This document shows positions 1 to 64,000 of a stretch of 64,000 bases of DNA, piece by piece. Every line of letters begins with the position of its first letter. The stretch's first letter is position 1. Source of the stretch: Taxillus chinensis (lineage: Eukaryota; Streptophyta; Magnoliopsida; Santalales; Loranthaceae); the NCBI GenBank assembly GCA_023512835.1, contig CM042089.1, forward strand, positions 49,995,004 to 50,059,003, written 5' to 3'. A program made the translations under genes and the position numbers. A model generated the notes under the pieces. It did not search any database, was not told the origin of the DNA, and saw only the letters and a program-made list of their open reading frames with translations.

Positions 1-8
1 ATCAAAGC
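1..8 (+). other. Remnant of primer-binding site of copia A
   Basis: The first bases align with the end of the intact tRNA-Met complementary PBS of element B (TGGTATCAGAGC at 62407-62418), with one substitution. The window therefore opens within the PBS and the 5' LTR ends a few bases upstream of base 1. Confidence 0.7.
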
Positions 9-54
9 AGTCTATTTGTTCAAAAGTAGAGATCCCACTCTTTTACTCTAAGCA

Positions 55-1198
55 ATGGCCGAAGAAAGTAGTATGCTATTCAACACTCGCCTTAACTCCG
101 GAGGTGCACAAGAGCCCATCCCAAATCGAAGCAGCAGTGAAAACATCGACCCACCTCAACCTGCTGCTGCCGCCGCTCCTCAACCACGGAGTTCTGGTTT
201 TACTCCGACGAAACCGCCCAAATTCACACCTGAGCTTTTCTCTCAGTGGAAACCTCGCATGAAGATGTTTATGGTATGCCATGATCATCTCATGTGGCCA
301 TGTCTTCATCAGGAGATTCCAATTCCCGATGACCATTGGAGAACATGGAGTTAAGAGGCCAAAGACGGATGCCGAACTTACCAACGATGAAAGAGCCTGG
401 TAGTGCGCTAGTGAAAAGGCTCTAGCTTATGTTACATCGTCTTTGGATTCTGAGGCTTTCACGGACGTCCAGGGCTGCACGTCAGCAAAAGTTGTTTGGG
501 ACAAACTGACAATCCTCTATGAGGGGAGTCAGTCCCAAATGCAAAATGTGATATGTGCTCTCAGACATAATTTTGAGAGTTTCAATCACAAACCTGGCGA
601 ATCCCTTGAAAGCATCTATCGGAGATTCGGCAAGCTCATTCTAGAGCTAAAAACTGTCAATGAGCACTACACTCAGTCTCAAATCAATGACAAGTTCTTT
701 CGATCCTTGCCGGATCGCTACTACTCCAAGCAGCTCCAGATGCAAGCTGACAAAAACTGGCCATTTACTGCCCTTGAGGAAATATATGGAGAGCTTCGGA
801 CTCATGAGGTCAGATTCAGATACACTGACCGTGATGAGAAAATAGCTCGAAAAGAAAAAGGGATAGCTCTCAAAGCTACGGAATGCTCCAGTAATCATTA
901 AGAGGATGATACGGATGAGTCAGAGAATTCTGACTCAGACGCAGAAGAGGAAATAGCTCTTCTTGTCAAATCCTTTGAACGATTCCTTCGGAAAAGTAGA
1001 AAAGGATTCAGAAGAGGCTCCTCATCATCCAGAAGGAAGGAACGATCGGAGTCGAGCTCCCAAGAATGCTTTAACTGTGGGAAACCCGGTCACTAGGCCA
1101 AGGAATGCAGATCCAAATCTAAGACGGCAGAGAAAAGTGACAAGGTTACTCCTCGACGTACTACCTCAGACAACAGCAAGAACAAGAGGAAGGCGTTC
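55..1198 (+). pseudogene. gag: copia A gag, N-terminal and nucleocapsid part
   Basis: Structural capsid protein of a copia retrotransposon. It starts at ATG 55 (MAEESSMLFNTRL), the same start used by element B at 62467. A UBN2/copia gag domain is readable at 443-901 (LESIYRRFGKLILEL, FFRSLPDRYY). A CCHC zinc knuckle (CFNCGKPGH then KEC) lies near 1069-1110. Damage: TAA at 352-354, a frame change just after it, TAG near 404, a stop at 899-901, and TAG inside the zinc knuckle. Element B has a frame change at the same knuckle, so the two copies were broken independently. Acidic, serine-rich stretches follow the knuckle. Confidence 0.88.
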
Positions 1199-2356
1199 GT
1201 GACAAAGTACATCAGTGGCTCGGAAGAAGAGGAGGAATCCTCGGATGATGAGCCAACTCCTAAGCCGAACGTCTGCCTTATGGCAAATACTGAGGTACCT
1301 TCTATCTTTGAGCTCATGAGTAAATTAGAATCTCTTACTACTGTATGTGATCATGAAAAGAATGAGAGACTAATAATTACTCAAATGTACAAAGATATGG
1401 AAAGTCAGAATAAACGTCTTGAATTTACTATTACTAGACTCGAAAAGGACATCGTTGACTTCAGAGGAAAAGAAGCTTGGTATCACGATCTAAGAGCTGA
1501 AAATCATATGTTAAATACCAATCTCTCAGGCCTAAAAGTTATAGTAAAAAGACTCAAAAATGAACTTGAACAGGAAAGGGAAATAAATCGTAAGTGGCTT
1601 AAATCCGGGGAAATAGCCTCTACATTTAGGACTGATCCGGATAATATTCGAGTCAAACCTAGCCTAGGCTCCGAATCATCAAACTCCAATGCTCAAGCTA
1701 CTGAGTGTCCTCCGGATTTCACTCAAAAACTAACCAACTTATATCCTGTTAGTATATCTAAACCGTTGGATGGTTTCATTTCAGGTGGCACCATAGTTTA
1801 TGACTGTGGAGTTGAGGCTGTTACTACACTTCCCGAAGCAGTAGCACCCGTAACTAATGATGAAGGGAAGGCTGCTGCAGTTAAAGCCAAAACTGTAGCA
1901 CCCAAAAAGAAAGGAAAGGCTAAGGCTGACGCATCTAGGGCCAAGAGCGCGTCACCCAAATGCAATGGATTAGGCCACAGGGAACAGAGTAGAAAGTCTG
2001 TAAAATCTAAGAGACCTGTATCCCCTGTTTGTACTTCACATTATAGTGTCTGTTCCATCTGTAGGGAAATGGGTCATTATCACTATGAATGTTGGAGTTT
2101 ATTTGATAACTGGCTTTGTAATCAAATTCGAACCAACAAAGATCAGTTTAATAAAAAGGTTTCTTCGAGCAAAACAAAATCTAAACCACAAAGGAGTGTC
2201 TCTCCCAAGAAAACCCAAATAAAAGAGGCAGTTGAAACTAACAAGCTAAAGTCAACTTGGAGAGCTAAAAGTCCTAGCAAAATCAAATCCGGAACTGTTG
2301 ACATTACTACTGCTCTTTCTAACCGCCCGAAACAAGTTTGGGCACCAAAAGTGTAA
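1199..2356 (+). pseudogene. gag: copia A gag C-terminal region: coiled coil plus second CCHC-like motif
   Basis: An open stretch of 385 codons continues the gag region. Residues about 35-150 are heptad-rich and probably coiled coil (LESLTTVCDHEKNERL, NKRLEFTITRLEKDIVDF). A basic Lys/Ala/Ser linker follows, then a second CX2CX4HX4C motif (CSICREMGHYHYEC) near 2050-2091. The ATG at 1199 is probably not a true start: the matching region of element B (63620 onward) reads on from gag. Element C has the same coiled coil at 51169-51555. The product presumably assembles the particle and binds RNA; the role of the distal knuckle is unknown. Confidence 0.75.
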
Positions 2357-2429
2357 ACTGTTGTCTTTCAGGAGCATCTCTGGAATGCATTGCCGGATCA
2401 CTTGAAGTTAAAAGATCAATCAAAGCAAG

Positions 2430-3594
2430 TGGATCCTCGATAGTGGATGCTCCGGACATATGACGGGTGATCAGACTCTGCTTGTAGAAGTTAATGAAAA
2501 ACGAGGTCCATCCGTTTCATATGGTGACAACAGGAAAGGTAAGACTGTTGGGTATGGCACTTTAACTAACGGCTGTGTATCAATCACTAGAGTTGCACTA
2601 GTCGAAGGTTTGAAGCATAATTTGCTAAGTGTCAGTAATTTATGTGACAAAGGATTTACTGTTTCCTTTATGTCCAACTCTTGTACAGTAAGAGAAAACT
2701 TATCCGGAGATATTAAGTTATCCGGATCAAGAGATGGGGACATATACTCAGTGGTCTTAAGAAATAATTCTTCGACCCCTGTATGCTTCCTCACTAAAGC
2801 TACAGATGAAGATAGTTGGTTATGGCACAAGCGATGCGCACATTTAAACTTTAAGACATTGTCTAAATTAGCGTCACTTGATCTTGTCACTGGTCTACCT
2901 AAACTCAAATTCTCCAGAGACACTCTCTATCGAGAATGCCAACTGGGCAAACAGACCAAACATAGCTTTAAGAGCAAATCAGTTAATTCAATAACTGCTC
3001 CTTTACAACTTCTTCATATGGACCTCTGTGGTCCTATTTCGTTCTAACATCCTTGGTCTGGTGCGAGATATACCCTTGTGGTTATCGATGATTTCACCAG
3101 ATACACATGGGTAATGTTCCTGAAATCAAAGGATCAAACTTTTGAGCATCTAGTAGATCTTTTCAACTGGATAAGCAACTCACAAGGACTGAGCATAAAG
3201 TGCATTAGGAGTGATCATGGTACAGAATTTGATTTTTCAGAAATGAGATCATATTGTTCTGAACAGGGCATATAGCATGACTTCTCTGCTCCCAGAACTC
3301 CACAACAAAATGGGGTAGCTGAGCGCAAGAATCGTACTTTAGTTGAGGCTGGTAGATCCATGTTAGCAGGGGCAACGCTTCCTCTCAGTCTATGGGCTGA
3401 AGCTGTGTCCACTGCCTGCTATGTTCAGAACAGAGAGACCCGGAATAAATTTGAACCAAAATCTGATGATGGGATTTTTGTCGGGTACTCACTACATAGC
3501 AAGGCTTATTGGGTCTTCAATAGAAAACTTTTTAAAGTTGAAGAATCTATCCATGTGACTTTTGATGAAGCTAATCTTGATTGGTCAAAAGTTG
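2430..3594 (+). pseudogene. pol: copia A pol: aspartic protease and integrase
   Basis: The protease active site reads WILDSGCSGHMTGD, with DSG codons at 2439-2447 upstream of the first in-frame ATG at 2460. The GAG-pre-integrase motif follows (WLWHKRCAHLNFKTLSKLAS, ECQLGKQ), then the integrase core: first Asp in LLHMDLCGP, second in IRSDHGTEF, Glu in [13 protein letters not shown]. Breaks: stop at 3045-3047 with a frame change before 3078, and TAG at 3273-3275. Compared with element C, about 45 residues are missing between CYVQNR and KSDDG near 3440, without loss of frame, which removes the segment just after the catalytic core. Confidence 0.92.
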
Positions 3595-5608
3595 CTTCTT
3601 CAAGTTCTAATGTGCAGGTCATGGACAGCAACATCAATTATTCGAAGTTTATGAATGTTCTTGTTACACATTCTGACCAACCACGTGGCATCAGCGAGGC
3701 ACAAAGAAATTATATGGATGATGCTACGGATGACTCAGACTCCGGACTACCATTAAGCTCCGGACATACTCCTACGGATACCCAAAATTTCGGAGCACCT
3801 TCAAGTCCGTCCGGACCCGTTAACACTGGAAGAAACAATGTTGAAGAACCACCTAGTTCTACCGTACCTTCTAATATGGAAACATCTAGTCCGGACGAAG
3901 CTCAACCAGCAGATACACCTGAACCACCTAATTTGGCAGAGCTTCAAATTGTTCAAGATCATCCATCACATGCACAGAATTACAGATGGACACGAAACCA
4001 TCCCTCAGATCAAGTGATTGGTGATCCTATTATTGGTGTAAGAACAAGAGCAGCCACCTCCAACATGAGTCTTTACTCGTGTTTTCTATCTCAAATAGAA
4101 CCAAAGGTGGTAGATGAAGCTCTTCATGATTCGAATTGGATAGAAGCCATGCAAGAAGAGTTGAATCAATTTAAGAGAAATAATGTGTGGACCTTAGTAC
4201 CAAGGCCTAAGTCTCAGCAAGTCATTGGAGTTAAATGGGTGTTCCAGAACAAGCTTGATACGGATGGAATAGTAATCCGGAACAAAGCCAGACTGGTAGC
4301 CAAAGGATATCGTCAAGAAGAAGGAATAGACTATGATGAGACCTTTGCTCCAGTAGCAAGACTTGAGGCAATCCGGATGTTTCTGGCGTATGCTTCATAT
4401 GAAAACTTCATAGTTTATCAAATGGACGTCAAGAGCGCATTCCTGAATGGAGATCTTCAAGAGGAGGTTTACGTAGAACAACCTCCCGGTTTCATTGAAC
4501 CTAAAGCAGGACATCTAGTCTACAAACTTCGGAAAGCTTTATATGGTTTGAAGCAAGCTCCAAGAGCCTGGTATGACACACTGTCAGAATTCCTACTTGC
4601 TCACAACTTCCAAAAAGGGAAGATTGACACCACCTTATTTCTACGAAAAGAGAAAGGACACACTCTAATCGTACAGATATACGTGGATGATATCATTTTC
4701 GGATCAACGAATCCGAAGCTTTGATGACAGGCAAGTTTGAGATGAGCATGATGGGAGAACTGTCCTACTTCCTCGGAATAGAAGTTAAACAATTGAAGGA
4801 AGGAATCTTCATTAATCAAGCTAAGTACACTCGCGATCTTATTAAGAAGTTTGGTATGGAAGGTTCATCTCCCGTTAAAACTCCCATGCCTGTCAGTGCC
4901 AAGTTAGATCCTGAAGTGGATGGCATATCAATAAATGTGACTGACTACAGAGGGATGATAGGATCCTTGCTGTATCTTACAGCAAGTCGCCCAGACATTA
5001 TGTTTGCAACTTGCATCTTTGCACGATATCAGCCGAATCCCAAGGAGTCACATATGCTTCATGTTAAATGGATATTAAGGTATCTCAAGGGAACGATGAA
5101 TTTGGGACTCTAGTACCCAAAGGAGTCCAACTTCACCTTATCCGGATACTCTGATGCTGACTTCGCTGGATGTCGCATCGACAGGAAGAGCACAAGTGGT
5201 ACGTGTCAGTTTCTTGGAAATAAATTAATTTCATCGTTCAGTAAGAAGCAGAATTCCGTATCAACCTCTACTGTGGAGGCGGAATACATAGCTGCTGGGA
5301 GTTGCTGCGCGCAACTACTCTGGATGCAAAGTCAACTTACTGACTACGGTTTCAACATGTCATCTATTCCACTCTACTGCGACAACACTAGTGCAATTGC
5401 TATCAGCAACAATCCTGTCATGCACCCTAAGACGAAGCATATTGAGGTCAGGTATCACTTCATACGCGACCATGTTCTCAAAAATCACATTTCCCTGGAA
5501 CATGTTGCTACTGAAGATCAACTGGCAGACATACTTACAAAGCCCCTACCTGATGCAAGATTCTCTGAACTACTCATCCGATTAGGTATGCTTGACTTCT
5601 CTGCATAG
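3595..5608 (+). pseudogene. pol: copia A pol: reverse transcriptase and RNase H
   Basis: A low-complexity Pro/Ser/Thr linker runs to about 4020, then the copia RT domain ([46 protein letters not shown]). YVDD catalytic residues are at 4680-4691. A small deletion and frame change lie at 4715-4730, just after YVDD, where element C has several extra residues. RNase H runs to 5608 (YSDADFAGC near 5148, VEAEYIAAGSCC, CDNTSAIAISNNPVMHPK, DILTKPL). Another stop is TAG 5111-5113. RT copies the RNA and RNase H removes it; this copy cannot make either as one protein. Confidence 0.93.
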
Positions 5609-7297
5609 CTTCACATTTAAATTTCCCAACAGTATACTTACTATCAGAAAATGCATTGTGCTTTTATTGAAAGTAGAAGATACATACTGACTTTAATGCT
5701 GATCATACTTACTGATTAACGGCTTCATGCTTCTGATATTGATATCAACTTCATATTGGGAGGATGCTTGTGTTTCCCGACTAAAGTCGCTTAAGCAAAC
5801 ATGATTAAAGTTTATATGATTCACCTCTTTCTGGTTTCATGACCTTAATTTTCACTGATCACCACATGACAAAAGCATGTTCATTTAGATTACTCTATTA
5901 ACATGTATAGTTGAAGAAATGAAATAGGTTAGCTCGGAATGCCTGGTGGATGAATACTCAATCGCAGTCTGATCAGCTTCTGAAGTATAGTTTTCTAATA
6001 AGATAGAATTTCTATAAACCGGAAAGGTCAACCGAGAGGATTGCACAATCTACGGGGGAGAAAATGCTTTATATATTATTCGAGTAATACCCCCCGTATA
6101 TGTCTCATGACCTCTTTCCTGACTGTCTATTTGAGGGGGAGCCTTTCATTGAGAGGATCAAATGATCTACGGGGGAGCTTAAATCTCATCTATTACCTCA
6201 GTAATGACCCCCTAATATGTCTCGGATACTCCCTCCTCTAAACCTTTACTTCCGGATCTGACTGGACATGTTGTTTTGAATCAGAATAGTGGCATGCTTG
6301 GATGTATTTTCCTTCTTCAACCATGCATTTTAATCGGCTAATCACCTGCTTACTTTTGACATGTGTCCGCTTCCTCATCTTTCACTCATGAATCCTAATT
6401 TGGCCAAATCATATGATTTTTAATTAATCTTAGCTACGTCGTTCAGCAGGATGGTTTCGCTATGTTGACCTATATGAACTTGTGTATTTATTATCTGACA
6501 TATGTCCTGATTCAGTAATATTGATCATTCTCTCGTATGTATATGTCTATTACATTCTTTGTAATGCATAAGTTTTGTTTCTCATTAGTTCGGATTATGT
6601 CGTTTTTCACTGACTATTTTCTCTTATCCGTACTAATCCTTGCCTGTTAAGCTTTTGCACTTTCAGTTCATTTTTTTTAGCTACAGGTTCAGATTTTCTT
6701 TGCAACCATATCGATAAATCTAGTCCATAGTCTTGGATTTGAAGTGTTGTGGTACTTCTCTTCTCTTCGACTTATTGACAGCAAAGGAATCTACTTTTCT
6801 CTCTCACCGCCCTCTGTTACTACGGACACGGTCTACTTTTCATCCGGATACTCCTCACTCGACTATCATTGATTCCGGATGATTGTCGGTTCATTCCTCT
6901 GGACTCCTGACACTGTCAAATTGCGATAATCCATGTCTTCTTATATATCGCGTGTTTTTGAGGAGGAATCATGATGATTCATTAAATGCAAATCTCGGGA
7001 TGCACACACTTCACCGGATGGCAAATAGCTGTTACCCTTATTTGGTCATGCAGTCTCCACGACATCGTTTCATTCAGAGGTGCACCGATATCAAGACTAA
7101 TGACATCAGCCTGTCAAGCGGTTCACTGTTTTACTCGCCATATCCCTAGAACCGCTGACATTCACAGCCTCGGTCTTATATATTTTGGTCATTCCTGCGA
7201 AGCACGAGTATTGCTCATTTCAAATCCCTAAACCTCTCGTTGCTCTTTTGATACCCAAGACCTCACCTTTCCTCTCGTCCTTCAACCTTCATCTACA
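5609..7297 (+). other. copia A post-pol noncoding region
   Basis: About 1.7 kb without a believable gene. It is AT-rich and contains a duplicated block with PPT-like G runs (annotated separately) and several TCCGGA hexamers. Short open frames here (6041-6241, 6883-7149) have no recognisable features, and the first is only the duplicated block read in frame. It may be the leader of the accessory ORF starting at 7298. Confidence 0.6.
6035..6235 (+). repeat. Duplicated PPT-like/hairpin block
   Basis: Two diverged copies of a block of about 115 bp. Each has a purine-rich CTACGGGGGAG motif (6050-6060 and 6167-6177) followed about 30 bases later by a C run (ACCCCCCGT near 6091; ACCCCCTA near 6207), so each can pair G run with C run. 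An extra GAGGGGGA lies at 6133-6140. Multiplied PPT motifs after pol are known from Sireviruses; the hairpin reading is mine. Confidence 0.65.
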
Positions 7298-10021
7298 ATG
7301 GCACCCAGAATCTCTCTATCCGGCGTTAATCCTGGCCATCTGGTCGATTGGAGTGCTGTCTCTAACCCTCTGGACTAGTTTTCCCAACTTCGCCCTCTAC
7401 TCGAAGCCTCGCATATCCTCAACTTGATCTCCAATCCTGTCGATCTTCTTATCGACGACATTATTGAGTATTACCAAAGGATTCGCTGTACCACTGACTC
7501 CATTATCTCCTATATTCGTGGTGAATCCCTCATCATCACTCCCGCCGTTCTCCGCGCTGCTCTCCACCTACCCACCGGTGAACCACAGCGTCCAAATGCC
7601 GATCCAATGGCGGCTTCTATGGGTTGCACCCAAAAAGGCAAGGAATACAAGGTGAAATCCTTCCAAGGTCGCTATCGCTGTATGGCGACCATACTGAGTC
7701 GCTGTTTACTGGCTCACACTTCAGCTCTGGACTCGGTTCCTTACGATCTTCTCCTGGCCATGTACGGCATTTTTGAAGGTCTTCCGATGGACTGGGGGAC
7801 GTTCTTGTTTCGACTGCTGCAGAATGGTCCCAAGAACCATTCCTTCGGGCGCATACTCAGCATTGTCTTTCGGCATCTTCATCTGGACCATTTTGCCCGC
7901 TATGATGCTGTTCCATTTCCCTCGGCTTATTACCTCCGTTATCTTACGTCGGATGGGAACATGACAGCCCGCCGTCCCTCTGCAGCTCTCCGCATTCTCC
8001 CTGCCTCGGAACAACAAGGCAGTTCTGTTAGTGACCCCTCCGACAGCCAAGCCCCTGATGTTAGTTCTACACCCCGATCCTCCCAGATTCGGTCCGTTGC
8101 AGCACCTTCTCTTTCTCGGGCCTCCCAGCACAGCGTTCGTGCTGACCCATCCGAGGTTACGGGGCCATCTCAGCGCAGTGCCCCTAAAGCTGTTTCCTCA
8201 GCCCCCTCTGCTGCGGATGTCCCCACTCCCTCCACCTCCGCTATTGCTGCCGCGGTTGATACCGCTATTGCTGCCGCCACTGCTGATGTCCCGGCATCTA
8301 CTCCGGAAGCTCCCTTGCCTCCTCTCCCTCAACCCCGAGATTATCTTGACCATCTCTCCGCCGACACCTTAACGGACCTATGGCTCCATTTCAACCTTGC
8401 CCACACCGCCTCCCTTCCTGACAATGATCTCTGGGTGTTTTACACGCGCCATACCTAATCCCCGGAGACCATGATGATCTGGAACTTGGATCACGGCTTT
8501 CTTACACCGGCCTCCATTCCAGATGTGCCGTTCCCTACCCGCTCCAGCCCAGTCCATTCCGCCCGGGGTCCTTCCCCTGCTAAGGCTGGCCCCTCTTCTC
8601 CTGCTGACGCCATTCCCGTGGTTGACCTCTCTAGTCAAAGCGGGTCAGCTGCTCCGGATGCCTCAGCTGCTCCGAATGCCCCTTCTGCTGCTGCTGCTGA
8701 TACTCCTGTGGACTCCTCTGCCCAGTGCACTCCTGCTCCTGTTCATGCGGGGGAGTCCTCCAAAGCTCTGGAGTTGGTCCTTGGGCGTGCCTCTTTTGGC
8801 ACGGTCCACTCCGACGCTGTGCTCTCCGCCCAGCTGGACCGACACGCTTAGGCTCATAGCGCCCAAATATCCGCCATCGCCGCCAAGGTTGATGCACTTG
8901 GCGCCCAACTCCTCTCCGCTCTCACTGATTCCTCCACTTCCATGGAACAGAAGATGGATCTCATTGCCTCGTTCGTCCATTCCTTGTTTACCTCCTTCGT
9001 GGACCTGGCGCACACGATGGCTCGCCCTCCCGTTGCTTCCCGGAGATCTGCCAAACCGGGGGAGAGAGTGTCATCTGATCCTGCTCCTTCTGCACCACAA
9101 CCATCCACTCGTGCTGAGAAGCGGTCTGCCTCTTCATTGCTTTAGGGAGTTCCAATTCCCAAACGTAGTCGCTTCTCTCAGCCAAGCTCCTCGACTGCAG
9201 CTCCTCCTCCAGCCTCTTCATCCGCAGCTGACACCTTCCTCCCATCATATGCGGCGTATGGCCCTTCTGATGCGGATGGAAGCGTGCGCAAGGCAATGAA
9301 GTCCTATGCTGCGTCTTCTGCTGAGAGAAGATGTCTCTCTAATCTGTACCATTTCTCCCCGACCGACATTCAGACCCTTTGTTCGGAGAAAGGACTCTTT
9401 ACAACAGAAGACATTGATAACTTCTCTAGGGCTGCTAAAATGGAGATGAGGCTGTTTCCATCTATATACAAGGATGGGCACTTGTTTGAAGTTCTGCCAT
9501 GCTGGAATGAAGGCTATCTTCCCAGTGTAGATCTCATTCAGTCCTTCATCGACGGAACTGCTGAGGATAGCAAGCCATGGAAAACTCTCTAAACCATCCT
9601 CATTCCGTACCGGATTATGTCGCCACATTTCATGATGGCTGTCTTCATGATACAGTCCAAACAAATGATTCTGATTGATTCTCATCAGATTGTGGAGCAT
9701 TTTGCAAGAAAGAATCAATGGGAACCACTATGTCTCAGGCTGACTGAAGCTGTGAAGAAAGCTAGATTCTACGAAGAGTTATGTATCACACCTTTGAGTC
9801 CAACTGAGAAGCTGAAGGCGATATTCCGGGGCAAGAAGCAAGTGCCACAACATCCGGATGGAGATAGCTATGGGGCTTTTGTCTGTTACTTCATGAAGTC
9901 ATTCTTGACTGTGGACAAATCTTGGAGCCAACACACCACTTATACGATGAAGCAGACAATGGAGCTTAGAGAGAAAGTAGCAACTATGATCTTTAAGTAT
10001 AGTAAGCCTTATGTACCTTAG
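7298..10021 (+). pseudogene. copia A accessory ORF: plant-retroelement domain plus Ulp1/C48-like protease domain
   Basis: One frame of about 908 codons from ATG 7298 (MAPRISLSG) to TAG 10019-10021, broken by five nonsense codons (7376, 8456, 8849, 9143, 9590) with no frame change seen. Residues about 45-210 form a helical domain (SYIRGESLIITPAVLRAALH; FQGRYRCMATILSRCLL at 7661; FGRILSIVF; PFPS to 7924) matching Athila ORF3 at 41582-42277. Long Pro/Ala/Ser linkers follow, with a possible coiled coil near 8860-9010. The C-terminus resembles Ulp1-type cysteine proteases: PHFMMAVF with His at 9626, ILIDSHQ with Asp at 9677, VPQHPDGDSYGAFVCYF near 9845-9895. Tyr (9869-9871) stands where catalytic Cys is expected. 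The position after pol is that of Sirevirus env-like ORFs, but no signal peptide or clear membrane segment is seen. Protease assignment is from pattern only. Confidence 0.72.
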
Positions 10022-10151
10022 TGAAAATCTTGTATAAAGGCTGAATTGTATTTTGTTGCTGATAAATGAAATTAGTTGTGATGCATATTCCGTATGATAT
10101 CTTTTTGCACTGCTTACCAGATCAGATTACAAAGGGTTTGGGCATATCCAT
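10022..10151 (+). other. copia A 3' untranslated spacer
   Basis: Short AT-rich stretch between the accessory ORF and the polypurine tract. Nothing else recognised. Confidence 0.6.
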
Positions 10152-10164
10152 AAATGGGGGAGAT
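10152..10164 (+). other. Polypurine tract of copia A
   Basis: AAATGGGGGAGAT lies directly before the TGTTGG start of the 3' LTR. This is the expected position and composition of the plus-strand primer. Confidence 0.88.
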
Positions 10165-10375
10165 TGTTGGATCAAGCCCAGAATTTGGATAATGCCAATA
10201 AAGCCCTATGTAATTTGATTTGAGATCTTTTATGTTTTTTTAGTCATTGCAGAAGATATGTTATTAATCCGGAGATACACTCGTGAGAGCAAAGCTAAGG
10301 ATAGGATACATAATCCTGATCCGGACAAAAGTGAGTGTCGTCAAACACTTGGTAAATAACCAAGTTTTTAATACA

Positions 10376-10930
10376 TGCGGAATAAGGAACATTCGTGCGG
10401 ACTAAGTCAAGTGATGCGGAGTAAGAATCCTGGTCCACAAGGTCGCACGAAGTAAAAGAAGATACATAGTAAAGACATCCGAGTCTTCCATACATGCGGA
10501 GTAAGGAATACTAATGCGGAATAAGGACTCAAGTCTTTATTTACACGGACTAAGGAAACTAGATGCAGAGTAAGGAATCCGGACAACTTACTCATACGGA
10601 GTAAGGAAGCGCTAGTACGGAGTAAGCACTCCGATCCCATAGACTCACCCGGAGTAAGGAACTTACATATGGAGTAAGGAACTTACATGCGGAGTAAGGA
10701 AGCGCTAGTACGGAGTAAGCACTCTGATCCCTTAGAGTCGCTCGGAGTAAGGAACTTACATACGGAGTAAGGTACTTACATACGGAGTAAGGAACTTACA
10801 TGCGGAATAAGGAAGCGCTGACACGGACTAAGGATTCCAGTACCAAATAGATACGGAGTAAGCAACCACTGACATGGAGTAAGGTTCCGAGCTTCATTAG
10901 CAACGGAGTAAGGAAAATTACACCGGACCA
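10376..10930 (+). repeat. Tandem array of CGGAGTAAGGAA-type units inside copia LTR
   Basis: Imperfect units of about 20 bp (ACGGAGTAAGGAACTTACAT is typical), mixed with longer units carrying GGAAGCGCT and GATCCCTTAGA segments. The same array is in element B at 61380-61800 with different copy number. Position upstream of the TATA box suggests an enhancer role, which is inference. Confidence 0.85.
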
Positions 10931-11159
10931 AGAAGATGCTACTTCAATTCACCGCATTTAAAGCTATCAGGTCGTGGCGTCCCGATGTAAGACAAACTCA
11001 TTGAGAACCTGAAGAATCTTACACGTGGATCACCCGGATATGTGGACACAACCTTAATTATATTTGGGAACTCACAAAGGCACTTATACTCTTCAAACCC
11101 AAGATCTTGAGCTCCACAAACCGCAACAGTCAAGACAAAGAGATTACCGAGGAATAGTT

Positions 11160-11222
11160 AGTGCTGAACGCATTCCGGAACTACAAGTTCCAAGGTTGTC
11201 TCTTTGGAATGTTTGTATAAAT
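11160..11222 (+). promoter_or_regulatory. Core promoter of copia A LTR
   Basis: TATAAAT at 11216-11222, preceded by TTCCGGAA and by an inverted repeat with GGAACT and AGTTCC arms three bases apart (near 11176-11190). The same arrangement recurs in element B with TATAAAT at 62094-62100. Confidence 0.6.
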
Positions 11223-11522
11223 ATTCATACTTGTACATTTGTGTGGCGTGAGCGAACGAGCCTGAATTAACCCTATGTATGCACAAGAGCTCAAAGATAT
11301 AATCTAGGCTAGTGTGTGAATCCTTTTGTAAACAGAGTGTAAGAGAGTCTTGCTTCTATTTTGTTGTAATTATCTCTTGATAATAAAACAAAATACTTCC
11401 ACTATCTGGTTATCTTTCGCAGTGATTCTATCACTTAACTAGATTAGTGTGGTGTCTTAAGAGATTAAAAAGAGTTTCGATAAGAGCTTATTCACCCCCC
11501 TCTAGGCTCCAAGGGACCATCA

Positions 11523-13408
11523 GACCTTCTACCCATCGACCTTCGACCCAACGACCTTTGACCCATTGACCGTTGACCTTCGACCCTGCTGACACTTTGG
11601 CCCGTTGACCTTCGCTGTTTGGCTTCTTTCGCTGGCTCTCACCCTAGCTACTCACGGGACATGTTTTAATGAGCTGGCCATCTGACAGAACCATTTTTCA
11701 GCGCATGTCGGTCACATGTGTTAAATGGAAACTTAAAAAAGGACAGTCACGAGCTGCACAGGTCGCCAGACCACCCGACCACGCATAGAATCTGGAAATA
11801 AAAATACTGCATCAATAATACAACATTAAATGCTGCAATCAATGCAATCCAGCAAAATCCTTTAAAATGTAGTCATCTGTTCAGGCGAAAGGAGTTCGAA
11901 AAAGAGAAAAACAGAGAGAGATTACGCCCAAGCTTCTTCCCTGCGCAAACAAAAAAAAAAGAGAGAGAGAGATCAGCCCCAGGAAAAAGAAGAGAAGGAT
12001 TGACACACAAAAAAATCGCCCAACTCTCTTCCTTTCCCAAAACCAAAATCGCCCCTCTTTCCCTCTTTCTTGTTTCAGCTCCCTTTTTCCCAGAAAACGA
12101 AAAACACAAAAGCAACCCAGTTCTGCCCCCTTCCTCTTACGTTTTCATCAAAAAAAAAAAGACATCGAAAAAAAAAAAACAATTCTTCTTCATTTCCCTA
12201 TTTCTTACGCCCACCTTCTTTATTCCCAGTCACCAAAAATCTCAAACCCAAAAAATACGTCACTCCAGTCCTCCAAATACTAGGAAATCTTTTTCACAAA
12301 TCTCATTACCAGATTTGTTGGTTCAATTGGAGCAGGTGACTATAGGCATGGACGGGATTCATGCAGTAGTCCGGTGTTCGAAGCTTTAAAGTCGGTTCTA
12401 TAATCCTAGTCGATATCTGTCATTTATTATTTCTTAGCTTATTTATCTTTATATTAGATGTAATTCTTAGTCTTTTCCTGTATATTTTCTTTCATTTTTT
12501 CAGTTGTTGTTCTGTGTTGTATTTCCCTTGTATTTCATTTTTTTTCTGTATATATTATATGCTGTAATATGTAAAGAATAGTAGTAAAAAAAAGTGAGAG
12601 CAAAAAAAAGGAATAAAAAAAAGCAAAAAGAGAGAGGGTGGCTTCGTTTTTTATGCTATTGTATGTCACAATCACATGATTCACGTTTTATTCGGATATG
12701 GATGTGTTTTGATATGGTCAATTCTTAAACAAAAAAAGACAACAAAAAAGGGGAACAAACAAAAAAACAAAAACAAAATGTTTCCACAAAATAGCTTCTG
12801 CAACGTTTTCAATAAAAGGTTTTTAAAATGTTTTCAAAAATGTCTCCTTAAAAAAAGAAAAACAAAACAAAAACAAAACGTTTCTTTTAGCAAAACACAA
12901 AAACCCATAAATGTTTTCTAACCCAAAAAACCAAAAAAAAAAAAGAAAAAACATATTTCCATTTTTTGGACTTCAAAATAAAACCAAAAACCAAAACAAA
13001 CCCCTAGGATCTCATTCCTTACTTCAAACAAAAAACCAAAACTTTTAGGATTCCCTTTAGAAATTTAGGGTAAATCCATTTTAACCATAACTTCAACAAA
13101 TAACTTAGTTAAATAAAAATTATAGACTTTTTAGGAAATTTAACCCCATCATGGCAGTACAAATAAAATAGAAAACCTCCTCCTCCGAAAAAAGATACCG
13201 AAAGGGCGTTGTAGGGGTACTAATCCTTCCCTACACGTAACCAACTCCTGAACCCTTCTCTGATAATGCAGACCACACCTTTAAACTACTCAAAGTAGAG
13301 GGTATCCAACTGTACCCCAAAAACAGTTGGTGGCGACTCTAAATTTTCTCACCATTGGTTTAGTTTGAGCCCACCCCAAACTGGCCCGGACGAAAACCGG
13401 TGATGACA
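11523..13408 (+). repeat. 5' LTR of G1, 3' part only
   Basis: Aligns along its length with the last 1.9 kb of the G1 3' LTR (about 29468-31357). It starts inside the GACCTTCGACCC array because copia A inserted there, and ends GTGATGACA just before the PBS. It holds purine-rich and poly-A stretches (11930-12180, 12580-12960) that give spurious Lys/Phe-rich open frames. Confidence 0.92.
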
Positions 13409-13410
13409 GC

Positions 13411-13428
13411 TGGCGACTCTGCTGGGGA
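13411..13428 (+). other. Primer-binding site of G1
   Basis: TGGCGACTCTGCTGGGGA starts two bases after the LTR end. Its complement ends in CCA like a tRNA 3' end. Tat/Ogre elements are known to use tRNA-Arg-like primers; the exact tRNA is not certain here. Confidence 0.82.
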
Positions 13429-14083
13429 CACTTGCTTACTTTAGAGAGTTAGGTCTAGAACTAGGATCAGGAGGTTATTTTAATTGAACTGTTGTATATA
13501 TTTAGCTGTCGTGATAAGCTGTTTTCTAGATATAATTGTGGTTTACTTATTTTTTATCTAATTGCCATTATAGTTGTTGTTTATCTTTAAACTGTGATTT
13601 ATTTATACGCTTTAACTACCATGATAGTTGTGCTTTACTGCTTTCACTAGTTGTTGCATCCATGCATAACCCTATACCCGGGTTTAGCACAATTTAAGTT
13701 AGCGAGGTTCAGTACAGTCCCCAGCGCGTTGATCATTATCCGCAATGGGGCCTCGGACTCCTTACTCAAGCTTGAGGTTCTTTTATGGCATGTCCTTTTA
13801 AGATCCCCCTCCGGTAAATCCCATGGTGTACGGAGCCCTCTATTGAGGAAGTTTGGGAACCAACGAATAAGATAGGTGTAGCAATAGAAGCCCATCAGGG
13901 GCAATGACCCACATGTTGTTTGCTCATTCCATGCCATGTTAACCTTTGTTTTGTAGGATAGTCCATAAGTCATCCCCTGCACATCTTATTTGCCTTACTA
14001 TTCTTTATCTTGTCTATTTGCCCTAATTTGTTTTAACTGCCATCCTAACCTGTCATCATGCATAACACGACATTCATATAGGC
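13429..14083 (+). other. G1 leader, no gene recognised
   Basis: About 650 bp between PBS and the first ORF. Open frames on either strand (13647-13982) have no recognisable features. Probably 5' untranslated RNA. Confidence 0.6.
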
Positions 14084-14567
14084 ATGGTAACTTTCAGCCA
14101 TCTCCTAAAAAGCCTTCAGGATAAAGAGGCTGTCACAGTGGTGGCCCAAGCATCTGGGGACATCCAACTTCGCCTTGGAGATTTTCCCCCAGAAGAAGCC
14201 CACAAAGTAGAACATATTATCATAGAAGATCAGGTGGACTACACTAAGGAGGTACAAACAATATGGAAGCAGTGGTTAGATGAAAGGAAAAACATATATA
14301 TACAACAGTTTGGGGATTTGCTCCATGTGACCGCCCTACTGGCCGATAAGGATATGCTTGAGGCAGCCATATATTTCTGGGAGCCTCAATGGCGGTGCTT
14401 TGACTTTAATGGCATAGATCTTGTTCCCACGATAGAAGAATACATAAGATTATTGGATATCACCGTGGAAAACAAAATGAAGATTTATCTACCGGGGCCC
14501 AGAAGATCATGTCGAAGGGCCTTTGCTGAGATAATGGGAAAGCCAACATGGGACTCACCGGCGGCCA
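14084..14567 (+). pseudogene. G1 extra ORF before gag, first part
   Basis: Starts MVTFSHLLKSLQDKEAV and is open until solo LTR S1 enters at 14568. Motifs (FGDLLHVTALLADKDMLEAA, FYFWEP-like IYFWEPQWRCF, LVPTIEEYIRLLDI) resemble the plant mobile-domain / DUF7745-type proteins common in plant transposons. In Tat/Ogre elements an ORF of unknown function stands before gag, matching this position. The remainder is at 16665-17047. Function unknown. Confidence 0.75.
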
Positions 14568-15192
14568 TGTAATGACCCGTGTTTGTGGTATGTACGAAGT
14601 TAACCACAGATGCCTTGTGAGTGGAAATTGTTGGGTTTTAGGAAGTTTCCTTCCCACACACTTTAGCTACAACACCTTGGATGTTGGTGCACAAGTTTGA
14701 GGCAAGAGATGAGCCCAAGAGGGGACTTTTGGGAGGTACACGTGACAAGTGATAACGTGCATTTATGCCTAGGAAGATGCTATTTGCATATACAGGCGCT
14801 TTTAGACTGTTTTGTCAGGTTTTGGAGATTTGTTTTGACCAAGTAGATGGCCTCAAATCAATTGGCGTGCAGAACAAAAGTGTCTTAGAATGATGTCCTC
14901 TACCTTCCACAGAAGTTTCAGAGCCAGAGGCCTTGAAAGCCAATTGGACCAATTGGCGTGCAAGCATTTTTCTGCATATCAGCCTTCTACATGATGCAAG
15001 GAAGCTTGGGGTAGAATTTCACAGCTTTTGGAGTTGCAAGTCAATTGGGGATATGGCGTGCAATAGGGCGTGCAGCCATATTTTTGTACGGTCACCTTGG
15101 TTTTGTTATTCTAATCATCTTTTCCCAAAGGACCATGTTGGAATTATGGATATTTTGGTGTGTATGGATGTGGGAAGGTCATAGCTTGTTCC

Positions 15193-15269
15193 ATCAAAAC
15201 TACGTCGTTTTGATGCTGGGATTCACTTAATCAAAACTACGTTGTTTTGATGTTGTGTTGTCTATATAA
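15193..15269 (+). promoter_or_regulatory. Paired palindromes plus TATA box in S1
   Basis: Two elements with arms ATCAAAAC and GTTTTGAT around TACGTC (15193-15214; second 15230-15251 with one change). TATATAA follows at 15263-15269. The same layout occurs in both G2 LTRs. Confidence 0.7.
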
Positions 15270-15322
15270 GGAGGAGAAGCCCTCTGTTTTAGGTTTTAGG
15301 ATTTGTTGTTCCACCAGCCGTC

Positions 15323-15324
<2 letters not shown>

Positions 15325-15361
<37 letters not shown>
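15325..15361 (+). repeat. (GA)n microsatellite in S1
   Basis: Pure alternating GA run downstream of the TATA box. Shorter, interrupted GA runs stand at the same place in the G2 LTRs (33113-33139, 40411-40438). Confidence 0.9.
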
Positions 15362-15365
<4 letters not shown>

Positions 15366-15932
15366 AGGAGAGCTTCTGGTGGCTGCCGGAGCATCTTGCG
15401 TGGGTGGTCGGAGTCTTGCGTGGAAGTGGGAGTAGGAGGACATACAAGGTAGGGGTTCTGTTCTTCCTAAATCCTCCTCTGTTCTAGGGTTCTAGGGTAG
15501 ATTATGGATTATACCTGTTTATATATATATATATATATATGTAATCCATATGGGTGTGATCTCCTATATGGATGTTGGCCTTCAATGGCAGTTTTTGATG
15601 TATTCTGGTGTTGGATGGTGAGTGCATATTAAGTGTTCGATAAAATGTCTGTGTGAATATGTCTGTGTGAATATGCCTAGTATGTGTTTGATAATATGCC
15701 TGTGTGGCTGGGTTTGTGGGTTTGTGAATGTATGCATGTTAAGCGTTTGGTAAAATACCTGTGAGACTCTGTATGTCAAGTGTTTGATTTTATGCCTGAT
15801 TGGCTGTGCGAACTAAGTGTTTAGTATTATGCCTGTGAAAGTGTGTATGCTACGTGTTTGGTTTAATGCCTGTGTGACCTTGTATGCTGTGCTTGTGGAA
15901 CCCGGTGGCTGTGGAAGCCCGGGACTGGAACT

Positions 15933-16199
15933 GTTAGCCCGTGTGGCTAGGCCTACATGGCTGTGGATATGTTAGCTCGTGTGGCTAAGCCTGAGTGGCC
16001 GTGGATATGTTAGCCCGTGTGGCTAAGCCTGAGTGGCCGTGGATATGTTAGCCCGTGTGGCTAAGCCTATATGGCCGTGGAAATGTTAGCCCGTGTGGCT
16101 AAGCCTTAGTGGCTGTGGATATGTTAGCCCGTGTCGCTAAGCCTGAGTGGCTGTGGATATGTTAGCCTATATGGCTAAGCCTGTATGGCTGTGGATATG
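15933..16199 (+). repeat. 38-bp minisatellite in S1
   Basis: Seven copies starting at 15933, 15971, 16009, 16047, 16085, 16123 and 16161, an exact 38-bp period. Units carry GTTAGCCCGTGTGGCTAAGC with small changes. A looser array with GTGTTTGATAATATGCC segments precedes it at 15600-15890. Confidence 0.9.
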
Positions 16200-16664
16200 T
16201 GTGTGCCATGTGATTGTGGAACACAACCTGTTTATATCTTACTGTCACTACACTGCACCTGTACACACCCTCATGTAGACGCTAGGAGCATGGGATGGGT
16301 TGGGGAGACATGATCCCTACTGAGCTGTGGTTGCTCACCCCTCCCTCTATGTTATGTTTTCTTTCAGGAACATACAGGCGTTGGGTGGGACCCCAAGGTG
16401 GAAGACCTTATTTACTTTACTGTCTTTCATTTATGTTATTTTGTGGGAGTTGATGTAACCCCAGTGGGGAGATATTGTAAGGTGGAGTTTAATGTAATAA
16501 AAACATATTTTGGACACATTTGTTATGTTTAGACTCAATAAATATAAGATTGGTCTCTGAATATAAAATGTGAAGTGTATGTTGTATTCTAATCCCTTTA
16601 TCCAACTTGGGTAAAGGGAGGGTCACGTTCCGGTCTCCTCGGGTTAGAAATCCGGGGCGTGACA

Positions 16665-17047
16665 GGCCACAACCTATGGTGGGCGGGAATATCTTCCCTG
16701 GGAAACAATCAAAGAAATGATACAGACCGCAATAGAAGTAGGGGCACACAAATTGCTGACACTAGTTATATATGGGCTAGTCATTTTCCCGAGGATACCA
16801 GCCCACATCGATGGAGCAATTGTAGATTTGGTCCAGCAGGTGCTCAAAGGATGTGACCCTACTCCTGCTATCTTGGCCGAAACCATTCGATCTCTTACTT
16901 ATCTGAGGAGTAAAGGGTCGGGACAGTTCATGGGGTGCCTACCTTCAGATCCAAAGGCTAGAAGCATCTCTAGAAGGAGCTCTTCAGAGGTTGCAGCTGA
17001 GGGAAAAACAAGTAGAGACCATATTAAAGCAGGTGAGTGACCGCTCT
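16665..17047 (+). pseudogene. G1 extra ORF before gag, second part
   Basis: Continues the ORF interrupted by S1: one GGCCA copy removed, the frame runs on (GGREYLPWETIKEM, VIYGLVIFPRIPAHIDGAIV, IRSLTYLRSKG). A frame change occurs near 16930-16950, after which a coiled-coil tail is readable (RLEASLEGALQRLQLREKQV). Solo LTR S2 then enters at 17048 and about 40 more tail codons may lie after 19460. Function unknown. Confidence 0.75.
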
Positions 17048-19460
17048 TGTCACGCCCCCAAATTCCAGGCAACCCGGAACTAGGAACATGACTTCCCCTT
17101 GCCCGCACCCGATAGGTCAAGGGGTTGGTGACTAGCACCAACAGAGACTACACCGTGGGTGCTGTCTCAAATATGCAACCCTGTACAGTCATACATCAAG
17201 GGTAATCCTGTACTTTCCCATACATCATCATGCATACAATAAGTCAAACAGTCATACAAACATCACATCACAAACAGTATGCAAATATAACTGTCCACGG
17301 ACTCATGTCCGGGATACAAACATAATACAATACACAATACAGAATACAGTACTGTATCATACATCAGAGTAGTGGGCACGTCCTCCTGGAAGAAAGTCCT
17401 CCACTAGTCTCGGGTCACACCTGAAAAAGGTAAACAACAAGTAGGGGTGAGCGACAAGCTCAGTAGGTGACCCTAACACTCCACATCATGCAGACATACA
17501 AGTCTATACTACATGCTCTGTGTACTCGTGCACTGTGTAGTGTGCACAATCATCAGGACTCAGCCTGCAAACAAACATCAGGACCTAGCCTGCCCACACA
17601 GGACAGCTTGTCCACGATCCTCAACAGGATCCCAGCTCAGGGCACTCAGCCCTACCACAGCGCTATATGCCCGGACACAGTCGCCACACCGGCCTGCCAT
17701 CGGTGCATATGCCTGCCATGTCAACCACATAGCACCATTGGTGCATCACGGTAAGAACCCAGACAAGTCACGGAATCCATGCCCCAATACCTCACACCAA
17801 CATACTAACATTAGTATGGCATGTCATTCTCAACATTTCCTTTGGAACTGTAGCCAGTCTTCACAAGTAAATCCTCAATCCTTGATTTGTGAAGGAAGTA
17901 CCCATAGTAGCTATTTTCTTGAAATTAAAAGTCCCGGCATTAGGTTCCCATAGCATAAATAAGATAATCTGATTTTTGGGGATTTTTCTGAGATGTCTAA
18001 CCCCACTTTCCAAAAATTCACCACTACGAACTTTTAGGTTTTTCCGAGATTTTACACTAAAACCCAATTTTCACATTTTGAAATAGTGGGAATTAATTTT
18101 TCTAGTATTTTTCTTTGAATCCAAATGGGGGGTATTTCGTTATTTACATAGTAACTTAAGTATCATACTTAAAATGTGTAGATGGGTATAGGTTACTATG
18201 TAAATAGGTCCAGTCCAGTGCTGTTGCACTGCCTCGTAGCTTCAGGACTGCGACTCGTAGCGCGGCACTGCACCGTAGCGGGAGCTGTGACTCGTAGCAG
18301 CGCGCCTCGAAGACTCGAAGCGGGTCTTCGATCTTCGACCTTCGGACTACGATCCTACGAACTACGGACTTCGAACCTTCGAACCTTCGAACTACTGGTC
18401 TACGAACTATGAACCTTCGACCTACGAACCTACGAACTACGACCCTACGAACTACGAACCTTCGAGCTACGAACTACGGGTCTACGAACTACGACCCTAC
18501 GACCCAGAATTTCGGGTCTACGTACTACGACCCAGGAACGCGCCCAGGGTACTGTTCATCGTCGTTTTTGCCTGTTCTTCGTCTGGAACGCGCCCAGAAA
18601 CCCCCAGACACGCACAAACACGCATCCTACGCAATGATTACGATATTTACCTCGTAAGGCGTTCAGAACGCCTCTAAAACGCAAGGAAGCAACAGAAACA
18701 CGCATCAAATTCCAGATTTCTAGAAATCTAGCTCTAAACCCAAATTTCCATGGTTGACTTATCAACCCTCACGAAAAACACAATTAATTAACCCCAAAAT
18801 CACAGAAACCTATATCCACAATGATATAAAACCGTTCTTAACCACAAATCTTATATTAAACCATTAGATTTAACCCAAAATTGGTTTTCCCCAAATTCTA
18901 GGGTTCATGCTCAATTTCAAAAATCATGATAAATTCGTGCATACCAAGCATAGAATCAAGATAAGAAGTTCAAGGACACCTACCTGGAATGATTCTTAAT
19001 GTTCTAACGAGCTCAAAACGCCCCAAATCGAAGGCTCCAAGCTTCCTTCTATTTCTCTCTCTAAGCTCTCCAACGTAGATGCAGAAACGCTAAAACGTAA
19101 CGTGGAAGCTCTCTTTCCCCCTATTTGTATTTCTGCCAATCAACTGACCTAGTCAACCATTGACCCAGTCAATAATTGACCTCCAAGGCCCCGAACTCCA
19201 AATTGAGTCAAACTACAGTCAAAACGCTCGAAATGACGAGCACAATACTAGACTGATATTAGTACACCCAAATGACCGCTCAAACGCAAAGTCAACCAAT
19301 AGACCCCGAAAAGTCAACAATCGGGTCAAACGGGGCCCCGACTCGGAATCGGGCGCAAGTACAGTCAAAATGCTCACATCGACGACTACACTACCGTCCA
19401 GATAGTTACATTCCCATAGAATGACTATCTCTCAAAACTACCCAAATACAAGTCTTTACA
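17048..19460 (-). mobile_element. Solo LTR S2 (gypsy, same family as LTR D)
   Basis: 2413 bp. Reads TGTCACGCCCCC to GTCTTTACA on +, so the element strand begins TGTAAAGAC and ends GGGGCGTGACA. Flanks GCTCT (17043-17047) and GCCCT (19461-19465) are a 5-bp duplication with one mismatch. No internal region. It matches both parts of LTR D (55298-55385 and 58537-60568). Termini resemble G2 and S1, suggesting a related chromovirus-type family, but the interiors differ. Confidence 0.88.
18290..18545. repeat. CG-containing short tandem array in S2
   Basis: Runs of CTACGAAC, CTTCGAAC and CTACGACC-type units with a period of 7-8 bp. Comparable arrays are in the G1, copia C and LTR D sequences. Confidence 0.85.
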
Positions 19461-19760
19461 GCCCTAGAGGAAGAGGCGCCGTGCTACTTAGGAGATGACT
19501 GGAAGAGTGCCTTAAGATCATGTAGTGATAGCTTTCATTTTACATGGCATTTCAGCATTGAATGTTTGTATTGTGTGTTTGGTTTATAATAAAGTTTGTT
19601 TTTCTAACCCTCTGCATATACATTCCATGCATACATGCATATCAAAAAAAAAAATGAAATAAAAGTTCCCTTGTACCCAGGTGGGTAGCAGACTTTCTCC
19701 AGGATTGCGCACTCTTACAATCTCAGATCTCGCCGCAATCAGGTATCACAACCACAACCA
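19461..19760 (+). other. G1 spacer between extra ORF and gag
   Basis: Begins with the end of the extra ORF (to about 19530), then an AT-rich stretch with a poly-A run at 19646-19656. Just before gag the frame reads YNLRSRRNQ, a motif often found at plant gypsy gag starts, so gag may begin before 19761. Confidence 0.5.
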
Positions 19761-22016
19761 ATGGAAGACGAAGCAGAGAACAGACTCGTGGGTTTAGAAC
19801 AATCACAACAAGCCCTGCAGGGGCAAATGGCATTGATGATGGATATGCTCACCAAGCTGACTGAAGAAAGAGAAAGAATCTCGGCAAGAGGAACCCCGAC
19901 AGGGGGAACTACCAATCACCATCAAGAGCAGGGGCAAGAAGCAGTTCAACCACCCAATCTGGCTCCGAGCTAGGCACCCACCTATCATCCTACTATGGCA
20001 CAACCCCCAACTCCAAATCCAACTCATTTCACTATGCCCGCATCGGGACATACAATGGAGGTAATGGGTTCTCCAGCCCCGAAGGAGGACATTGAGTCCC
20101 CTACTCTAAGACGACTAGAGGAAAGATTGAAAGCCGTAGAAGGCATCGATAGCTATGGCATGACCAGCCCACAAGACTTATGTCTAGTCCCTGGAGTGGT
20201 GCTGCCACCAAAGTTCAAAATGCCAGAGTTTGAGAAGTTCAACGGGACCCGGTGTCCAAAGACACATTTGGCCATGTACTATCAAAAGATGGCTGCCTAT
20301 GCTGGTGAAGACAAGCTCCTTATGCATTGTTTCCAGGAAAGCTTAACCGGGGCATCCCTTCGCTGGTACTTTTAGCTAAATGGAAACCGCATCAAGACAT
20401 GGAAGGAATTGGTTACCTCCTTCTTGGCGCATTACAAACATGTCACCGAACTGGTGTTGGATCGACTAACCCTGCAGTCTTTGGAAAAGAGATCCGACGA
20501 AAGCTTCAAGGATTATGCACGGAGATGGAGCGAGACTACGGTGGAGGTCCAACCTCCCCTTACAGAAAGAGAACTCACTACTCTTTTTATCAACACACTA
20601 AAAAGCGTATACTACGAGAAGTTGATAGGTAACGTCTTCAACAGCTTTGCAGACTTGGTTGCATCCGGTGAACGTGTAGAAAGTGGAATTAAAGGAGGAA
20701 AGCTAAAGGGTGATGTAGTTGAGGCATCAAAATGGTTTCAACCACCAACAAAAAAGAAGGAAAATGAAACCAACCTGGTATACCCATCGCACCCGCCAAT
20801 ACAACCAACATTCCACCAAGCACTAGGGTGCTATAGAGGGACACCAGTAGTTGCCTATGCTGCACCTGCACCACCTCCCCAATTCATACCATACTTACTG
20901 CAAGGAGGGGTCCCATTTCAATATTCAATGGTACCTAACTCATTTCAACCGAGAGCGCCATACCTAGAGCAACCAAGGCCAGTAACTCAGGAAGGACCAG
21001 GAGCCTCATTCCAAGGACAGGGGCAACCGAGGGCCCAGACCCAGCAAGCCGGAGCGAATTTGGCTTCTCGTCGACCACGACAAGAGTTTGACCCAATTCC
21101 AATGACTTATGCAGAATTATACCCCAAGCTCTTAGAGGCAAGGATGGTAACCCCTATACCCTTGGGAGAAATAAAGACTCCTCCCCCGGCCTGGTACAAG
21201 CCAGATGCCAGATGTGAATATCATGCAGGTGGAGCTGGACATGATATCGAAAATTATATAACATTCAAGAGGAAGGTTCAGGCATTGAAGGATGCAAAGT
21301 GGCTAGACTTTTATGCACTAACTGGGACACCAAATGTGAACAACAATCCTCTCCCAGAACACTCCAACAATATCGCTAGTATCGAGAATGATGGACGCCT
21401 GGAGAGGGTCTCCCAAGTACAAATGGAGAAAACATATTTATTTACTCTGTTACAGGAACATGGCTATATACTTGCTAAAGACACGCCAGAGGCAGGAAAA
21501 GGAACAGATGGGGAAAAACAATGCCCTTATCACAAGATGTCATGGGGACATGACATTGCAGAATGTAGGGAGTTTTCCGAGGTGGTGCAAAAACTCATGG
21601 ACCAAAGAATGATCGAATTCTCCAAAGAAGAGATAGACAGTCGAAGCCACATGATCCAAGGAGACATGTCATACAAACCGTCATGGGTGCCAACACCCCT
21701 TGTCTTGAATGTTAAGACTCCAGAAACCCCGCAATTGCCTCATGGAATTACGCCTCTCACTATACGTGTTCCTGCCCCTTTCCCTTACAAGACAGACAAA
21801 GCAGTCCCATGGAATTATAGATGTGAAGTAGTCCAAGGAGCCACCACAGCAGAAAAGAAGACCATGAGCGGTCGGGCATATGCCCTTGATATGGCTGACA
21901 AAGCAAGGAAGGAAAAAGCTGTAGAACCAGACATTGGGCCAACACTGGAGGCAACAAGGAAAAGAACACCAATCACTGAAGAAGAGACCATGGAATTTTT
22001 AAAACTCATGAAATAG
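19761..22016 (+). pseudogene. gag: G1 gag
   Basis: Begins MEDEAENRLVGLEQSQQALQ with a short coiled coil. The retrotransposon gag domain is readable from about 20190 (VLPPKFKMPEFEKFNGTRCP; FQESLTGASLRWYF; WKELVTSFLAHYKHV; FINTLKSVYYEKLIGN). Two degenerate zinc-knuckle-like motifs follow (CEYHAGGAGHDIENYITFK; CPYHKMSWGHDIAECREF). Breaks: TAG 19971-19973 and TAG near 20373, each read across by the next open part; the 20409-22016 part is open for 535 codons. Forms the particle and packages RNA. Confidence 0.9.
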
Positions 22017-22856
22017 AGCGAGTATAATATTGTGGATCAGCTAAGTCGACAACTGGCTCGCATCTCTTTGCTCTCATTAATGATGGATTTCCAACCTCAC
22101 CGGGAAGCACTGCTGAAAGTTCTCAGCCAGGCCTATGTTCCACTGACTATCTCAGTGGCGAATGTTGATGGAATCGCCAGTAACCTCATTATGAACAATG
22201 TCATCAGCTTTGGAGATGACGAGCTGTCCCAGGAAGGAAAGGGGCATATAAAGGCTTTGGACATCATAGTCAAATGTAAAGAGCACACCATAGCTCAAGT
22301 ACTTATCGATAATGGCTCTGCCTTGAACATTATGCCCTTACATATACTACAACAATTGCCGGTCGACGCATCCTATATGCGCCCTTGTACAATGAAGGTA
22401 CGAGCATTCGATGGAGGCAAACGTGATGTGGTGGGAACTCTGGACATTCTACTCCTAATTGGGCCAGTGACTTTTATGGTGGAATTTCAGGTGATGGACA
22501 TTACGCCATATTACAGCTGTTTGTTGGGAAGACCTTGGATCCACATGGTAGGGGTAGTGCCGTCAAGCCTCCACCAAAAGATGAAATTTGTGATGGGAGA
22601 CCAACTTATTTGCATCTCTGGAGAGACAAGTTTCCTCGTCATCAAGCCGGTATCAGTTCCTTATGTTGAGAACAACGAAGATGTACCAGAATGCTCTTAT
22701 CGGGCGTTTGAGATGGTGAATGTCACTTCTACCCCAACCCATTGTCTTTCGAAGGCTGGAAGAATGGTTGCAGCTACCATAATCAAGCAAGGGTACAAAC
22801 CAGGGCAAGGATTAGGCCCAAAAGCACAAGGAAACCAGAAACTATTGACCATTTGA
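22017..22856 (+). pseudogene. pro: G1 aspartic protease with G-patch motif
   Basis: Protease core VLIDNGSALNIMP near 22297-22335 has Asn after the catalytic Asp, a DNGS form common in Tat/Ogre proteases, and the flap-side motif LLGRPWIH near 22523. After the protease, residues about 245-270 (KQGYKPGQGLGPKAQGNQKL) fit the glycine-rich G-patch, a nucleic-acid binding motif also found behind some retroviral proteases. It is 274 codons open to TGA 22854-22856, separated from gag by a stop at 22014-22016. It may be intact as a domain but is not fused to RT. Confidence 0.85.
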
Positions 22857-23421
22857 GAAAATACCGAGAAGTTTGGGCTAGGCTACGTCCCTACAAAAGC
22901 TAACAGACAAAGGGAAGCTATCAACAAGAGGGAAAACAGAATAGCAAGGTTGTAGAAAAGACCAATACAAGAAGAAAGGAGGAGCTTTCCCCCCTTACAT
23001 GATACTTTTCAGAGTGAGGGGTTTATCCACAAAAGCCAAGCCGAAACTAAAGTTGGGACTGTGGCTGCACTGGACACAGACAAGCATGCACCAAGCGAGA
23101 TGGTTCAGTTGGTGCGAGAGGATCCCAACCATCCATTAAACAATTGGACCGGCCTGGACCTCCCCATAATGTAATGCTTACGGGGTCACTGGATTTAATG
23201 TATTCTATTTCAATGTCTTTTGAAGTGGTGAACATTTGTTTTTATCAAAAGCTTTTCAATAAAATGTACTTTTCTTCAAATCTTTCACGGTACATTCCAT
23301 TCATAACATATGCATATCATATTTGGTTACCAACTTGTAATTCTCTTATAAGTAGGTATCACAATGTCAATGAAAACATCGTATGCGAAAGCGAAACGAG
23401 ATGCCTAAGGTTTGACCAACT
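22857..23421 (+). other. G1 PR-RT spacer, possible intron
   Basis: No domain is readable. The second half (about 23170-23356) is T-rich and ends in CTTATAAGTAG, like a plant intron. Ogre elements are known to have an intron between PR and RT; placing it here is inference. Confidence 0.4.
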
Positions 23422-24400
23422 TTGTTAGCTACCGACATCAAGAAGAAGTTAATTGAGCTGTTAAGATGTTACATCGACGTTTTTGCATGGTCATACCAAG
23501 ATATGCCAGGATTAGACACAGATATAGTGCAACATCACATACCCGTGAAGCCAGAGTGCAAGCCAGTACAGCAGAAATTGCGAAGAATGAGACCAGAGAT
23601 GAGACTGAAGATTAAAGAAGAAGTCAACATGCAATGGGATGTAGGTTTCCTAAGTGTCTCCCACTATCCAGAATGGGTGGCCAATGTTGTACCAGTACCG
23701 AAGAAAGGAGGCAAAGTACGCATGTGTGTCGATTATAGAGATCTGAATTGGGCCAGCCCGAAGGACAACTTCCCGCTTCCTCATATTGATACCCTAGTGG
23801 ATAACACAGCAAAGCATGCCCTATTCTCATTCATGGATGGCTTCTTGGGCTACAATCAGATTCGCATGGCCCCTGAACACAAGGAGAGGACCACCTTCAC
23901 GACACTTTGGGGCACATTCTGTTATAATGTGATGTCGTTCGGTCTGAAGAACGACTGGGGCAACCTATCAGCGAGCCATGGTGACCCTATTCCATGACAT
24001 GATGCATAAAGAAGTTGAGGTTTATGTGGATGATATGATAGCTAAATCGCGGAGCACTGAAGATCACATTGAAGTACTCCGCAAGCTTTTTAACAGGCTA
24101 CGAAAATATCAACTCAAATTGAATCCCGAAAAATGCACCTTTGGAGCCATGTCGGGAAAACTGTTAGGCTTCATCGTGAGCCAAAAAGGAGTGGAAATTG
24201 ATCCAGATAAAGTTCAAGCTATCCAAGAGATGCCCCCACCACGAACCATCAAGGAGGTTAGAGGATTCCTCGGGCGATTGAATTACATTGCTCGATTCAT
24301 TTCATAATTAACAGCCACATGTGAACCAATTTTTAAGACTTTACGGAAGAATAATCCAGAAATTTGGAATGACAAATGTCAAGAAGCTTTTGACAGGATC
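23422..24400 (+). pseudogene. pol: G1 reverse transcriptase
   Basis: Gypsy RT readable from LLRCYIDVFAWSYQDMPGLD, through RMCVDYRDLNWASPKDNFPL and FSFMDGFLGYNQIRMAPEH, to YVDDMIAKSR (near 24026-24055) and VRGFLGRLNYIARFIS. A frame change lies near 23950, just upstream of the FHDMMHKEVEV segment, and a stop at 24305-24307. All core motifs are visible, but no single open frame covers the domain. Confidence 0.92.
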
Positions 24401-24937
24401 AAACAATATCTGTCCAATCCACCTGTTTTGGTCCCACCAGTACCAGACATACCTTTGATCTTATACTTGACTGTCCAAGGGTCCTCAATGGGTTTCTTCT
24501 TGGGGCAACATGATTCTACAAGCAAGAAGGAGCATGGAATTTATTATCTGATCAAGAAGTTTACCATCAATGAAACGAATTACACACCATTGGAAAACAT
24601 GTTGTGCCCTTGTTTGGATAACAAGACGATTGAGGCAATACACTCTTTATCATACCACATGGCTGATTTCGAGGCATGATCCACTCAAATATCTCTTGGA
24701 AAAGCCATCCATCCCTGGAAGAATTACCAAATGGTAATTGGTCCTATCGGAATATGATATCATTTATGTGCCTCAAAAAGCCATCAAAGGGAGTACAATA
24801 GCTGATTACTTGGCAGACATAGCACTAGAAGATTACGAGCCTATGACTGTTGGATTTCCAGAAGAGCACATCAACATTCTCACGGCCGAAATATCAGACA
24901 TATGGATGATGTGGTTTGATGGAGCCTCTAGTCTCTA
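24401..24937 (+). pseudogene. pol: G1 first RNase H and connection
   Basis: The RNase H-type segment after RT (LVPPVPDIPLILYLTVQGSS, KEHGIYYLIKKFTINETNYT) is altered: no acidic catalytic residues are obvious, as in Tat elements whose first RNase H is degenerate. After a stop at 24677-24679 the tether reads VLSEYDIIYVPQKAIKGSTI. It leads into the second RNase H. Confidence 0.78.
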
Positions 24938-25287
24938 AGGTCATGGTGTTGGGGCCATCCTGATATCCCCAAAAGGTGAACATTTCCCCATGACGGCAAA
25001 GCAAACCTTCCCTTGTACAAACAATGTAGTAGAATATAAGGCTTGTGTGATGGGACTTCAAGAAGCATTTAACAAAGGAATCAAAAAAATTACGAGTGTT
25101 CGGTGATTCGGCACTCATCATTTTTCAAGTAAGGGGTGAATGGGAGACTCGAAACCACAAACTAATCCCCTATCGGGAGTATGTTACAGAGTTAGCCGAG
25201 CAATTCGAAGACATCACGTTTGAGTATATGCCCAGGGAATACAATCAGCTTCCTGATGCACTGGCTACTCTAGCCTCCCTCCTTTGA
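24890..25287 (+). pseudogene. pol: G1 second (archaeal-type) RNase H
   Basis: Motif WMMWFDGASS near 24900-24930, then GHGVGAILISPKGEHF, NNVVEYKACVMGLQ, VFGDSALIIFQVRGEW and ITFEYMPREYNQLPDALA. This aRNase H is the diagnostic extra domain of Tat/Ogre elements. Breaks: TAA 24936-24938 and a frame change near 25092. It would degrade RNA in the RNA-DNA hybrid. Confidence 0.88.
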
Positions 25288-25407
25288 CTAGACACAACAT
25301 TGGAAGTCCAATCTTTTGATATCCGTATACAAGATGCTCCTGCACATTGCATGGCCATTGAAGGAAATACTGAAGAAAAACCTTGGTTTGGTGACAACAA
25401 ATAGTAT

Positions 25408-26631
25408 TTGCTTAAGCAAGAATACCCAGCAGAGGCCTCTGAGTCTGATAAAGGGAATATCCGAAGGTCGGCGTCTAACTACTACCTTGATGGTCCCGTT
25501 CTATATAAGAGAAACTATGACATGGTGTTATTGCGGTGTGTGGCAAAAGAAGAGTTAAAACAGATAATGAAAGAAGTGCACGAAGGAGAATGCGGTTCAC
25601 ACGCAAATGGACATGCATTAACAAGGCAAATCATGCGAATGGGCTATTATTGGGTAACCATGGAGAAAGATTGTATTGAATATGTGCGCAAATGCCTCAA
25701 GTGTCAAATTTACGGCGATAAAATCCAAGTACCGCCATCTGGACTGCATGTGATGGTTTCCCCGTGGCCATTTTCGATTTGGGGCATCGACGTTATCGGA
25801 CCAATCTCGCCAAAATCTTCCAATGGTCACCGCTTCATCTTAGTGGCCATCGATTACTTTACCAAGTGGGTAGAAGCAGCATCATATGCCAATGTCACAC
25901 AAGCTGTGGTACTTAGATTTATGCGAAATAACATTATATGCCGCTATGGACTTCCTGAGCAGATCATAATAGACAATGCTGCCAATTTGAACAGTCGGGT
26001 GATGGGTAAGTTGTGCGAAACATACAAAATCCAACACCGAAACTCGACTCCCTATCGCCCCAAAATGAATGGAGCAGTTGAAGCGGCCAATAAGAACATC
26101 AAGAACATTATCAGAAAGATAATTGAGACATACAAAGATTGGCATGAGAAGCTACCATATGCTTTGCATGCTTATCGTACCTCAGTGCGAACATCAACTG
26201 GGGCAACTCCATTTTCTTTGGTCTACGGCATGGAAGCAGTTCTACCTATTGAAGTGGAGATACCTTCCCTCTGAGTACTCAAGGATACTCAGCTTGAAGA
26301 AGCAGAATGGGCCCAAAGTCGTTATGAGTAGTTGAATTTAATTGAGGGCAAATGCTTAGCAGCTGTTTGCAGAGGACAGCTATATCAACAGAGAATGATG
26401 AACAACTACAACAAAAAGGTGAAGCCCAGAAGCTTTCAAGCAGGTGACCTCGTCCTCAAGAAGATTTTACCAATTCAACATGACCATAGAGGCAAGTGGA
26501 CTCCTAATTATGAAGGCTCATATGTGGTGAAAAAAGCATTCTCAGGAGGTGCCTTAATCCTTGCCAGAATGGATGGGGATGAGCTCCCTAACCCGGTGAA
26601 TAGCGATGCGGTGAAAAAGTTCCATGCTTAA
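25408..26631 (+). pseudogene. pol: G1 integrase
   Basis: HHCC-like N-terminus (HEGECGSHANGHALTRQIMR; CLKCQ), then the catalytic core: Asp in WGIDVIGP, Asp in IIDNAANLN, Glu in NGAVEAANKNI. The core is open over 288 codons to TGA 26272-26274. The C-terminal part (NYNKKVKPRSFQAGDLVL; YEGSYVVKKAFSGGALIL) follows in another frame to 26631. It inserts the cDNA into the genome. No chromodomain is visible, consistent with the Tat branch. Confidence 0.92.
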
Positions 26632-28752
26632 CTCTCATACCTCTCAACAAGATTCTCATTCCTGCAATGAGCGGACTTGGTGAAAACCCGAAAGGGCACC
26701 AAGGGTAAAATACAAAGCTCTAACAAAAGACAAAGAAGCAAGCAAAGGTGGACTTGGTGAAAACCCAAAAGGGCACCAAGGGTAAAATACAGAGCCAACG
26801 ACAAATCCTGAAGGGTGAAAGTAGATGGAATCCAAGGATCAGGGCCACCTAAAAAAGGGTCCTTTGCAAACAAGTGGAAACAGTGTCACCTAAAGACGGC
26901 AGCTGTAAACGGTGGTAGACTTGGTCAAACCTAAGGCACACTCGAATCAAATTTGTATATTATGATTTTTAAAGACTTGTAATTCTGTTTATCAGATTAT
27001 AATAATAGGGCACCTTTTATGATACACATGTTTTGTGGGATCAAACCAGCAAAATCCCGTTCTATATCCTTAATCATATTTTATCATCTTCATTTCACAT
27101 TTAAGTAGAATATCTTAAATCCCAGTAAGCTCTTTTAGCATTGCCTTATGAGTAGGGTCAAGCTCAAAATCCCCAAACAAATTAAGTCCCCAACTTAGAG
27201 TACTCATATCTCCACAGAATATCACTATCCCCAGAGAAGCCGTCAAGTCAAGTTCCTCAATATGGCGAAGCTAAATTTAACAGACCCTTCATGCACAAAA
27301 GGGAGTTCCCCAGCAAAGATAGAACGGACTCCCCATCCAAAGAGAAAATTGTTCCCCAATAAGTTGAATGTTAGCCAACCACTCCAACAGCATTGAGATA
27401 AATCTCTAGTCCTGGCCAAACCCTCAGTGATACATCATATTACGTTCGATGCATACATCACATCGCATCATATGGCATCATATGGCATCATATGGCACCA
27501 CAGGTTAAGGTTTATGCATCCCCGCATATAGCACATTGCAGTCCATGCATCATTTGCATACATTCAGCATACTCTGTAATTTCAGGAATGTTGCCGCCTC
27601 TGAAGATCTTAGGAGCTCATACTCAGCAAGCTTCTCATCAAGCTATCCTAGCTTTCTTTGTTCAACTGTACAACTATTTCTTTGCAATTTGCCCAAGCTC
27701 TAAACGCATCCTTTTGGCACTTGAACAAACTTTTTCTCCTTTTGGGTCATCTCGTAGAGCGATCTCCTTGAGTGAACTCATAGAGGGAGCCTAGATTGGG
27801 TTACTTCCCAAACTCACCAATTCCCTAAAGCATTTCCCCCAAATACCAATTGATGTCTCCAACAAGTCTTTCCAGTTTAAGCCTATCGTTGCTGTGGACT
27901 TTCCATTTTCAATTCGAGCCTATCGTTGCTGTGGGCCTTTCAATTTTCACTTCAAGCCTATCGTTACTGTAGGCTTTCCATTTTCAATTCGAGCCTATCA
28001 TTGCTGTGGGCCTTTCATTTTTTAGTTCATGCCTATCGTTGCTGTGGGCTTTTCCATTTTCAATTCAAGCCTATCGTTGCTGTGGGCTTTCCATTTTTAA
28101 TTCAAGCTTATCGTTGTTGTGGGCCTTTCAATTTTTAGTTCACGCCTATCGTTGCTGTGGGTTTTTCCATTTTCAATTCAAGCCTATCGTTGCTGTGGGC
28201 TTTCCATTTTCAATTCGAGTCTATCGTTGCTGTGGGCCTTTCAATTTTTAGTTCACGCCCATCATTGCTGTGGGCCTTTTCCATTTTTCAGTTCAAGCCT
28301 ATCATTGCTGTGGGCTTTGCATTTTCAACTCAAGTTTATCGTTGTCGTAGGCTTTCTTTTTCAGTTCAAGCCTATCATTGCTGTGGGCTTTCCATTTTTC
28401 CATTCACGCCTATCATTGCTGTGGATTTTTCATTTTTCAGTTCAAGCCTATCATTTCTGTGAGCTTTTCATTTTTAACCAAAGTCTATCGTTGTGGTAGG
28501 CTCTCTTTTTCAGTTCAAGCCTGTCATTGTTGTAGGCTTTCAATCTCCAGTATCTTTACATCGAAGGCAGCCTTAGATGCCTCATCAAAGTATTATCCAA
28601 GTCCACCGACCTGTGCAGCCCCTTTTCCCTCTCGGGGAGACCCAAATATCGCATTCTACTCTTCCTCTGTGCTAGGTAAGTCAGGTAAGTGCTCCAACCC
28701 GTCCAAAATGACTCTCTTTTATCTTTGTACGCTATTTGTATACAAACGGTAC
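26632..28752 (+). other. G1 long 3' noncoding region
   Basis: About 2.1 kb without a gene. It holds two copies of a GGACTTGGTGAAAACCC-GGGCACCAAGGGTAAAATAC block (26672 and 26750), a CATCATATGG-type short repeat near 27462-27495, and the 38-bp minisatellite listed next. The ORF at 27492-27794 is not convincing. Confidence 0.75.
27880..28540 (+). repeat. 37-38-bp minisatellite in G1 3' region
   Basis: About 18 diverged copies of a unit containing GCCTATCGTTGCTGTGGGC and a T-rich second half. Because the units lack stops, they yield open frames in all + frames with repeated SLLWAF / AYRCCG peptides; these are not taken as genes. A related Tat/Ogre tail fragment lies at 47275-47773. Confidence 0.92.
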
Positions 28753-28767
28753 ACAAAGAGGGGCAGC
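28753..28767 (+). other. Polypurine tract of G1
   Basis: ACAAAGAGGGGCAGC lies directly upstream of the TGTTGG start of the 3' LTR. Confidence 0.85.
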
Positions 28768-31357
28768 TGTTGGACCCCATTTTGTCTGGGTTGGACATAC
28801 TAACCTCATTTGATATATATACCTTTTTTGCCCATGCCATATACCTTGTTGAACAGGTCCTTAGAGATTCCCTGCGATTTGCACAAGATGGATGCATTGA
28901 CACGAATCGGGAAGCCCAAAATGGATAACCATTGCTACAAGTCCCTGAAGTACCCCAAGACCAATACCAGGGGATAGAGGAGGAAATTTGGAGAATAATG
29001 CACTTGACTGAGCTCAATTCCGATGAAAAACGAAGAAGTTATGGCCAAAAAGAAAAAAGTCAAACTTGCCAAAAGACGGTAAATGCCCCTAGTCAAACTG
29101 TCCGAAAAAGTGATCCTGCGAAATTCTCGAAACATCTATTTAAGCAAATACGAGTCTTCCTAAACAATCCCCAAAAGGTCGTCCATTTTCGCATTTTGGG
29201 TGGGGGTAAAAAGGTAATTAAAAAACTTGACTCGTAGCCTCGAAGTGTTGGCAGGTCGAAGTTTGAAGACTCGAAGCCTCGAAGACTCGAAGCCTTGAAG
29301 ACTCGAAGCCTCGAAGACTCGAAGCCTCGAAGCCTCGAAGACTCCAAGCCTCGAAAACTCAAAGCCTCGAAGCCTCGAAGCCTGTAAGCCTGCCGACACT
29401 CCGACCTGCTGACACTTCGACCCGTTGACCATTGACCTTCGACCCTACCGACACTTCGACCTGTTGACCGTTGACCTTCGACCCATCGACCTTCGACTCA
29501 CCAACCTTCGACCCGTTGACCATTGACCTTCGACCCTGCCAACACTTTGACCCTTTGACTCGTTGACCTTCGCTGTTTGGCTTCTTTCGCTGGCTCTCTC
29601 CCTAGCTACTCATGGGACATGTTTTAATGAGCTAGCCATCTGACAGAACCGTTTTTCAACGCTTGTCGGTCACATGTGTTAAATGGAAACTTAAAAAAGG
29701 ACAGTCACGAGCTGCACAGGTCGCCAGACCACCCGACCACGCACAGAATCTGGAAATAAAAATACTGCATCAATAATACAGCATTAAATGCTGCAATCAA
29801 TGCAATCCAGCAAAATCCTTTAAAATGCAGTCTTCTGTTCAGGCGAAAGGAGTTCAAAAAAGAGAAAAACAGAGAGAGATTACGCCCAAGCTTCTTCCCT
29901 GCGAAAAAAAAAAAACAAGAGAGATCAGCCCCAGGAAAAAGAAGAGAAGGATTGACACACAAAAAAATCGCCCAACTCTCTCCCTTTCCCAAAACCAAAA
30001 TCGCCCCTCTTTCCCTCTTTCTTGTTTCAGCTCCCTTTTTCCCAGAAAACGAAAACACAAAAACAACCCAGTTCTGCCCCCTTCCTCTTACGTTTTCATA
30101 AAAAAAAGACATAAAAAAAACAATTCTTCTTCATTTCCCTATTTCTTACGCCCACCTTCTTTATTCCCAGTCACCAAAAATCTCAAACCCAAAAAATACG
30201 TCACTCCAGTCCTCCAAATACTAGGAAATCTTTTTCACAAATCTCATTACAGATTTGTTGGTTCAATTGGAGCAGGCGACTATAGGCGTGGACGGGATTC
30301 ACGCAGCAGTCCGGTATTCGAAGCTCTAAAGTCGGTTCTATAATCCTAGTCAATTTCTGTCATTTATTATTTCTTAGCTTATTTATCTTTATATTAGATG
30401 TAATTCTTAATTTTTTCCTGTATATTTTCTTTCTTTTTTTCAGTTGTTGTTCTGTGTTGTATTTCCCTTGTATTTCGTTTTTTTTCTGTATATATTGTAT
30501 GCTGTAATATGTAAAGAATAGTAGTAAAAAAAAGTGAGAGCAAAAAAAAAAAGGAATGAAAAAAAAAAGCAAAAAGAGAGAGGGTGGCTTCGTTTTTTAT
30601 GTTATTGTATGTCACAATCACACGATTCACGTTTTATTCGGATATGCATATGTTTTGATATGGCCAATTCTTAAACAAAAAAAAAACAACAACAAAAAAG
30701 GGGAACAAACAAAAAAAACAAAAACAAAATGTTTCCACAAAATATCTTCTACAACGTTTTCAATAAAAGGTTTTTTAAATGTTTTCAAAAATGTCTCCTT
30801 AAAAAAAGAAAAATAAAACAAAAACAAAACGTTTCTTTTAGCAAAACACAAAAACCCATAAATGTTTTCTAACCCAAAAAACCAAAAAAAAAAGAAAAAA
30901 AATATTTCCATTTTTTGGACTTCAAAATAAAACAAAAAACCAAAACAAACCCCTAGGATCTCATTCCTCACTTCAAACAAAAAACCAAAACTTTTAGGAT
31001 TCCCTTTAGAAATTTAGGGTAAATCCATTTTAACCATAACTTCAACAAATAACTTAGTTAAATAAAAATTATAGACTTTTTAGGAAATTTAACCCCATCA
31101 TAGTAGTATAAATAAAATAGAAAACCTCATCCTCCGAAAAAAGATACCGAAAGGGCGTTGTAGGGGTGCTAATCCTTCCCTACACGTAACCAACTCCCAA
31201 ACCCTTCTCTGATAACGCAGACTACACCTTTAAACTACTCAAAGTAGAGGGTATCCAACTGTACCCCAAAAACAGTTGGTGGTGACTCTAAATTTTCTCA
31301 CCATTGGTTTAGTTTTAGCCCACCCGAAACGCACCCGGACGAAAACCGGTGATGACA
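28768..31357 (+). repeat. 3' LTR of G1 (TGTTGGACCCC...GATGACA)
   Basis: 2590 bp with TGT/ACA ends. The last 1.9 kb closely matches 11523-13408. It holds an octamer array (29230-29395), a GACCTTCGACCC-type array (29395-29575), and A-rich stretches at 29905-30130 and 30530-30900. It is followed by CCATT and then Athila ORF3. The solo LTR at 55386-58531 is a diverged relative in reverse orientation. Confidence 0.93.
29230..29575. repeat. CTCGAAGA/CTCGAAGC octamer array and GACCTTCGACC array in G1 LTR
   Basis: About 20 units of an 8-bp repeat built on CTCGAAG, followed by irregular GTTGACC/CTTCGACCC units. The 5' LTR retains only the second array because copia A cut it. The reverse-oriented relative has GGCTTCGA octamers at 57790-57990. 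Confidence 0.9.
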
Positions 31358-32542
31358 CCATTCATGCGTTGACGTAGAACAGTTTCAGACAAGGGGTGCT
31401 CGTATAACTCGCACAACATAATAGACGTGTACTGGCCCAATGGATAATCATGAGGCTCAGCCTCCACTACGAATCGCATGGTCCTGCAAAACAAATCGAC
31501 ATCATCTATGAATAAAAATTCATCACCTGCGATGCGACGTAGGAAGTCGGATGTGAAGACATCCATGTCCCTTGCAAAACGAGCTAGCAGCATTGTAGGG
31601 TCAATGAAACTTGCAAATGCCTCTTGAGCTGCCGTAGAAGAAATAGCCGGATTGATCCGCAGATGCACCGGCTCGCCAAGGAAGATCTTGAGGTTCTGCT
31701 GGCATATAAGGTCCCCATGAAATAGGTTGCACAATAGGCACAATGGCCTGAGAATAGGAAGGATCCACAAAGGGATCAAATGATGAGTATTGTGGTTCCG
31801 GCGTAGCGTCCTGCTGAAATGGAGGATAATCAATGTACTCCCCAGATGGCCCTGGTGGAGGGTACTCTTCTTGGGCAGGGTAGGAATTAGCGTATGCTAC
31901 AGGTATTGGAGTAGAGTCCTCATGTGCTGGAGGTACATCCTCAGCAGATATCTCCACCACTGGAGATTTTTTTGACTTTTGCTTGTTGCTCAAGGCCCTC
32001 CAAATTTTTCCCAGAACTCCTTTTATTTCCTTGTTGTCTCTCTTTAGCACTTCTACTGCGTGCGTTGTTCCAGCTTGATCCCTTCTTAGCTCTTGAGTTT
32101 CTTGCCTCCATGCATCATGAGAGGTAGTAGCAGGAGCTGCTGGAGCTTCCCATGCCTTTGTTGATGGTCTAGAATTGGACTGCTGATCTTACGAAATAAG
32201 TGCCATTAACTCAGTAAATTGGGCACCATTGATGTGACCATTTGTGAATGCCCAATTTATAACTTCCACCTCACTAACCACTTGGCCACTAATACATTGA
32301 AAGAAGTTGAAAACATCTTCCTTATACACATTAAACTGCATGTACATGGCAGTGAGCCTGAAGAGGGTCTGCTTTCTTTCATCTAATGGGGTGGAGGTGT
32401 CTCGCGCAACAAACTCAGTGGGTCTCTCCATATGAACACTGTGCCTTGATGGCTGTGGTTCAGCTTGGGGAACATTCCCCCAGTTGCTTCTAGAGCTTAC
32501 CCCTAAACCTCCTTCTGGTTGCAATATTCTCAAAAGCTGCTG
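31358..32542 (-). pseudogene. Athila ORF3 (env-like position), downstream part
   Basis: Continues ORF3 beyond the G2 insertion. It reads RILQPEGGLGVSSRSNWG, then FRLTAMYMQFNVYKEDVFNF, a stop near 32188, a probable coiled coil (LKRDNKEIKGVLGKIWRALS), a Pro/Tyr-rich linker, a frame change near 31640-31720, then EPVHLRINPAISSTAAQEAF to LSETVLRQRM at the G1 junction. The position after INT is that of the Athila env-like gene, but no signal peptide or membrane span is evident. Function unknown. Confidence 0.75.
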
Positions 32543-34281
32543 TGTAAGGACCCGTACCTTGAGTTAGTCAGTTTTGCCTCCTGAGTAGAGTTTTTCTAGA
32601 TTTTGACCTAGTAAATGGACTCCAATGAATTCACGTGCAAAAGGAAAGATGCTTAGAATGGTGTCCTCTATCTACCACAGAAGTTTCAGGCCAAATGGAC
32701 ATGTATGTGAGGTGCACGTGATATGGGTCCAATTCACGTGCAAGGGTGGTTGTCTTCTAAATGATGCAAGGAGGCTAGGGGTGAAGTTTGAGAGCATTTG
32801 GAGTGCATATGGAGTTGCACGTGAATTGGGGAATTCACGTGCAAATTGGCGTGCAGGCATATTTTTGCATGGTTCCCTTGGTTTTGTCATTCTAATGAAC
32901 TTTCTCCAAAGGACCATGTTGAAATTCTGAGTATTTTGGCCTATATGGGTGCGGAAAGGTGCTAACTTGTGTGATCAAAACTACGTCGTTTTGATGCTGG
33001 GATTCACTTAATCAAAACTACGTCGTTTTGATGTTGTGTTGTCTATATAAGGAGGAGAAGCTCTCTGTTTTAGGTTTAGGGTTCTCTTCAAGTTCTCTGC
33101 GGCCGTCGTAGAGAGAGAGAGAGAGCTAGAGAGAGAGAAGGAAGGGGAGTTGCTTGGTTCGTTCACGGAGCATCTTGCGTGGGGAGGACGGCGTTTAGCG
33201 CGGGAGCAAGGAAGATCTGTTTTAAGGTAGGGATTCTGTTCTTCCTAAGTCCTCCTCTGTCCTAGGGTCCTAGGGCAGAATATGAGTTATATCTGTTATA
33301 TTATTTATATGTAAATTCATATAGGTGTGATCTCCTATATGAATGTTGGCCTTCAATGGCGTGTTGTTTGGATATATGTATATATGCCTGCCAAGTGTTT
33401 GAAATTATGTCTGTGAGCGTGCATGTTATGTGTTTGAGGTAATGCCTGTGAGGCTTTGCATGTTATGTGTTTGAGGTAATGCCTGTGAGGCTTTGCATGT
33501 TATGTGTTTGAGGTAATGCCTGTGAGGCCACGCACGTCAAGTGTGTTAGATTATGTCCGTGTGTGCTGGGTTTATGAGCTTGTGGATATATGCATGCTAA
33601 GTGTTCGATGTTATTCCTGTGTGACTAAGCATACTAAGTGTTTGATGTTATGCCTGTATGGCCATGTGCTGCTGCGTGTTTGCTTGTACACCCGGTGGTC
33701 GTGGAAGCCTGGGACCGTTTTGTGGAACCCGGTGGCTATGGAAGCCTGGGGACTGTTCTTGAAACCCGGTGGTCGTGGAAGCCTGGGAGTGTTTATGTAC
33801 CAGTCCATGTATGATTGTGTTTCTTTGTTATAGCCTGTAACTATATCTGGTGGAATAATTGTATCACGACACACGCACTTGTACACGAGGCATGTAGATG
33901 TTAGGTGCATGGGATGGGTTGGGGAGACATGATCCCTAGCGAGTTGTGGTTGCTCACCCCTCCTACCATGTTGTTTTCTTTATAGGAACCTACAGGCGTT
34001 AGGTGGGACCCCAAGGTGGAAGACCTTATTTACTTTACTGTTTATGTTATTTTTTTTATGGGAACTGATGTAACCCCAATGGGGATGGATTGAAAGGAGG
34101 ACTTTGTAATAAAGACTGATTTGGTTTGTGGACTGCTTTGATGGACTTTATATTTCTTGAATGTGTTGTGAATGTTTAAAATGTTAAATTCTTGATTTGT
34201 ATCCTAACCCCTTTGCCCTCCGTGTGGGTAAAAGGGGAGTCACGTACCGGTTTCCTCGGGTTGGAAATCCGGGGCGTGACA
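32543..34281 (+). repeat. 5' LTR of G2
   Basis: 1739 bp, TGTAAGGACCCG to GGGGCGTGACA. Contains paired palindromes, TATA box, GA-rich leader, and a 37-bp minisatellite starting at 33421, 33458 and 33495. Almost the same as 39846-41576. Confidence 0.96.
32974..33050 (+). promoter_or_regulatory. Paired palindromes plus TATA box, G2 5' LTR
   Basis: Two 22-bp palindromic elements with arms ATCAAAAC/GTTTTGAT around TACGTC at 32974-32995 and 33011-33032, and TATATAA at 33044-33050. The central ACGT is the core bound by plant bZIP factors; binding is inference. Confidence 0.72.
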
Positions 34282-34284
34282 ATA

Positions 34285-34296
34285 TGGTATCGAGCA
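34285..34296 (+). other. Primer-binding site of G2
   Basis: TGGTATCGAGCA starts three bases after the LTR end. It resembles the tRNA-Met complementary PBS, with changes in its distal part. Confidence 0.75.
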
Positions 34297-34711
34297 TGGT
34301 CTAGTTGGCCTAGGGTAGTGGGCGGACTTGGTTATCTTGAGTCCTTTGGAGGAGCCTGGAGGGACATGCCTGATCAACATGGTCCTCTTTGAGCCTCCAA
34401 GGTGTACTTAGGGTAGTCCAGTCTTGTGGTAGGATTTGCATGCATTGGCATTAGGGCACTAGTTGCATTTGTTGTCTTGTGTGAAGGATGTGCATAACAT
34501 GATTATGTGTGAACCGTGCAACTCGAATATTCTTGGAATGCTTTGGGTATGACTACAATGTGGTGGTGTCTTGTGTGCAATATTGATTGATGCAATGGTT
34601 AAAATGTGTGTAATGCCATGTACGGCTTGACTTGATAATGAGGTAGAGGTAGTCAACTTGTTAGTAGTCAAACGCGTTCGACGTTTGTGCATCTTACTTC
34701 ATGTAGTAAGA
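34297..34711 (+). other. G2 leader
   Basis: About 415 bp between PBS and the gag start. GT-rich, no gene or repeat recognised. Confidence 0.6.
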
Positions 34712-35870
34712 ATGCCACCGAGGAGAGTAACACGTGCGTCCGGGACAATGGCTGATGAGTCATCTGCCCATGAGGGTCCGGGTGCGGGGCCATCCGTTGG
34801 GGGGGCATGCGTTGTTCCTGGCACGGCTACAAGAAGGCATCCAGCTGGAGGTACGAGAGCTACGGGAGGGACTCCGGCAGGATGTTCGGGAGGAGGTGCG
34901 CCGTGAGATGGCGGCACGGCGGTGGTGCCACCACCACCACCACCAGTAGGAGAGGCGCCTCGTGAGCGTGAGAGTTCGCTGGGTGGTGTACCGACCCGCG
35001 CAGAGGATGACGTGGTGACACGGTTCCGAAAGGAACAACCTCCGCGATTTAAGGGGGGAGAAGATCCTGTGGTAGCTGAGCAGTGGTTGAGGCAGATTGA
35101 GCATGTGTTCTCCTTTCTCCTGCCCAGGGAGGAGGAGAAGGTGCGGCCCGGCAATCGGCGCAACTGGAGGGGGGATGCTTTGGAGTGGTGGACGAGTGTT
35201 GCGGGGAGCCGTGCAGTGCAACTCATGTTTTGGGAGGAATTCTTGCAACTCTTCCATGATGAGTTCTTCCCGGAATCAGTGAGATGGCGGAAGAGGGAGG
35301 AATTTGGCAGCCTGAAGCAAGGATCAAAGACGGTGCCCGAGTATGAGCGGGAGTTCCGGAGCCTGAGTAGGTTTGCCCCCGAGACAGTGGCAAAGGAGGA
35401 CCTGAAGGCCCACAAGTTCACTCTGGGTCTTAGGCCAGCCCTTAGGGAGAGGGTGGCGATTCTACGCTTGAGGACCTATGCTGAGGCTGTGGAGACGGCC
35501 CGTATAGCTGAGAGAGAGCTGGATGGTGGGAGGCAGGCCCATCAGGGTCGCCAGTTGCAGAGTGGGCCTGATCGAGATGCAGGGTCCAAGAGGCTCAAGA
35601 CGGAGGAGAGGGATAGCAGTTCCTTCCGCAGCAGGGGACAGACATTGGTGAACCCAGGGAGGTCTAGTTTTGGCGGTGGCAGCATGGGCGGTCCAGCAGG
35701 GGGTCTCCCCCGGCGGTTGTTCTTGCTTGTGGGGAGCAAGGCCACTTGAGAAAGGAGTGTCCAAAGAGGGACCGGAAATGCCATAGATGTGGACGAGAGG
35801 GCCATCGAGCCGGGTTTGCCGGAGTGGTAACAGGGGAGTTGGAGGCATGACATCCAGACAAGGAGTGATG
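34712..35870 (+). pseudogene. gag: G2 gag
   Basis: ATG 34712 (MPPRRVTRASGTMADE) fits the basic N-terminus of such gags. A helix-rich segment (LARLQEGIQLEVRELREGLR) is in another frame near 34830-34890, so there is a frame change. The gag domain follows at 34922-35749 (FKGGEDPVVAEQWLRQIEHV; WWTSVAG; FFPESVRWRKREEF; FTLGLRPALRERV). Around 35730-35820 two CCHC knuckles are recognisable across another frame change (CGEQGHLRKEC; CHRCGREGH), the first lacking its leading Cys. Forms the particle. Confidence 0.88.
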
Positions 35871-36039
35871 CCGTTTTCATGCACCAGCAGAGAGACCAGC
35901 TCGTCAGTGGCCGGCTAGTCAGGCAGGATCGAATCAGACCCGACCTCAGGGGAGGCCGGAGCGGCAGCAGACTGAAGCTGGAGGCAGCCTTGGCGGGAAG
36001 CGCCAAGTGAGTGAGCCGACCAGTGGCACGGGCCAAGGG

Positions 36040-36600
36040 AGGGTGTTTGCGCTGGAGGCGACGTACCCGGAGGAGGCTGAGCTACCACCCCCACCCAGTG
36101 AGGGTGGAGCAAGACCATCGGTGGTTAGAGGTACCCTCTTGATCTCCCGTACCTTAGCTTGTTCTTTTCGATACGGGTGCATCGTGTTCGTTTGTTCTTG
36201 AGCTTGTGATAGATAACTTGGGGTTAGCTTGTGTGGAGGCAGTGAAGCCCCTAGTTGTTGAGTCTCCAGTGGGGGGTATGATTGAGGTATGGCGTGTTTG
36301 CCGTGACTGTGTGTTAACCATAGGAGAGGTGGAGCTGCGTTTTGATTTGCATGTGATGCCCATGCGTACGTTTGACCTGATCTTGGGTATGGATTGGCTT
36401 ATGGCTTTCCAGGCCAAGATAGACTGTTATCGGCGGCGTGTGACCTTCGTGACACCCGCAGGGACCTCTTGCACCCCTGCGGGGGGAGTGGGACCGTGAG
36501 GCGAGTCGGGCCGGGCCAGTGTCGGACCGGTGGGGTGCCATTACCCACAGGTTGGCAGCCCTGACCTTTGCCGAGGAGGGTAAGGTGGAATAGAGGGTGT
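36040..36600 (+). pseudogene. pol: G2 aspartic protease
   Basis: FDTGAS with catalytic DTG codons at 36170-36178, in the frame that continues as LELVIDNLGLACVEAVKPLV and ILGMDWLMAFQAKIDCYRR near 36380-36430. The DTG lies upstream of the first ATG of the open part at 36206, so the true start is earlier. A frame change lies around 36130-36160. It cleaves the polyprotein. Confidence 0.85.
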
Positions 36601-37839
36601 GGCCCGTTGTTGTGGACCAATTTCGGGATGTTTTTCCTGAGCGGTTGAGGAGTTTGCCACCTAAGAGGAGTGTGGAGTTCACCATTGAGTTGGTGCCGGG
36701 GACGGGTCCGATTTCCCAAGTAGCGTATCGTATGGGGCCAGGCGAGTTGAGGGAGCTTCGAGAGGCAAATCGAGGAGTTGGTGGGTCAGGGGTATATCGG
36801 ACCGAGTACCTCACCTTGGGGTGCCCCGGTGCTCTTTGCTAAGAAGGGCGATGGCACGCTTCGTCTCTGCATCGACTACAGGAAGTCGAATTCGGTGGAT
36901 GTGAAGAACAAGTACCCGTTGCCTCGGATAGATGACCTGTTTGACCAATTGAGTGGGGCCCAGTGGTTTTCCAAAATAGATTTACGGTCGGGGTATCACC
37001 AGCTCAGGGTTAGGGAGGAGGACATCCCTAAGACGGCTTTTCGGTGCAGGTATGGGCATTATGAGTGGGTAGTGATGCCTTTCGGGCTCACTAATGCGCC
37101 AGCAGTGTTCATGCATTTGATGAACCAAGTCTTTGCCCCATACTTAGACTCGTTCGTGGTGGTGTTTATCGACGATATCTTGGTGTATTCCAAGACCGAG
37201 AAGGAACATGTGGAGCACTTGGCAACAGTGTTGCAAACCTTGAGGGACCAGCAGCTGTTTGCTAAGTTTAGCAAGTGTGAGTTTTGGCTACAGGAGGTTC
37301 ACTTTCTTGGACATGTGGTGTCAGCTGAGGGAGTTCGGGTGGACCCAGCCAAGATTGAGGCCGTGGTATCGTGGGCGAGGCCAACCAACGTTTTTGAGAT
37401 CCGTAGTTTTCTTGGTTTGGCGGGGTGCTATCGTCGTTTTGTAGAGGGGTTCTCCCGTTTGGCGGCTCCTATGACAGCGTTGACTCGGAAGGGCGTGAAG
37501 TTTGATTGGACTGACAAGTGTCAGCAGGCGTTTGAGACTCTCAAAACCCGTTTGACCACTGCACCTGTGTTGAGGTTGCCTAGGGAGGATATTCCGTATG
37601 AGGTGTATTGTGATGCGTCCAGGGTTGGTTTAGGGTGTGTGCTTATGCAGGAGCACAGTGTGGTAGCTTATGGGTCAAGGCAGCTGAAGCCTCATGAGCA
37701 GAATTATCCTACTCATGACCTTGAGTTAGCGGCTGTCATCTTCGCCCTGAAGAGTTGGCAGCACTACCTCTTGGGGGAAAAGTTTGTGGTGTTCTCAGAT
37801 CACAAGAGCCTTCGAGACATCTTTACTCGAAGGACTTGA
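36600..37839 (+). pseudogene. pol: G2 reverse transcriptase and RNase H
   Basis: The RT start (VVVDQFRDVFPERLRSLPPK) is in one frame; a change near 36765 shifts to the long open part (353 codons): [40 protein letters not shown], catalytic [10 protein letters not shown] near 37168-37197, [33 protein letters not shown]. RNase H follows ([42 protein letters not shown]), ending in a frame change near 37820. This is the best-preserved RT in the gypsy elements here. Confidence 0.93.
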
Positions 37840-39502
37840 ATTTGAGGCAAAGGAGATGGGTGGAGTATTTGCGGACCTTTGACTTTACTCTTGCCTATAC
37901 CCCGGGCAAGGGTAATGTTGTGGCCGATGCGTTGAGCGGAAAAGGGAAAGCCGAGGTGGCCGTGAGAGAGTGGAAGGCGATGGAGAAGTTGGCGACGTTA
38001 CAACTGCGCCCGTTGTTCATGATGGTGGGACAGTCCCTGAGTCCTTTGGTGGTTGTGCTGAGTTGTACCAGCGCGTCCGGGAGGGACAGCTGGGTGACAT
38101 TGAGTGTGAGGTTCTCCGTGCCCGTATTGAGGCCGGGGAGCTATCCTGGGGACTGGACAGAGGGTCCCGAGCATGAGTTGTCATTTCGGGGGCGGTTGGT
38201 CGTGGCTTCTTCCCTCGGGGATGAGGTGATGAGGGAGTTTCACCGGTCTAGAGTTCTTCGTGCATCCAGGGGGGTACGAAGATGTATCATGCGCTTCGGG
38301 CACATTTTTGGTGGCCTGGGATGAAACGCAATGTGGCTGCCTTTGTTTCACGGTGCCTCACGTGTCAGCAGGTGAAGGCTGAGCATCAGCGGCCGGCGGG
38401 CATGTTACAGCCCTTGCCCATAGCAGAGTGGAAGTGGGACCATATCACGATGGATTTTGTGACTGGTCTTCCACCCACCACTGGGAGGAAGGATATGATT
38501 TGGTAATTGTGGATCGACTCACAAAGTCGGCCCATTTCCTTGCTGTTCGCGAGCGGGACTCTATTGGGACCTTGAGTCACGCGTGCACGAACGAGATTGT
38601 GAGAGCGCATGGCGTACCCTCATCGGTTGTCTCGGACCGGGATTCGAGGTTCACTTCCCGTTTCGGGGCAGGTTTGCGCAGGAGGCTATGGGGACCAAGC
38701 ATCACCTGAGTACAGCCTTTCACCTGGAGACCGACGGTCGACCGAGCGGACGAATCAGACCATGGAGGACATGTTGAGGGCTTGTGTGTTAGATTTCGGG
38801 GGTTCGTGGGCAACTCACCTTCCTTTGGTGGAGTTTGCCTACAACAACAGTTATCAGGCATCCATTGGGATGGCTCCTTTTGAGGCGTTGTATGGACGGC
38901 CGTGTCGATCCCCTTTGTGTTGGACCGAGGTGGGGGAGGCAGCTCTCTTGGGACCGCAGTTGGTTCAAGAGGCTACTGAGAAGGTCAAGTTGATTCATCA
39001 GCGTTTGTTGTCAGCTCAGAGTCGGCAGAAATCTTATGCGGATCAGCGACGGCGACCTTTGGAGTTTTCTGTTGGTGATCATGTGTTCCTTCGTGTCTCT
39101 CCACGTCGTGGACATCGACGGTTTGGGCGAGGTTCCAAGCTATCTTCGCGGTTTATTGGTCCTTTTGAGATTCTGGATCGTGTAGGGCCTGTGGCCTACC
39201 GGTTAGCGTTACCACCGCGGCTGAGTCGAGTGCACAACGTGTTTCACGTGCCCCAGTTGCGGAAGTATCACCCTGACCCCACTCATGTGATTGATTGGGG
39301 GACGTTGGACACTGAGGATGACATGTCCGTCATTGAGGCCCCTATCCGTATCCTAGATAGGCAAGAGAAGCTTTTGCGTGGTCGTGCTATTCCTTTGGTT
39401 CGCGTGCTGTGGCAGCACCGTGGCATTGAGGAGGAGACATGGGAACGTGAGTCCGTGATGCGTGAGCAGTACCCAGACTTGTTCGAGGACGAACAATCTT
39501 AA
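37820..39502 (+). pseudogene. pol: G2 integrase with C-terminal chromodomain
   Basis: After the RNase H tail (RRWVEYLRTFDFTLAYTPGK) come the HHCC region (CLTCQQVKAEHQRPAG near 38350), WKWDHITMDFVTGLP with the first Asp, IVDRLTKSAHFL, VSDRDSRFTSRF with the second Asp, and the Glu region near 38745 in another frame. Frame changes lie near 38080-38280, 38500 and 38670. The C-terminal 297 codons (38609-39502) are open: FAYNNSYQASIGMAPFEALY, VFLRVSPRRG, PPRLSRVHNVFHVPQLRKY, then a chromodomain (RILDRQEKLLRGRAIPLVRV; EEETWERESVMREQYPDLF). The chromodomain may direct insertion to marked chromatin. Confidence 0.9.
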
Positions 39503-39832
39503 GCGTGGGAGGTGGCTGTTGGCCAAGGGTGTGATGTGTTTTGTGTTTTCTTGTATTAGTTGTGTACGATTTGGTGTATTTGTACTGACTTTTAAAGACA
39601 TGTGTTCTTATTTGTGATGTGTTTTGAGATGTGTATTCGTGACATGCGGACATGTGTTATATGCATTATTGTGGTTATGGATTATGATGGTACTTTGTTA
39701 TGTCTTTGTTGTCTTTGTTGTCTTGTGTGCGGTGTATGACCCATTTGGGTGTGGTGGCTTGACGGGTGGCAAATGGGTAGCTTGTGTTTGTTTTTCCTTG
39801 TATGTCATTTCTTTTCGAGGACGAAAAGTCTT
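39503..39832 (+). other. G2 3' untranslated region
   Basis: GT-rich spacer. An open frame at 39624-39887 runs into the LTR and is not supported as a gene. Just before the PPT, TTTCGAGGACGAAAAGTC echoes TTGTTCGAGGACGAACAATC at the end of pol (39480-39499). Confidence 0.6.
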
Positions 39833-39845
39833 AAGGGGGAGAGGA
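39833..39845 (+). other. Polypurine tract of G2
   Basis: AAGGGGGAGAGGA directly precedes the TGTAAGG start of the 3' LTR. Confidence 0.87.
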
Positions 39846-41576
39846 TGTAAGGACCCGTACCTTGAGTTAGTCAGTTTTGCCTCCTGAGTAGAGTTTTTCT
39901 AGATTTTGACCTAGTAAATGGACTCCAATGAATTCACGTGCAAAAGGAAAGATGCTTAGAATGGTGTCCTCTATCTACCACAGAAGTTTCAGGCCAAATG
40001 GACATGTATGTGAGGTGCACGTGATATGGGTCCAATTCACGTGCAAGGGTGGTTGTCTTCTAAATGATGCAAGGAGGCTAGGGGTGAAGTTTGAGAGCAT
40101 TTGGAGTGCATATGGAGTTGCACGTGAATTGGGGAATTCACGTGCAAATTGGCGTGCAGGCATATTTTTGCATGGTTCCCTTGGTTTTGTCATTCTAATG
40201 AACTTTCTCCAAAGGACCATGTTGAAATTCTGAGTATTTTGGCCTATATGGGTGCGGAAAGGTGCTAACTTGTGTGATCAAAACTACGTCGTTTTGATGC
40301 TGGGATTCACTTAATCAAAACTACGTCGTTTTGATGTTGTGTTGTCTATATAAGGAGGAGAAGCTCTCTGTTTTAGGTTTAGGGTTCTCTTCAGCTGCTG
40401 CAGCCGTCGTAGAGAGAGAGAGAGCTAGAGAGAGAGAAGGAAGGGGAGTTGCTGGTTGCTGCCGGAGCATCTTGCGTGGGGAGGACGGCGTTTAGCGCGG
40501 GAGCAAGGAAGATCTGTTTTAAGGTAGGGATTCTGTTCTTCCTAAGTCCTCCTCTGTCCTAGGGTCCTAGGGCAGAATATGAGTTATATCTGTTATATTA
40601 TTTATATGTAAATTCATATAGGTGTGATCTCCTATATGAATGTTGGCCTTCAATGGCGTGTTGTTTGGATATATGTATATATGCCTGCCAAGTGTTTGAA
40701 ATTATGTCTGTGAGGCTGTGCATGTTATGTGTTTGAGGTAATGCCTGTGAGGCTTTGCATGTTATGTGTTTGAGGTAATGCCTGTGAGGCTTTGCATGTT
40801 ATGTGTTTGAGGTAATGCCTGTGAGGCCACGCACGTCAAGTGTGTTAGATTATGTCTGTGTGGCTGGGTTTATGAGCTTGTGGATATATGCATGCTAAGT
40901 GTTCGATGTTATTCCTGTGTGACTAAGCATACTAAGTGTTTGATGTTATGCCTGTATGGCCATGTGTGCTGCGTGTTTGCTTGTACACCCGGTGGCTGTG
41001 GAAGCCCAGGGACTGTTTTGTGGAACCCGGTGGCTGTGGAAGCCCGGGACTGTTCTTGAAACCCGGTGGCTGTGGAAGCCCGGGAGTGTTTATGTACCAG
41101 TCCATGTATGATTGTGTTTGCTGTTATAGCCTGTAACTATATCTGGTGGAATAATTGTATCACGACACAGCACTTGTACACGAGGCATGTAGATGTTAGG
41201 TGCATGGGATGGGTTGGGGAGACATGATCCCTACTGAGCTGTGGTTGCTCACCCCTCCTACCATGTTGTTTTCTTTATAGGAACCTACAGGCGTTAGGTG
41301 GGACCCCAAGGTGGAAGACCCTATTTACTTTACTGTTTATGTTATTTTTTTTATGGGAACTGATGTAACCCCAATGGGGATGGATTGAAAGGAGGACTTT
41401 GTAATAAAGACTGATTTGGTTTGTGGACTGCTTTGATGGACTTTATATTTCTTGAATGTGTTGTGAATGTTTAAAATGTTAAATTCTTGATTTGTATCCT
41501 AACCCCTTTGCCCTCCGTGTGGGTAAAAGGGGAGTCACGTACCGGTTTCCTCGGGTTGGAAATCCGGGGCGTGACA
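39846..41576 (+). repeat. 3' LTR of G2
   Basis: 1731 bp, TGTAAGGACCCG to GGGGCGTGACA, near-identical to the 5' LTR. Paired palindromes at 40277-40298 and 40314-40335, TATATAA at 40347-40353. Followed by TSD TGCTG. Confidence 0.96.
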
Positions 41577-41581
41577 TGCTG

Positions 41582-42277
41582 AGATGGGAAGGGGGTGCTA
41601 TCTAAAGCGGTAAAGTGCTGGGCATATTGGTTTTGAAAAATGACACATAGCATTCTTCCATATACTCTCTTTGTCAAGTTTTTCGTCCACCATTTGAAAA
41701 TGGCGGCAGCCGAGTCCACATCTAACATATGGTCAATGCTATACATGAATTCAAGATGGGTCATAGGCACACCATCCTTTTCACTAGTTTGCAACAACAA
41801 ACACTTCCTTACCAGATGAGCTAAACATCTAAATTTACCCATAAAGCCATGTTTAGTAAACTGCCTCCTCCTTTCAAATCGTTTTGCATAGTTGAAGGCA
41901 GTACCATACTCCCCTAAGGTCAGATGAGGGAATTGATCAGTAGGTACAGGAAGGTTAAAGGTTTTCCTAATTGTCTCTAGTGTGATACGGATATACACCC
42001 CCTGTACCTGCCCTATAATTGCATCCTCTTCCTCATTAAAGTAAATGGAATGATAAAACTCATGCAAGGCAGGATAATAAATGGCACATCTGGCTGAAAC
42101 TAATCTTACTAACCCAAGATTTTGTGGCTTTAAGGCCACCTCACGTGACCATCCCAGGTTGGATTCCTCTAAGGCATTCAGATCTAGAGCATGCCCCAGG
42201 AAGATCTCCCCATCCTCACTGTTAGAAGAACTTGAGAAATGGACTTCTTCCTTGCCTGATCGCCTTGTGCGCACCAT
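41582..42277 (-). pseudogene. Athila ORF3, N-terminal domain
   Basis: Starts MVRTRRSGKEEVHFSSSSNS with an acidic/Ser-rich leader, then a helical domain: VQGVYIRITLETIRKTFNLP, HGFMGKFRCLAHLVRKCLLL, LEFMYSIDHMLDVDSAAAIF, VYGRMLCVIFQ, STPFPS. It is open for about 232 codons up to the G2 insertion; codons after 41582 come from the LTR. This is a plant-retroelement domain often labelled putative plant transposon protein. The same domain starts the accessory ORF of copia A. Function unknown. Confidence 0.82.
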
Positions 42278-43104
42278 CTTGCTATAGGAATTGAAGGAGA
42301 GGAAGGATGAAATTTAGCTACAACAGCAAGAACCAGAGCTTTTCAAATTTCAGATCTAGAAATCGTTTTTGGTGTATTTGACCTAGCTCCCGGCCTCAGT
42401 ATATATAGCGTGCAAAAGGAGATGTGCTTCAAATGCCATCATACACGTGTCCTCCAATTTTCAGGCTGATCGGACGGAAATGCCCCTATGCACGTCATAT
42501 CATCATTGTGGCATGCATGTTAGAATAATCTCATATTCGGATGGTGGGTCCTGCATGAGCTGTATATCACATGTCTCTTCTGCACGACATATAGTGGAAG
42601 GCTCTAGAAGGCTGAAAAGTGGTATTTTTGCCTTTTGACCACCAAATAGACAGATAGGATATGGCGTGCAGAAGATATTATTATTTCCCATGATGGTAGC
42701 TGTCTTCCATTAACATTTCAGAGAAATCCAAGGTGCACGCCATATCATCATAGCACGTGCATTATGACGTGCAGACCCAAATTGGCCCATTTTTCTACTG
42801 TAGCAAGCCCATGTAATGAGGATCATCTTTCTCTTTTGCACGGTATATGTTTGGGCTCAATTTCAAGCACTTGTGGGCTTCACTTTGTCTTTGCTCTTGA
42901 CGTGGGCTTGAAACTAAATTCAAAGTCTAGTGCCCATGGATATGCTCTTGGAAGCCTACAAAATGGTTAGTAAAAAGAAACAAATTTCCCTGCACCATGG
43001 TGAGTTCACACAAGAAATATAAAAACAAAAACTAAAACAAAACCATTGGGTTGCCTCCCAACAAGCGCTTCATTTAAAGTCTGTAGCTAGACTTCAAAAT
43101 CTGC
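42278..43104 (-). other. Athila spacer between INT and ORF3
   Basis: About 830 bp without a recognisable gene on either strand. Presumably leader or splice region for ORF3. Short open frames (42447-42638, 42503-42691) are not supported. Confidence 0.6.
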
Positions 43105-44337
43105 TCATGAAGGCTCAAAAGAGAGGGAATCAATGATCTCCCTCTGTGTTGGGTCATAATAAGGTTTCATCCTATTGCCATTAACCCAAAATTTCTTGCC
43201 ATCTTCAGCTTGGAGCTCAAAGCTCCCATATGGCTTCGTATCAGTTAGCACAAATGGCCCCATCCATTTTGATCGTAGCTTTCCTAGAAATAACCTTAGC
43301 CTAGTGTTGAATAACAAAACTTTCTGTCCCAGAGCTAAAGATTCTATATTAAGTTGCCTATCATGCCATTTTTTGGTTCTTTCCTTATAAGTTTTAGCAC
43401 TCTCATAGGCATCCATTCTAAACTCATCTAACTCAATTAATTGAGTCATCCTCAGTTCCTTGGTTTCTTGTAGATCAAAGTTTAATTTCCTCAAGGCCCA
43501 TTGAGCCTTGTGTTCTAATTCCACAGGTAAATGACAAGACTTCCCATATAGGATTCTGTAAGGGGACATTCCAATGGGAGTCTTGTAGGCTGTCCTATAA
43601 GCCCATAAGGCTTCATCAAGCCTTTGAGACCAATCCTTTCTCTTTCCTCCAACAATTTTCTCAAGGATAGCTTTGATTTCCCTGTTGGACACCTCAACTT
43701 GTCCATTAGCTTGTGGGTGGTAAGCTAAGGACTTCCTATGGTTGACTCCATACTTTGTCAACAACTTGTCAAACAATTTGTTACAAAAATGACTACCCTC
43801 ATCACTAATAATAGTCCTTGGTGTCCCAAAATGGCTAAAGATGTTTCCGGTAAGGAATTTAGTCACCACTCTAGCATCATTCACTCGTGTTGGTATTGCC
43901 TCAACCCACTTGGACACATAATCTACATCCAACAGAATGTATGAATACCCATCAGAAATGGGGAAAGGCCCCATAAAGTCTATGCCCCAAATATCAAAAA
44001 TTTCAACTGGAAGGATTCCAGTTAAAGGCATCTCATTCTTCCTAGACAGTCCACCTACCCTTCGACATCTATCACAAGTTTTAATGAAGACATAGGTATC
44101 TTTAACCATGTTGGGCCAATAAAACTCACATTGCATTATCTTAGCTACTGTTCTTTGCACTCCAAAGTGGCCCCCATAATGTGATGCATGACAATGATGC
44201 ATAATAGCATCCATCTCATCCTCAGGGACACACCTCCTAATGATTTGATCAGCACACCGCCTATAGAGGATATGATCATCCCAAATATATTTCTTTGCAT
44301 TCACTATGAACCGCTTCCGTTGGTGGTAATCAAATCC
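43105..44337 (-). pseudogene. pol: Athila integrase
   Basis: Open for 399 codons from 44304. HHCC-type N-terminus ([29 protein letters not shown]), then DDE core: Asp in [11 protein letters not shown], Asp in [12 protein letters not shown], Glu in [15 protein letters not shown]-terminal region has [19 protein letters not shown] and [11 protein letters not shown], the usual Athila end. No chromodomain. The frame is shared with RT and gag upstream, with a stop at 44338-44340. As a domain this is the most intact integrase of the window. Confidence 0.93.
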
Positions 44338-44829
44338 CTAAGGTATAAACTCAGTGGCTAAATAGTTTGCTATATCAGCAAACCAAGGAAGCTGGCTTAC
44401 TTGAAACACTGCCTCATCAGGGAAGTCATCAGAGATAGGTAGAGACTTAGGTGCATTCTCAAGTCTAGAAAGGTGATCTGCAACAGTGTTTAAGGCTCCC
44501 TTAGTGTCTCTAATCTCTAGATCAAACTCCTGTAAGAGGAGTACCCATCTCAGCAGACGTGGCTTAGCTTCCTTTTTTGTCAACAAGTACTTAAGGGCTG
44601 CATGATCAGTATAAACAACAACCTTAGACCCCAACAGGTAAGATTTAAACTTGTTGCACCATATACTACAGCTAGCAACTCTTTCTCAGTAGTGGTATAG
44701 TTATGTTGGGCATTATCTAGAGTCTTACTAGCATAGTAAATCACCCTAACAAATTTTCTCTCTCCTCTGCCCTAGAACTACCCCTACAGCATAATCACTC
44801 GCATCACACATAAGCTCAAATGGTTGTTC
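44338..44829 (-). pseudogene. pol: Athila RNase H
   Basis: Reads [38 protein letters not shown], then [20 protein letters not shown] and [20 protein letters not shown]. Two frame changes that cancel each other lie near 44745 and 44645. Catalytic acidic positions (Asp in CDAS, Glu in TTEKE, Asp in YTDHA) are visible. Stops at 44830 and 44338 bound it. Confidence 0.88.
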
Positions 44830-45705
44830 CTAATTCGGAGTAACTATGACAGGGGCTATAACTAGCTTGTGCTTAAGGACCTCAAAAGCTTTTAAACATT
44901 CTTCATTAAATTCAAAGGTTGTGTCCTTCTCCAACAACACACTTAGGGGTTTAGCTATTTTGGAGAAGTCCTTAATAAATCTTCTATAGAACCCAGCATG
45001 TCCTAAGAAACTTCTCACCCCTTTCACATTGGCTGGAGGTGGCAGGGTTTCAATTGTGGATATCTTAGCTTTATCCACCTCCAAACCTTTTGCGGACACC
45101 TTGTGCCCTAGGACTATGCCCTCACTTACCATAAAATGGCATTTCTCCCAATTGAGGACAAGTTCTTTCTCTTCACATCTCTCTAGGACAATATCTAGGT
45201 TCTTTAAGCAATGTTGGTAAGAATTACCAAACACAGAGAAATCATCCATAAATACTTCCATTATTTCCTCCACCAGGCCCTGAAAAATGGCCATCATGCA
45301 CCTTTGAAAGGTTGTAGGTGCATTACACAGCCCAAATGGCATCCTCCTAAATGCAAAGGTGCCAAAAGGGCAAGTGAACGTTGTTTTCTCCTGGTCCTCG
45401 GGTTTAATTATGATCTGATTGTATCCGGAATACCCATCTAAGAAACAGTAATGATTATACCCAGCCAACCTATCAAGCATCTGATCAATAAAAGGAAGGG
45501 GAAAGTGGTCCTTCCTAGTGGCCTTATTTAGCTTCCTATAGTCCACACAGACTCTCTACCCCGTCACAGTTCGGGATGGAATCAATTCATTCTTTTCATT
45601 CCGAATCACTGTCATGCCCCCTTTCTTGGGCACAACATGTAAAGGACTAACCCACTCACTATCAGATATAGCATAAATTATCCCAGCATTTTTCCATTTT
45701 AGAAC
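44830..45705 (-). pseudogene. pol: Athila reverse transcriptase
   Basis: The N-terminal edge (IIYAISDSEWVSPLHVVPKK) is followed by a stop near 45557, then a 239-codon open part: MDYRKLNKATRKDHFPLPFI, YCFLDGYSGYNQIIIKPEDQ, FGTFAFRRMPFGLCNAPTTF, catalytic FMDDFSVFG near 45240-45266, GHKVSAKGLEVDKAKI, SFLGHAGFYRRFIKDFS. FMDD in place of the usual YVDD is common in Athila-type RT. Confidence 0.93.
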
Positions 45706-46692
45706 TTATTTCCTAACTACTTCTTTCATTATTGGGTTCAATCTTCGTTGTCTTTCAACAGTGGGGTGAAAATCATCATTCATTAAGATTTTATGCATGC
45801 ATAGCCCTGGACTAATGCCCCTAATATCTTCAATATTCCAGCCAAGTGCTTTCTTATGTCTCCTTAGAATTTCTAGCAGTTGTTCACATTCCAAAGCATT
45901 TAAAGTTGAAGCAACAATTACTGGAAATCTATTTGTGGAATCTAGAAATTCATACCTCAAGTGTCCAGGCAACTCCTTCAGTTCTGGCGCTGGAGTTGTT
46001 TGCTCGTCATGCTCCTCCTTAGCTTGCTCCAATGGACTTGATTTTAGTTCCTCCTCGCCAGTGATCAAGTCCTCTGCCTCTTGCTGTTGGATCGCTGATG
46101 TGTGAAGCACTTCATCTTCTTGTTCGATCTGCTCGCTCAAGTAATCTTCAACTAATTCCCCGAAATCTTCGATCCAGAGACAACTTTCCTCTACTTGCCC
46201 TTGCAGAGACCGTTCCATGTGGAAGACTAAGGTATCATCGTTTATCCTCAAGGTTAATTTTCCTTGAGCGACATCAATCAAAGCACACCATGTCCTCAGG
46301 AAGGGTCTTCCTAGGAGTAACTAAACTCCTGTGGCTTCTTCCATCTCTAATACCACAAAGTTAGCTGGAAAAATAAATGATCCCACTTTCACCAATACAT
46401 CTTCTATGATTCCCTTAGGCCTTCCAGTGGACCGGTCAGCGAACTGAAGTGATATAGAAGTGGGCTTCATTCCTGTTAACCCAAGCTGCTTGTAGAGGGC
46501 AAAGGAGATTAAATTTATGCTGGCCCCCAAATCACATAAAGCCTGCTGTTGTGGTGCGTCTCCTATTACACACGGTAGAGTGAAGCTACCCGGATCTTTA
46601 TGCTTTGTGGGTAACTTCCTCAGAACCACATTGCTGACCTCATTAGTAACAGCAACAATTTCGTGGGCGCCGTATTTCCTCTTCTTCAGCAT
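45706..46692 (-). pseudogene. pol: Athila aspartic protease and PR-RT linker
   Basis: Reads KYGAHEIVAVTNEVSNVVLR, then CDLGASINLISFALYKQLG with catalytic Asp near 46539; DLGAS is the Athila form of the usual D-T/S-G. A stop at 46321-46323 precedes LLLGRPFLRTW. The 192-codon linker (46281-45706) is acidic and Gln-rich, ending in LGWNIEDIRGISPGLCMHKI, the RT lead-in, and a stop at 45706-45708. Confidence 0.88.
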
Positions 46693-47270
46693 GAAGTCCT
46701 TTAAAACCTTCTTGCATCTGGGCTTCTACTCAAGAGCTTCAATAAATGGAATATTGATTTCCAGCTTCTTGAATATCTGCAGAAAGCATTCATTCACTTC
46801 TTCCATCTTTTGATTCCTCATCCGCTAAGGAAATGGCATTGTAGGCCTACGCTCTCTTGGCCTTTGTTCTTCAACTAGTTGAGTCTTAGTTGGTTGTTGC
46901 TCCTGGTTATCTCCCATATATTGCTCTTCCTCAACAGCTCTTTCCGATTTGTCAGCTGCTAAAGGCTGAATTGGTGCATCCGGTATGGCCTTCGTTTTGG
47001 GCTCTCTAGCTTCCTTAATTGCTTTACCACTTCTCAAAGTGATAGCCTTGCAGCTCTCATTGGGATTAACCTCTGTGTCACTGGGAAAAGCTTTGGAGGA
47101 GACTCTTTGGTTGGCATTCTGTGGCACACTCACTAGTAACTTTTCCAAGTTCTTTATGGCAGACTCCATACTGCTTAGTATCTCATCCACATTACCACCT
47201 TCCCTCTTTGCTACCTCATTCTCAGTCTGATAATTTCATCCTGTTTGTGGCTAAGGATGAGGTTGTTGTT
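46693..47270 (-). pseudogene. gag: Athila gag, C-terminal end
   Basis: Only the distal gag is present: a Gln-rich run (QQQQPHP) near 47270-47250, NEVAKREGGNVDEILSSMES, VNPNESCKAITLRSGKAIKE, ending PRERRPTMPFP with stops at 46825-46827 and near 46736. The N-terminal capsid domain and the 5' LTR are missing because the sequence switches near 47270 to an unrelated fragment. The frame is the same as for PR, RT and INT. Confidence 0.82.
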
Positions 47271-47274
47271 GCTG

Positions 47275-47773
47275 CATTCATTCATACATGCATCATATAC
47301 ATTTCTCTTGTGCCGTTTTTGTGAGTTGTTCTCAAAAGCCTCAAACTTTAGAAGTCATTAACCAACTAATGTCTCTCAAGCTCACCAATACCGCAAGGCA
47401 TCTCCATCAAATACCAATCATTGTTTCAAACAAGTCTCTCAGGTTCAAGCCTTTTACATTCCTGTCGGCTCTAGGCTTTTCATTCTCAATATCTTTGCAT
47501 CGTAGGTGGTAATCCTCCGGCCTCTACAACACATTATAGGCAAGTAATCCTCCTACCTCTGCGAACTCTCTCAGGTTCTAGCCTTTGGCATTCCTGTCAG
47601 CTCTAGGTTTTTAATTTTTAGTATCTTTACATCGTAGGTGGTAATCCTCCGGCCTCTGCAACGCATTGTAGGCAAGTAATCATCTTGCCTCTGCGAAGTC
47701 TCCCAGGTTCTAGCCTTTTACATTTTTGTCAGCTCTAGGCTTTTAATTTCCAGTCTCTTTGCATCATAGGTGG
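47275..47773 (+). repeat. Fragment of a Tat/Ogre 3' region with tandem units
   Basis: Contains wording shared with the G1 3' region (CTCACCAAT, AAATACCAATC, CAAGTCTCTC, AGTATCTTTACATCG) and units of about 130 bp with GTAGGTGGTAATCCTCCGGCC (from 47504 and 47633). No LTR end borders it on the Athila side, so the junction came from deletion or recombination. Copia C inserted at 47774 within such a unit. Confidence 0.72.
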
Positions 47774-49858
47774 TGTTGGAAACACAGGATTTGATGAAGT
47801 TGCCAAATTATAGTCTAAGTCTGGAGACTCGAAGAACCGAAGCTCGTAGGGTCGAAGAGTCGCAGTTCATGGAAATAAAACTGTCACATAACACATTGGC
47901 GGGAGGCTCGCAGACTCGTAGGGTCTGGAGACTCGAAGCAAGATGGTGACAAAACATCTGGTGACTCCTAGATCCAAGGTCGAAGGTCGTAAAGTCGTAG
48001 TACGGAAAAGAGAGAGTTACTGCAAGCATCGACAAGTTCAGAGACTCATAGAGTCAAAGAATTCTAAAGAACAATAACCAATGCTAATGACTCGTAGACT
48101 CGCAGCCCGTAGAACTGTAGACTCCCTAAATACACTTAAGTCAATTAACAGAACTTGAACTACCACTAGACTCGAAGACTTGTAGAGTCGTAGAGTCGAA
48201 GCCTTTGAACACTGTTAATAAAACAAGACTTGTAGACTCGCAGATTGAAAGTCGTAGAGTTGAAGCCTTCGAACAATGTTAAGAAAACAGGACTCATAAA
48301 CTCGTAGGTTGAAAGTCATAGAGTCGAAGCCTTCGAACAGTGTTAAGGAAATAGGACTCGTAGACTCATAGGTTGAAAGTCGTAGAGTCCAAATCTTCAA
48401 ACACTGTTAAGAAAACAGGACGCGTAGACTCGTAGGTTGAAGGTCGAAGAGTCGATGCTATAAAGACTGGCAAACAAATGAAACTGTAACTCAAGGGTCG
48501 TAGAGTCGTAGACTCGTAGACTCAAGGGATACAGTCACTATAAAGAAATTGCCACACTTCCAAACTCGGAGCTCGATGGTTGAGAGTTGTAGCTGAAGGG
48601 TCGTAGCCATACAGAAACTCAGTTTATGAGCCACTGTGAAAGACTAAGGAACAAAAGCGAAGTTTAAGACTCGTAGAGTCGAAGATATTCAGAGCCACTT
48701 AGTCAAATTTAGTAAACTGAGAGACCTAAAGGTCGTAGAAGAGCTAGGGTCGTAGACTCGTAGCTATAATAACAGGTAAATTAGACGGACTACGAAGAAG
48801 TCACTCTAAGCATCATTCGAAGAGTAGCAGACTCATAGATTCGTAGACTTCAGTTAATGGAGTGACACAAAAGGCTAATCCAACCTGAACTCTAGCCTCG
48901 AAGATTCGAAGATATGAGTCGTAGACTCGCAGAAACACTATAAAGCCTAGAGCAAAACTTCGCAACTTCCTACAGGTTTTAACTGAAATCTTTGAGTCAC
49001 CGAACCTATGAGGCATCTACCTCCGAGGTAGACTGACAACCCTAAACATAGTCACTTAGCGATATCATCAACTAGGGTTCGTACAGCAAGTCTGCGCCGT
49101 CCCGAGCAATTGAGCACATTAATGACACATTAATTGCTACCAACTGCCATCCACGGATGAACGGCCAAGATCGACTACATGCAAATACGCAGTATGGGCA
49201 TCTGATATGCAAATCAGAGCAGATTAACCCATCCCCTGTCATTCCGCATTTTAAGTGGTGGGAAGTCAGTCTATCGGGATAGATATCATGGCATATGAGC
49301 ACTTTAATCTTAAAAATATATCTCTCACACACTTAATGACAAAATCAAGAGTTTAACCTCTCTCTCAAAAGAAGGAAACACACAGAATACAAGACAATGG
49401 TTTTGACACACTTGAAATAAATAATCCTTTGCAGAACTAACAACAAGGGAGTTCCAACGAGAGAAAGGGAGACTTGGAGAGAATTCACACAAGTGTTGTG
49501 CGCCGCGTTGAATCAAGAACAAGAGTAATCCATCTAATTATTCACAAACCTTTTGTTCATCAAAGATCTAGCACTTGCATTAAGTCTAATCTCTGTGTTG
49601 TTTTCTACACATCGATCTATCATAAATCATCACTTTCACAACTGAGATCTGTGGAGAAAAGAGCATTTACTCTTTTCTCGTTTTGTCTGATAGTTCATCA
49701 TCACCCACGATATCACTCACAACACATCGTCATCTTCTCCATAAATACTTCCATCATAGTCATTTGTAGAGGAATCCAAAACCAGCTAACAGTCTAGCTT
49801 CCGCACATGAAGAAAGTCTATTCACCCCCCCTCCTCTAGACTCACTTTGGGACCAACA
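47774..49858 (+). repeat. 5' LTR of copia C (TGTTGGAAACAC...ACCAACA)
   Basis: 2085 bp. Starts TGTTGGAAACAC after GGTGG and ends TTGGGACCAACA two bases before the PBS. The end CTATTCACCCCCC-TCTAGACTC parallels the end of the A/B LTRs. It is filled from 47820 to 48930 with ACTCGTAG-type repeats. Confidence 0.9.
47820..48935. repeat. ACTCGTAG / AGTCGAAG octamer-type repeats in copia C LTR
   Basis: Scattered clusters of ACTCGTAG, AGTCGTAG and AGTCGAAG units, often back to back, within longer units of about 65-70 bp (48225, 48291, 48357, 48420) that carry GGTTGAAAGTCGTAGAGT and AACACTGTTAAGAAAAC segments. Confidence 0.88.
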
Positions 49859-49860
49859 AT

Positions 49861-49872
49861 TGGTATCAGAGC
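49861..49872 (+). other. Primer-binding site of copia C
   Basis: TGGTATCAGAGC, complementary to the 3' end of initiator tRNA-Met, two bases after the LTR end. Identical to the PBS of element B. Confidence 0.92.
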
Positions 49873-49900
49873 AGTTCTACAACTCCGTAGAGATCCCTAA

Positions 49901-51555
49901 ATGGCTGACATGGATTCCAGCAGTGCAACTCCAACTCCCAAGCAAGCTCCAGTTCCTATTGAGGAACTTGAAGCCAGTCGTGCTCCAGAAGAAGGAGCAA
50001 CTGGAGACCAGGAGCAGGAAGAACCTAGTACCAGCAGCAACAAGAAAGAACAAGAAGACTTCTATGACATTTTGCCTGGCTCATCCTCCCAAGTACCTAT
50101 GTGCACACCTGCTCGTTTTTCCAAATGGAAAGCAAAGATGAGAGCACACCTAGACATGCTCGACATGTATCTCTAGGAAACAATAAAGAACGGACCTTTC
50201 ACTCCAAAGATTATGCAGAGAGGTCGGTTAATGACAAAAGACCCAGATAGTTGGTTTAAGGTGGAGCAGAGGAAAGTAAAACTCGGCTTCAAGGCAAAAG
50301 CCATACTTTTCTCTGCACTTGACAATGACATGTTCACGGATGTGCAGGATCTTGAAACTGCTAAAGAAGTATGGAACAATCTCTGTCTCATCTACAAGGG
50401 AGATGAGCAAATACAGGACAACAAGATCTCCATGCTCAAACAAGAGTATGAAGCCTTCAGATGTGAACCGAAGGAGTTATTGGATAATATCTATAAATGG
50501 TTCACATGTCTGATTCAATGGATGAAGACTTATAATGTTGAGATCTCTCAGAAGGACAAGAATGACAAGTTTCTGAGATCTCTACCCTTGAGACTACTGA
50601 TAAAGACATCAGCCATCCGTCAGCTGAAGGAATGGAAGACCTGTGCCTTGGAAGCATTATATGGGGACCTCAAGACATTTGAAATGCAAAACGAAGAGCT
50701 TGAGGCATTTGAGAACCCTTCCAAGAAAAAGGAGAAGTCTGTTGCCTTTAAGGCCGCTACTGAAACAAGGGAACCATCTTCAGAAGAGGAAGAAGATGAA
50801 GTTGATGAACTTGTTTCAGATAGTGCCTCAGATGAAGAAGTGGCATTTCTGATCAAGAAACTGCTGAAGAGAAGGGGGAACTACAGGAGAAAAGCAAGGC
50901 AGTCATCCTCATCCTTTTCTAAGGGAAAGGATAAGGAGAAGTTGTAATGCTACCACTGCAACAAGCCCGGCCACTTTGCTGCCAACTGTTATAAGCTGAA
51001 GAGGGAGAAAAGGAGGCAGTTGAGCAGTAGAAGAAGACCAAAGGCTCCTCAAGCAGGAAGGATGACAAGAGCAAGAAGGCTCTTGTCACTAACAAATTTA
51101 ATAGTGAAACTGAGGAGGAAAAAGAATCTTTTGATGAAGAGAAGAAAGAAAAGGGTCTTATCTGCTTCATGGCTGATAATTCACCTCCCCTCAAGGTAAG
51201 AACCTACGAACAGCTCTACATTGAATATGAAGATACCTATAGAGCTCTAAAAGACATAGAGGAACAATTTCTCCCTATAAAAGCTGACAAAGAAAGATAC
51301 TATTCTAAACTCGAACACCTTTCATGTGAATATAGAGACTCTATAGATGATTATGAAAGAACAGAGAGAAGATTAAGAGCTGAAGTGAGTGAGATGAGAA
51401 GCACACACAATGATCTTTTGAACAAAGCTGGACAACTAAAATTGGCTAATAAAGACATCGATAGGCTTGAAAAGGAACTAGCTGAAACTAAAGTAGAACT
51501 GGAAAATGAAAGATTAATCAGTCAAAAGTGGCAAGCAGATTCCGGCTCACTTTAG
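49901..51555 (+). pseudogene. gag: copia C gag
   Basis: ATG 49901 (MADMDSSSATPTPKQAP). TAG at 50174-50176 interrupts the gag domain, which continues in frame (WFKVEQRKVKLGFKAKAILF; FTDVQDLETAKEVWNNL; YEAFRCEPKELLDNIYKWF; ALEALYGDLKTFEMQ). A second stop at 50945-50947 stands directly before the zinc knuckle CYHCNKPGHFAANC (50948-50989). A frame change near 51020 leads to an acidic/Lys region and the coiled-coil segment 51169-51555 (LKDIEEQFLPIKADKERYYS). Built like gag of element A. Confidence 0.9.
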
Positions 51556-52051
51556 GACCACTCCGGATGTTAAAGGTCTAGCCTTAGGTCTAGGTTTCTC
51601 TCAAGGCCAAAGGCCAAGGCCGCAGGTTTCCCCCCCCCTTTGTTCCTGTTGGCCCCCAGGCCCCCCCCCCCCCCCCCCCCCCTGATTGTGGAAAGGAGAT
51701 ATCAATGGCCCCGGCATAGTCCACCTAAAAACCCCCCCGACTCAAAGACTTGGGTGCTTGCATCCGAAGGCCAAATGCCAAGGCCCGAACCTTCACCAAC
51801 CGTCCTCTACATCCCAATGCAAGGGTAAGGGTGTAGTTATTCCAAAGACAAAACCAAGTGATACCTATTACATTTGAGACTAGTTCATCCAGAAGGCTAC
51901 TTACCTCCTAAGTTTGCTCTCGATGGTAGAGTTAAGAAACAGCCTAGGATATGTGAGAAAACCTAGGAAACCTCTTAACACTCCAGAAAACCCTTGAGAC
52001 GAGTGTTCAACCCAAACCCTGTCAAATGCCCCCCCCCCCTGTTGAAGTTGG

Positions 52052-52085
<34 letters not shown>

Positions 52086-52224
52086 AGCCCCCATCTTAGG
52101 AAGGAGATTCGCCACAGAAAAGGGTAAACCTTAAACAGCTGAATTTCTCTAAAAATCTGCGTGCAACAACAACTCTGATAGGAAGAAACAAACTAGGCAC
52201 ACACAGGCTACCCATTCAAAAGAC
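51556..52224 (+). other. copia C gag-pol linker with poly-C tracts
   Basis: Element A codes here for a basic linker and a second zinc knuckle; in C nothing coherent is readable. Two cytosine homopolymer clusters (51630-51682 and 52028-52083) break the sequence. Real copia sequence resumes by 52225. Treat the base calls here with caution. Confidence 0.6.
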
Positions 52225-55200
52225 TTGAAGACCAAACCCGTGAAGAAAACTGTCAAATCTGTGCCTACTAAAGCTGCCAAAGATAACAATAAGGAAGGAA
52301 AACGTGCAGAAAGTTTGAAGATTAATCCTGCTAGCAAATCTAATGAAGGATCACCTAGATTAGCATGGAAAGTTAAATCTACCTCTTCTTATTGGAAACC
52401 TAAATTGTCAACTGCAGCTTTCACTTACCCAAAGCCCAATCTTAATTGGGCCCCCAAGACTTAGTTGCTCATTGTGCAGGAACAGGTACCTGAAGTTGAA
52501 AGCAGCCACCGAAAACAAAAGATCAATTCTAGCCAGTGGTATCTTGACAGTGCCTGTTCTATGCACATGACAGATGATGCCTCTCTATTGAGTGAGGTAA
52601 GGGAGGTTGCAGCTTCATCTGTCACATTCGGGGATAACAAAAAGGGTAAGATTGTTGGTAAGGGTACTCTCTCAAATGGTTCTATTTCAATTCAGAATGT
52701 ATCTGTTGTTCAAGGTCTTAAACATAACCAGTTGAGCATAAGTCAATTGTGTGACAAGGGTTATGAAGTTTTGTTCACTAAACACACCTGCATAGTTATG
52801 GATCCTGTCTCCAAAGAGGTGAAGCTAAATGGGCATAGACAAGGCAATGTCTACAAGTTGGTCTTTGGTAATGCTCAATCTACTGAACTAATTTGTTTTC
52901 TGTCCAAAGCATCACCTGACATTAGTTGGTTGTGGCACAAAAGATTTGGCCATTTAAACTTTAAGACTATGTCTAAACTGGCATCTCTTGATTTGGTTGA
53001 GGGCTTGCCCAAGCAAGTTTATGAGAAAGAACACCCGTTTAGGGATTGTCAGCTGGGTAAGCAGGTTAAACATTCCTTTAAAAGTGTAGATAAAACTTCA
53101 ATCACCCAACCACTCGAGCTTCTGCACATGGACCTATGTGGACCAATAAATGTGTCTTCCTTATCTGGTGCACGATACTTTCTTGCAGTAGTAGATGACT
53201 ATACCAGATACACATGGGTCATGTTTCTCAAAAACAAAACTGAAACATTTGAGAATCTTGTTGAACTCTTCAATTGGGTCACAAATGTTAAGAGTCTTTC
53301 TATTAAGTACATTCGCAGCGATCATGGCAAGGAATTTGAATTTTCTGATATGTTTGAGTTTTGTACTGAACATGGTATCCAGCATAATTTCTCAGCACCA
53401 AGAACTCCACAACAAAATGGAGTGGCTGAAAGAAAGAATCGAACATTAGTTGAAGCAGCTACAACCTTGTTGATAGGAGCTCAGTTCCCAAAATCCCTAT
53501 GGGCTGAAGCTGTTGCCATTGCTTGTTATGTACAAAATAGAACTCTAATTAACAAACGAGCCATGAAAACACCCTATGAGTTATGGAAGGGAAGGAGACC
53601 AAACATTGGTCACCTAAGGATCTTCGGGTGTACTTGCTACATTCTGAACAATGGCAAGGATTACTTGAACAAGTTTGATGACAAATCAGATGATGGATAT
53701 CTTGTTGGATATTCCATGACTAGCAAGGCTTATCATGTATTTAATAGAAGAACCAAAGTTGTTGAAGAGTCTATTCATGTTTCTTTTGATGAGACTAACC
53801 ATGGAATGCAGAAAGGAAACCCAAATGTAAATGAAGGGCAGGACATTGTCGTTATAGAAGACCAAGACACAGATAATCCCACTACAACAGAAACAATGGG
53901 AGATGCACCTGAACCTGATAAACAAAGAGCTGAACCGGTTGCTGAGGAACCAAGTCAAAAATCAGTAGAAAATCATGACTCTAACATTCAACCTGTTCAG
54001 ACTCTGCCACTTCTACCAGCCCAAGAACCTGACATTGAGCAACTGGGCATTCATCATGAAGAAAGAGAAGACCTTCCAAAGGCAAGAAGAAGGTTAAAGG
54101 ACCACCCTTCTGAACTGATAATTGGAGACCCTGCTGCACGAGTTAAAACAAGGGCTGCCACACTCCATAAAAATCTGTATATGTGTTTTGTATCACAAGT
54201 GGAGCCAAAATCAGTTGATGTTGCAGTTCAGGATCACCATTGGATTAATGCAATGCAAGAAGAATTAAATCAGTTCAAAATACAGAAAGTATGGGAGTTA
54301 GTCAATAGGCCCAGATCACAACAAGTCATTGGCGTGAAATGGATCTTCAGAAACAAACTTGATGCTGATGGTGTTGTAATCAGAAACAAGGCCAGACTAG
54401 TTGCAAAAGGTTACATACAAGAAGAAGGAATCGACTATGATGAAACCTTTGCACCAGTTGCTAGACTGGAGGCCATTCGCATGTTCTTAGCATATGCAGC
54501 ATTCAAGGACTTCAAAGTTTATCAGATGGATGTCAAGAGTGCTTTCTTGAATGGAGACCTCCAAGAAGAAGTCTATGTTGAATAACCACCTGGATTTCAA
54601 GAGCCAAACCAAGAACACAAAGTATACAAACTGAAGAACGCTCTTTATGGACTAAAACAAGCTCCCAGAGCGTGGTATGAAACATTGTCAGAGTTTCCGA
54701 TCAAAAACAAGTTCAGAAAAGGCAAAATTGACCCCACGCTATTTCTCAAGGAAGGAAAAGGATCACCCTTGATAGTCCAAATTTATGTGGATGACATCAT
54801 TTTCAGATCAAGGGACAAAAAGCAATGTGAAGACTTCTCCCATTTAATGAAAAGTGAATATGAAATGAGTATGATGGGAGAACTCTCTTTCTTCCTTGGA
54901 TTGGAGGTCAAGCAGTTGGAGGATGAGATTTTTATCAGTCAAACCAAATACACAAAGGAGATACTGAAGAAGTTTAAAATGACTGATGTTTCACACATGA
55001 AAACTCCCATTCCTACAAACACCAAACTGGATATGGATTAAGCAGGCAAGGTGGTGGATATCTCAGAATACAGAAGCATTATTGGATCCTTGTTGTACCT
55101 GACAGCAAGTAGACCTGACATAATTTTTGCAACATGCATTTGTGCCAGATACCAAGCTAATCCCAAAGAATCCCACTTGTCACATGTCAAGAGGATTATG

Positions 55201-55297
55201 CGGTATCTAAAGGGAACAAAGAATTTGGGACTATGGTATCCAAGAGAGTCTGATTTCAAACTGAGAGGATATTCAGATGCAGACTTTGCAGGATGCA
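52225..55297 (+). pseudogene. pol: copia C pol: PR, INT, RT, start of RNase H
   Basis: One frame throughout with stops at 52462-52464, 54583-54585 and 55039-55041; 706 codons are open from 52465. [16 protein letters not shown], with DSA where DSG is usual. Pre-integrase [23 protein letters not shown] core Asp in LLHMDLCGP, Asp in IRSDHGKEF, Glu in [51 protein letters not shown] near 54785-54805. RNase H begins YSDADFAGC at about 55270-55296, where solo LTR D enters. The best-preserved copia pol here. Confidence 0.95.
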
Positions 55298-55385
55298 TGT
55301 CACGCCCCCGAATTCCAGGGAACCCGGAACCGGGTACATGACTTCTCCTTGCCCACACCCGATAGGTCAAGGGGTTGGTGACTAG

Positions 55386-58300
55386 TGTCATCACTGGTTT
55401 TCGTCCGGGCCCTTTTGGGGTGAGCTCAAACTAGACCAATGGTGAGAAAATTTAGAGTCGCCACCAACTGTTTTTGGGGTACAGTTGGATACCCTCTACT
55501 TTGAGTAGTCTTAAGTGTGTGGTCTGCGTTATCAGAGATGGGTTCGGGAGTTGGTTACATGTAGGGAAGGATTAGCACCCCTACAGCGCCCTTTCGGTAT
55601 CTAATTTGGGAGGAGGAGGTTTTATTTTATTTGTACTGTCATAGCTGGGTTAAGTTCCCGAAAAAGTCTATGATTTTTATTTAGGTAAGTTATTTATTAA
55701 AGTCATGATTAAGATTGATTTACCCTAGGTTTCTAAAGGGAATCCTAAAAGTTTTTGGGTTTTTGTTTGAAGTGGGGAATGGGATCCTATGGGTTTGTTT
55801 TTGGTTTTTCTTTTGGAAATTTAAGTCCTAAGAACTGGTTTTTTATTTTCCTTTTTTGTTTTTTTTTTTTTTTTTTTTGAGTTAGAAAACACATTTTGTT
55901 TTTGTGAAAAACGTTTTGTTTTGGTTTTGCTTTCGTTTTTTTTTGTTTTTCTTTTGTTTTTTTTTATTTTTTTTTGTTTTTTTGTTTTTTCTTGTTTTTG
56001 GAAGATAAAACATGTTTTTTATGTATTTTAAATGGAATTGGAACTCCTAAATATGGAAACGAGCATCTTTTAGATGCTTTTTTTTCCTTTTTTTTTTGGC
56101 TTGAAATACATTTTTTTGGTTTTGAAAACGTTTTCTTTTGTTTTTTTTTTTTGCAAGGATAAAACTTTGAAATTAACACAATAACATATAAAGTGATGTG
56201 TGTGGTTGTGACATCCATAAATTAAAACGACCCACTCTTTTCTTTCTTTTCTTTTTCTTCATGCCTCCCTTTGCTCCTTCTTTTTTTTTTTTTGAGTTTC
56301 CTTGCTGTTACATATTACAATTTTGTGTGTCACGACAATTACAGTCAATAAAACGGAAGAAAATTAATAAAAGGCGAGATAATGAAAAGAAACAACACAA
56401 TACAACAATTACAATAAAAACAAAAGAATAGCGTAAAGCAAATCGAAATGAGAAATTAACCCGACTTTATCTTGGATTTAGGGCTTCGATTGCTGCAACG
56501 TTGGCGGGAAGACGCGAGTCCTTTCTTGGTGTTTTTAAAGAGAGGTGGCTGGGCGAAATTTGCAGCAGACCTGGGTGTGGGAAGTAGGGGCCTCTCCTTT
56601 TTCTTTTTCTGTCTTTCTTTTTTCTTTCTCTCTCTGTTTTCGCTAGGACGAGACTGGGGCAGAGTTCTCTTCTTCCTTTTTTTTGTTTTGACTCTGGGCG
56701 TTTTTTTTTTTTGTTTGTGCTTCCCTTTTTTTTTTGGGAAAAGGAAGACTGGAATGAGACAGGCAAAATGGCAAAAAGCAAATAGACAGATAGGCAGATT
56801 GGAGGACTGAATCGAGAGAGGGCTGGAACGAGATAGGCAGATAGGCAAAAAAAGGAGGGCTGGAACAAGATAGGACTGAATCTTAAAAGGACCAGCTGAA
56901 TGGCAGAAAGACTGGATGTAATCCTCTCTTTTCTGGATTTTGGATCTCTATTTGCACTGTGTTTTTTCAACGAACAACCCCCTTTTTTTTCAACGATGAT
57001 CTCCCTTTTTCCAACCAATCAGCTCTTTTTTTTTTTAACCAACTAGCGCTCCCCAGTCTCAACGAACTAGGCCCCTTTTTTTTCTCTTAACTCTCTGTTT
57101 TTTCTCTCTGCACTGGGATGATGGAGGATTCTCCCTTTTTTTCTTTCAGCGAACTGTGCTCTTAATTCATGATCTTTCTCTTCTCTCTTTTTTTATCTTC
57201 AACGAAAACCCACACCCCGAAGAGCTCTTCTTCTTCTTTTGCAGGGGATGGAGGAATGCCCTTTAAAGTGCTGCAGAAGCCTCTTGCTAGACTGTCATGG
57301 TTGCTGCCATAAATGTTTTTGTCGGGTGCTTATTATTTGCAGCTCCATTATTTTGCAGATCAGTGTCTGGTCGGGTGGACAGTGTGTGCGGGAAAAGGGG
57401 AACTCGTGATTTGCCTTTTTGAATTTGTAGTTTAGCAGCACATGTGACCGACAGGTATTCAAAATAATTGTTTTGTCAGATGGCCAACGCATAAAATGCA
57501 TCCCGTGAGCAAGCCAGCGAGGAAGCCAGCGAGAGGAGCCAAATAACGAAAGTCAGACGTTAAGGGTCAGAATGTCGGCAGGGTCGAAGTGTCGGCAGGG
57601 TCGAAATTTCGGTGGGGCGAAAGTCAACGGTCAACGGGTCGACGTGTCGGCAGGTCGAAGGTCAACGGTCAACGGGTTGAAGGGTCGAAGGTCGGAGGTG
57701 GACAGGCTTCGATCCGTGGGTCGTAGGTCAAGGTTCGAAGGTTCGCAGGTCAAAGCATCGCAGGGTCAAGGGTCGAAGGTCGGAGTGTCGGCGGCGAGGC
57801 TTCGAGGCTTCGAGGCTCCGAGGCTTTGAGGCTCGAGGCTCCGAGGCTTCGAGGCTTCAGGGCTTCGAGGCTTCGGGGCTTCGAGGCTTCGGGCTTCGAG
57901 CGGGGCTTCGAGGCTTCGGGGCTTCGAGCTTCGGGGCTTCGAGGCTTCGAGGCTTCGGGGCTTCAAGCTTCGGGGCTTCGAGGCTTCGAAAGTCAACGGG
58001 TCGCAGTGTCGGCAGGTCAACTGTCAATGGTCAACTTTTTTTTTTACTTTTAATTACCTTTTTACCCCCACCAAAAATGCAAAAATGGGTAACCTTCCAG
58101 GAATTGTTTGGGGAGATCCGTATTCGCCTACATAGGCATTTTGAAGAGTTTCGCATGATCAATTTTGCGGGCAATTTGACCAGGGGCATTGACCGTCTTT
58201 TGGCAAGTTTGACTTTTTCCAACGAAAGTTGTTTTGGCCATAACTTCTTCATTTTAAGTCCGATTTGAGCTCGGTCAAGTGCGTTGGTCTCCAATTTTCA

Positions 58301-58531
58301 TCCTCCATCACCTGGTGTTGGTCTTGGGGCACTTCAAGGACTTGTAGCAAAAGTCATTAATTTTGAACTCCCCCATCCGTGTCAATTGTATCTACCTCGT
58401 GCCGATTGGGGTAGACCATTCCTTGGAAGTATGGGATCATTGTGGACCTGTTCAATAAGGTATATGGCATGGGGAGAAAGGTATATCAAATGGGGTTAGT
58501 ATGTCCAACCCGGACAAAATAGGGTCCTACA
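55386..58531 (-). mobile_element. Ogre-type solo LTR nested in LTR D
   Basis: 3146 bp, TGTCATCACTGG to GGGTCCTACA on +, flanked by perfect ACTAG duplications (55381-55385 and 58532-58536). On its own strand it starts TGTAGGACCC and ends GTGATGACA like the G1 LTR, with similar octamer and GACC-type arrays, but it is longer and clearly diverged. T-rich tracts at 55850-56170 and 56590-57240 mirror the A-rich parts of G1. No internal region, so a solo LTR. Open frames inside are not genes. Confidence 0.93.
57560..57995. repeat. GGTCGAAGGTC and GGCTTCGA arrays in Ogre-type solo LTR
   Basis: 57560-57790 holds GGTCGAAGGTCAACGG-type units, and 57790-57995 GGCTTCGA octamers, the reverse-orientation counterparts of the arrays at 29230-29575 in G1. 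Confidence 0.9.
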
Positions 58532-59684
58532 ACTAGCACCAATGGAGACTACACCGCGGGTGCCGTCTCAAATATACAACCCTGTACAGTCATATATCAA
58601 GGGTAATCCTGTACTTTCCCATATATCATCATGCATACAATGAGTCAAACAGTCATATAGACATCACATCACAAATAGCATGTAAATACAAGTCCACGGA
58701 CCCATGTCCGGGATATAATACAAACAATACAAAATACAACACTGTATCATACATCAGAGTAGTGGGCATGTCCTCCTGGAAGAAAGTCCTCCACTAGTCC
58801 CGAGTCACACCTGAAAAAGGTAAATAGCAAGTAGGGGTGAGCGACAAGCTCAGTAGGTAACCCCAACACTCCACATCATGCAAATATACACGTCTATACT
58901 ACAAGCTCTGTGTACTCGTGCAGTGTAGTGTGCACAAACATCAAGACCTAGCCTGCCCACACAGGACAGCTTGTCCACGATCCTCAACAGGATCCCAGCT
59001 TAGGGCACTTAGCCCTAGCTCCACGAGCTCAATAGCTCAACACAATCCTCAATGGGATTTCAGCTCAGGGCACTCAGCCCTTCCACAGCGCTATATGCCC
59101 GGACACAGTGCAACACAGGCCTACCATCGGCGCATATGCCTGCCCCGTCAACCACATAGCATCATCTGTGCTTCACGGTGAGAACCCAACAAGTCATAGA
59201 GCCTAAGCCCCAATCCCTCAAACCAACATACCAACACCAATATGGTCTTAAGGTATACAACACTTCCTTTAGAAATGTAGCCAGTCTTCACAAGTCGATC
59301 CTCATTCCTTGACTAAGGAAGGAGATACCCATAACTATTTTCTTGAAATAAAAAGTCCCGGCATTGGGTCTCCATATCATAACTATTATAATCTGATTTT
59401 TGGGGATTTTTCTGAGATGTCTAACCCCACTTTCCAAAAATCCACCTCTAAAAAAAACTGGATTTTTCTGAGATTTTACATTAAATCCCAATTTTCACAT
59501 TTTGAAAGTGGGAATTTATTTTTCTAGTATTTTTCTTTGAATCCAAATGAGGGGTATTTCGTTATTTACATTGTAACTTAAGTATAGTACTTGAGGCATA
59601 ATGGTTTACAATGTAAATGCTCCAGTCCAGTCAAACTGGAACTGCACTATCCAACTGCTCAAAACTACCTGCTCAAGACACCTT

Positions 59685-59825
59685 GCTCGACGCTTTGCTC
59701 GATGCTGCTCGTCACTCTAGGCTCGAGCATCATGCTCGAGGCTCCCTGCTCGAGGCTGCTCGAGGCTACATTCTGCTCGACGCTCCCTGCTCGAGACTGC
59801 TCGATACTCTGCTCGAAGCTAGCCT
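59685..59825. repeat. CTCGAGGCT-type array in LTR D
   Basis: About ten units containing TGCTCGA or GCTCGAGGCT, with spacing of 10-14 bp. It sits where S2 has its CTACGAAC array (18290-18545), so the array type was replaced within one LTR family. Confidence 0.82.
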
Positions 59826-60568
59826 CAAGCAGTTACCCAGTCGCAAACTGTTGACTGCGTTCTTCCCCAATTTGACCCAAAACCCAATTATACTCGTTAA
59901 ATCTCTATTTTTAAGCAACAATTCATCCCTATTAAGGGTTTCTAACTCCATCTAGCCATAGTAGGCTACCAAACAACCTAAATCATCTAGGTTTCATGCT
60001 CAATTTCCATTTTCCCCAATTTCTAGGGTTCATCACGAATTTGCACGATTTCATCTACTTCTTACATGTTAATCCAATAAAACAACAAGAAAAAGGTGAA
60101 GAATCAATGAAACACCTACTTGGAATGATTCTTGATGCTTGAACGAGCTTAAAACACCCCAAATCGAAGGCTCCAAGCTTCCCTTCTCTCTCTCTCTCTC
60201 TCCAATGCGAAACACTGAAACATAACGTGGAAGCTCTCCTTCCCCCCTATTTTCTTTCATTAATAAATCACAAAAATATTAATTGACCTCCCGAGGTCAC
60301 GAACTCCAAATTGAGCCCAAGTACGGTCAAAACGCTCAAAATGACGAGCACATCACTATCCAGATATTTTCCAACCCAATTGACTGCTCAAATGCAAGGT
60401 CAACCAATAAACCCCGAAAAGTCAACAATCGGGCCACTCAGGGCCCCGACCCGAAATTGGGCCCAATTACTGCCAAAATGCTCACATCAACGACTACACT
60501 ATCGTCCAGATAGTTGCATTCCCATAGAATGACTATCTCTCAACACTACCCAAATACGGGTCTTTACA

Positions 60569-61007
60569 ATGCAGGATTGATAGAAAGAGCACTAGTGGAA
60601 CATGCCAACTTCTTGGCAACAGACTTGTATCCTGGTTTAGCAAAAAACAGAATTCAGTTTCAACCTCCACAGCTGAAGCTGAATATATTGTTGTAGGAAG
60701 CTGTTGTGCTCAATTACTTTGGATGACCAGTCAACTTTCAGACTCTGGGTTTAACCGGAAGGTCGTGCCTCTGTATTGTGACAATACAAACGCCATTGTA
60801 ATCTCCAATAATCTTGTTATGCATCCCAAAACCAAGCACATTGAGGTCAGACATCACTTCATACATGACCATGTGCTGAACAAAGACATTTCCCTGGAGT
60901 ATATATCCACTGATGACCAGCTTTCCGACATATTCACCAAACCACTGCAAGAAGCCAGGTTTAATGAACTTCTGACAAAACTTGGCATGTTAGATTTAAA
61001 TTCATAA
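60569..61007 (+). pseudogene. pol: copia C RNase H, remainder
   Basis: Resumes pol after the second ATGCA: RIDRKSTSGTCQLLGNRLVS, STAEAEYIVVGSCCAQLLW, CDNTNAIVISNNLVMHPKTK, DIFTKPLQEARFNELLTKLG, stop 61005-61007. Across the insertion the RNase H reads in one frame, and the Asp, Glu and Asp positions typical of the domain can be seen. LTR D alone disrupts this domain. Confidence 0.92.
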
Positions 61008-61177
61008 ATTTCTAAGCATGTCTTGTGTTTCATTTCAACCTAATTACCTGTGCATGAACATAAGTATAACACCGTTAATAACTATTTATGTCTCCATGAA
61101 AATTAGCAATGGTTAAGTGTGATTCATGCATGTCTACTGCGGGAAAGTGAGAAGTCACATGGATGAAACTTGCTACC
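61008..61177 (+). other. copia C post-pol remnant
   Basis: About 170 bp of AT-rich sequence after the pol stop. CTACC at 61173-61177 is the candidate target duplication of element B; its partner would be downstream of the window. Confidence 0.6.
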
Positions 61178-62404
61178 TGTTGGATCAAACCCAGAATTTG
61201 GATAATGCTGATAAAGCCTTATGTAATTTGATCTGAGATCTTTTGTGTTTATTTGATCATTGCAGAAGATATGTTATTAATCCAGAGATGCACTCGTGAG
61301 AGCAAAGCTAAGGACAGGATACATAATCCTGATCCGGACAAGAGTGAGTGTCGTCAAACACTTGGTAAATAACCAAGTAACAAATACATACGGAATAAGG
61401 AACAATCCTACGGAATAAGTTATCAGACTTTTCAAGACTCGCCCGGAGTAAGGAACTTACATACGGAGTAAGGAAATTACATACGGAGTAAGGAAATTAC
61501 ATACGGAGTAAGGAAATTACATACGGAGTAAGGAAATTACATACGGAGTAAGGAACTTACATGCGGAGTAAGAAAGCGCTGACACGGAATAAGTTATCAG
61601 ACTTTTCAAGACTCGCCCGGAGTAAGGAACTTACATACGGAGTAAGGAACTTACATATGGAGTAAGGAACTTACATGCGGAGTAAGGAAGCACCGACACG
61701 GACTAAGGATTCCAAGATCTAAATAGATACAAAGTAAGCAACCATTGACACGGAGTAAGGTTCCGAGCTTCATTAGCTACGGAGTAAGGAAAATTACACC
61801 GGACCAAGAAGACAATTGCTCCAACTAAACCGCATTTAAAGTTATCAGCTCGTAGTGTCCCGATGTAAGACGAATGTATTGAGAACCTGAAGAATCTTAC
61901 ACGTGGATCATCCGGATATGTGGACACAACCTTAATTGTATCTCGGAACTCACAGAGACACTTATACTCTTCAAATCCAAGATCTTGAGCTCCACAATCT
62001 GCGCGATCAAGGCAGAGAGATTACCGAGGGATAGTTAGTGCGGAACGCATTCCGGAACTACAAGTTCCAAGGTTGTCTCTTAGGAATGTTTTGTATAAAT
62101 ATTCATACTTATACATTAGAAAAAAAAGAGGTTAAAGAAGTCGAAAAATAGAGGAACTTTATCATCTTTAGAGATAGAACTTGGCTAGTGTATGAGTTCA
62201 TTTGTAAACAGAGTGTAAGAGAGTTTTGCTTCTATTTTGTTGTATTCATCTTGTGATAATAAAACAAAATACTTCCACTATCTGGTTATCTTCCGCAGTG
62301 ATTTTATCACTTAAACTAGATAAGTGTTTGTGTCTTGAGAGAAAGGAAAGAGTTTTAATAAGAGCCTATTCACCCCCCCCCCTTTAGGCTCCAAGGGACC
62401 ATCA
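61178..62404 (+). repeat. 5' LTR of copia B
   Basis: 1227 bp, TGTTGGATCAAA to GGGACCATCA. TATA box at 62094-62100. Differs from the A LTR mostly in the tandem array, and has an insertion near 62118-62160 relative to A. Confidence 0.94.
61380..61800 (+). repeat. CGGAGTAAGGAA tandem array in copia B LTR
   Basis: Consecutive 20-bp units, the core GGAGTAAGGAAATTACATAC being near-perfect at 61454-61560. A larger segment (AATAAGTTATCAGACTTTTC with following units) occurs twice, at 61404 and 61586, showing a recent block duplication. Confidence 0.9.
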
Positions 62405-62406
62405 AG

Positions 62407-62418
62407 TGGTATCAGAGC
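62407..62418 (+). other. Primer-binding site of copia B
   Basis: TGGTATCAGAGC, complementary to the 3' end of initiator tRNA-Met, two bases after the LTR end. Confidence 0.92.
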
Positions 62419-62466
62419 GAGTTCTACTTTGTTCTAAGTAGAGATCCCACTCTTTCAATCTCAGAA

Positions 62467-64000
62467 ATGGCCGAAGAAAGCAGTATGCTATTCAACACTC
62501 GCCTTAACTCCGGAGGTGCACAGAGCCCATCCCGAATCGAAGCAAGAGTGAAAATGTCGACCCACCTCAACCTGCTGCGCCGCCGCTCCTCAACCACGGA
62601 GTTCTGGTTTTACTTTAACGAAACCGCCCAAATTCACACCTGAGCTTTTCTCCCAGTGGAAAGCTCGCATGAAGATGTTTATGGTATGCCATGATCATCT
62701 TATGTGGCCATGTCTTCATCAGGAGATTCCAATTCCAATGACTATCGGAGAACATGGAGTCAGGAGGCCAAAGACAGATGCTGAACTTACCAACGATGAA
62801 AGAGCCTGGCAGTGCGCTAGTAAAAAGGCTCTGGCTTATGTTACATTGTCTTTGGATTCCGAGGCTTTCACAGACGTCCAGGGCTGCACGACAAGAAAAG
62901 TCGTTTGGGACAAACCGACAATCCTCTATGAGGGGAGTCGGTCCCGGATCCGAATGTGATCTCGCACTCTCGACTGAACTTTGAGAGTTTTAATCATAAA
63001 CCAGGCGAATCACTTGAAAGCATCTATCGGAGATTCGGCAAGCTCATTCTTGAGCTGAAGACTGTCAATGAGCATTATTCTCAATCCCAGATTAATGACA
63101 AGTTCTTTCGCTCATTGCCGGATCGCTACTACTCCAAACAACTCCAGATGCAATCAGACAAAAACCGGCGTATGTTCCCCTTGAAGAATCGTATGGAGAG
63201 CTCCGGACTCACGAAGTCAGGTTTAAGTACTCGACAAAGATGAGAAAATAGCTCGGAAAGAAAAGGGGGTAGCTCTCAAAGCTACTGAATGTCTAAACAT
63301 ACCGAGGAATGATGATACGGACGTATCCGACAATTCCGATTTCGACGAGGAGGAGGAGATAGCCCTTCTTGTCAAATCCTTTGAGCGATTCCTACGGAAA
63401 GCGAAAAGGGTTCGAAGACGCTCATTATCATCGTTCCAAAGGAAGGAGCGACCGGAGTCCAGTTCCCAGGAATGTTTCAATTGTGGGAAAACCGGTCACC
63501 TGGGCCAAGGAATGCAGGTTCAAAACAAAAGTGGCCGAGAAAAGTGACAAGGTAACTCCTCGCCGCTCCACCTCGGATAACAAGCAAGAGCAGGGAGGAA
63601 GGCGCTCGGGACAAAATACATGAGTGGCTCGAAGAAGAGGAGGAATCCTCGGATGATGAGCCGACCACTAAGCCGAACGTCCGCCTCATGGCAAATACCT
63701 GAGGTACCTTCTATCTTCGAGCTCCCGAGTAAATTAGAATCTCTTACTACCGCATGTGATCATGAAAAGAATGAGAGACTAATAATTACTCAAATGTACA
63801 AAGATATGGAAAGTCGAATAAACGTCTTGAATTTACTATTAATAGACTCGAAAAGGACGTCACCGACTTCGAGAGGAAAAGAAGCTTGGTATCATGATCT
63901 AAGAGCTGAAAATCATTTGTTAAATACCAATCTCTCAGGCCAAAAAGTTATAGTAAAAAGACTCGAAAATGAACTGGAACAGGAAAAGGAAATAAATCGT
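62467..64000 (+). pseudogene. gag: copia B gag, partial
   Basis: ATG 62467 in the same context as in A. Frame changes occur within the first 130 bases, near 62740 and 62950, then the gag domain reads FESFNHKPGESLESIYRRFG and FFRSLPDRYYSKQLQ. The zinc knuckle at 63472-63515 (CFNCGKTGH) is broken by a frame change after the His. The acidic region and coiled coil continue in changing frames to the window end. B has more indels than A, while A has more nonsense codons. Confidence 0.88.

What the first reader, a model, noticed from the sequence alone, without database searches (positions are those of the whole stretch)
9284..10021. Ulp1/C48-like protease domain carried by a copia retrotransposon, with the catalytic cysteine position occupied by tyrosine
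Seen: in the last part of the accessory ORF, PHFMMAVF with His (9626), ILIDSHQ with Asp (9677), Gln in VPQ (near 9848), and GDSYGAFVCYF, where Ulp1 proteins have D-x-C-G-x-F-V. The spacing and order fit the Ulp1 His-Asp-Gln-Cys layout. Known: Ulp1 domains have been captured by Mutator-like and some other plant DNA transposons. I do not know of a Ty1/copia element with one after pol. Inference: this family acquired a de-SUMOylase-like module, possibly to act on host SUMO-regulated silencing, and this copy is inactive.
Basis: partly seen in the sequence, partly recalled or inferred. Interest (0 to 1): 0.8.

Follow-up and report, generated by a model that had tools for sequence, protein, structure and literature searches.

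The report
Ulp1-type protease gene inside plant retrotransposons
A high-copy plant copia retrotransposon family carries, between its polymerase gene and its right-hand repeat, a gene ending in a Ulp1-type (SUMO-protease-like) domain, whose catalytic residue is lost in this copy but kept in most sampled relatives, and a gypsy element in the same genome carries a related gene.

Summary
The window piece alone gives no Pfam hit, but 6 of 6 fetched sister pieces pass Peptidase_C48. A profile of five other C48 loci of this genome finds SENP1 and yeast Ulp1. The element is a complete Sirevirus-type copia with LTRs 98.4% identical and a GACCT target duplication. Its accessory ORF (N-domain, linker, C48) belongs to the element: 40 of 40 scored DNA matches, the window included, run from C48 through the polypurine tract into the LTR. 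All 150 scored protein matches are at least 89% identical. dN/dS among eight family copies is 0.03-0.29. Cys is the commoner state: 29 Cys against 5 Tyr in one exact context. Other Sirevirus lineages, and an Athila-type gypsy lineage present in this window, carry a related gene. An element-encoded clan CE isopeptidase acting on host modifier conjugates, possibly against silencing, is the likeliest role; that step is inferred. Ten text searches showed no LTR-borne Ulp1, but most listed papers were not opened.

The parts
1..10164 (+). internal region of a Sirevirus-type (Ty1/copia) element; the primer-binding site TGGTATCAAAGC straddles the window edge; the 5' LTR lies upstream (L012 8635-9994, window -1365 to -6)
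404..898 (+). gag piece (Retrotran_gag_2, E 1.9e-19); zinc-knuckle-like CFNCGKPGH and CSICREMGHYHYEC further on (read by eye)
2412..5605 (+). pol remains in pieces: gag_pre-integrase, SH3-like, RVT_2; RNase H piece 5114-5605 assigned by eye
7298..10021 (+). accessory ORF after pol; five premature in-frame stops in this copy
7379..8068 (+). N-domain (right limit approximate), weak sub-threshold match to Pfam Transposase_32 (E 0.0035); related to the N-domain of other Sirevirus-type loci and of the Athila-type copy
8069..9400 (+). Pro/Ser/Ala-rich linker (limits by eye); no Pfam family in the pieces 8459-8848 and 8852-9142
9464..10012 (+). C48 (Ulp1-type) protease-like domain, limits from tblastn with PF02902 loci
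9626..9628 (+). His of the C48 triad
9677..9679 (+). Asp of the C48 triad
9848..9850 (+). Gln of the oxyanion position
9869..9871 (+). TAT (Tyr) at the nucleophile position; Cys in most sampled relatives
10156..10162 (+). terminal polypurine tract GGGGGAG; further GGGGGAG at 6054, 6135, 6171 (and 8749, 9058 inside the ORF)
10165..11522 (+). 3' LTR; 98.4% identical to the 5' LTR (21 mismatches in 1360; K2P 0.0157)
11523..11527 (+). target-site duplication GACCT (same five bases before the 5' LTR in L012)
61178..64000 (+). second copy of the family: 5' LTR 61178-62404, PBS 62407-62418, gag start; a C48-to-LTR match outside the window at about 72195 is probably its 3' end
31315..31896 (-). pre-C48 stretch of the accessory gene of an Athila-type gypsy element; the rest of its C48 domain is at window -1999 to -2505
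41471..42313 (-). N-domain of that element's accessory gene (Transposase_32 E 2.2e-4, sub-threshold), cut at 41576 by an inserted LTR element
43105..45555 (-). integrase and reverse-transcriptase frames of that gypsy element (recognised by eye, name Athila recalled; used as queries)

Best explanation
Shown: the last ORF of this Sirevirus-type family codes for a protein with an N-terminal Transposase_32-like domain, a low-complexity linker and a C-terminal domain of cysteine-protease family C48 (clan CE). It is a stable, selected part of the element. The window copy is a dead member (Tyr for the nucleophile, five premature stops). Inferred: the protein works in trans in the host cell, with the C48 domain cutting an isopeptide or peptide bond of a SUMO- or ubiquitin-like modifier and the N-domain choosing the target. 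The likeliest benefit to the element is relief from host control (chromatin silencing or turnover of element proteins), by analogy with Ulp1-bearing Vandal elements.
For: C48 identity. Part of the element: 40 of 40 scored DNA matches, window included, contiguous from C48 to LTR; same order and similar spacing in six loci, window included. High copy: 150 of 150 scored protein matches, window included, at 89% or more identity; 7998 first-look candidates, not confirmed. Selected: dN/dS 0.03-0.29 in the 28 pairs of eight family copies, 0.19-0.28 in the 8 pairs with the diverged L029; binomial p 2e-7 or below in six chosen pairs. Catalytic residues: His, Asp and Gln kept in 8 of 8 family copies (L021 has a stop right after the Gln), Cys in 6 of 8 and in L029. 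Precedent: Ulp1-carrying Vandal elements (KIU) linked to hypomethylation of related copies (PMC13317346, passages).
Against: No activity, substrate, expression or localisation data. The six sister pieces fetched were all taken from rows without stops, which favours intact ones. Tyr recurs: 5 of 34 copies in an exact context, and L047. PMC6117577 judges Kaonashi C48 proteins unlikely to act on SUMO (passage). The window piece alone has no Pfam or PDB support and its model is unusable. The family profile alone reaches SENP1 only at E 0.026 and Ulp1 at 0.26.
Confidence: 0.6

Rival explanations
1. The ORF is the classical 'envelope-like' gene of Sireviruses, a membrane or fusion protein, and the C48 resemblance is incidental.
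For: Sireviruses are described as often having an envelope-like gene at this place (PMC2829016, PMC3599292, passages).
Against: The C-terminal part passes PF02902 in 6 of 6 sister pieces and keeps the triad in most, under strong purifying selection. Signal peptide and membrane segments were not computed, and selection on the N-domain and linker was not measured.
Confidence: 0.07
2. A Ulp1 fragment from a DNA transposon or host gene landed by chance in this copy.
For: Ulp1 domains are known in plant MULE and CACTA transposons (passages), and this genome has 4308 first-look PF02902 candidates (150 scored).
Against: 40 of 40 scored matches contiguous into the LTR, six loci with the same layout, 150 scored copies, purifying selection.
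Confidence: 0.02
3. The domain is a pseudo-protease: it binds a modifier or its conjugates without cutting.
For: Tyr at the nucleophile in the window, in L047 and in 4 further copies.
Against: 29 of 34 copies in the same exact context keep Cys; Cys, His, Asp and Gln are kept in most other C48 loci looked at, with single exceptions.
Confidence: 0.13
4. The protease matures the element's own proteins, as adenain does for adenovirus (recalled), rather than acting on host conjugates.
For: Clan CE contains viral processing proteases (recalled); L043 and L044 show Peptidase_C5 at E 0.13 and 0.11, which is chance level.
Against: Copia elements have their own aspartic protease (recalled); no cleavage site was sought.
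Confidence: 0.18

Closest known systems
Kaonashi / KIU (Ulp1-bearing non-TIR MULE genes, some VANC-type) of Arabidopsis; similar ones in melon, rice, grapevine
   Same: transposon-borne gene with a C48 domain; in Arabidopsis many copies; precedent for a role against silencing (PMC13317346, PMC6117577, passages)
   Different: here the carrier is an LTR retrotransposon with PBS, PPT and LTRs; the N-domain weakly matches Transposase_32, and DUF1985 was not listed
CACTA transposons of Chenopodium with Peptidase_C48
   Same: C48 in a second ORF of a plant transposon (PMC8978399, passages)
   Different: DNA transposon, other accompanying domains
Ginger1 DNA transposons with a Ulp1 domain
   Same: Ulp1 at the C-terminus of a transposon protein (PMC2836005, passages)
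   Different: extra domain of an integrase-like transposase; listed from animal genomes
Sireviruses with an envelope-like gene (SIRE1 type)
   Same: copia element, GGGGGAG tracts, ORF between pol and 3' LTR (PMC2829016, passages)
   Different: the ORF here encodes a C48-like domain; whether SIRE1-type ORFs do was not tested
SENP1 and yeast Ulp1 (family C48)
   Same: His-Asp-Gln-Cys layout; the profile of five related loci of this genome finds them at E 2.2e-9 and 2.8e-9
   Different: cellular enzymes; the window family itself is more distant (profile E 0.026 and 0.26)

Membership tests
Peptidase family C48 (PF02902) | profile match above the curated cut-off | tested here: met
   family: 6 of 6 sister pieces, and L029; the window piece itself has no hit
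Peptidase family C48 (PF02902) | His-Asp-Gln-Cys in order | tested here: inconclusive
   family: met in 5 of 6 fetched sisters, in L021 and in L029; window copy: H, D, Q met, Cys not met (Tyr 9869)
Peptidase family C48 (PF02902) | clan CE fold | tested here: inconclusive
Peptidase family C48 (PF02902) | cleavage of SUMO or another modifier | not testable with these tools
   needs protein
Sirevirus (Ty1/copia) | copia pol with RVT_2 | tested here: met
Sirevirus (Ty1/copia) | PPT followed by AT and TG of the 3' LTR | tested here: met
   GGGGGAG-AT-TGTTGG at 10156-10170; PMC2829016 passages
Sirevirus (Ty1/copia) | multiple identical PPT octamers AGGGGGAG | tested here: inconclusive
   GGGGGAG at 6054, 6135, 6171, 10156, but the full octamer AGGGGGAG only at 6135 (read); other loci such as L022 and L024 have several AGGGGGAG
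Sirevirus (Ty1/copia) | RT phylogeny | not tested
   no reference RT set at hand
Athila (gypsy) for the second carrier | RT phylogeny and gypsy domain order | not tested
   name given by eye from frames; the pol frames were not scanned with Pfam
Kaonashi / KIU MULE | MULE element without LTRs | tested here: not met
   LTRs, 5-bp TSD, PBS and PPT found; no MULE transposase search was made
Kaonashi / KIU MULE | DUF1985 N-domain (recalled; the label 'Ulp1 protease family protein (DUF1985)' seen in PMC5821449) | tested here: not met
   nine N-domain pieces scanned: Transposase_32 sub-threshold in 6 of 9, DUF1985 not listed at E<=1
retroviral envelope | signal peptide, fusion peptide, transmembrane helix | not tested
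   no predictor was run

The most novel reading that the evidence does not exclude
The third ORF of plant 'endogenous retrovirus-like' elements, long called envelope-like, is in this plant a shared C48 protease gene that has crossed between the copia (Sirevirus) and gypsy (Athila) superfamilies and serves as a trans-acting anti-silencing isopeptidase, the LTR-element counterpart of KIU/VANC.
Probability: 0.3. Interest if true: 0.88.

Novelty: new variant of a known kind. Interest (0 to 1): 0.72.

Why it matters
What the extra 3' gene of Sireviruses and similar plant elements does is open; [quoted passage not shown] A protease identity with mostly conserved catalytic residues and strong purifying selection makes the question directly testable by biochemistry. 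It also adds LTR retrotransposons to the mobile elements that carry Ulp1, and points to gene exchange between two retrotransposon superfamilies or to repeated capture.

Tried and rejected
Led nowhere: phmmer of the window piece against 5.8 billion proteins (2 candidates, none scoring); scan of viral contigs (no match); PDB search with the single piece; AlphaFold on the single piece; PDB search with the family profile alone (best E 0.021), so the link to solved Ulp1/SENP structures rests on the profile of five related loci and on hhalign between the two.

Considered and rejected: chance fragment or nested DNA transposon. I first labelled L016 and L020 as gypsy carriers from pol hits upstream; L016 has a Sirevirus-type PPT/LTR junction after its C48 domain and L020 several AGGGGGAG tracts further on, so that gypsy pol is probably another element and I do not count them. 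L015 and L017 have a truncated copia RT beside a truncated N-domain; their copia link is uncertain. In L021 and L030 the PF02902 hit belongs to another C48 stretch than the window-like piece that also lies there. The stop list printed was in the wrong frame and is not used. Searches scored only 150, 150 and 40 candidates; first-look candidates are not confirmed copies. A genome-wide test of pol-to-N-domain contiguity was asked four times and not answered; a PPT/LTR pattern was asked twice and not answered. Papers PMC11963269 and PMC9289625 (added domains in LTR elements) have no 'Ulp1', 'SUMO' or 'C48' in their main text.

Full report
Setting. The window is part of an unnamed 521-Mb genome, by content a plant (organism not identified). 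It begins inside the primer-binding site of a Sirevirus-type Ty1/copia element. With the 10 kb upstream (L012) the element is complete: 5' LTR at window -1365 to -6, 3' LTR at 10165-11522, 98.4% identical (21 mismatches in 1360; K2P 0.0157), GACCT on both sides. A second copy of the family starts at 61178.

Observation. The accessory frame runs from ATG 7298 to 10021 with five premature stops. Pfam on the pieces finds a sub-threshold Transposase_32 match in the N-part (E 0.0035) and nothing in the C-part. PDB, the large protein set and AlphaFold add nothing for the single window piece.

C48 identity. A PF02902 search of the same genome scored 150 of 4308 first-look candidates, all 150 above the cut-off; it rings in none of the 14 control genomes. 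The window piece matches 7 of the first 8 of those loci by tblastn at E 0.002 or better, best 1.7e-12, and their profile by hhalign with probability 97. Six sister pieces from other family copies all pass PF02902; I chose them from rows without stops. The family profile against five other C48 loci gives probability 99, E 5e-19. The profile of those five loci finds SENP1 (2.2e-9) and yeast Ulp1 (2.8e-9) in the PDB; the family profile alone finds SENP1 at 0.026 and Ulp1 at 0.26, behind a bacterial thiol protease at 0.021. His, Asp, Gln and the nucleophile align.

Part of the element. A protein search of the genome scored 150 of 7998 first-look candidates, window included, all at 89-100% identity; 111 of the 150 have no stop inside the matched stretch (my hand count of the table). 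A DNA query from C48 into the LTR scored 40 of 3772 first-look candidates, window included: 38 match all 708 bases, one 707 and one 706. Spacing from RNase H to N-domain to C48 to PPT is similar in six loci, window included: 1644-1975, 2186-2715 and 563-911 bases (measured between match starts, so approximate; L021 was not in this list but has the same order). Of 21 C48 loci examined in context (20 picked by me from the table, not at random, plus L009) a Sirevirus-type PPT/LTR junction follows the PF02902 hit within 600 bases in 10 (L009, L016, L018, L019, L021, L022, L024, L026, L027, L029; L018 and L026 are variants) and not in 11. An N-domain match lies upstream of the hit on the same strand in 15 of 21, is unclear in L021 and L030, and was not found in L014, L018, L019, L028 (corrected by hand).

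Selection and the Tyr. Nei-Gojobori dN/dS among the window, L021 and six fetched sister pieces is 0.03-0.29 over 28 pairs; in the 8 pairs with L029 it is 0.19-0.28. Pairs share history and the six pieces had no stops, so the binomial p values of six chosen pairs (2e-7 or below) are indicative only. Among the eight family copies the nucleophile is Cys in six and Tyr in two (window TAT, L047 TAC); L029 has Cys. In one exact 26-base context the genome has 29 Cys and 5 Tyr copies, the window among the five; other residues and copies with a changed context are not counted. Tyr arose more than once or marks a small sublineage; the data do not separate the two.

Other carriers. Loci L022, L024, L026, L027 and L029 have copia RNase H, N-domain, C48 and the PPT in order. 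L031, L032 and the gypsy copy in this window have gypsy integrase (L031 and the window copy also RT) followed by N-domain and C48. Both L031 and L032 C48 frames pass PF02902. I call this gypsy lineage Athila-type by eye. In a FastTree of 27 sequences and 136 columns its three C48 sequences group together (0.994), with L014 as sister (0.911), apart from the copia clades; deeper branching and the root are uncertain. Whether the gene passed between the superfamilies or was captured more than once is open.

Mechanism. Shown: a C48-type domain in a retroelement accessory protein, catalytic residues mostly kept, under purifying selection. Inferred: proteolytic activity, a SUMO-, ubiquitin- or NEDD8-like substrate, target choice by the N-domain, and benefit through relief of silencing. 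The nearest precedent is the Ulp1-bearing Vandal elements, whose KIU genes are linked to hypomethylation of their own kind (PMC13317346, passages). A caution is the view that Kaonashi proteins are unlikely to act on SUMO (PMC6117577, passage).

Print. Ten text searches covered open-licence PMC papers; some searches listed only part of what they found (30 of 575, 30 of 73, 10 of 180, 10 of 564). 'Ulp1' with 'Sirevirus' gave one paper, the review PMC13317346, whose passages place Ulp1 in MULEs. 'Peptidase_C48' with 'retrotransposon' gave four; I read passages of one and saw only the listing of the others. 'Athila' with 'Ulp1' gave three: passages read in PMC2836005 and PMC5821449, listing only for PMC4535906. 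'Ulp1', 'retrotransposon' and 'copia' gave 15, 14 listed; passages read in three (PMC2836005, PMC5240378, PMC5821449). 'LTR retrotransposon' with 'Ulp1', 'open reading frame' and 'plant' gave two (the review, and PMC3212892, listing only). Passages were also read in PMC2829016, PMC3599292, PMC11963269 and PMC9289625. PMC5735166 and PMC10398659 were seen only as listing and abstract start. Hoen 2006 and van Leeuwen 2007 were seen only as citations. Subscription papers are not covered, so an earlier report of LTR-borne Ulp1 may exist.

Noticed in passing
window 31315-31896(-), 41471-42313(-), 43105-45555(-) and L012 7495-8001(-): An Athila-type gypsy element carries a related N-domain plus C48 gene; its C48 domain is split by what looks like an LTR element (about window -1999 to 31357; LTR copies 11523-13408 and 29473-31357), and the Sirevirus of this finding lies in the left LTR of that element (my reading).
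   Followed up: partly
window 1-11522: LTRs are 98.4% identical, yet the accessory ORF has five stops and pol is broken too, which looks like more damage than the LTR age suggests; the copy may have moved in trans when already damaged.
   Followed up: no
L009 38-961(+): Frame with Gemini_AL1 (E 1e-24) and Gemini_AL1_M (E 2.1e-21): an endogenous geminivirus-like Rep remnant near a C48 locus.
   Followed up: partly
L009-L011 (C2:27761001-27791000): Inverted pair of about 6.1 kb, 99.5% identical, holding two C48 copies in opposite orientation.
   Followed up: no
L001 (contig C191): Best PF02902 hit lies in a 1092-aa open frame on a 209-kb contig and reads like a fungal Ulp1; possible contaminant contig (impression only).
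   Followed up: no
window 10372-10934 and 61384-61800: Short repeats with CGGAGTAAGG in the Sirevirus LTR, differing between copies.
   Followed up: no
window 32543-41576: LTR element with LTRs 97.8% identical, inserted in the N-domain of the Athila-type accessory gene.
   Followed up: no
window 15888-16238 and 18338-18500: 38-base and 15-base tandem repeats.
   Followed up: no
L009, L013, L015-L028: Several distinct C48 clades live in Sirevirus-type elements of this one genome; the clade of L009, L013, L015, L017, L028 has a less clear carrier (only L009 shows the PPT/LTR junction).
   Followed up: partly
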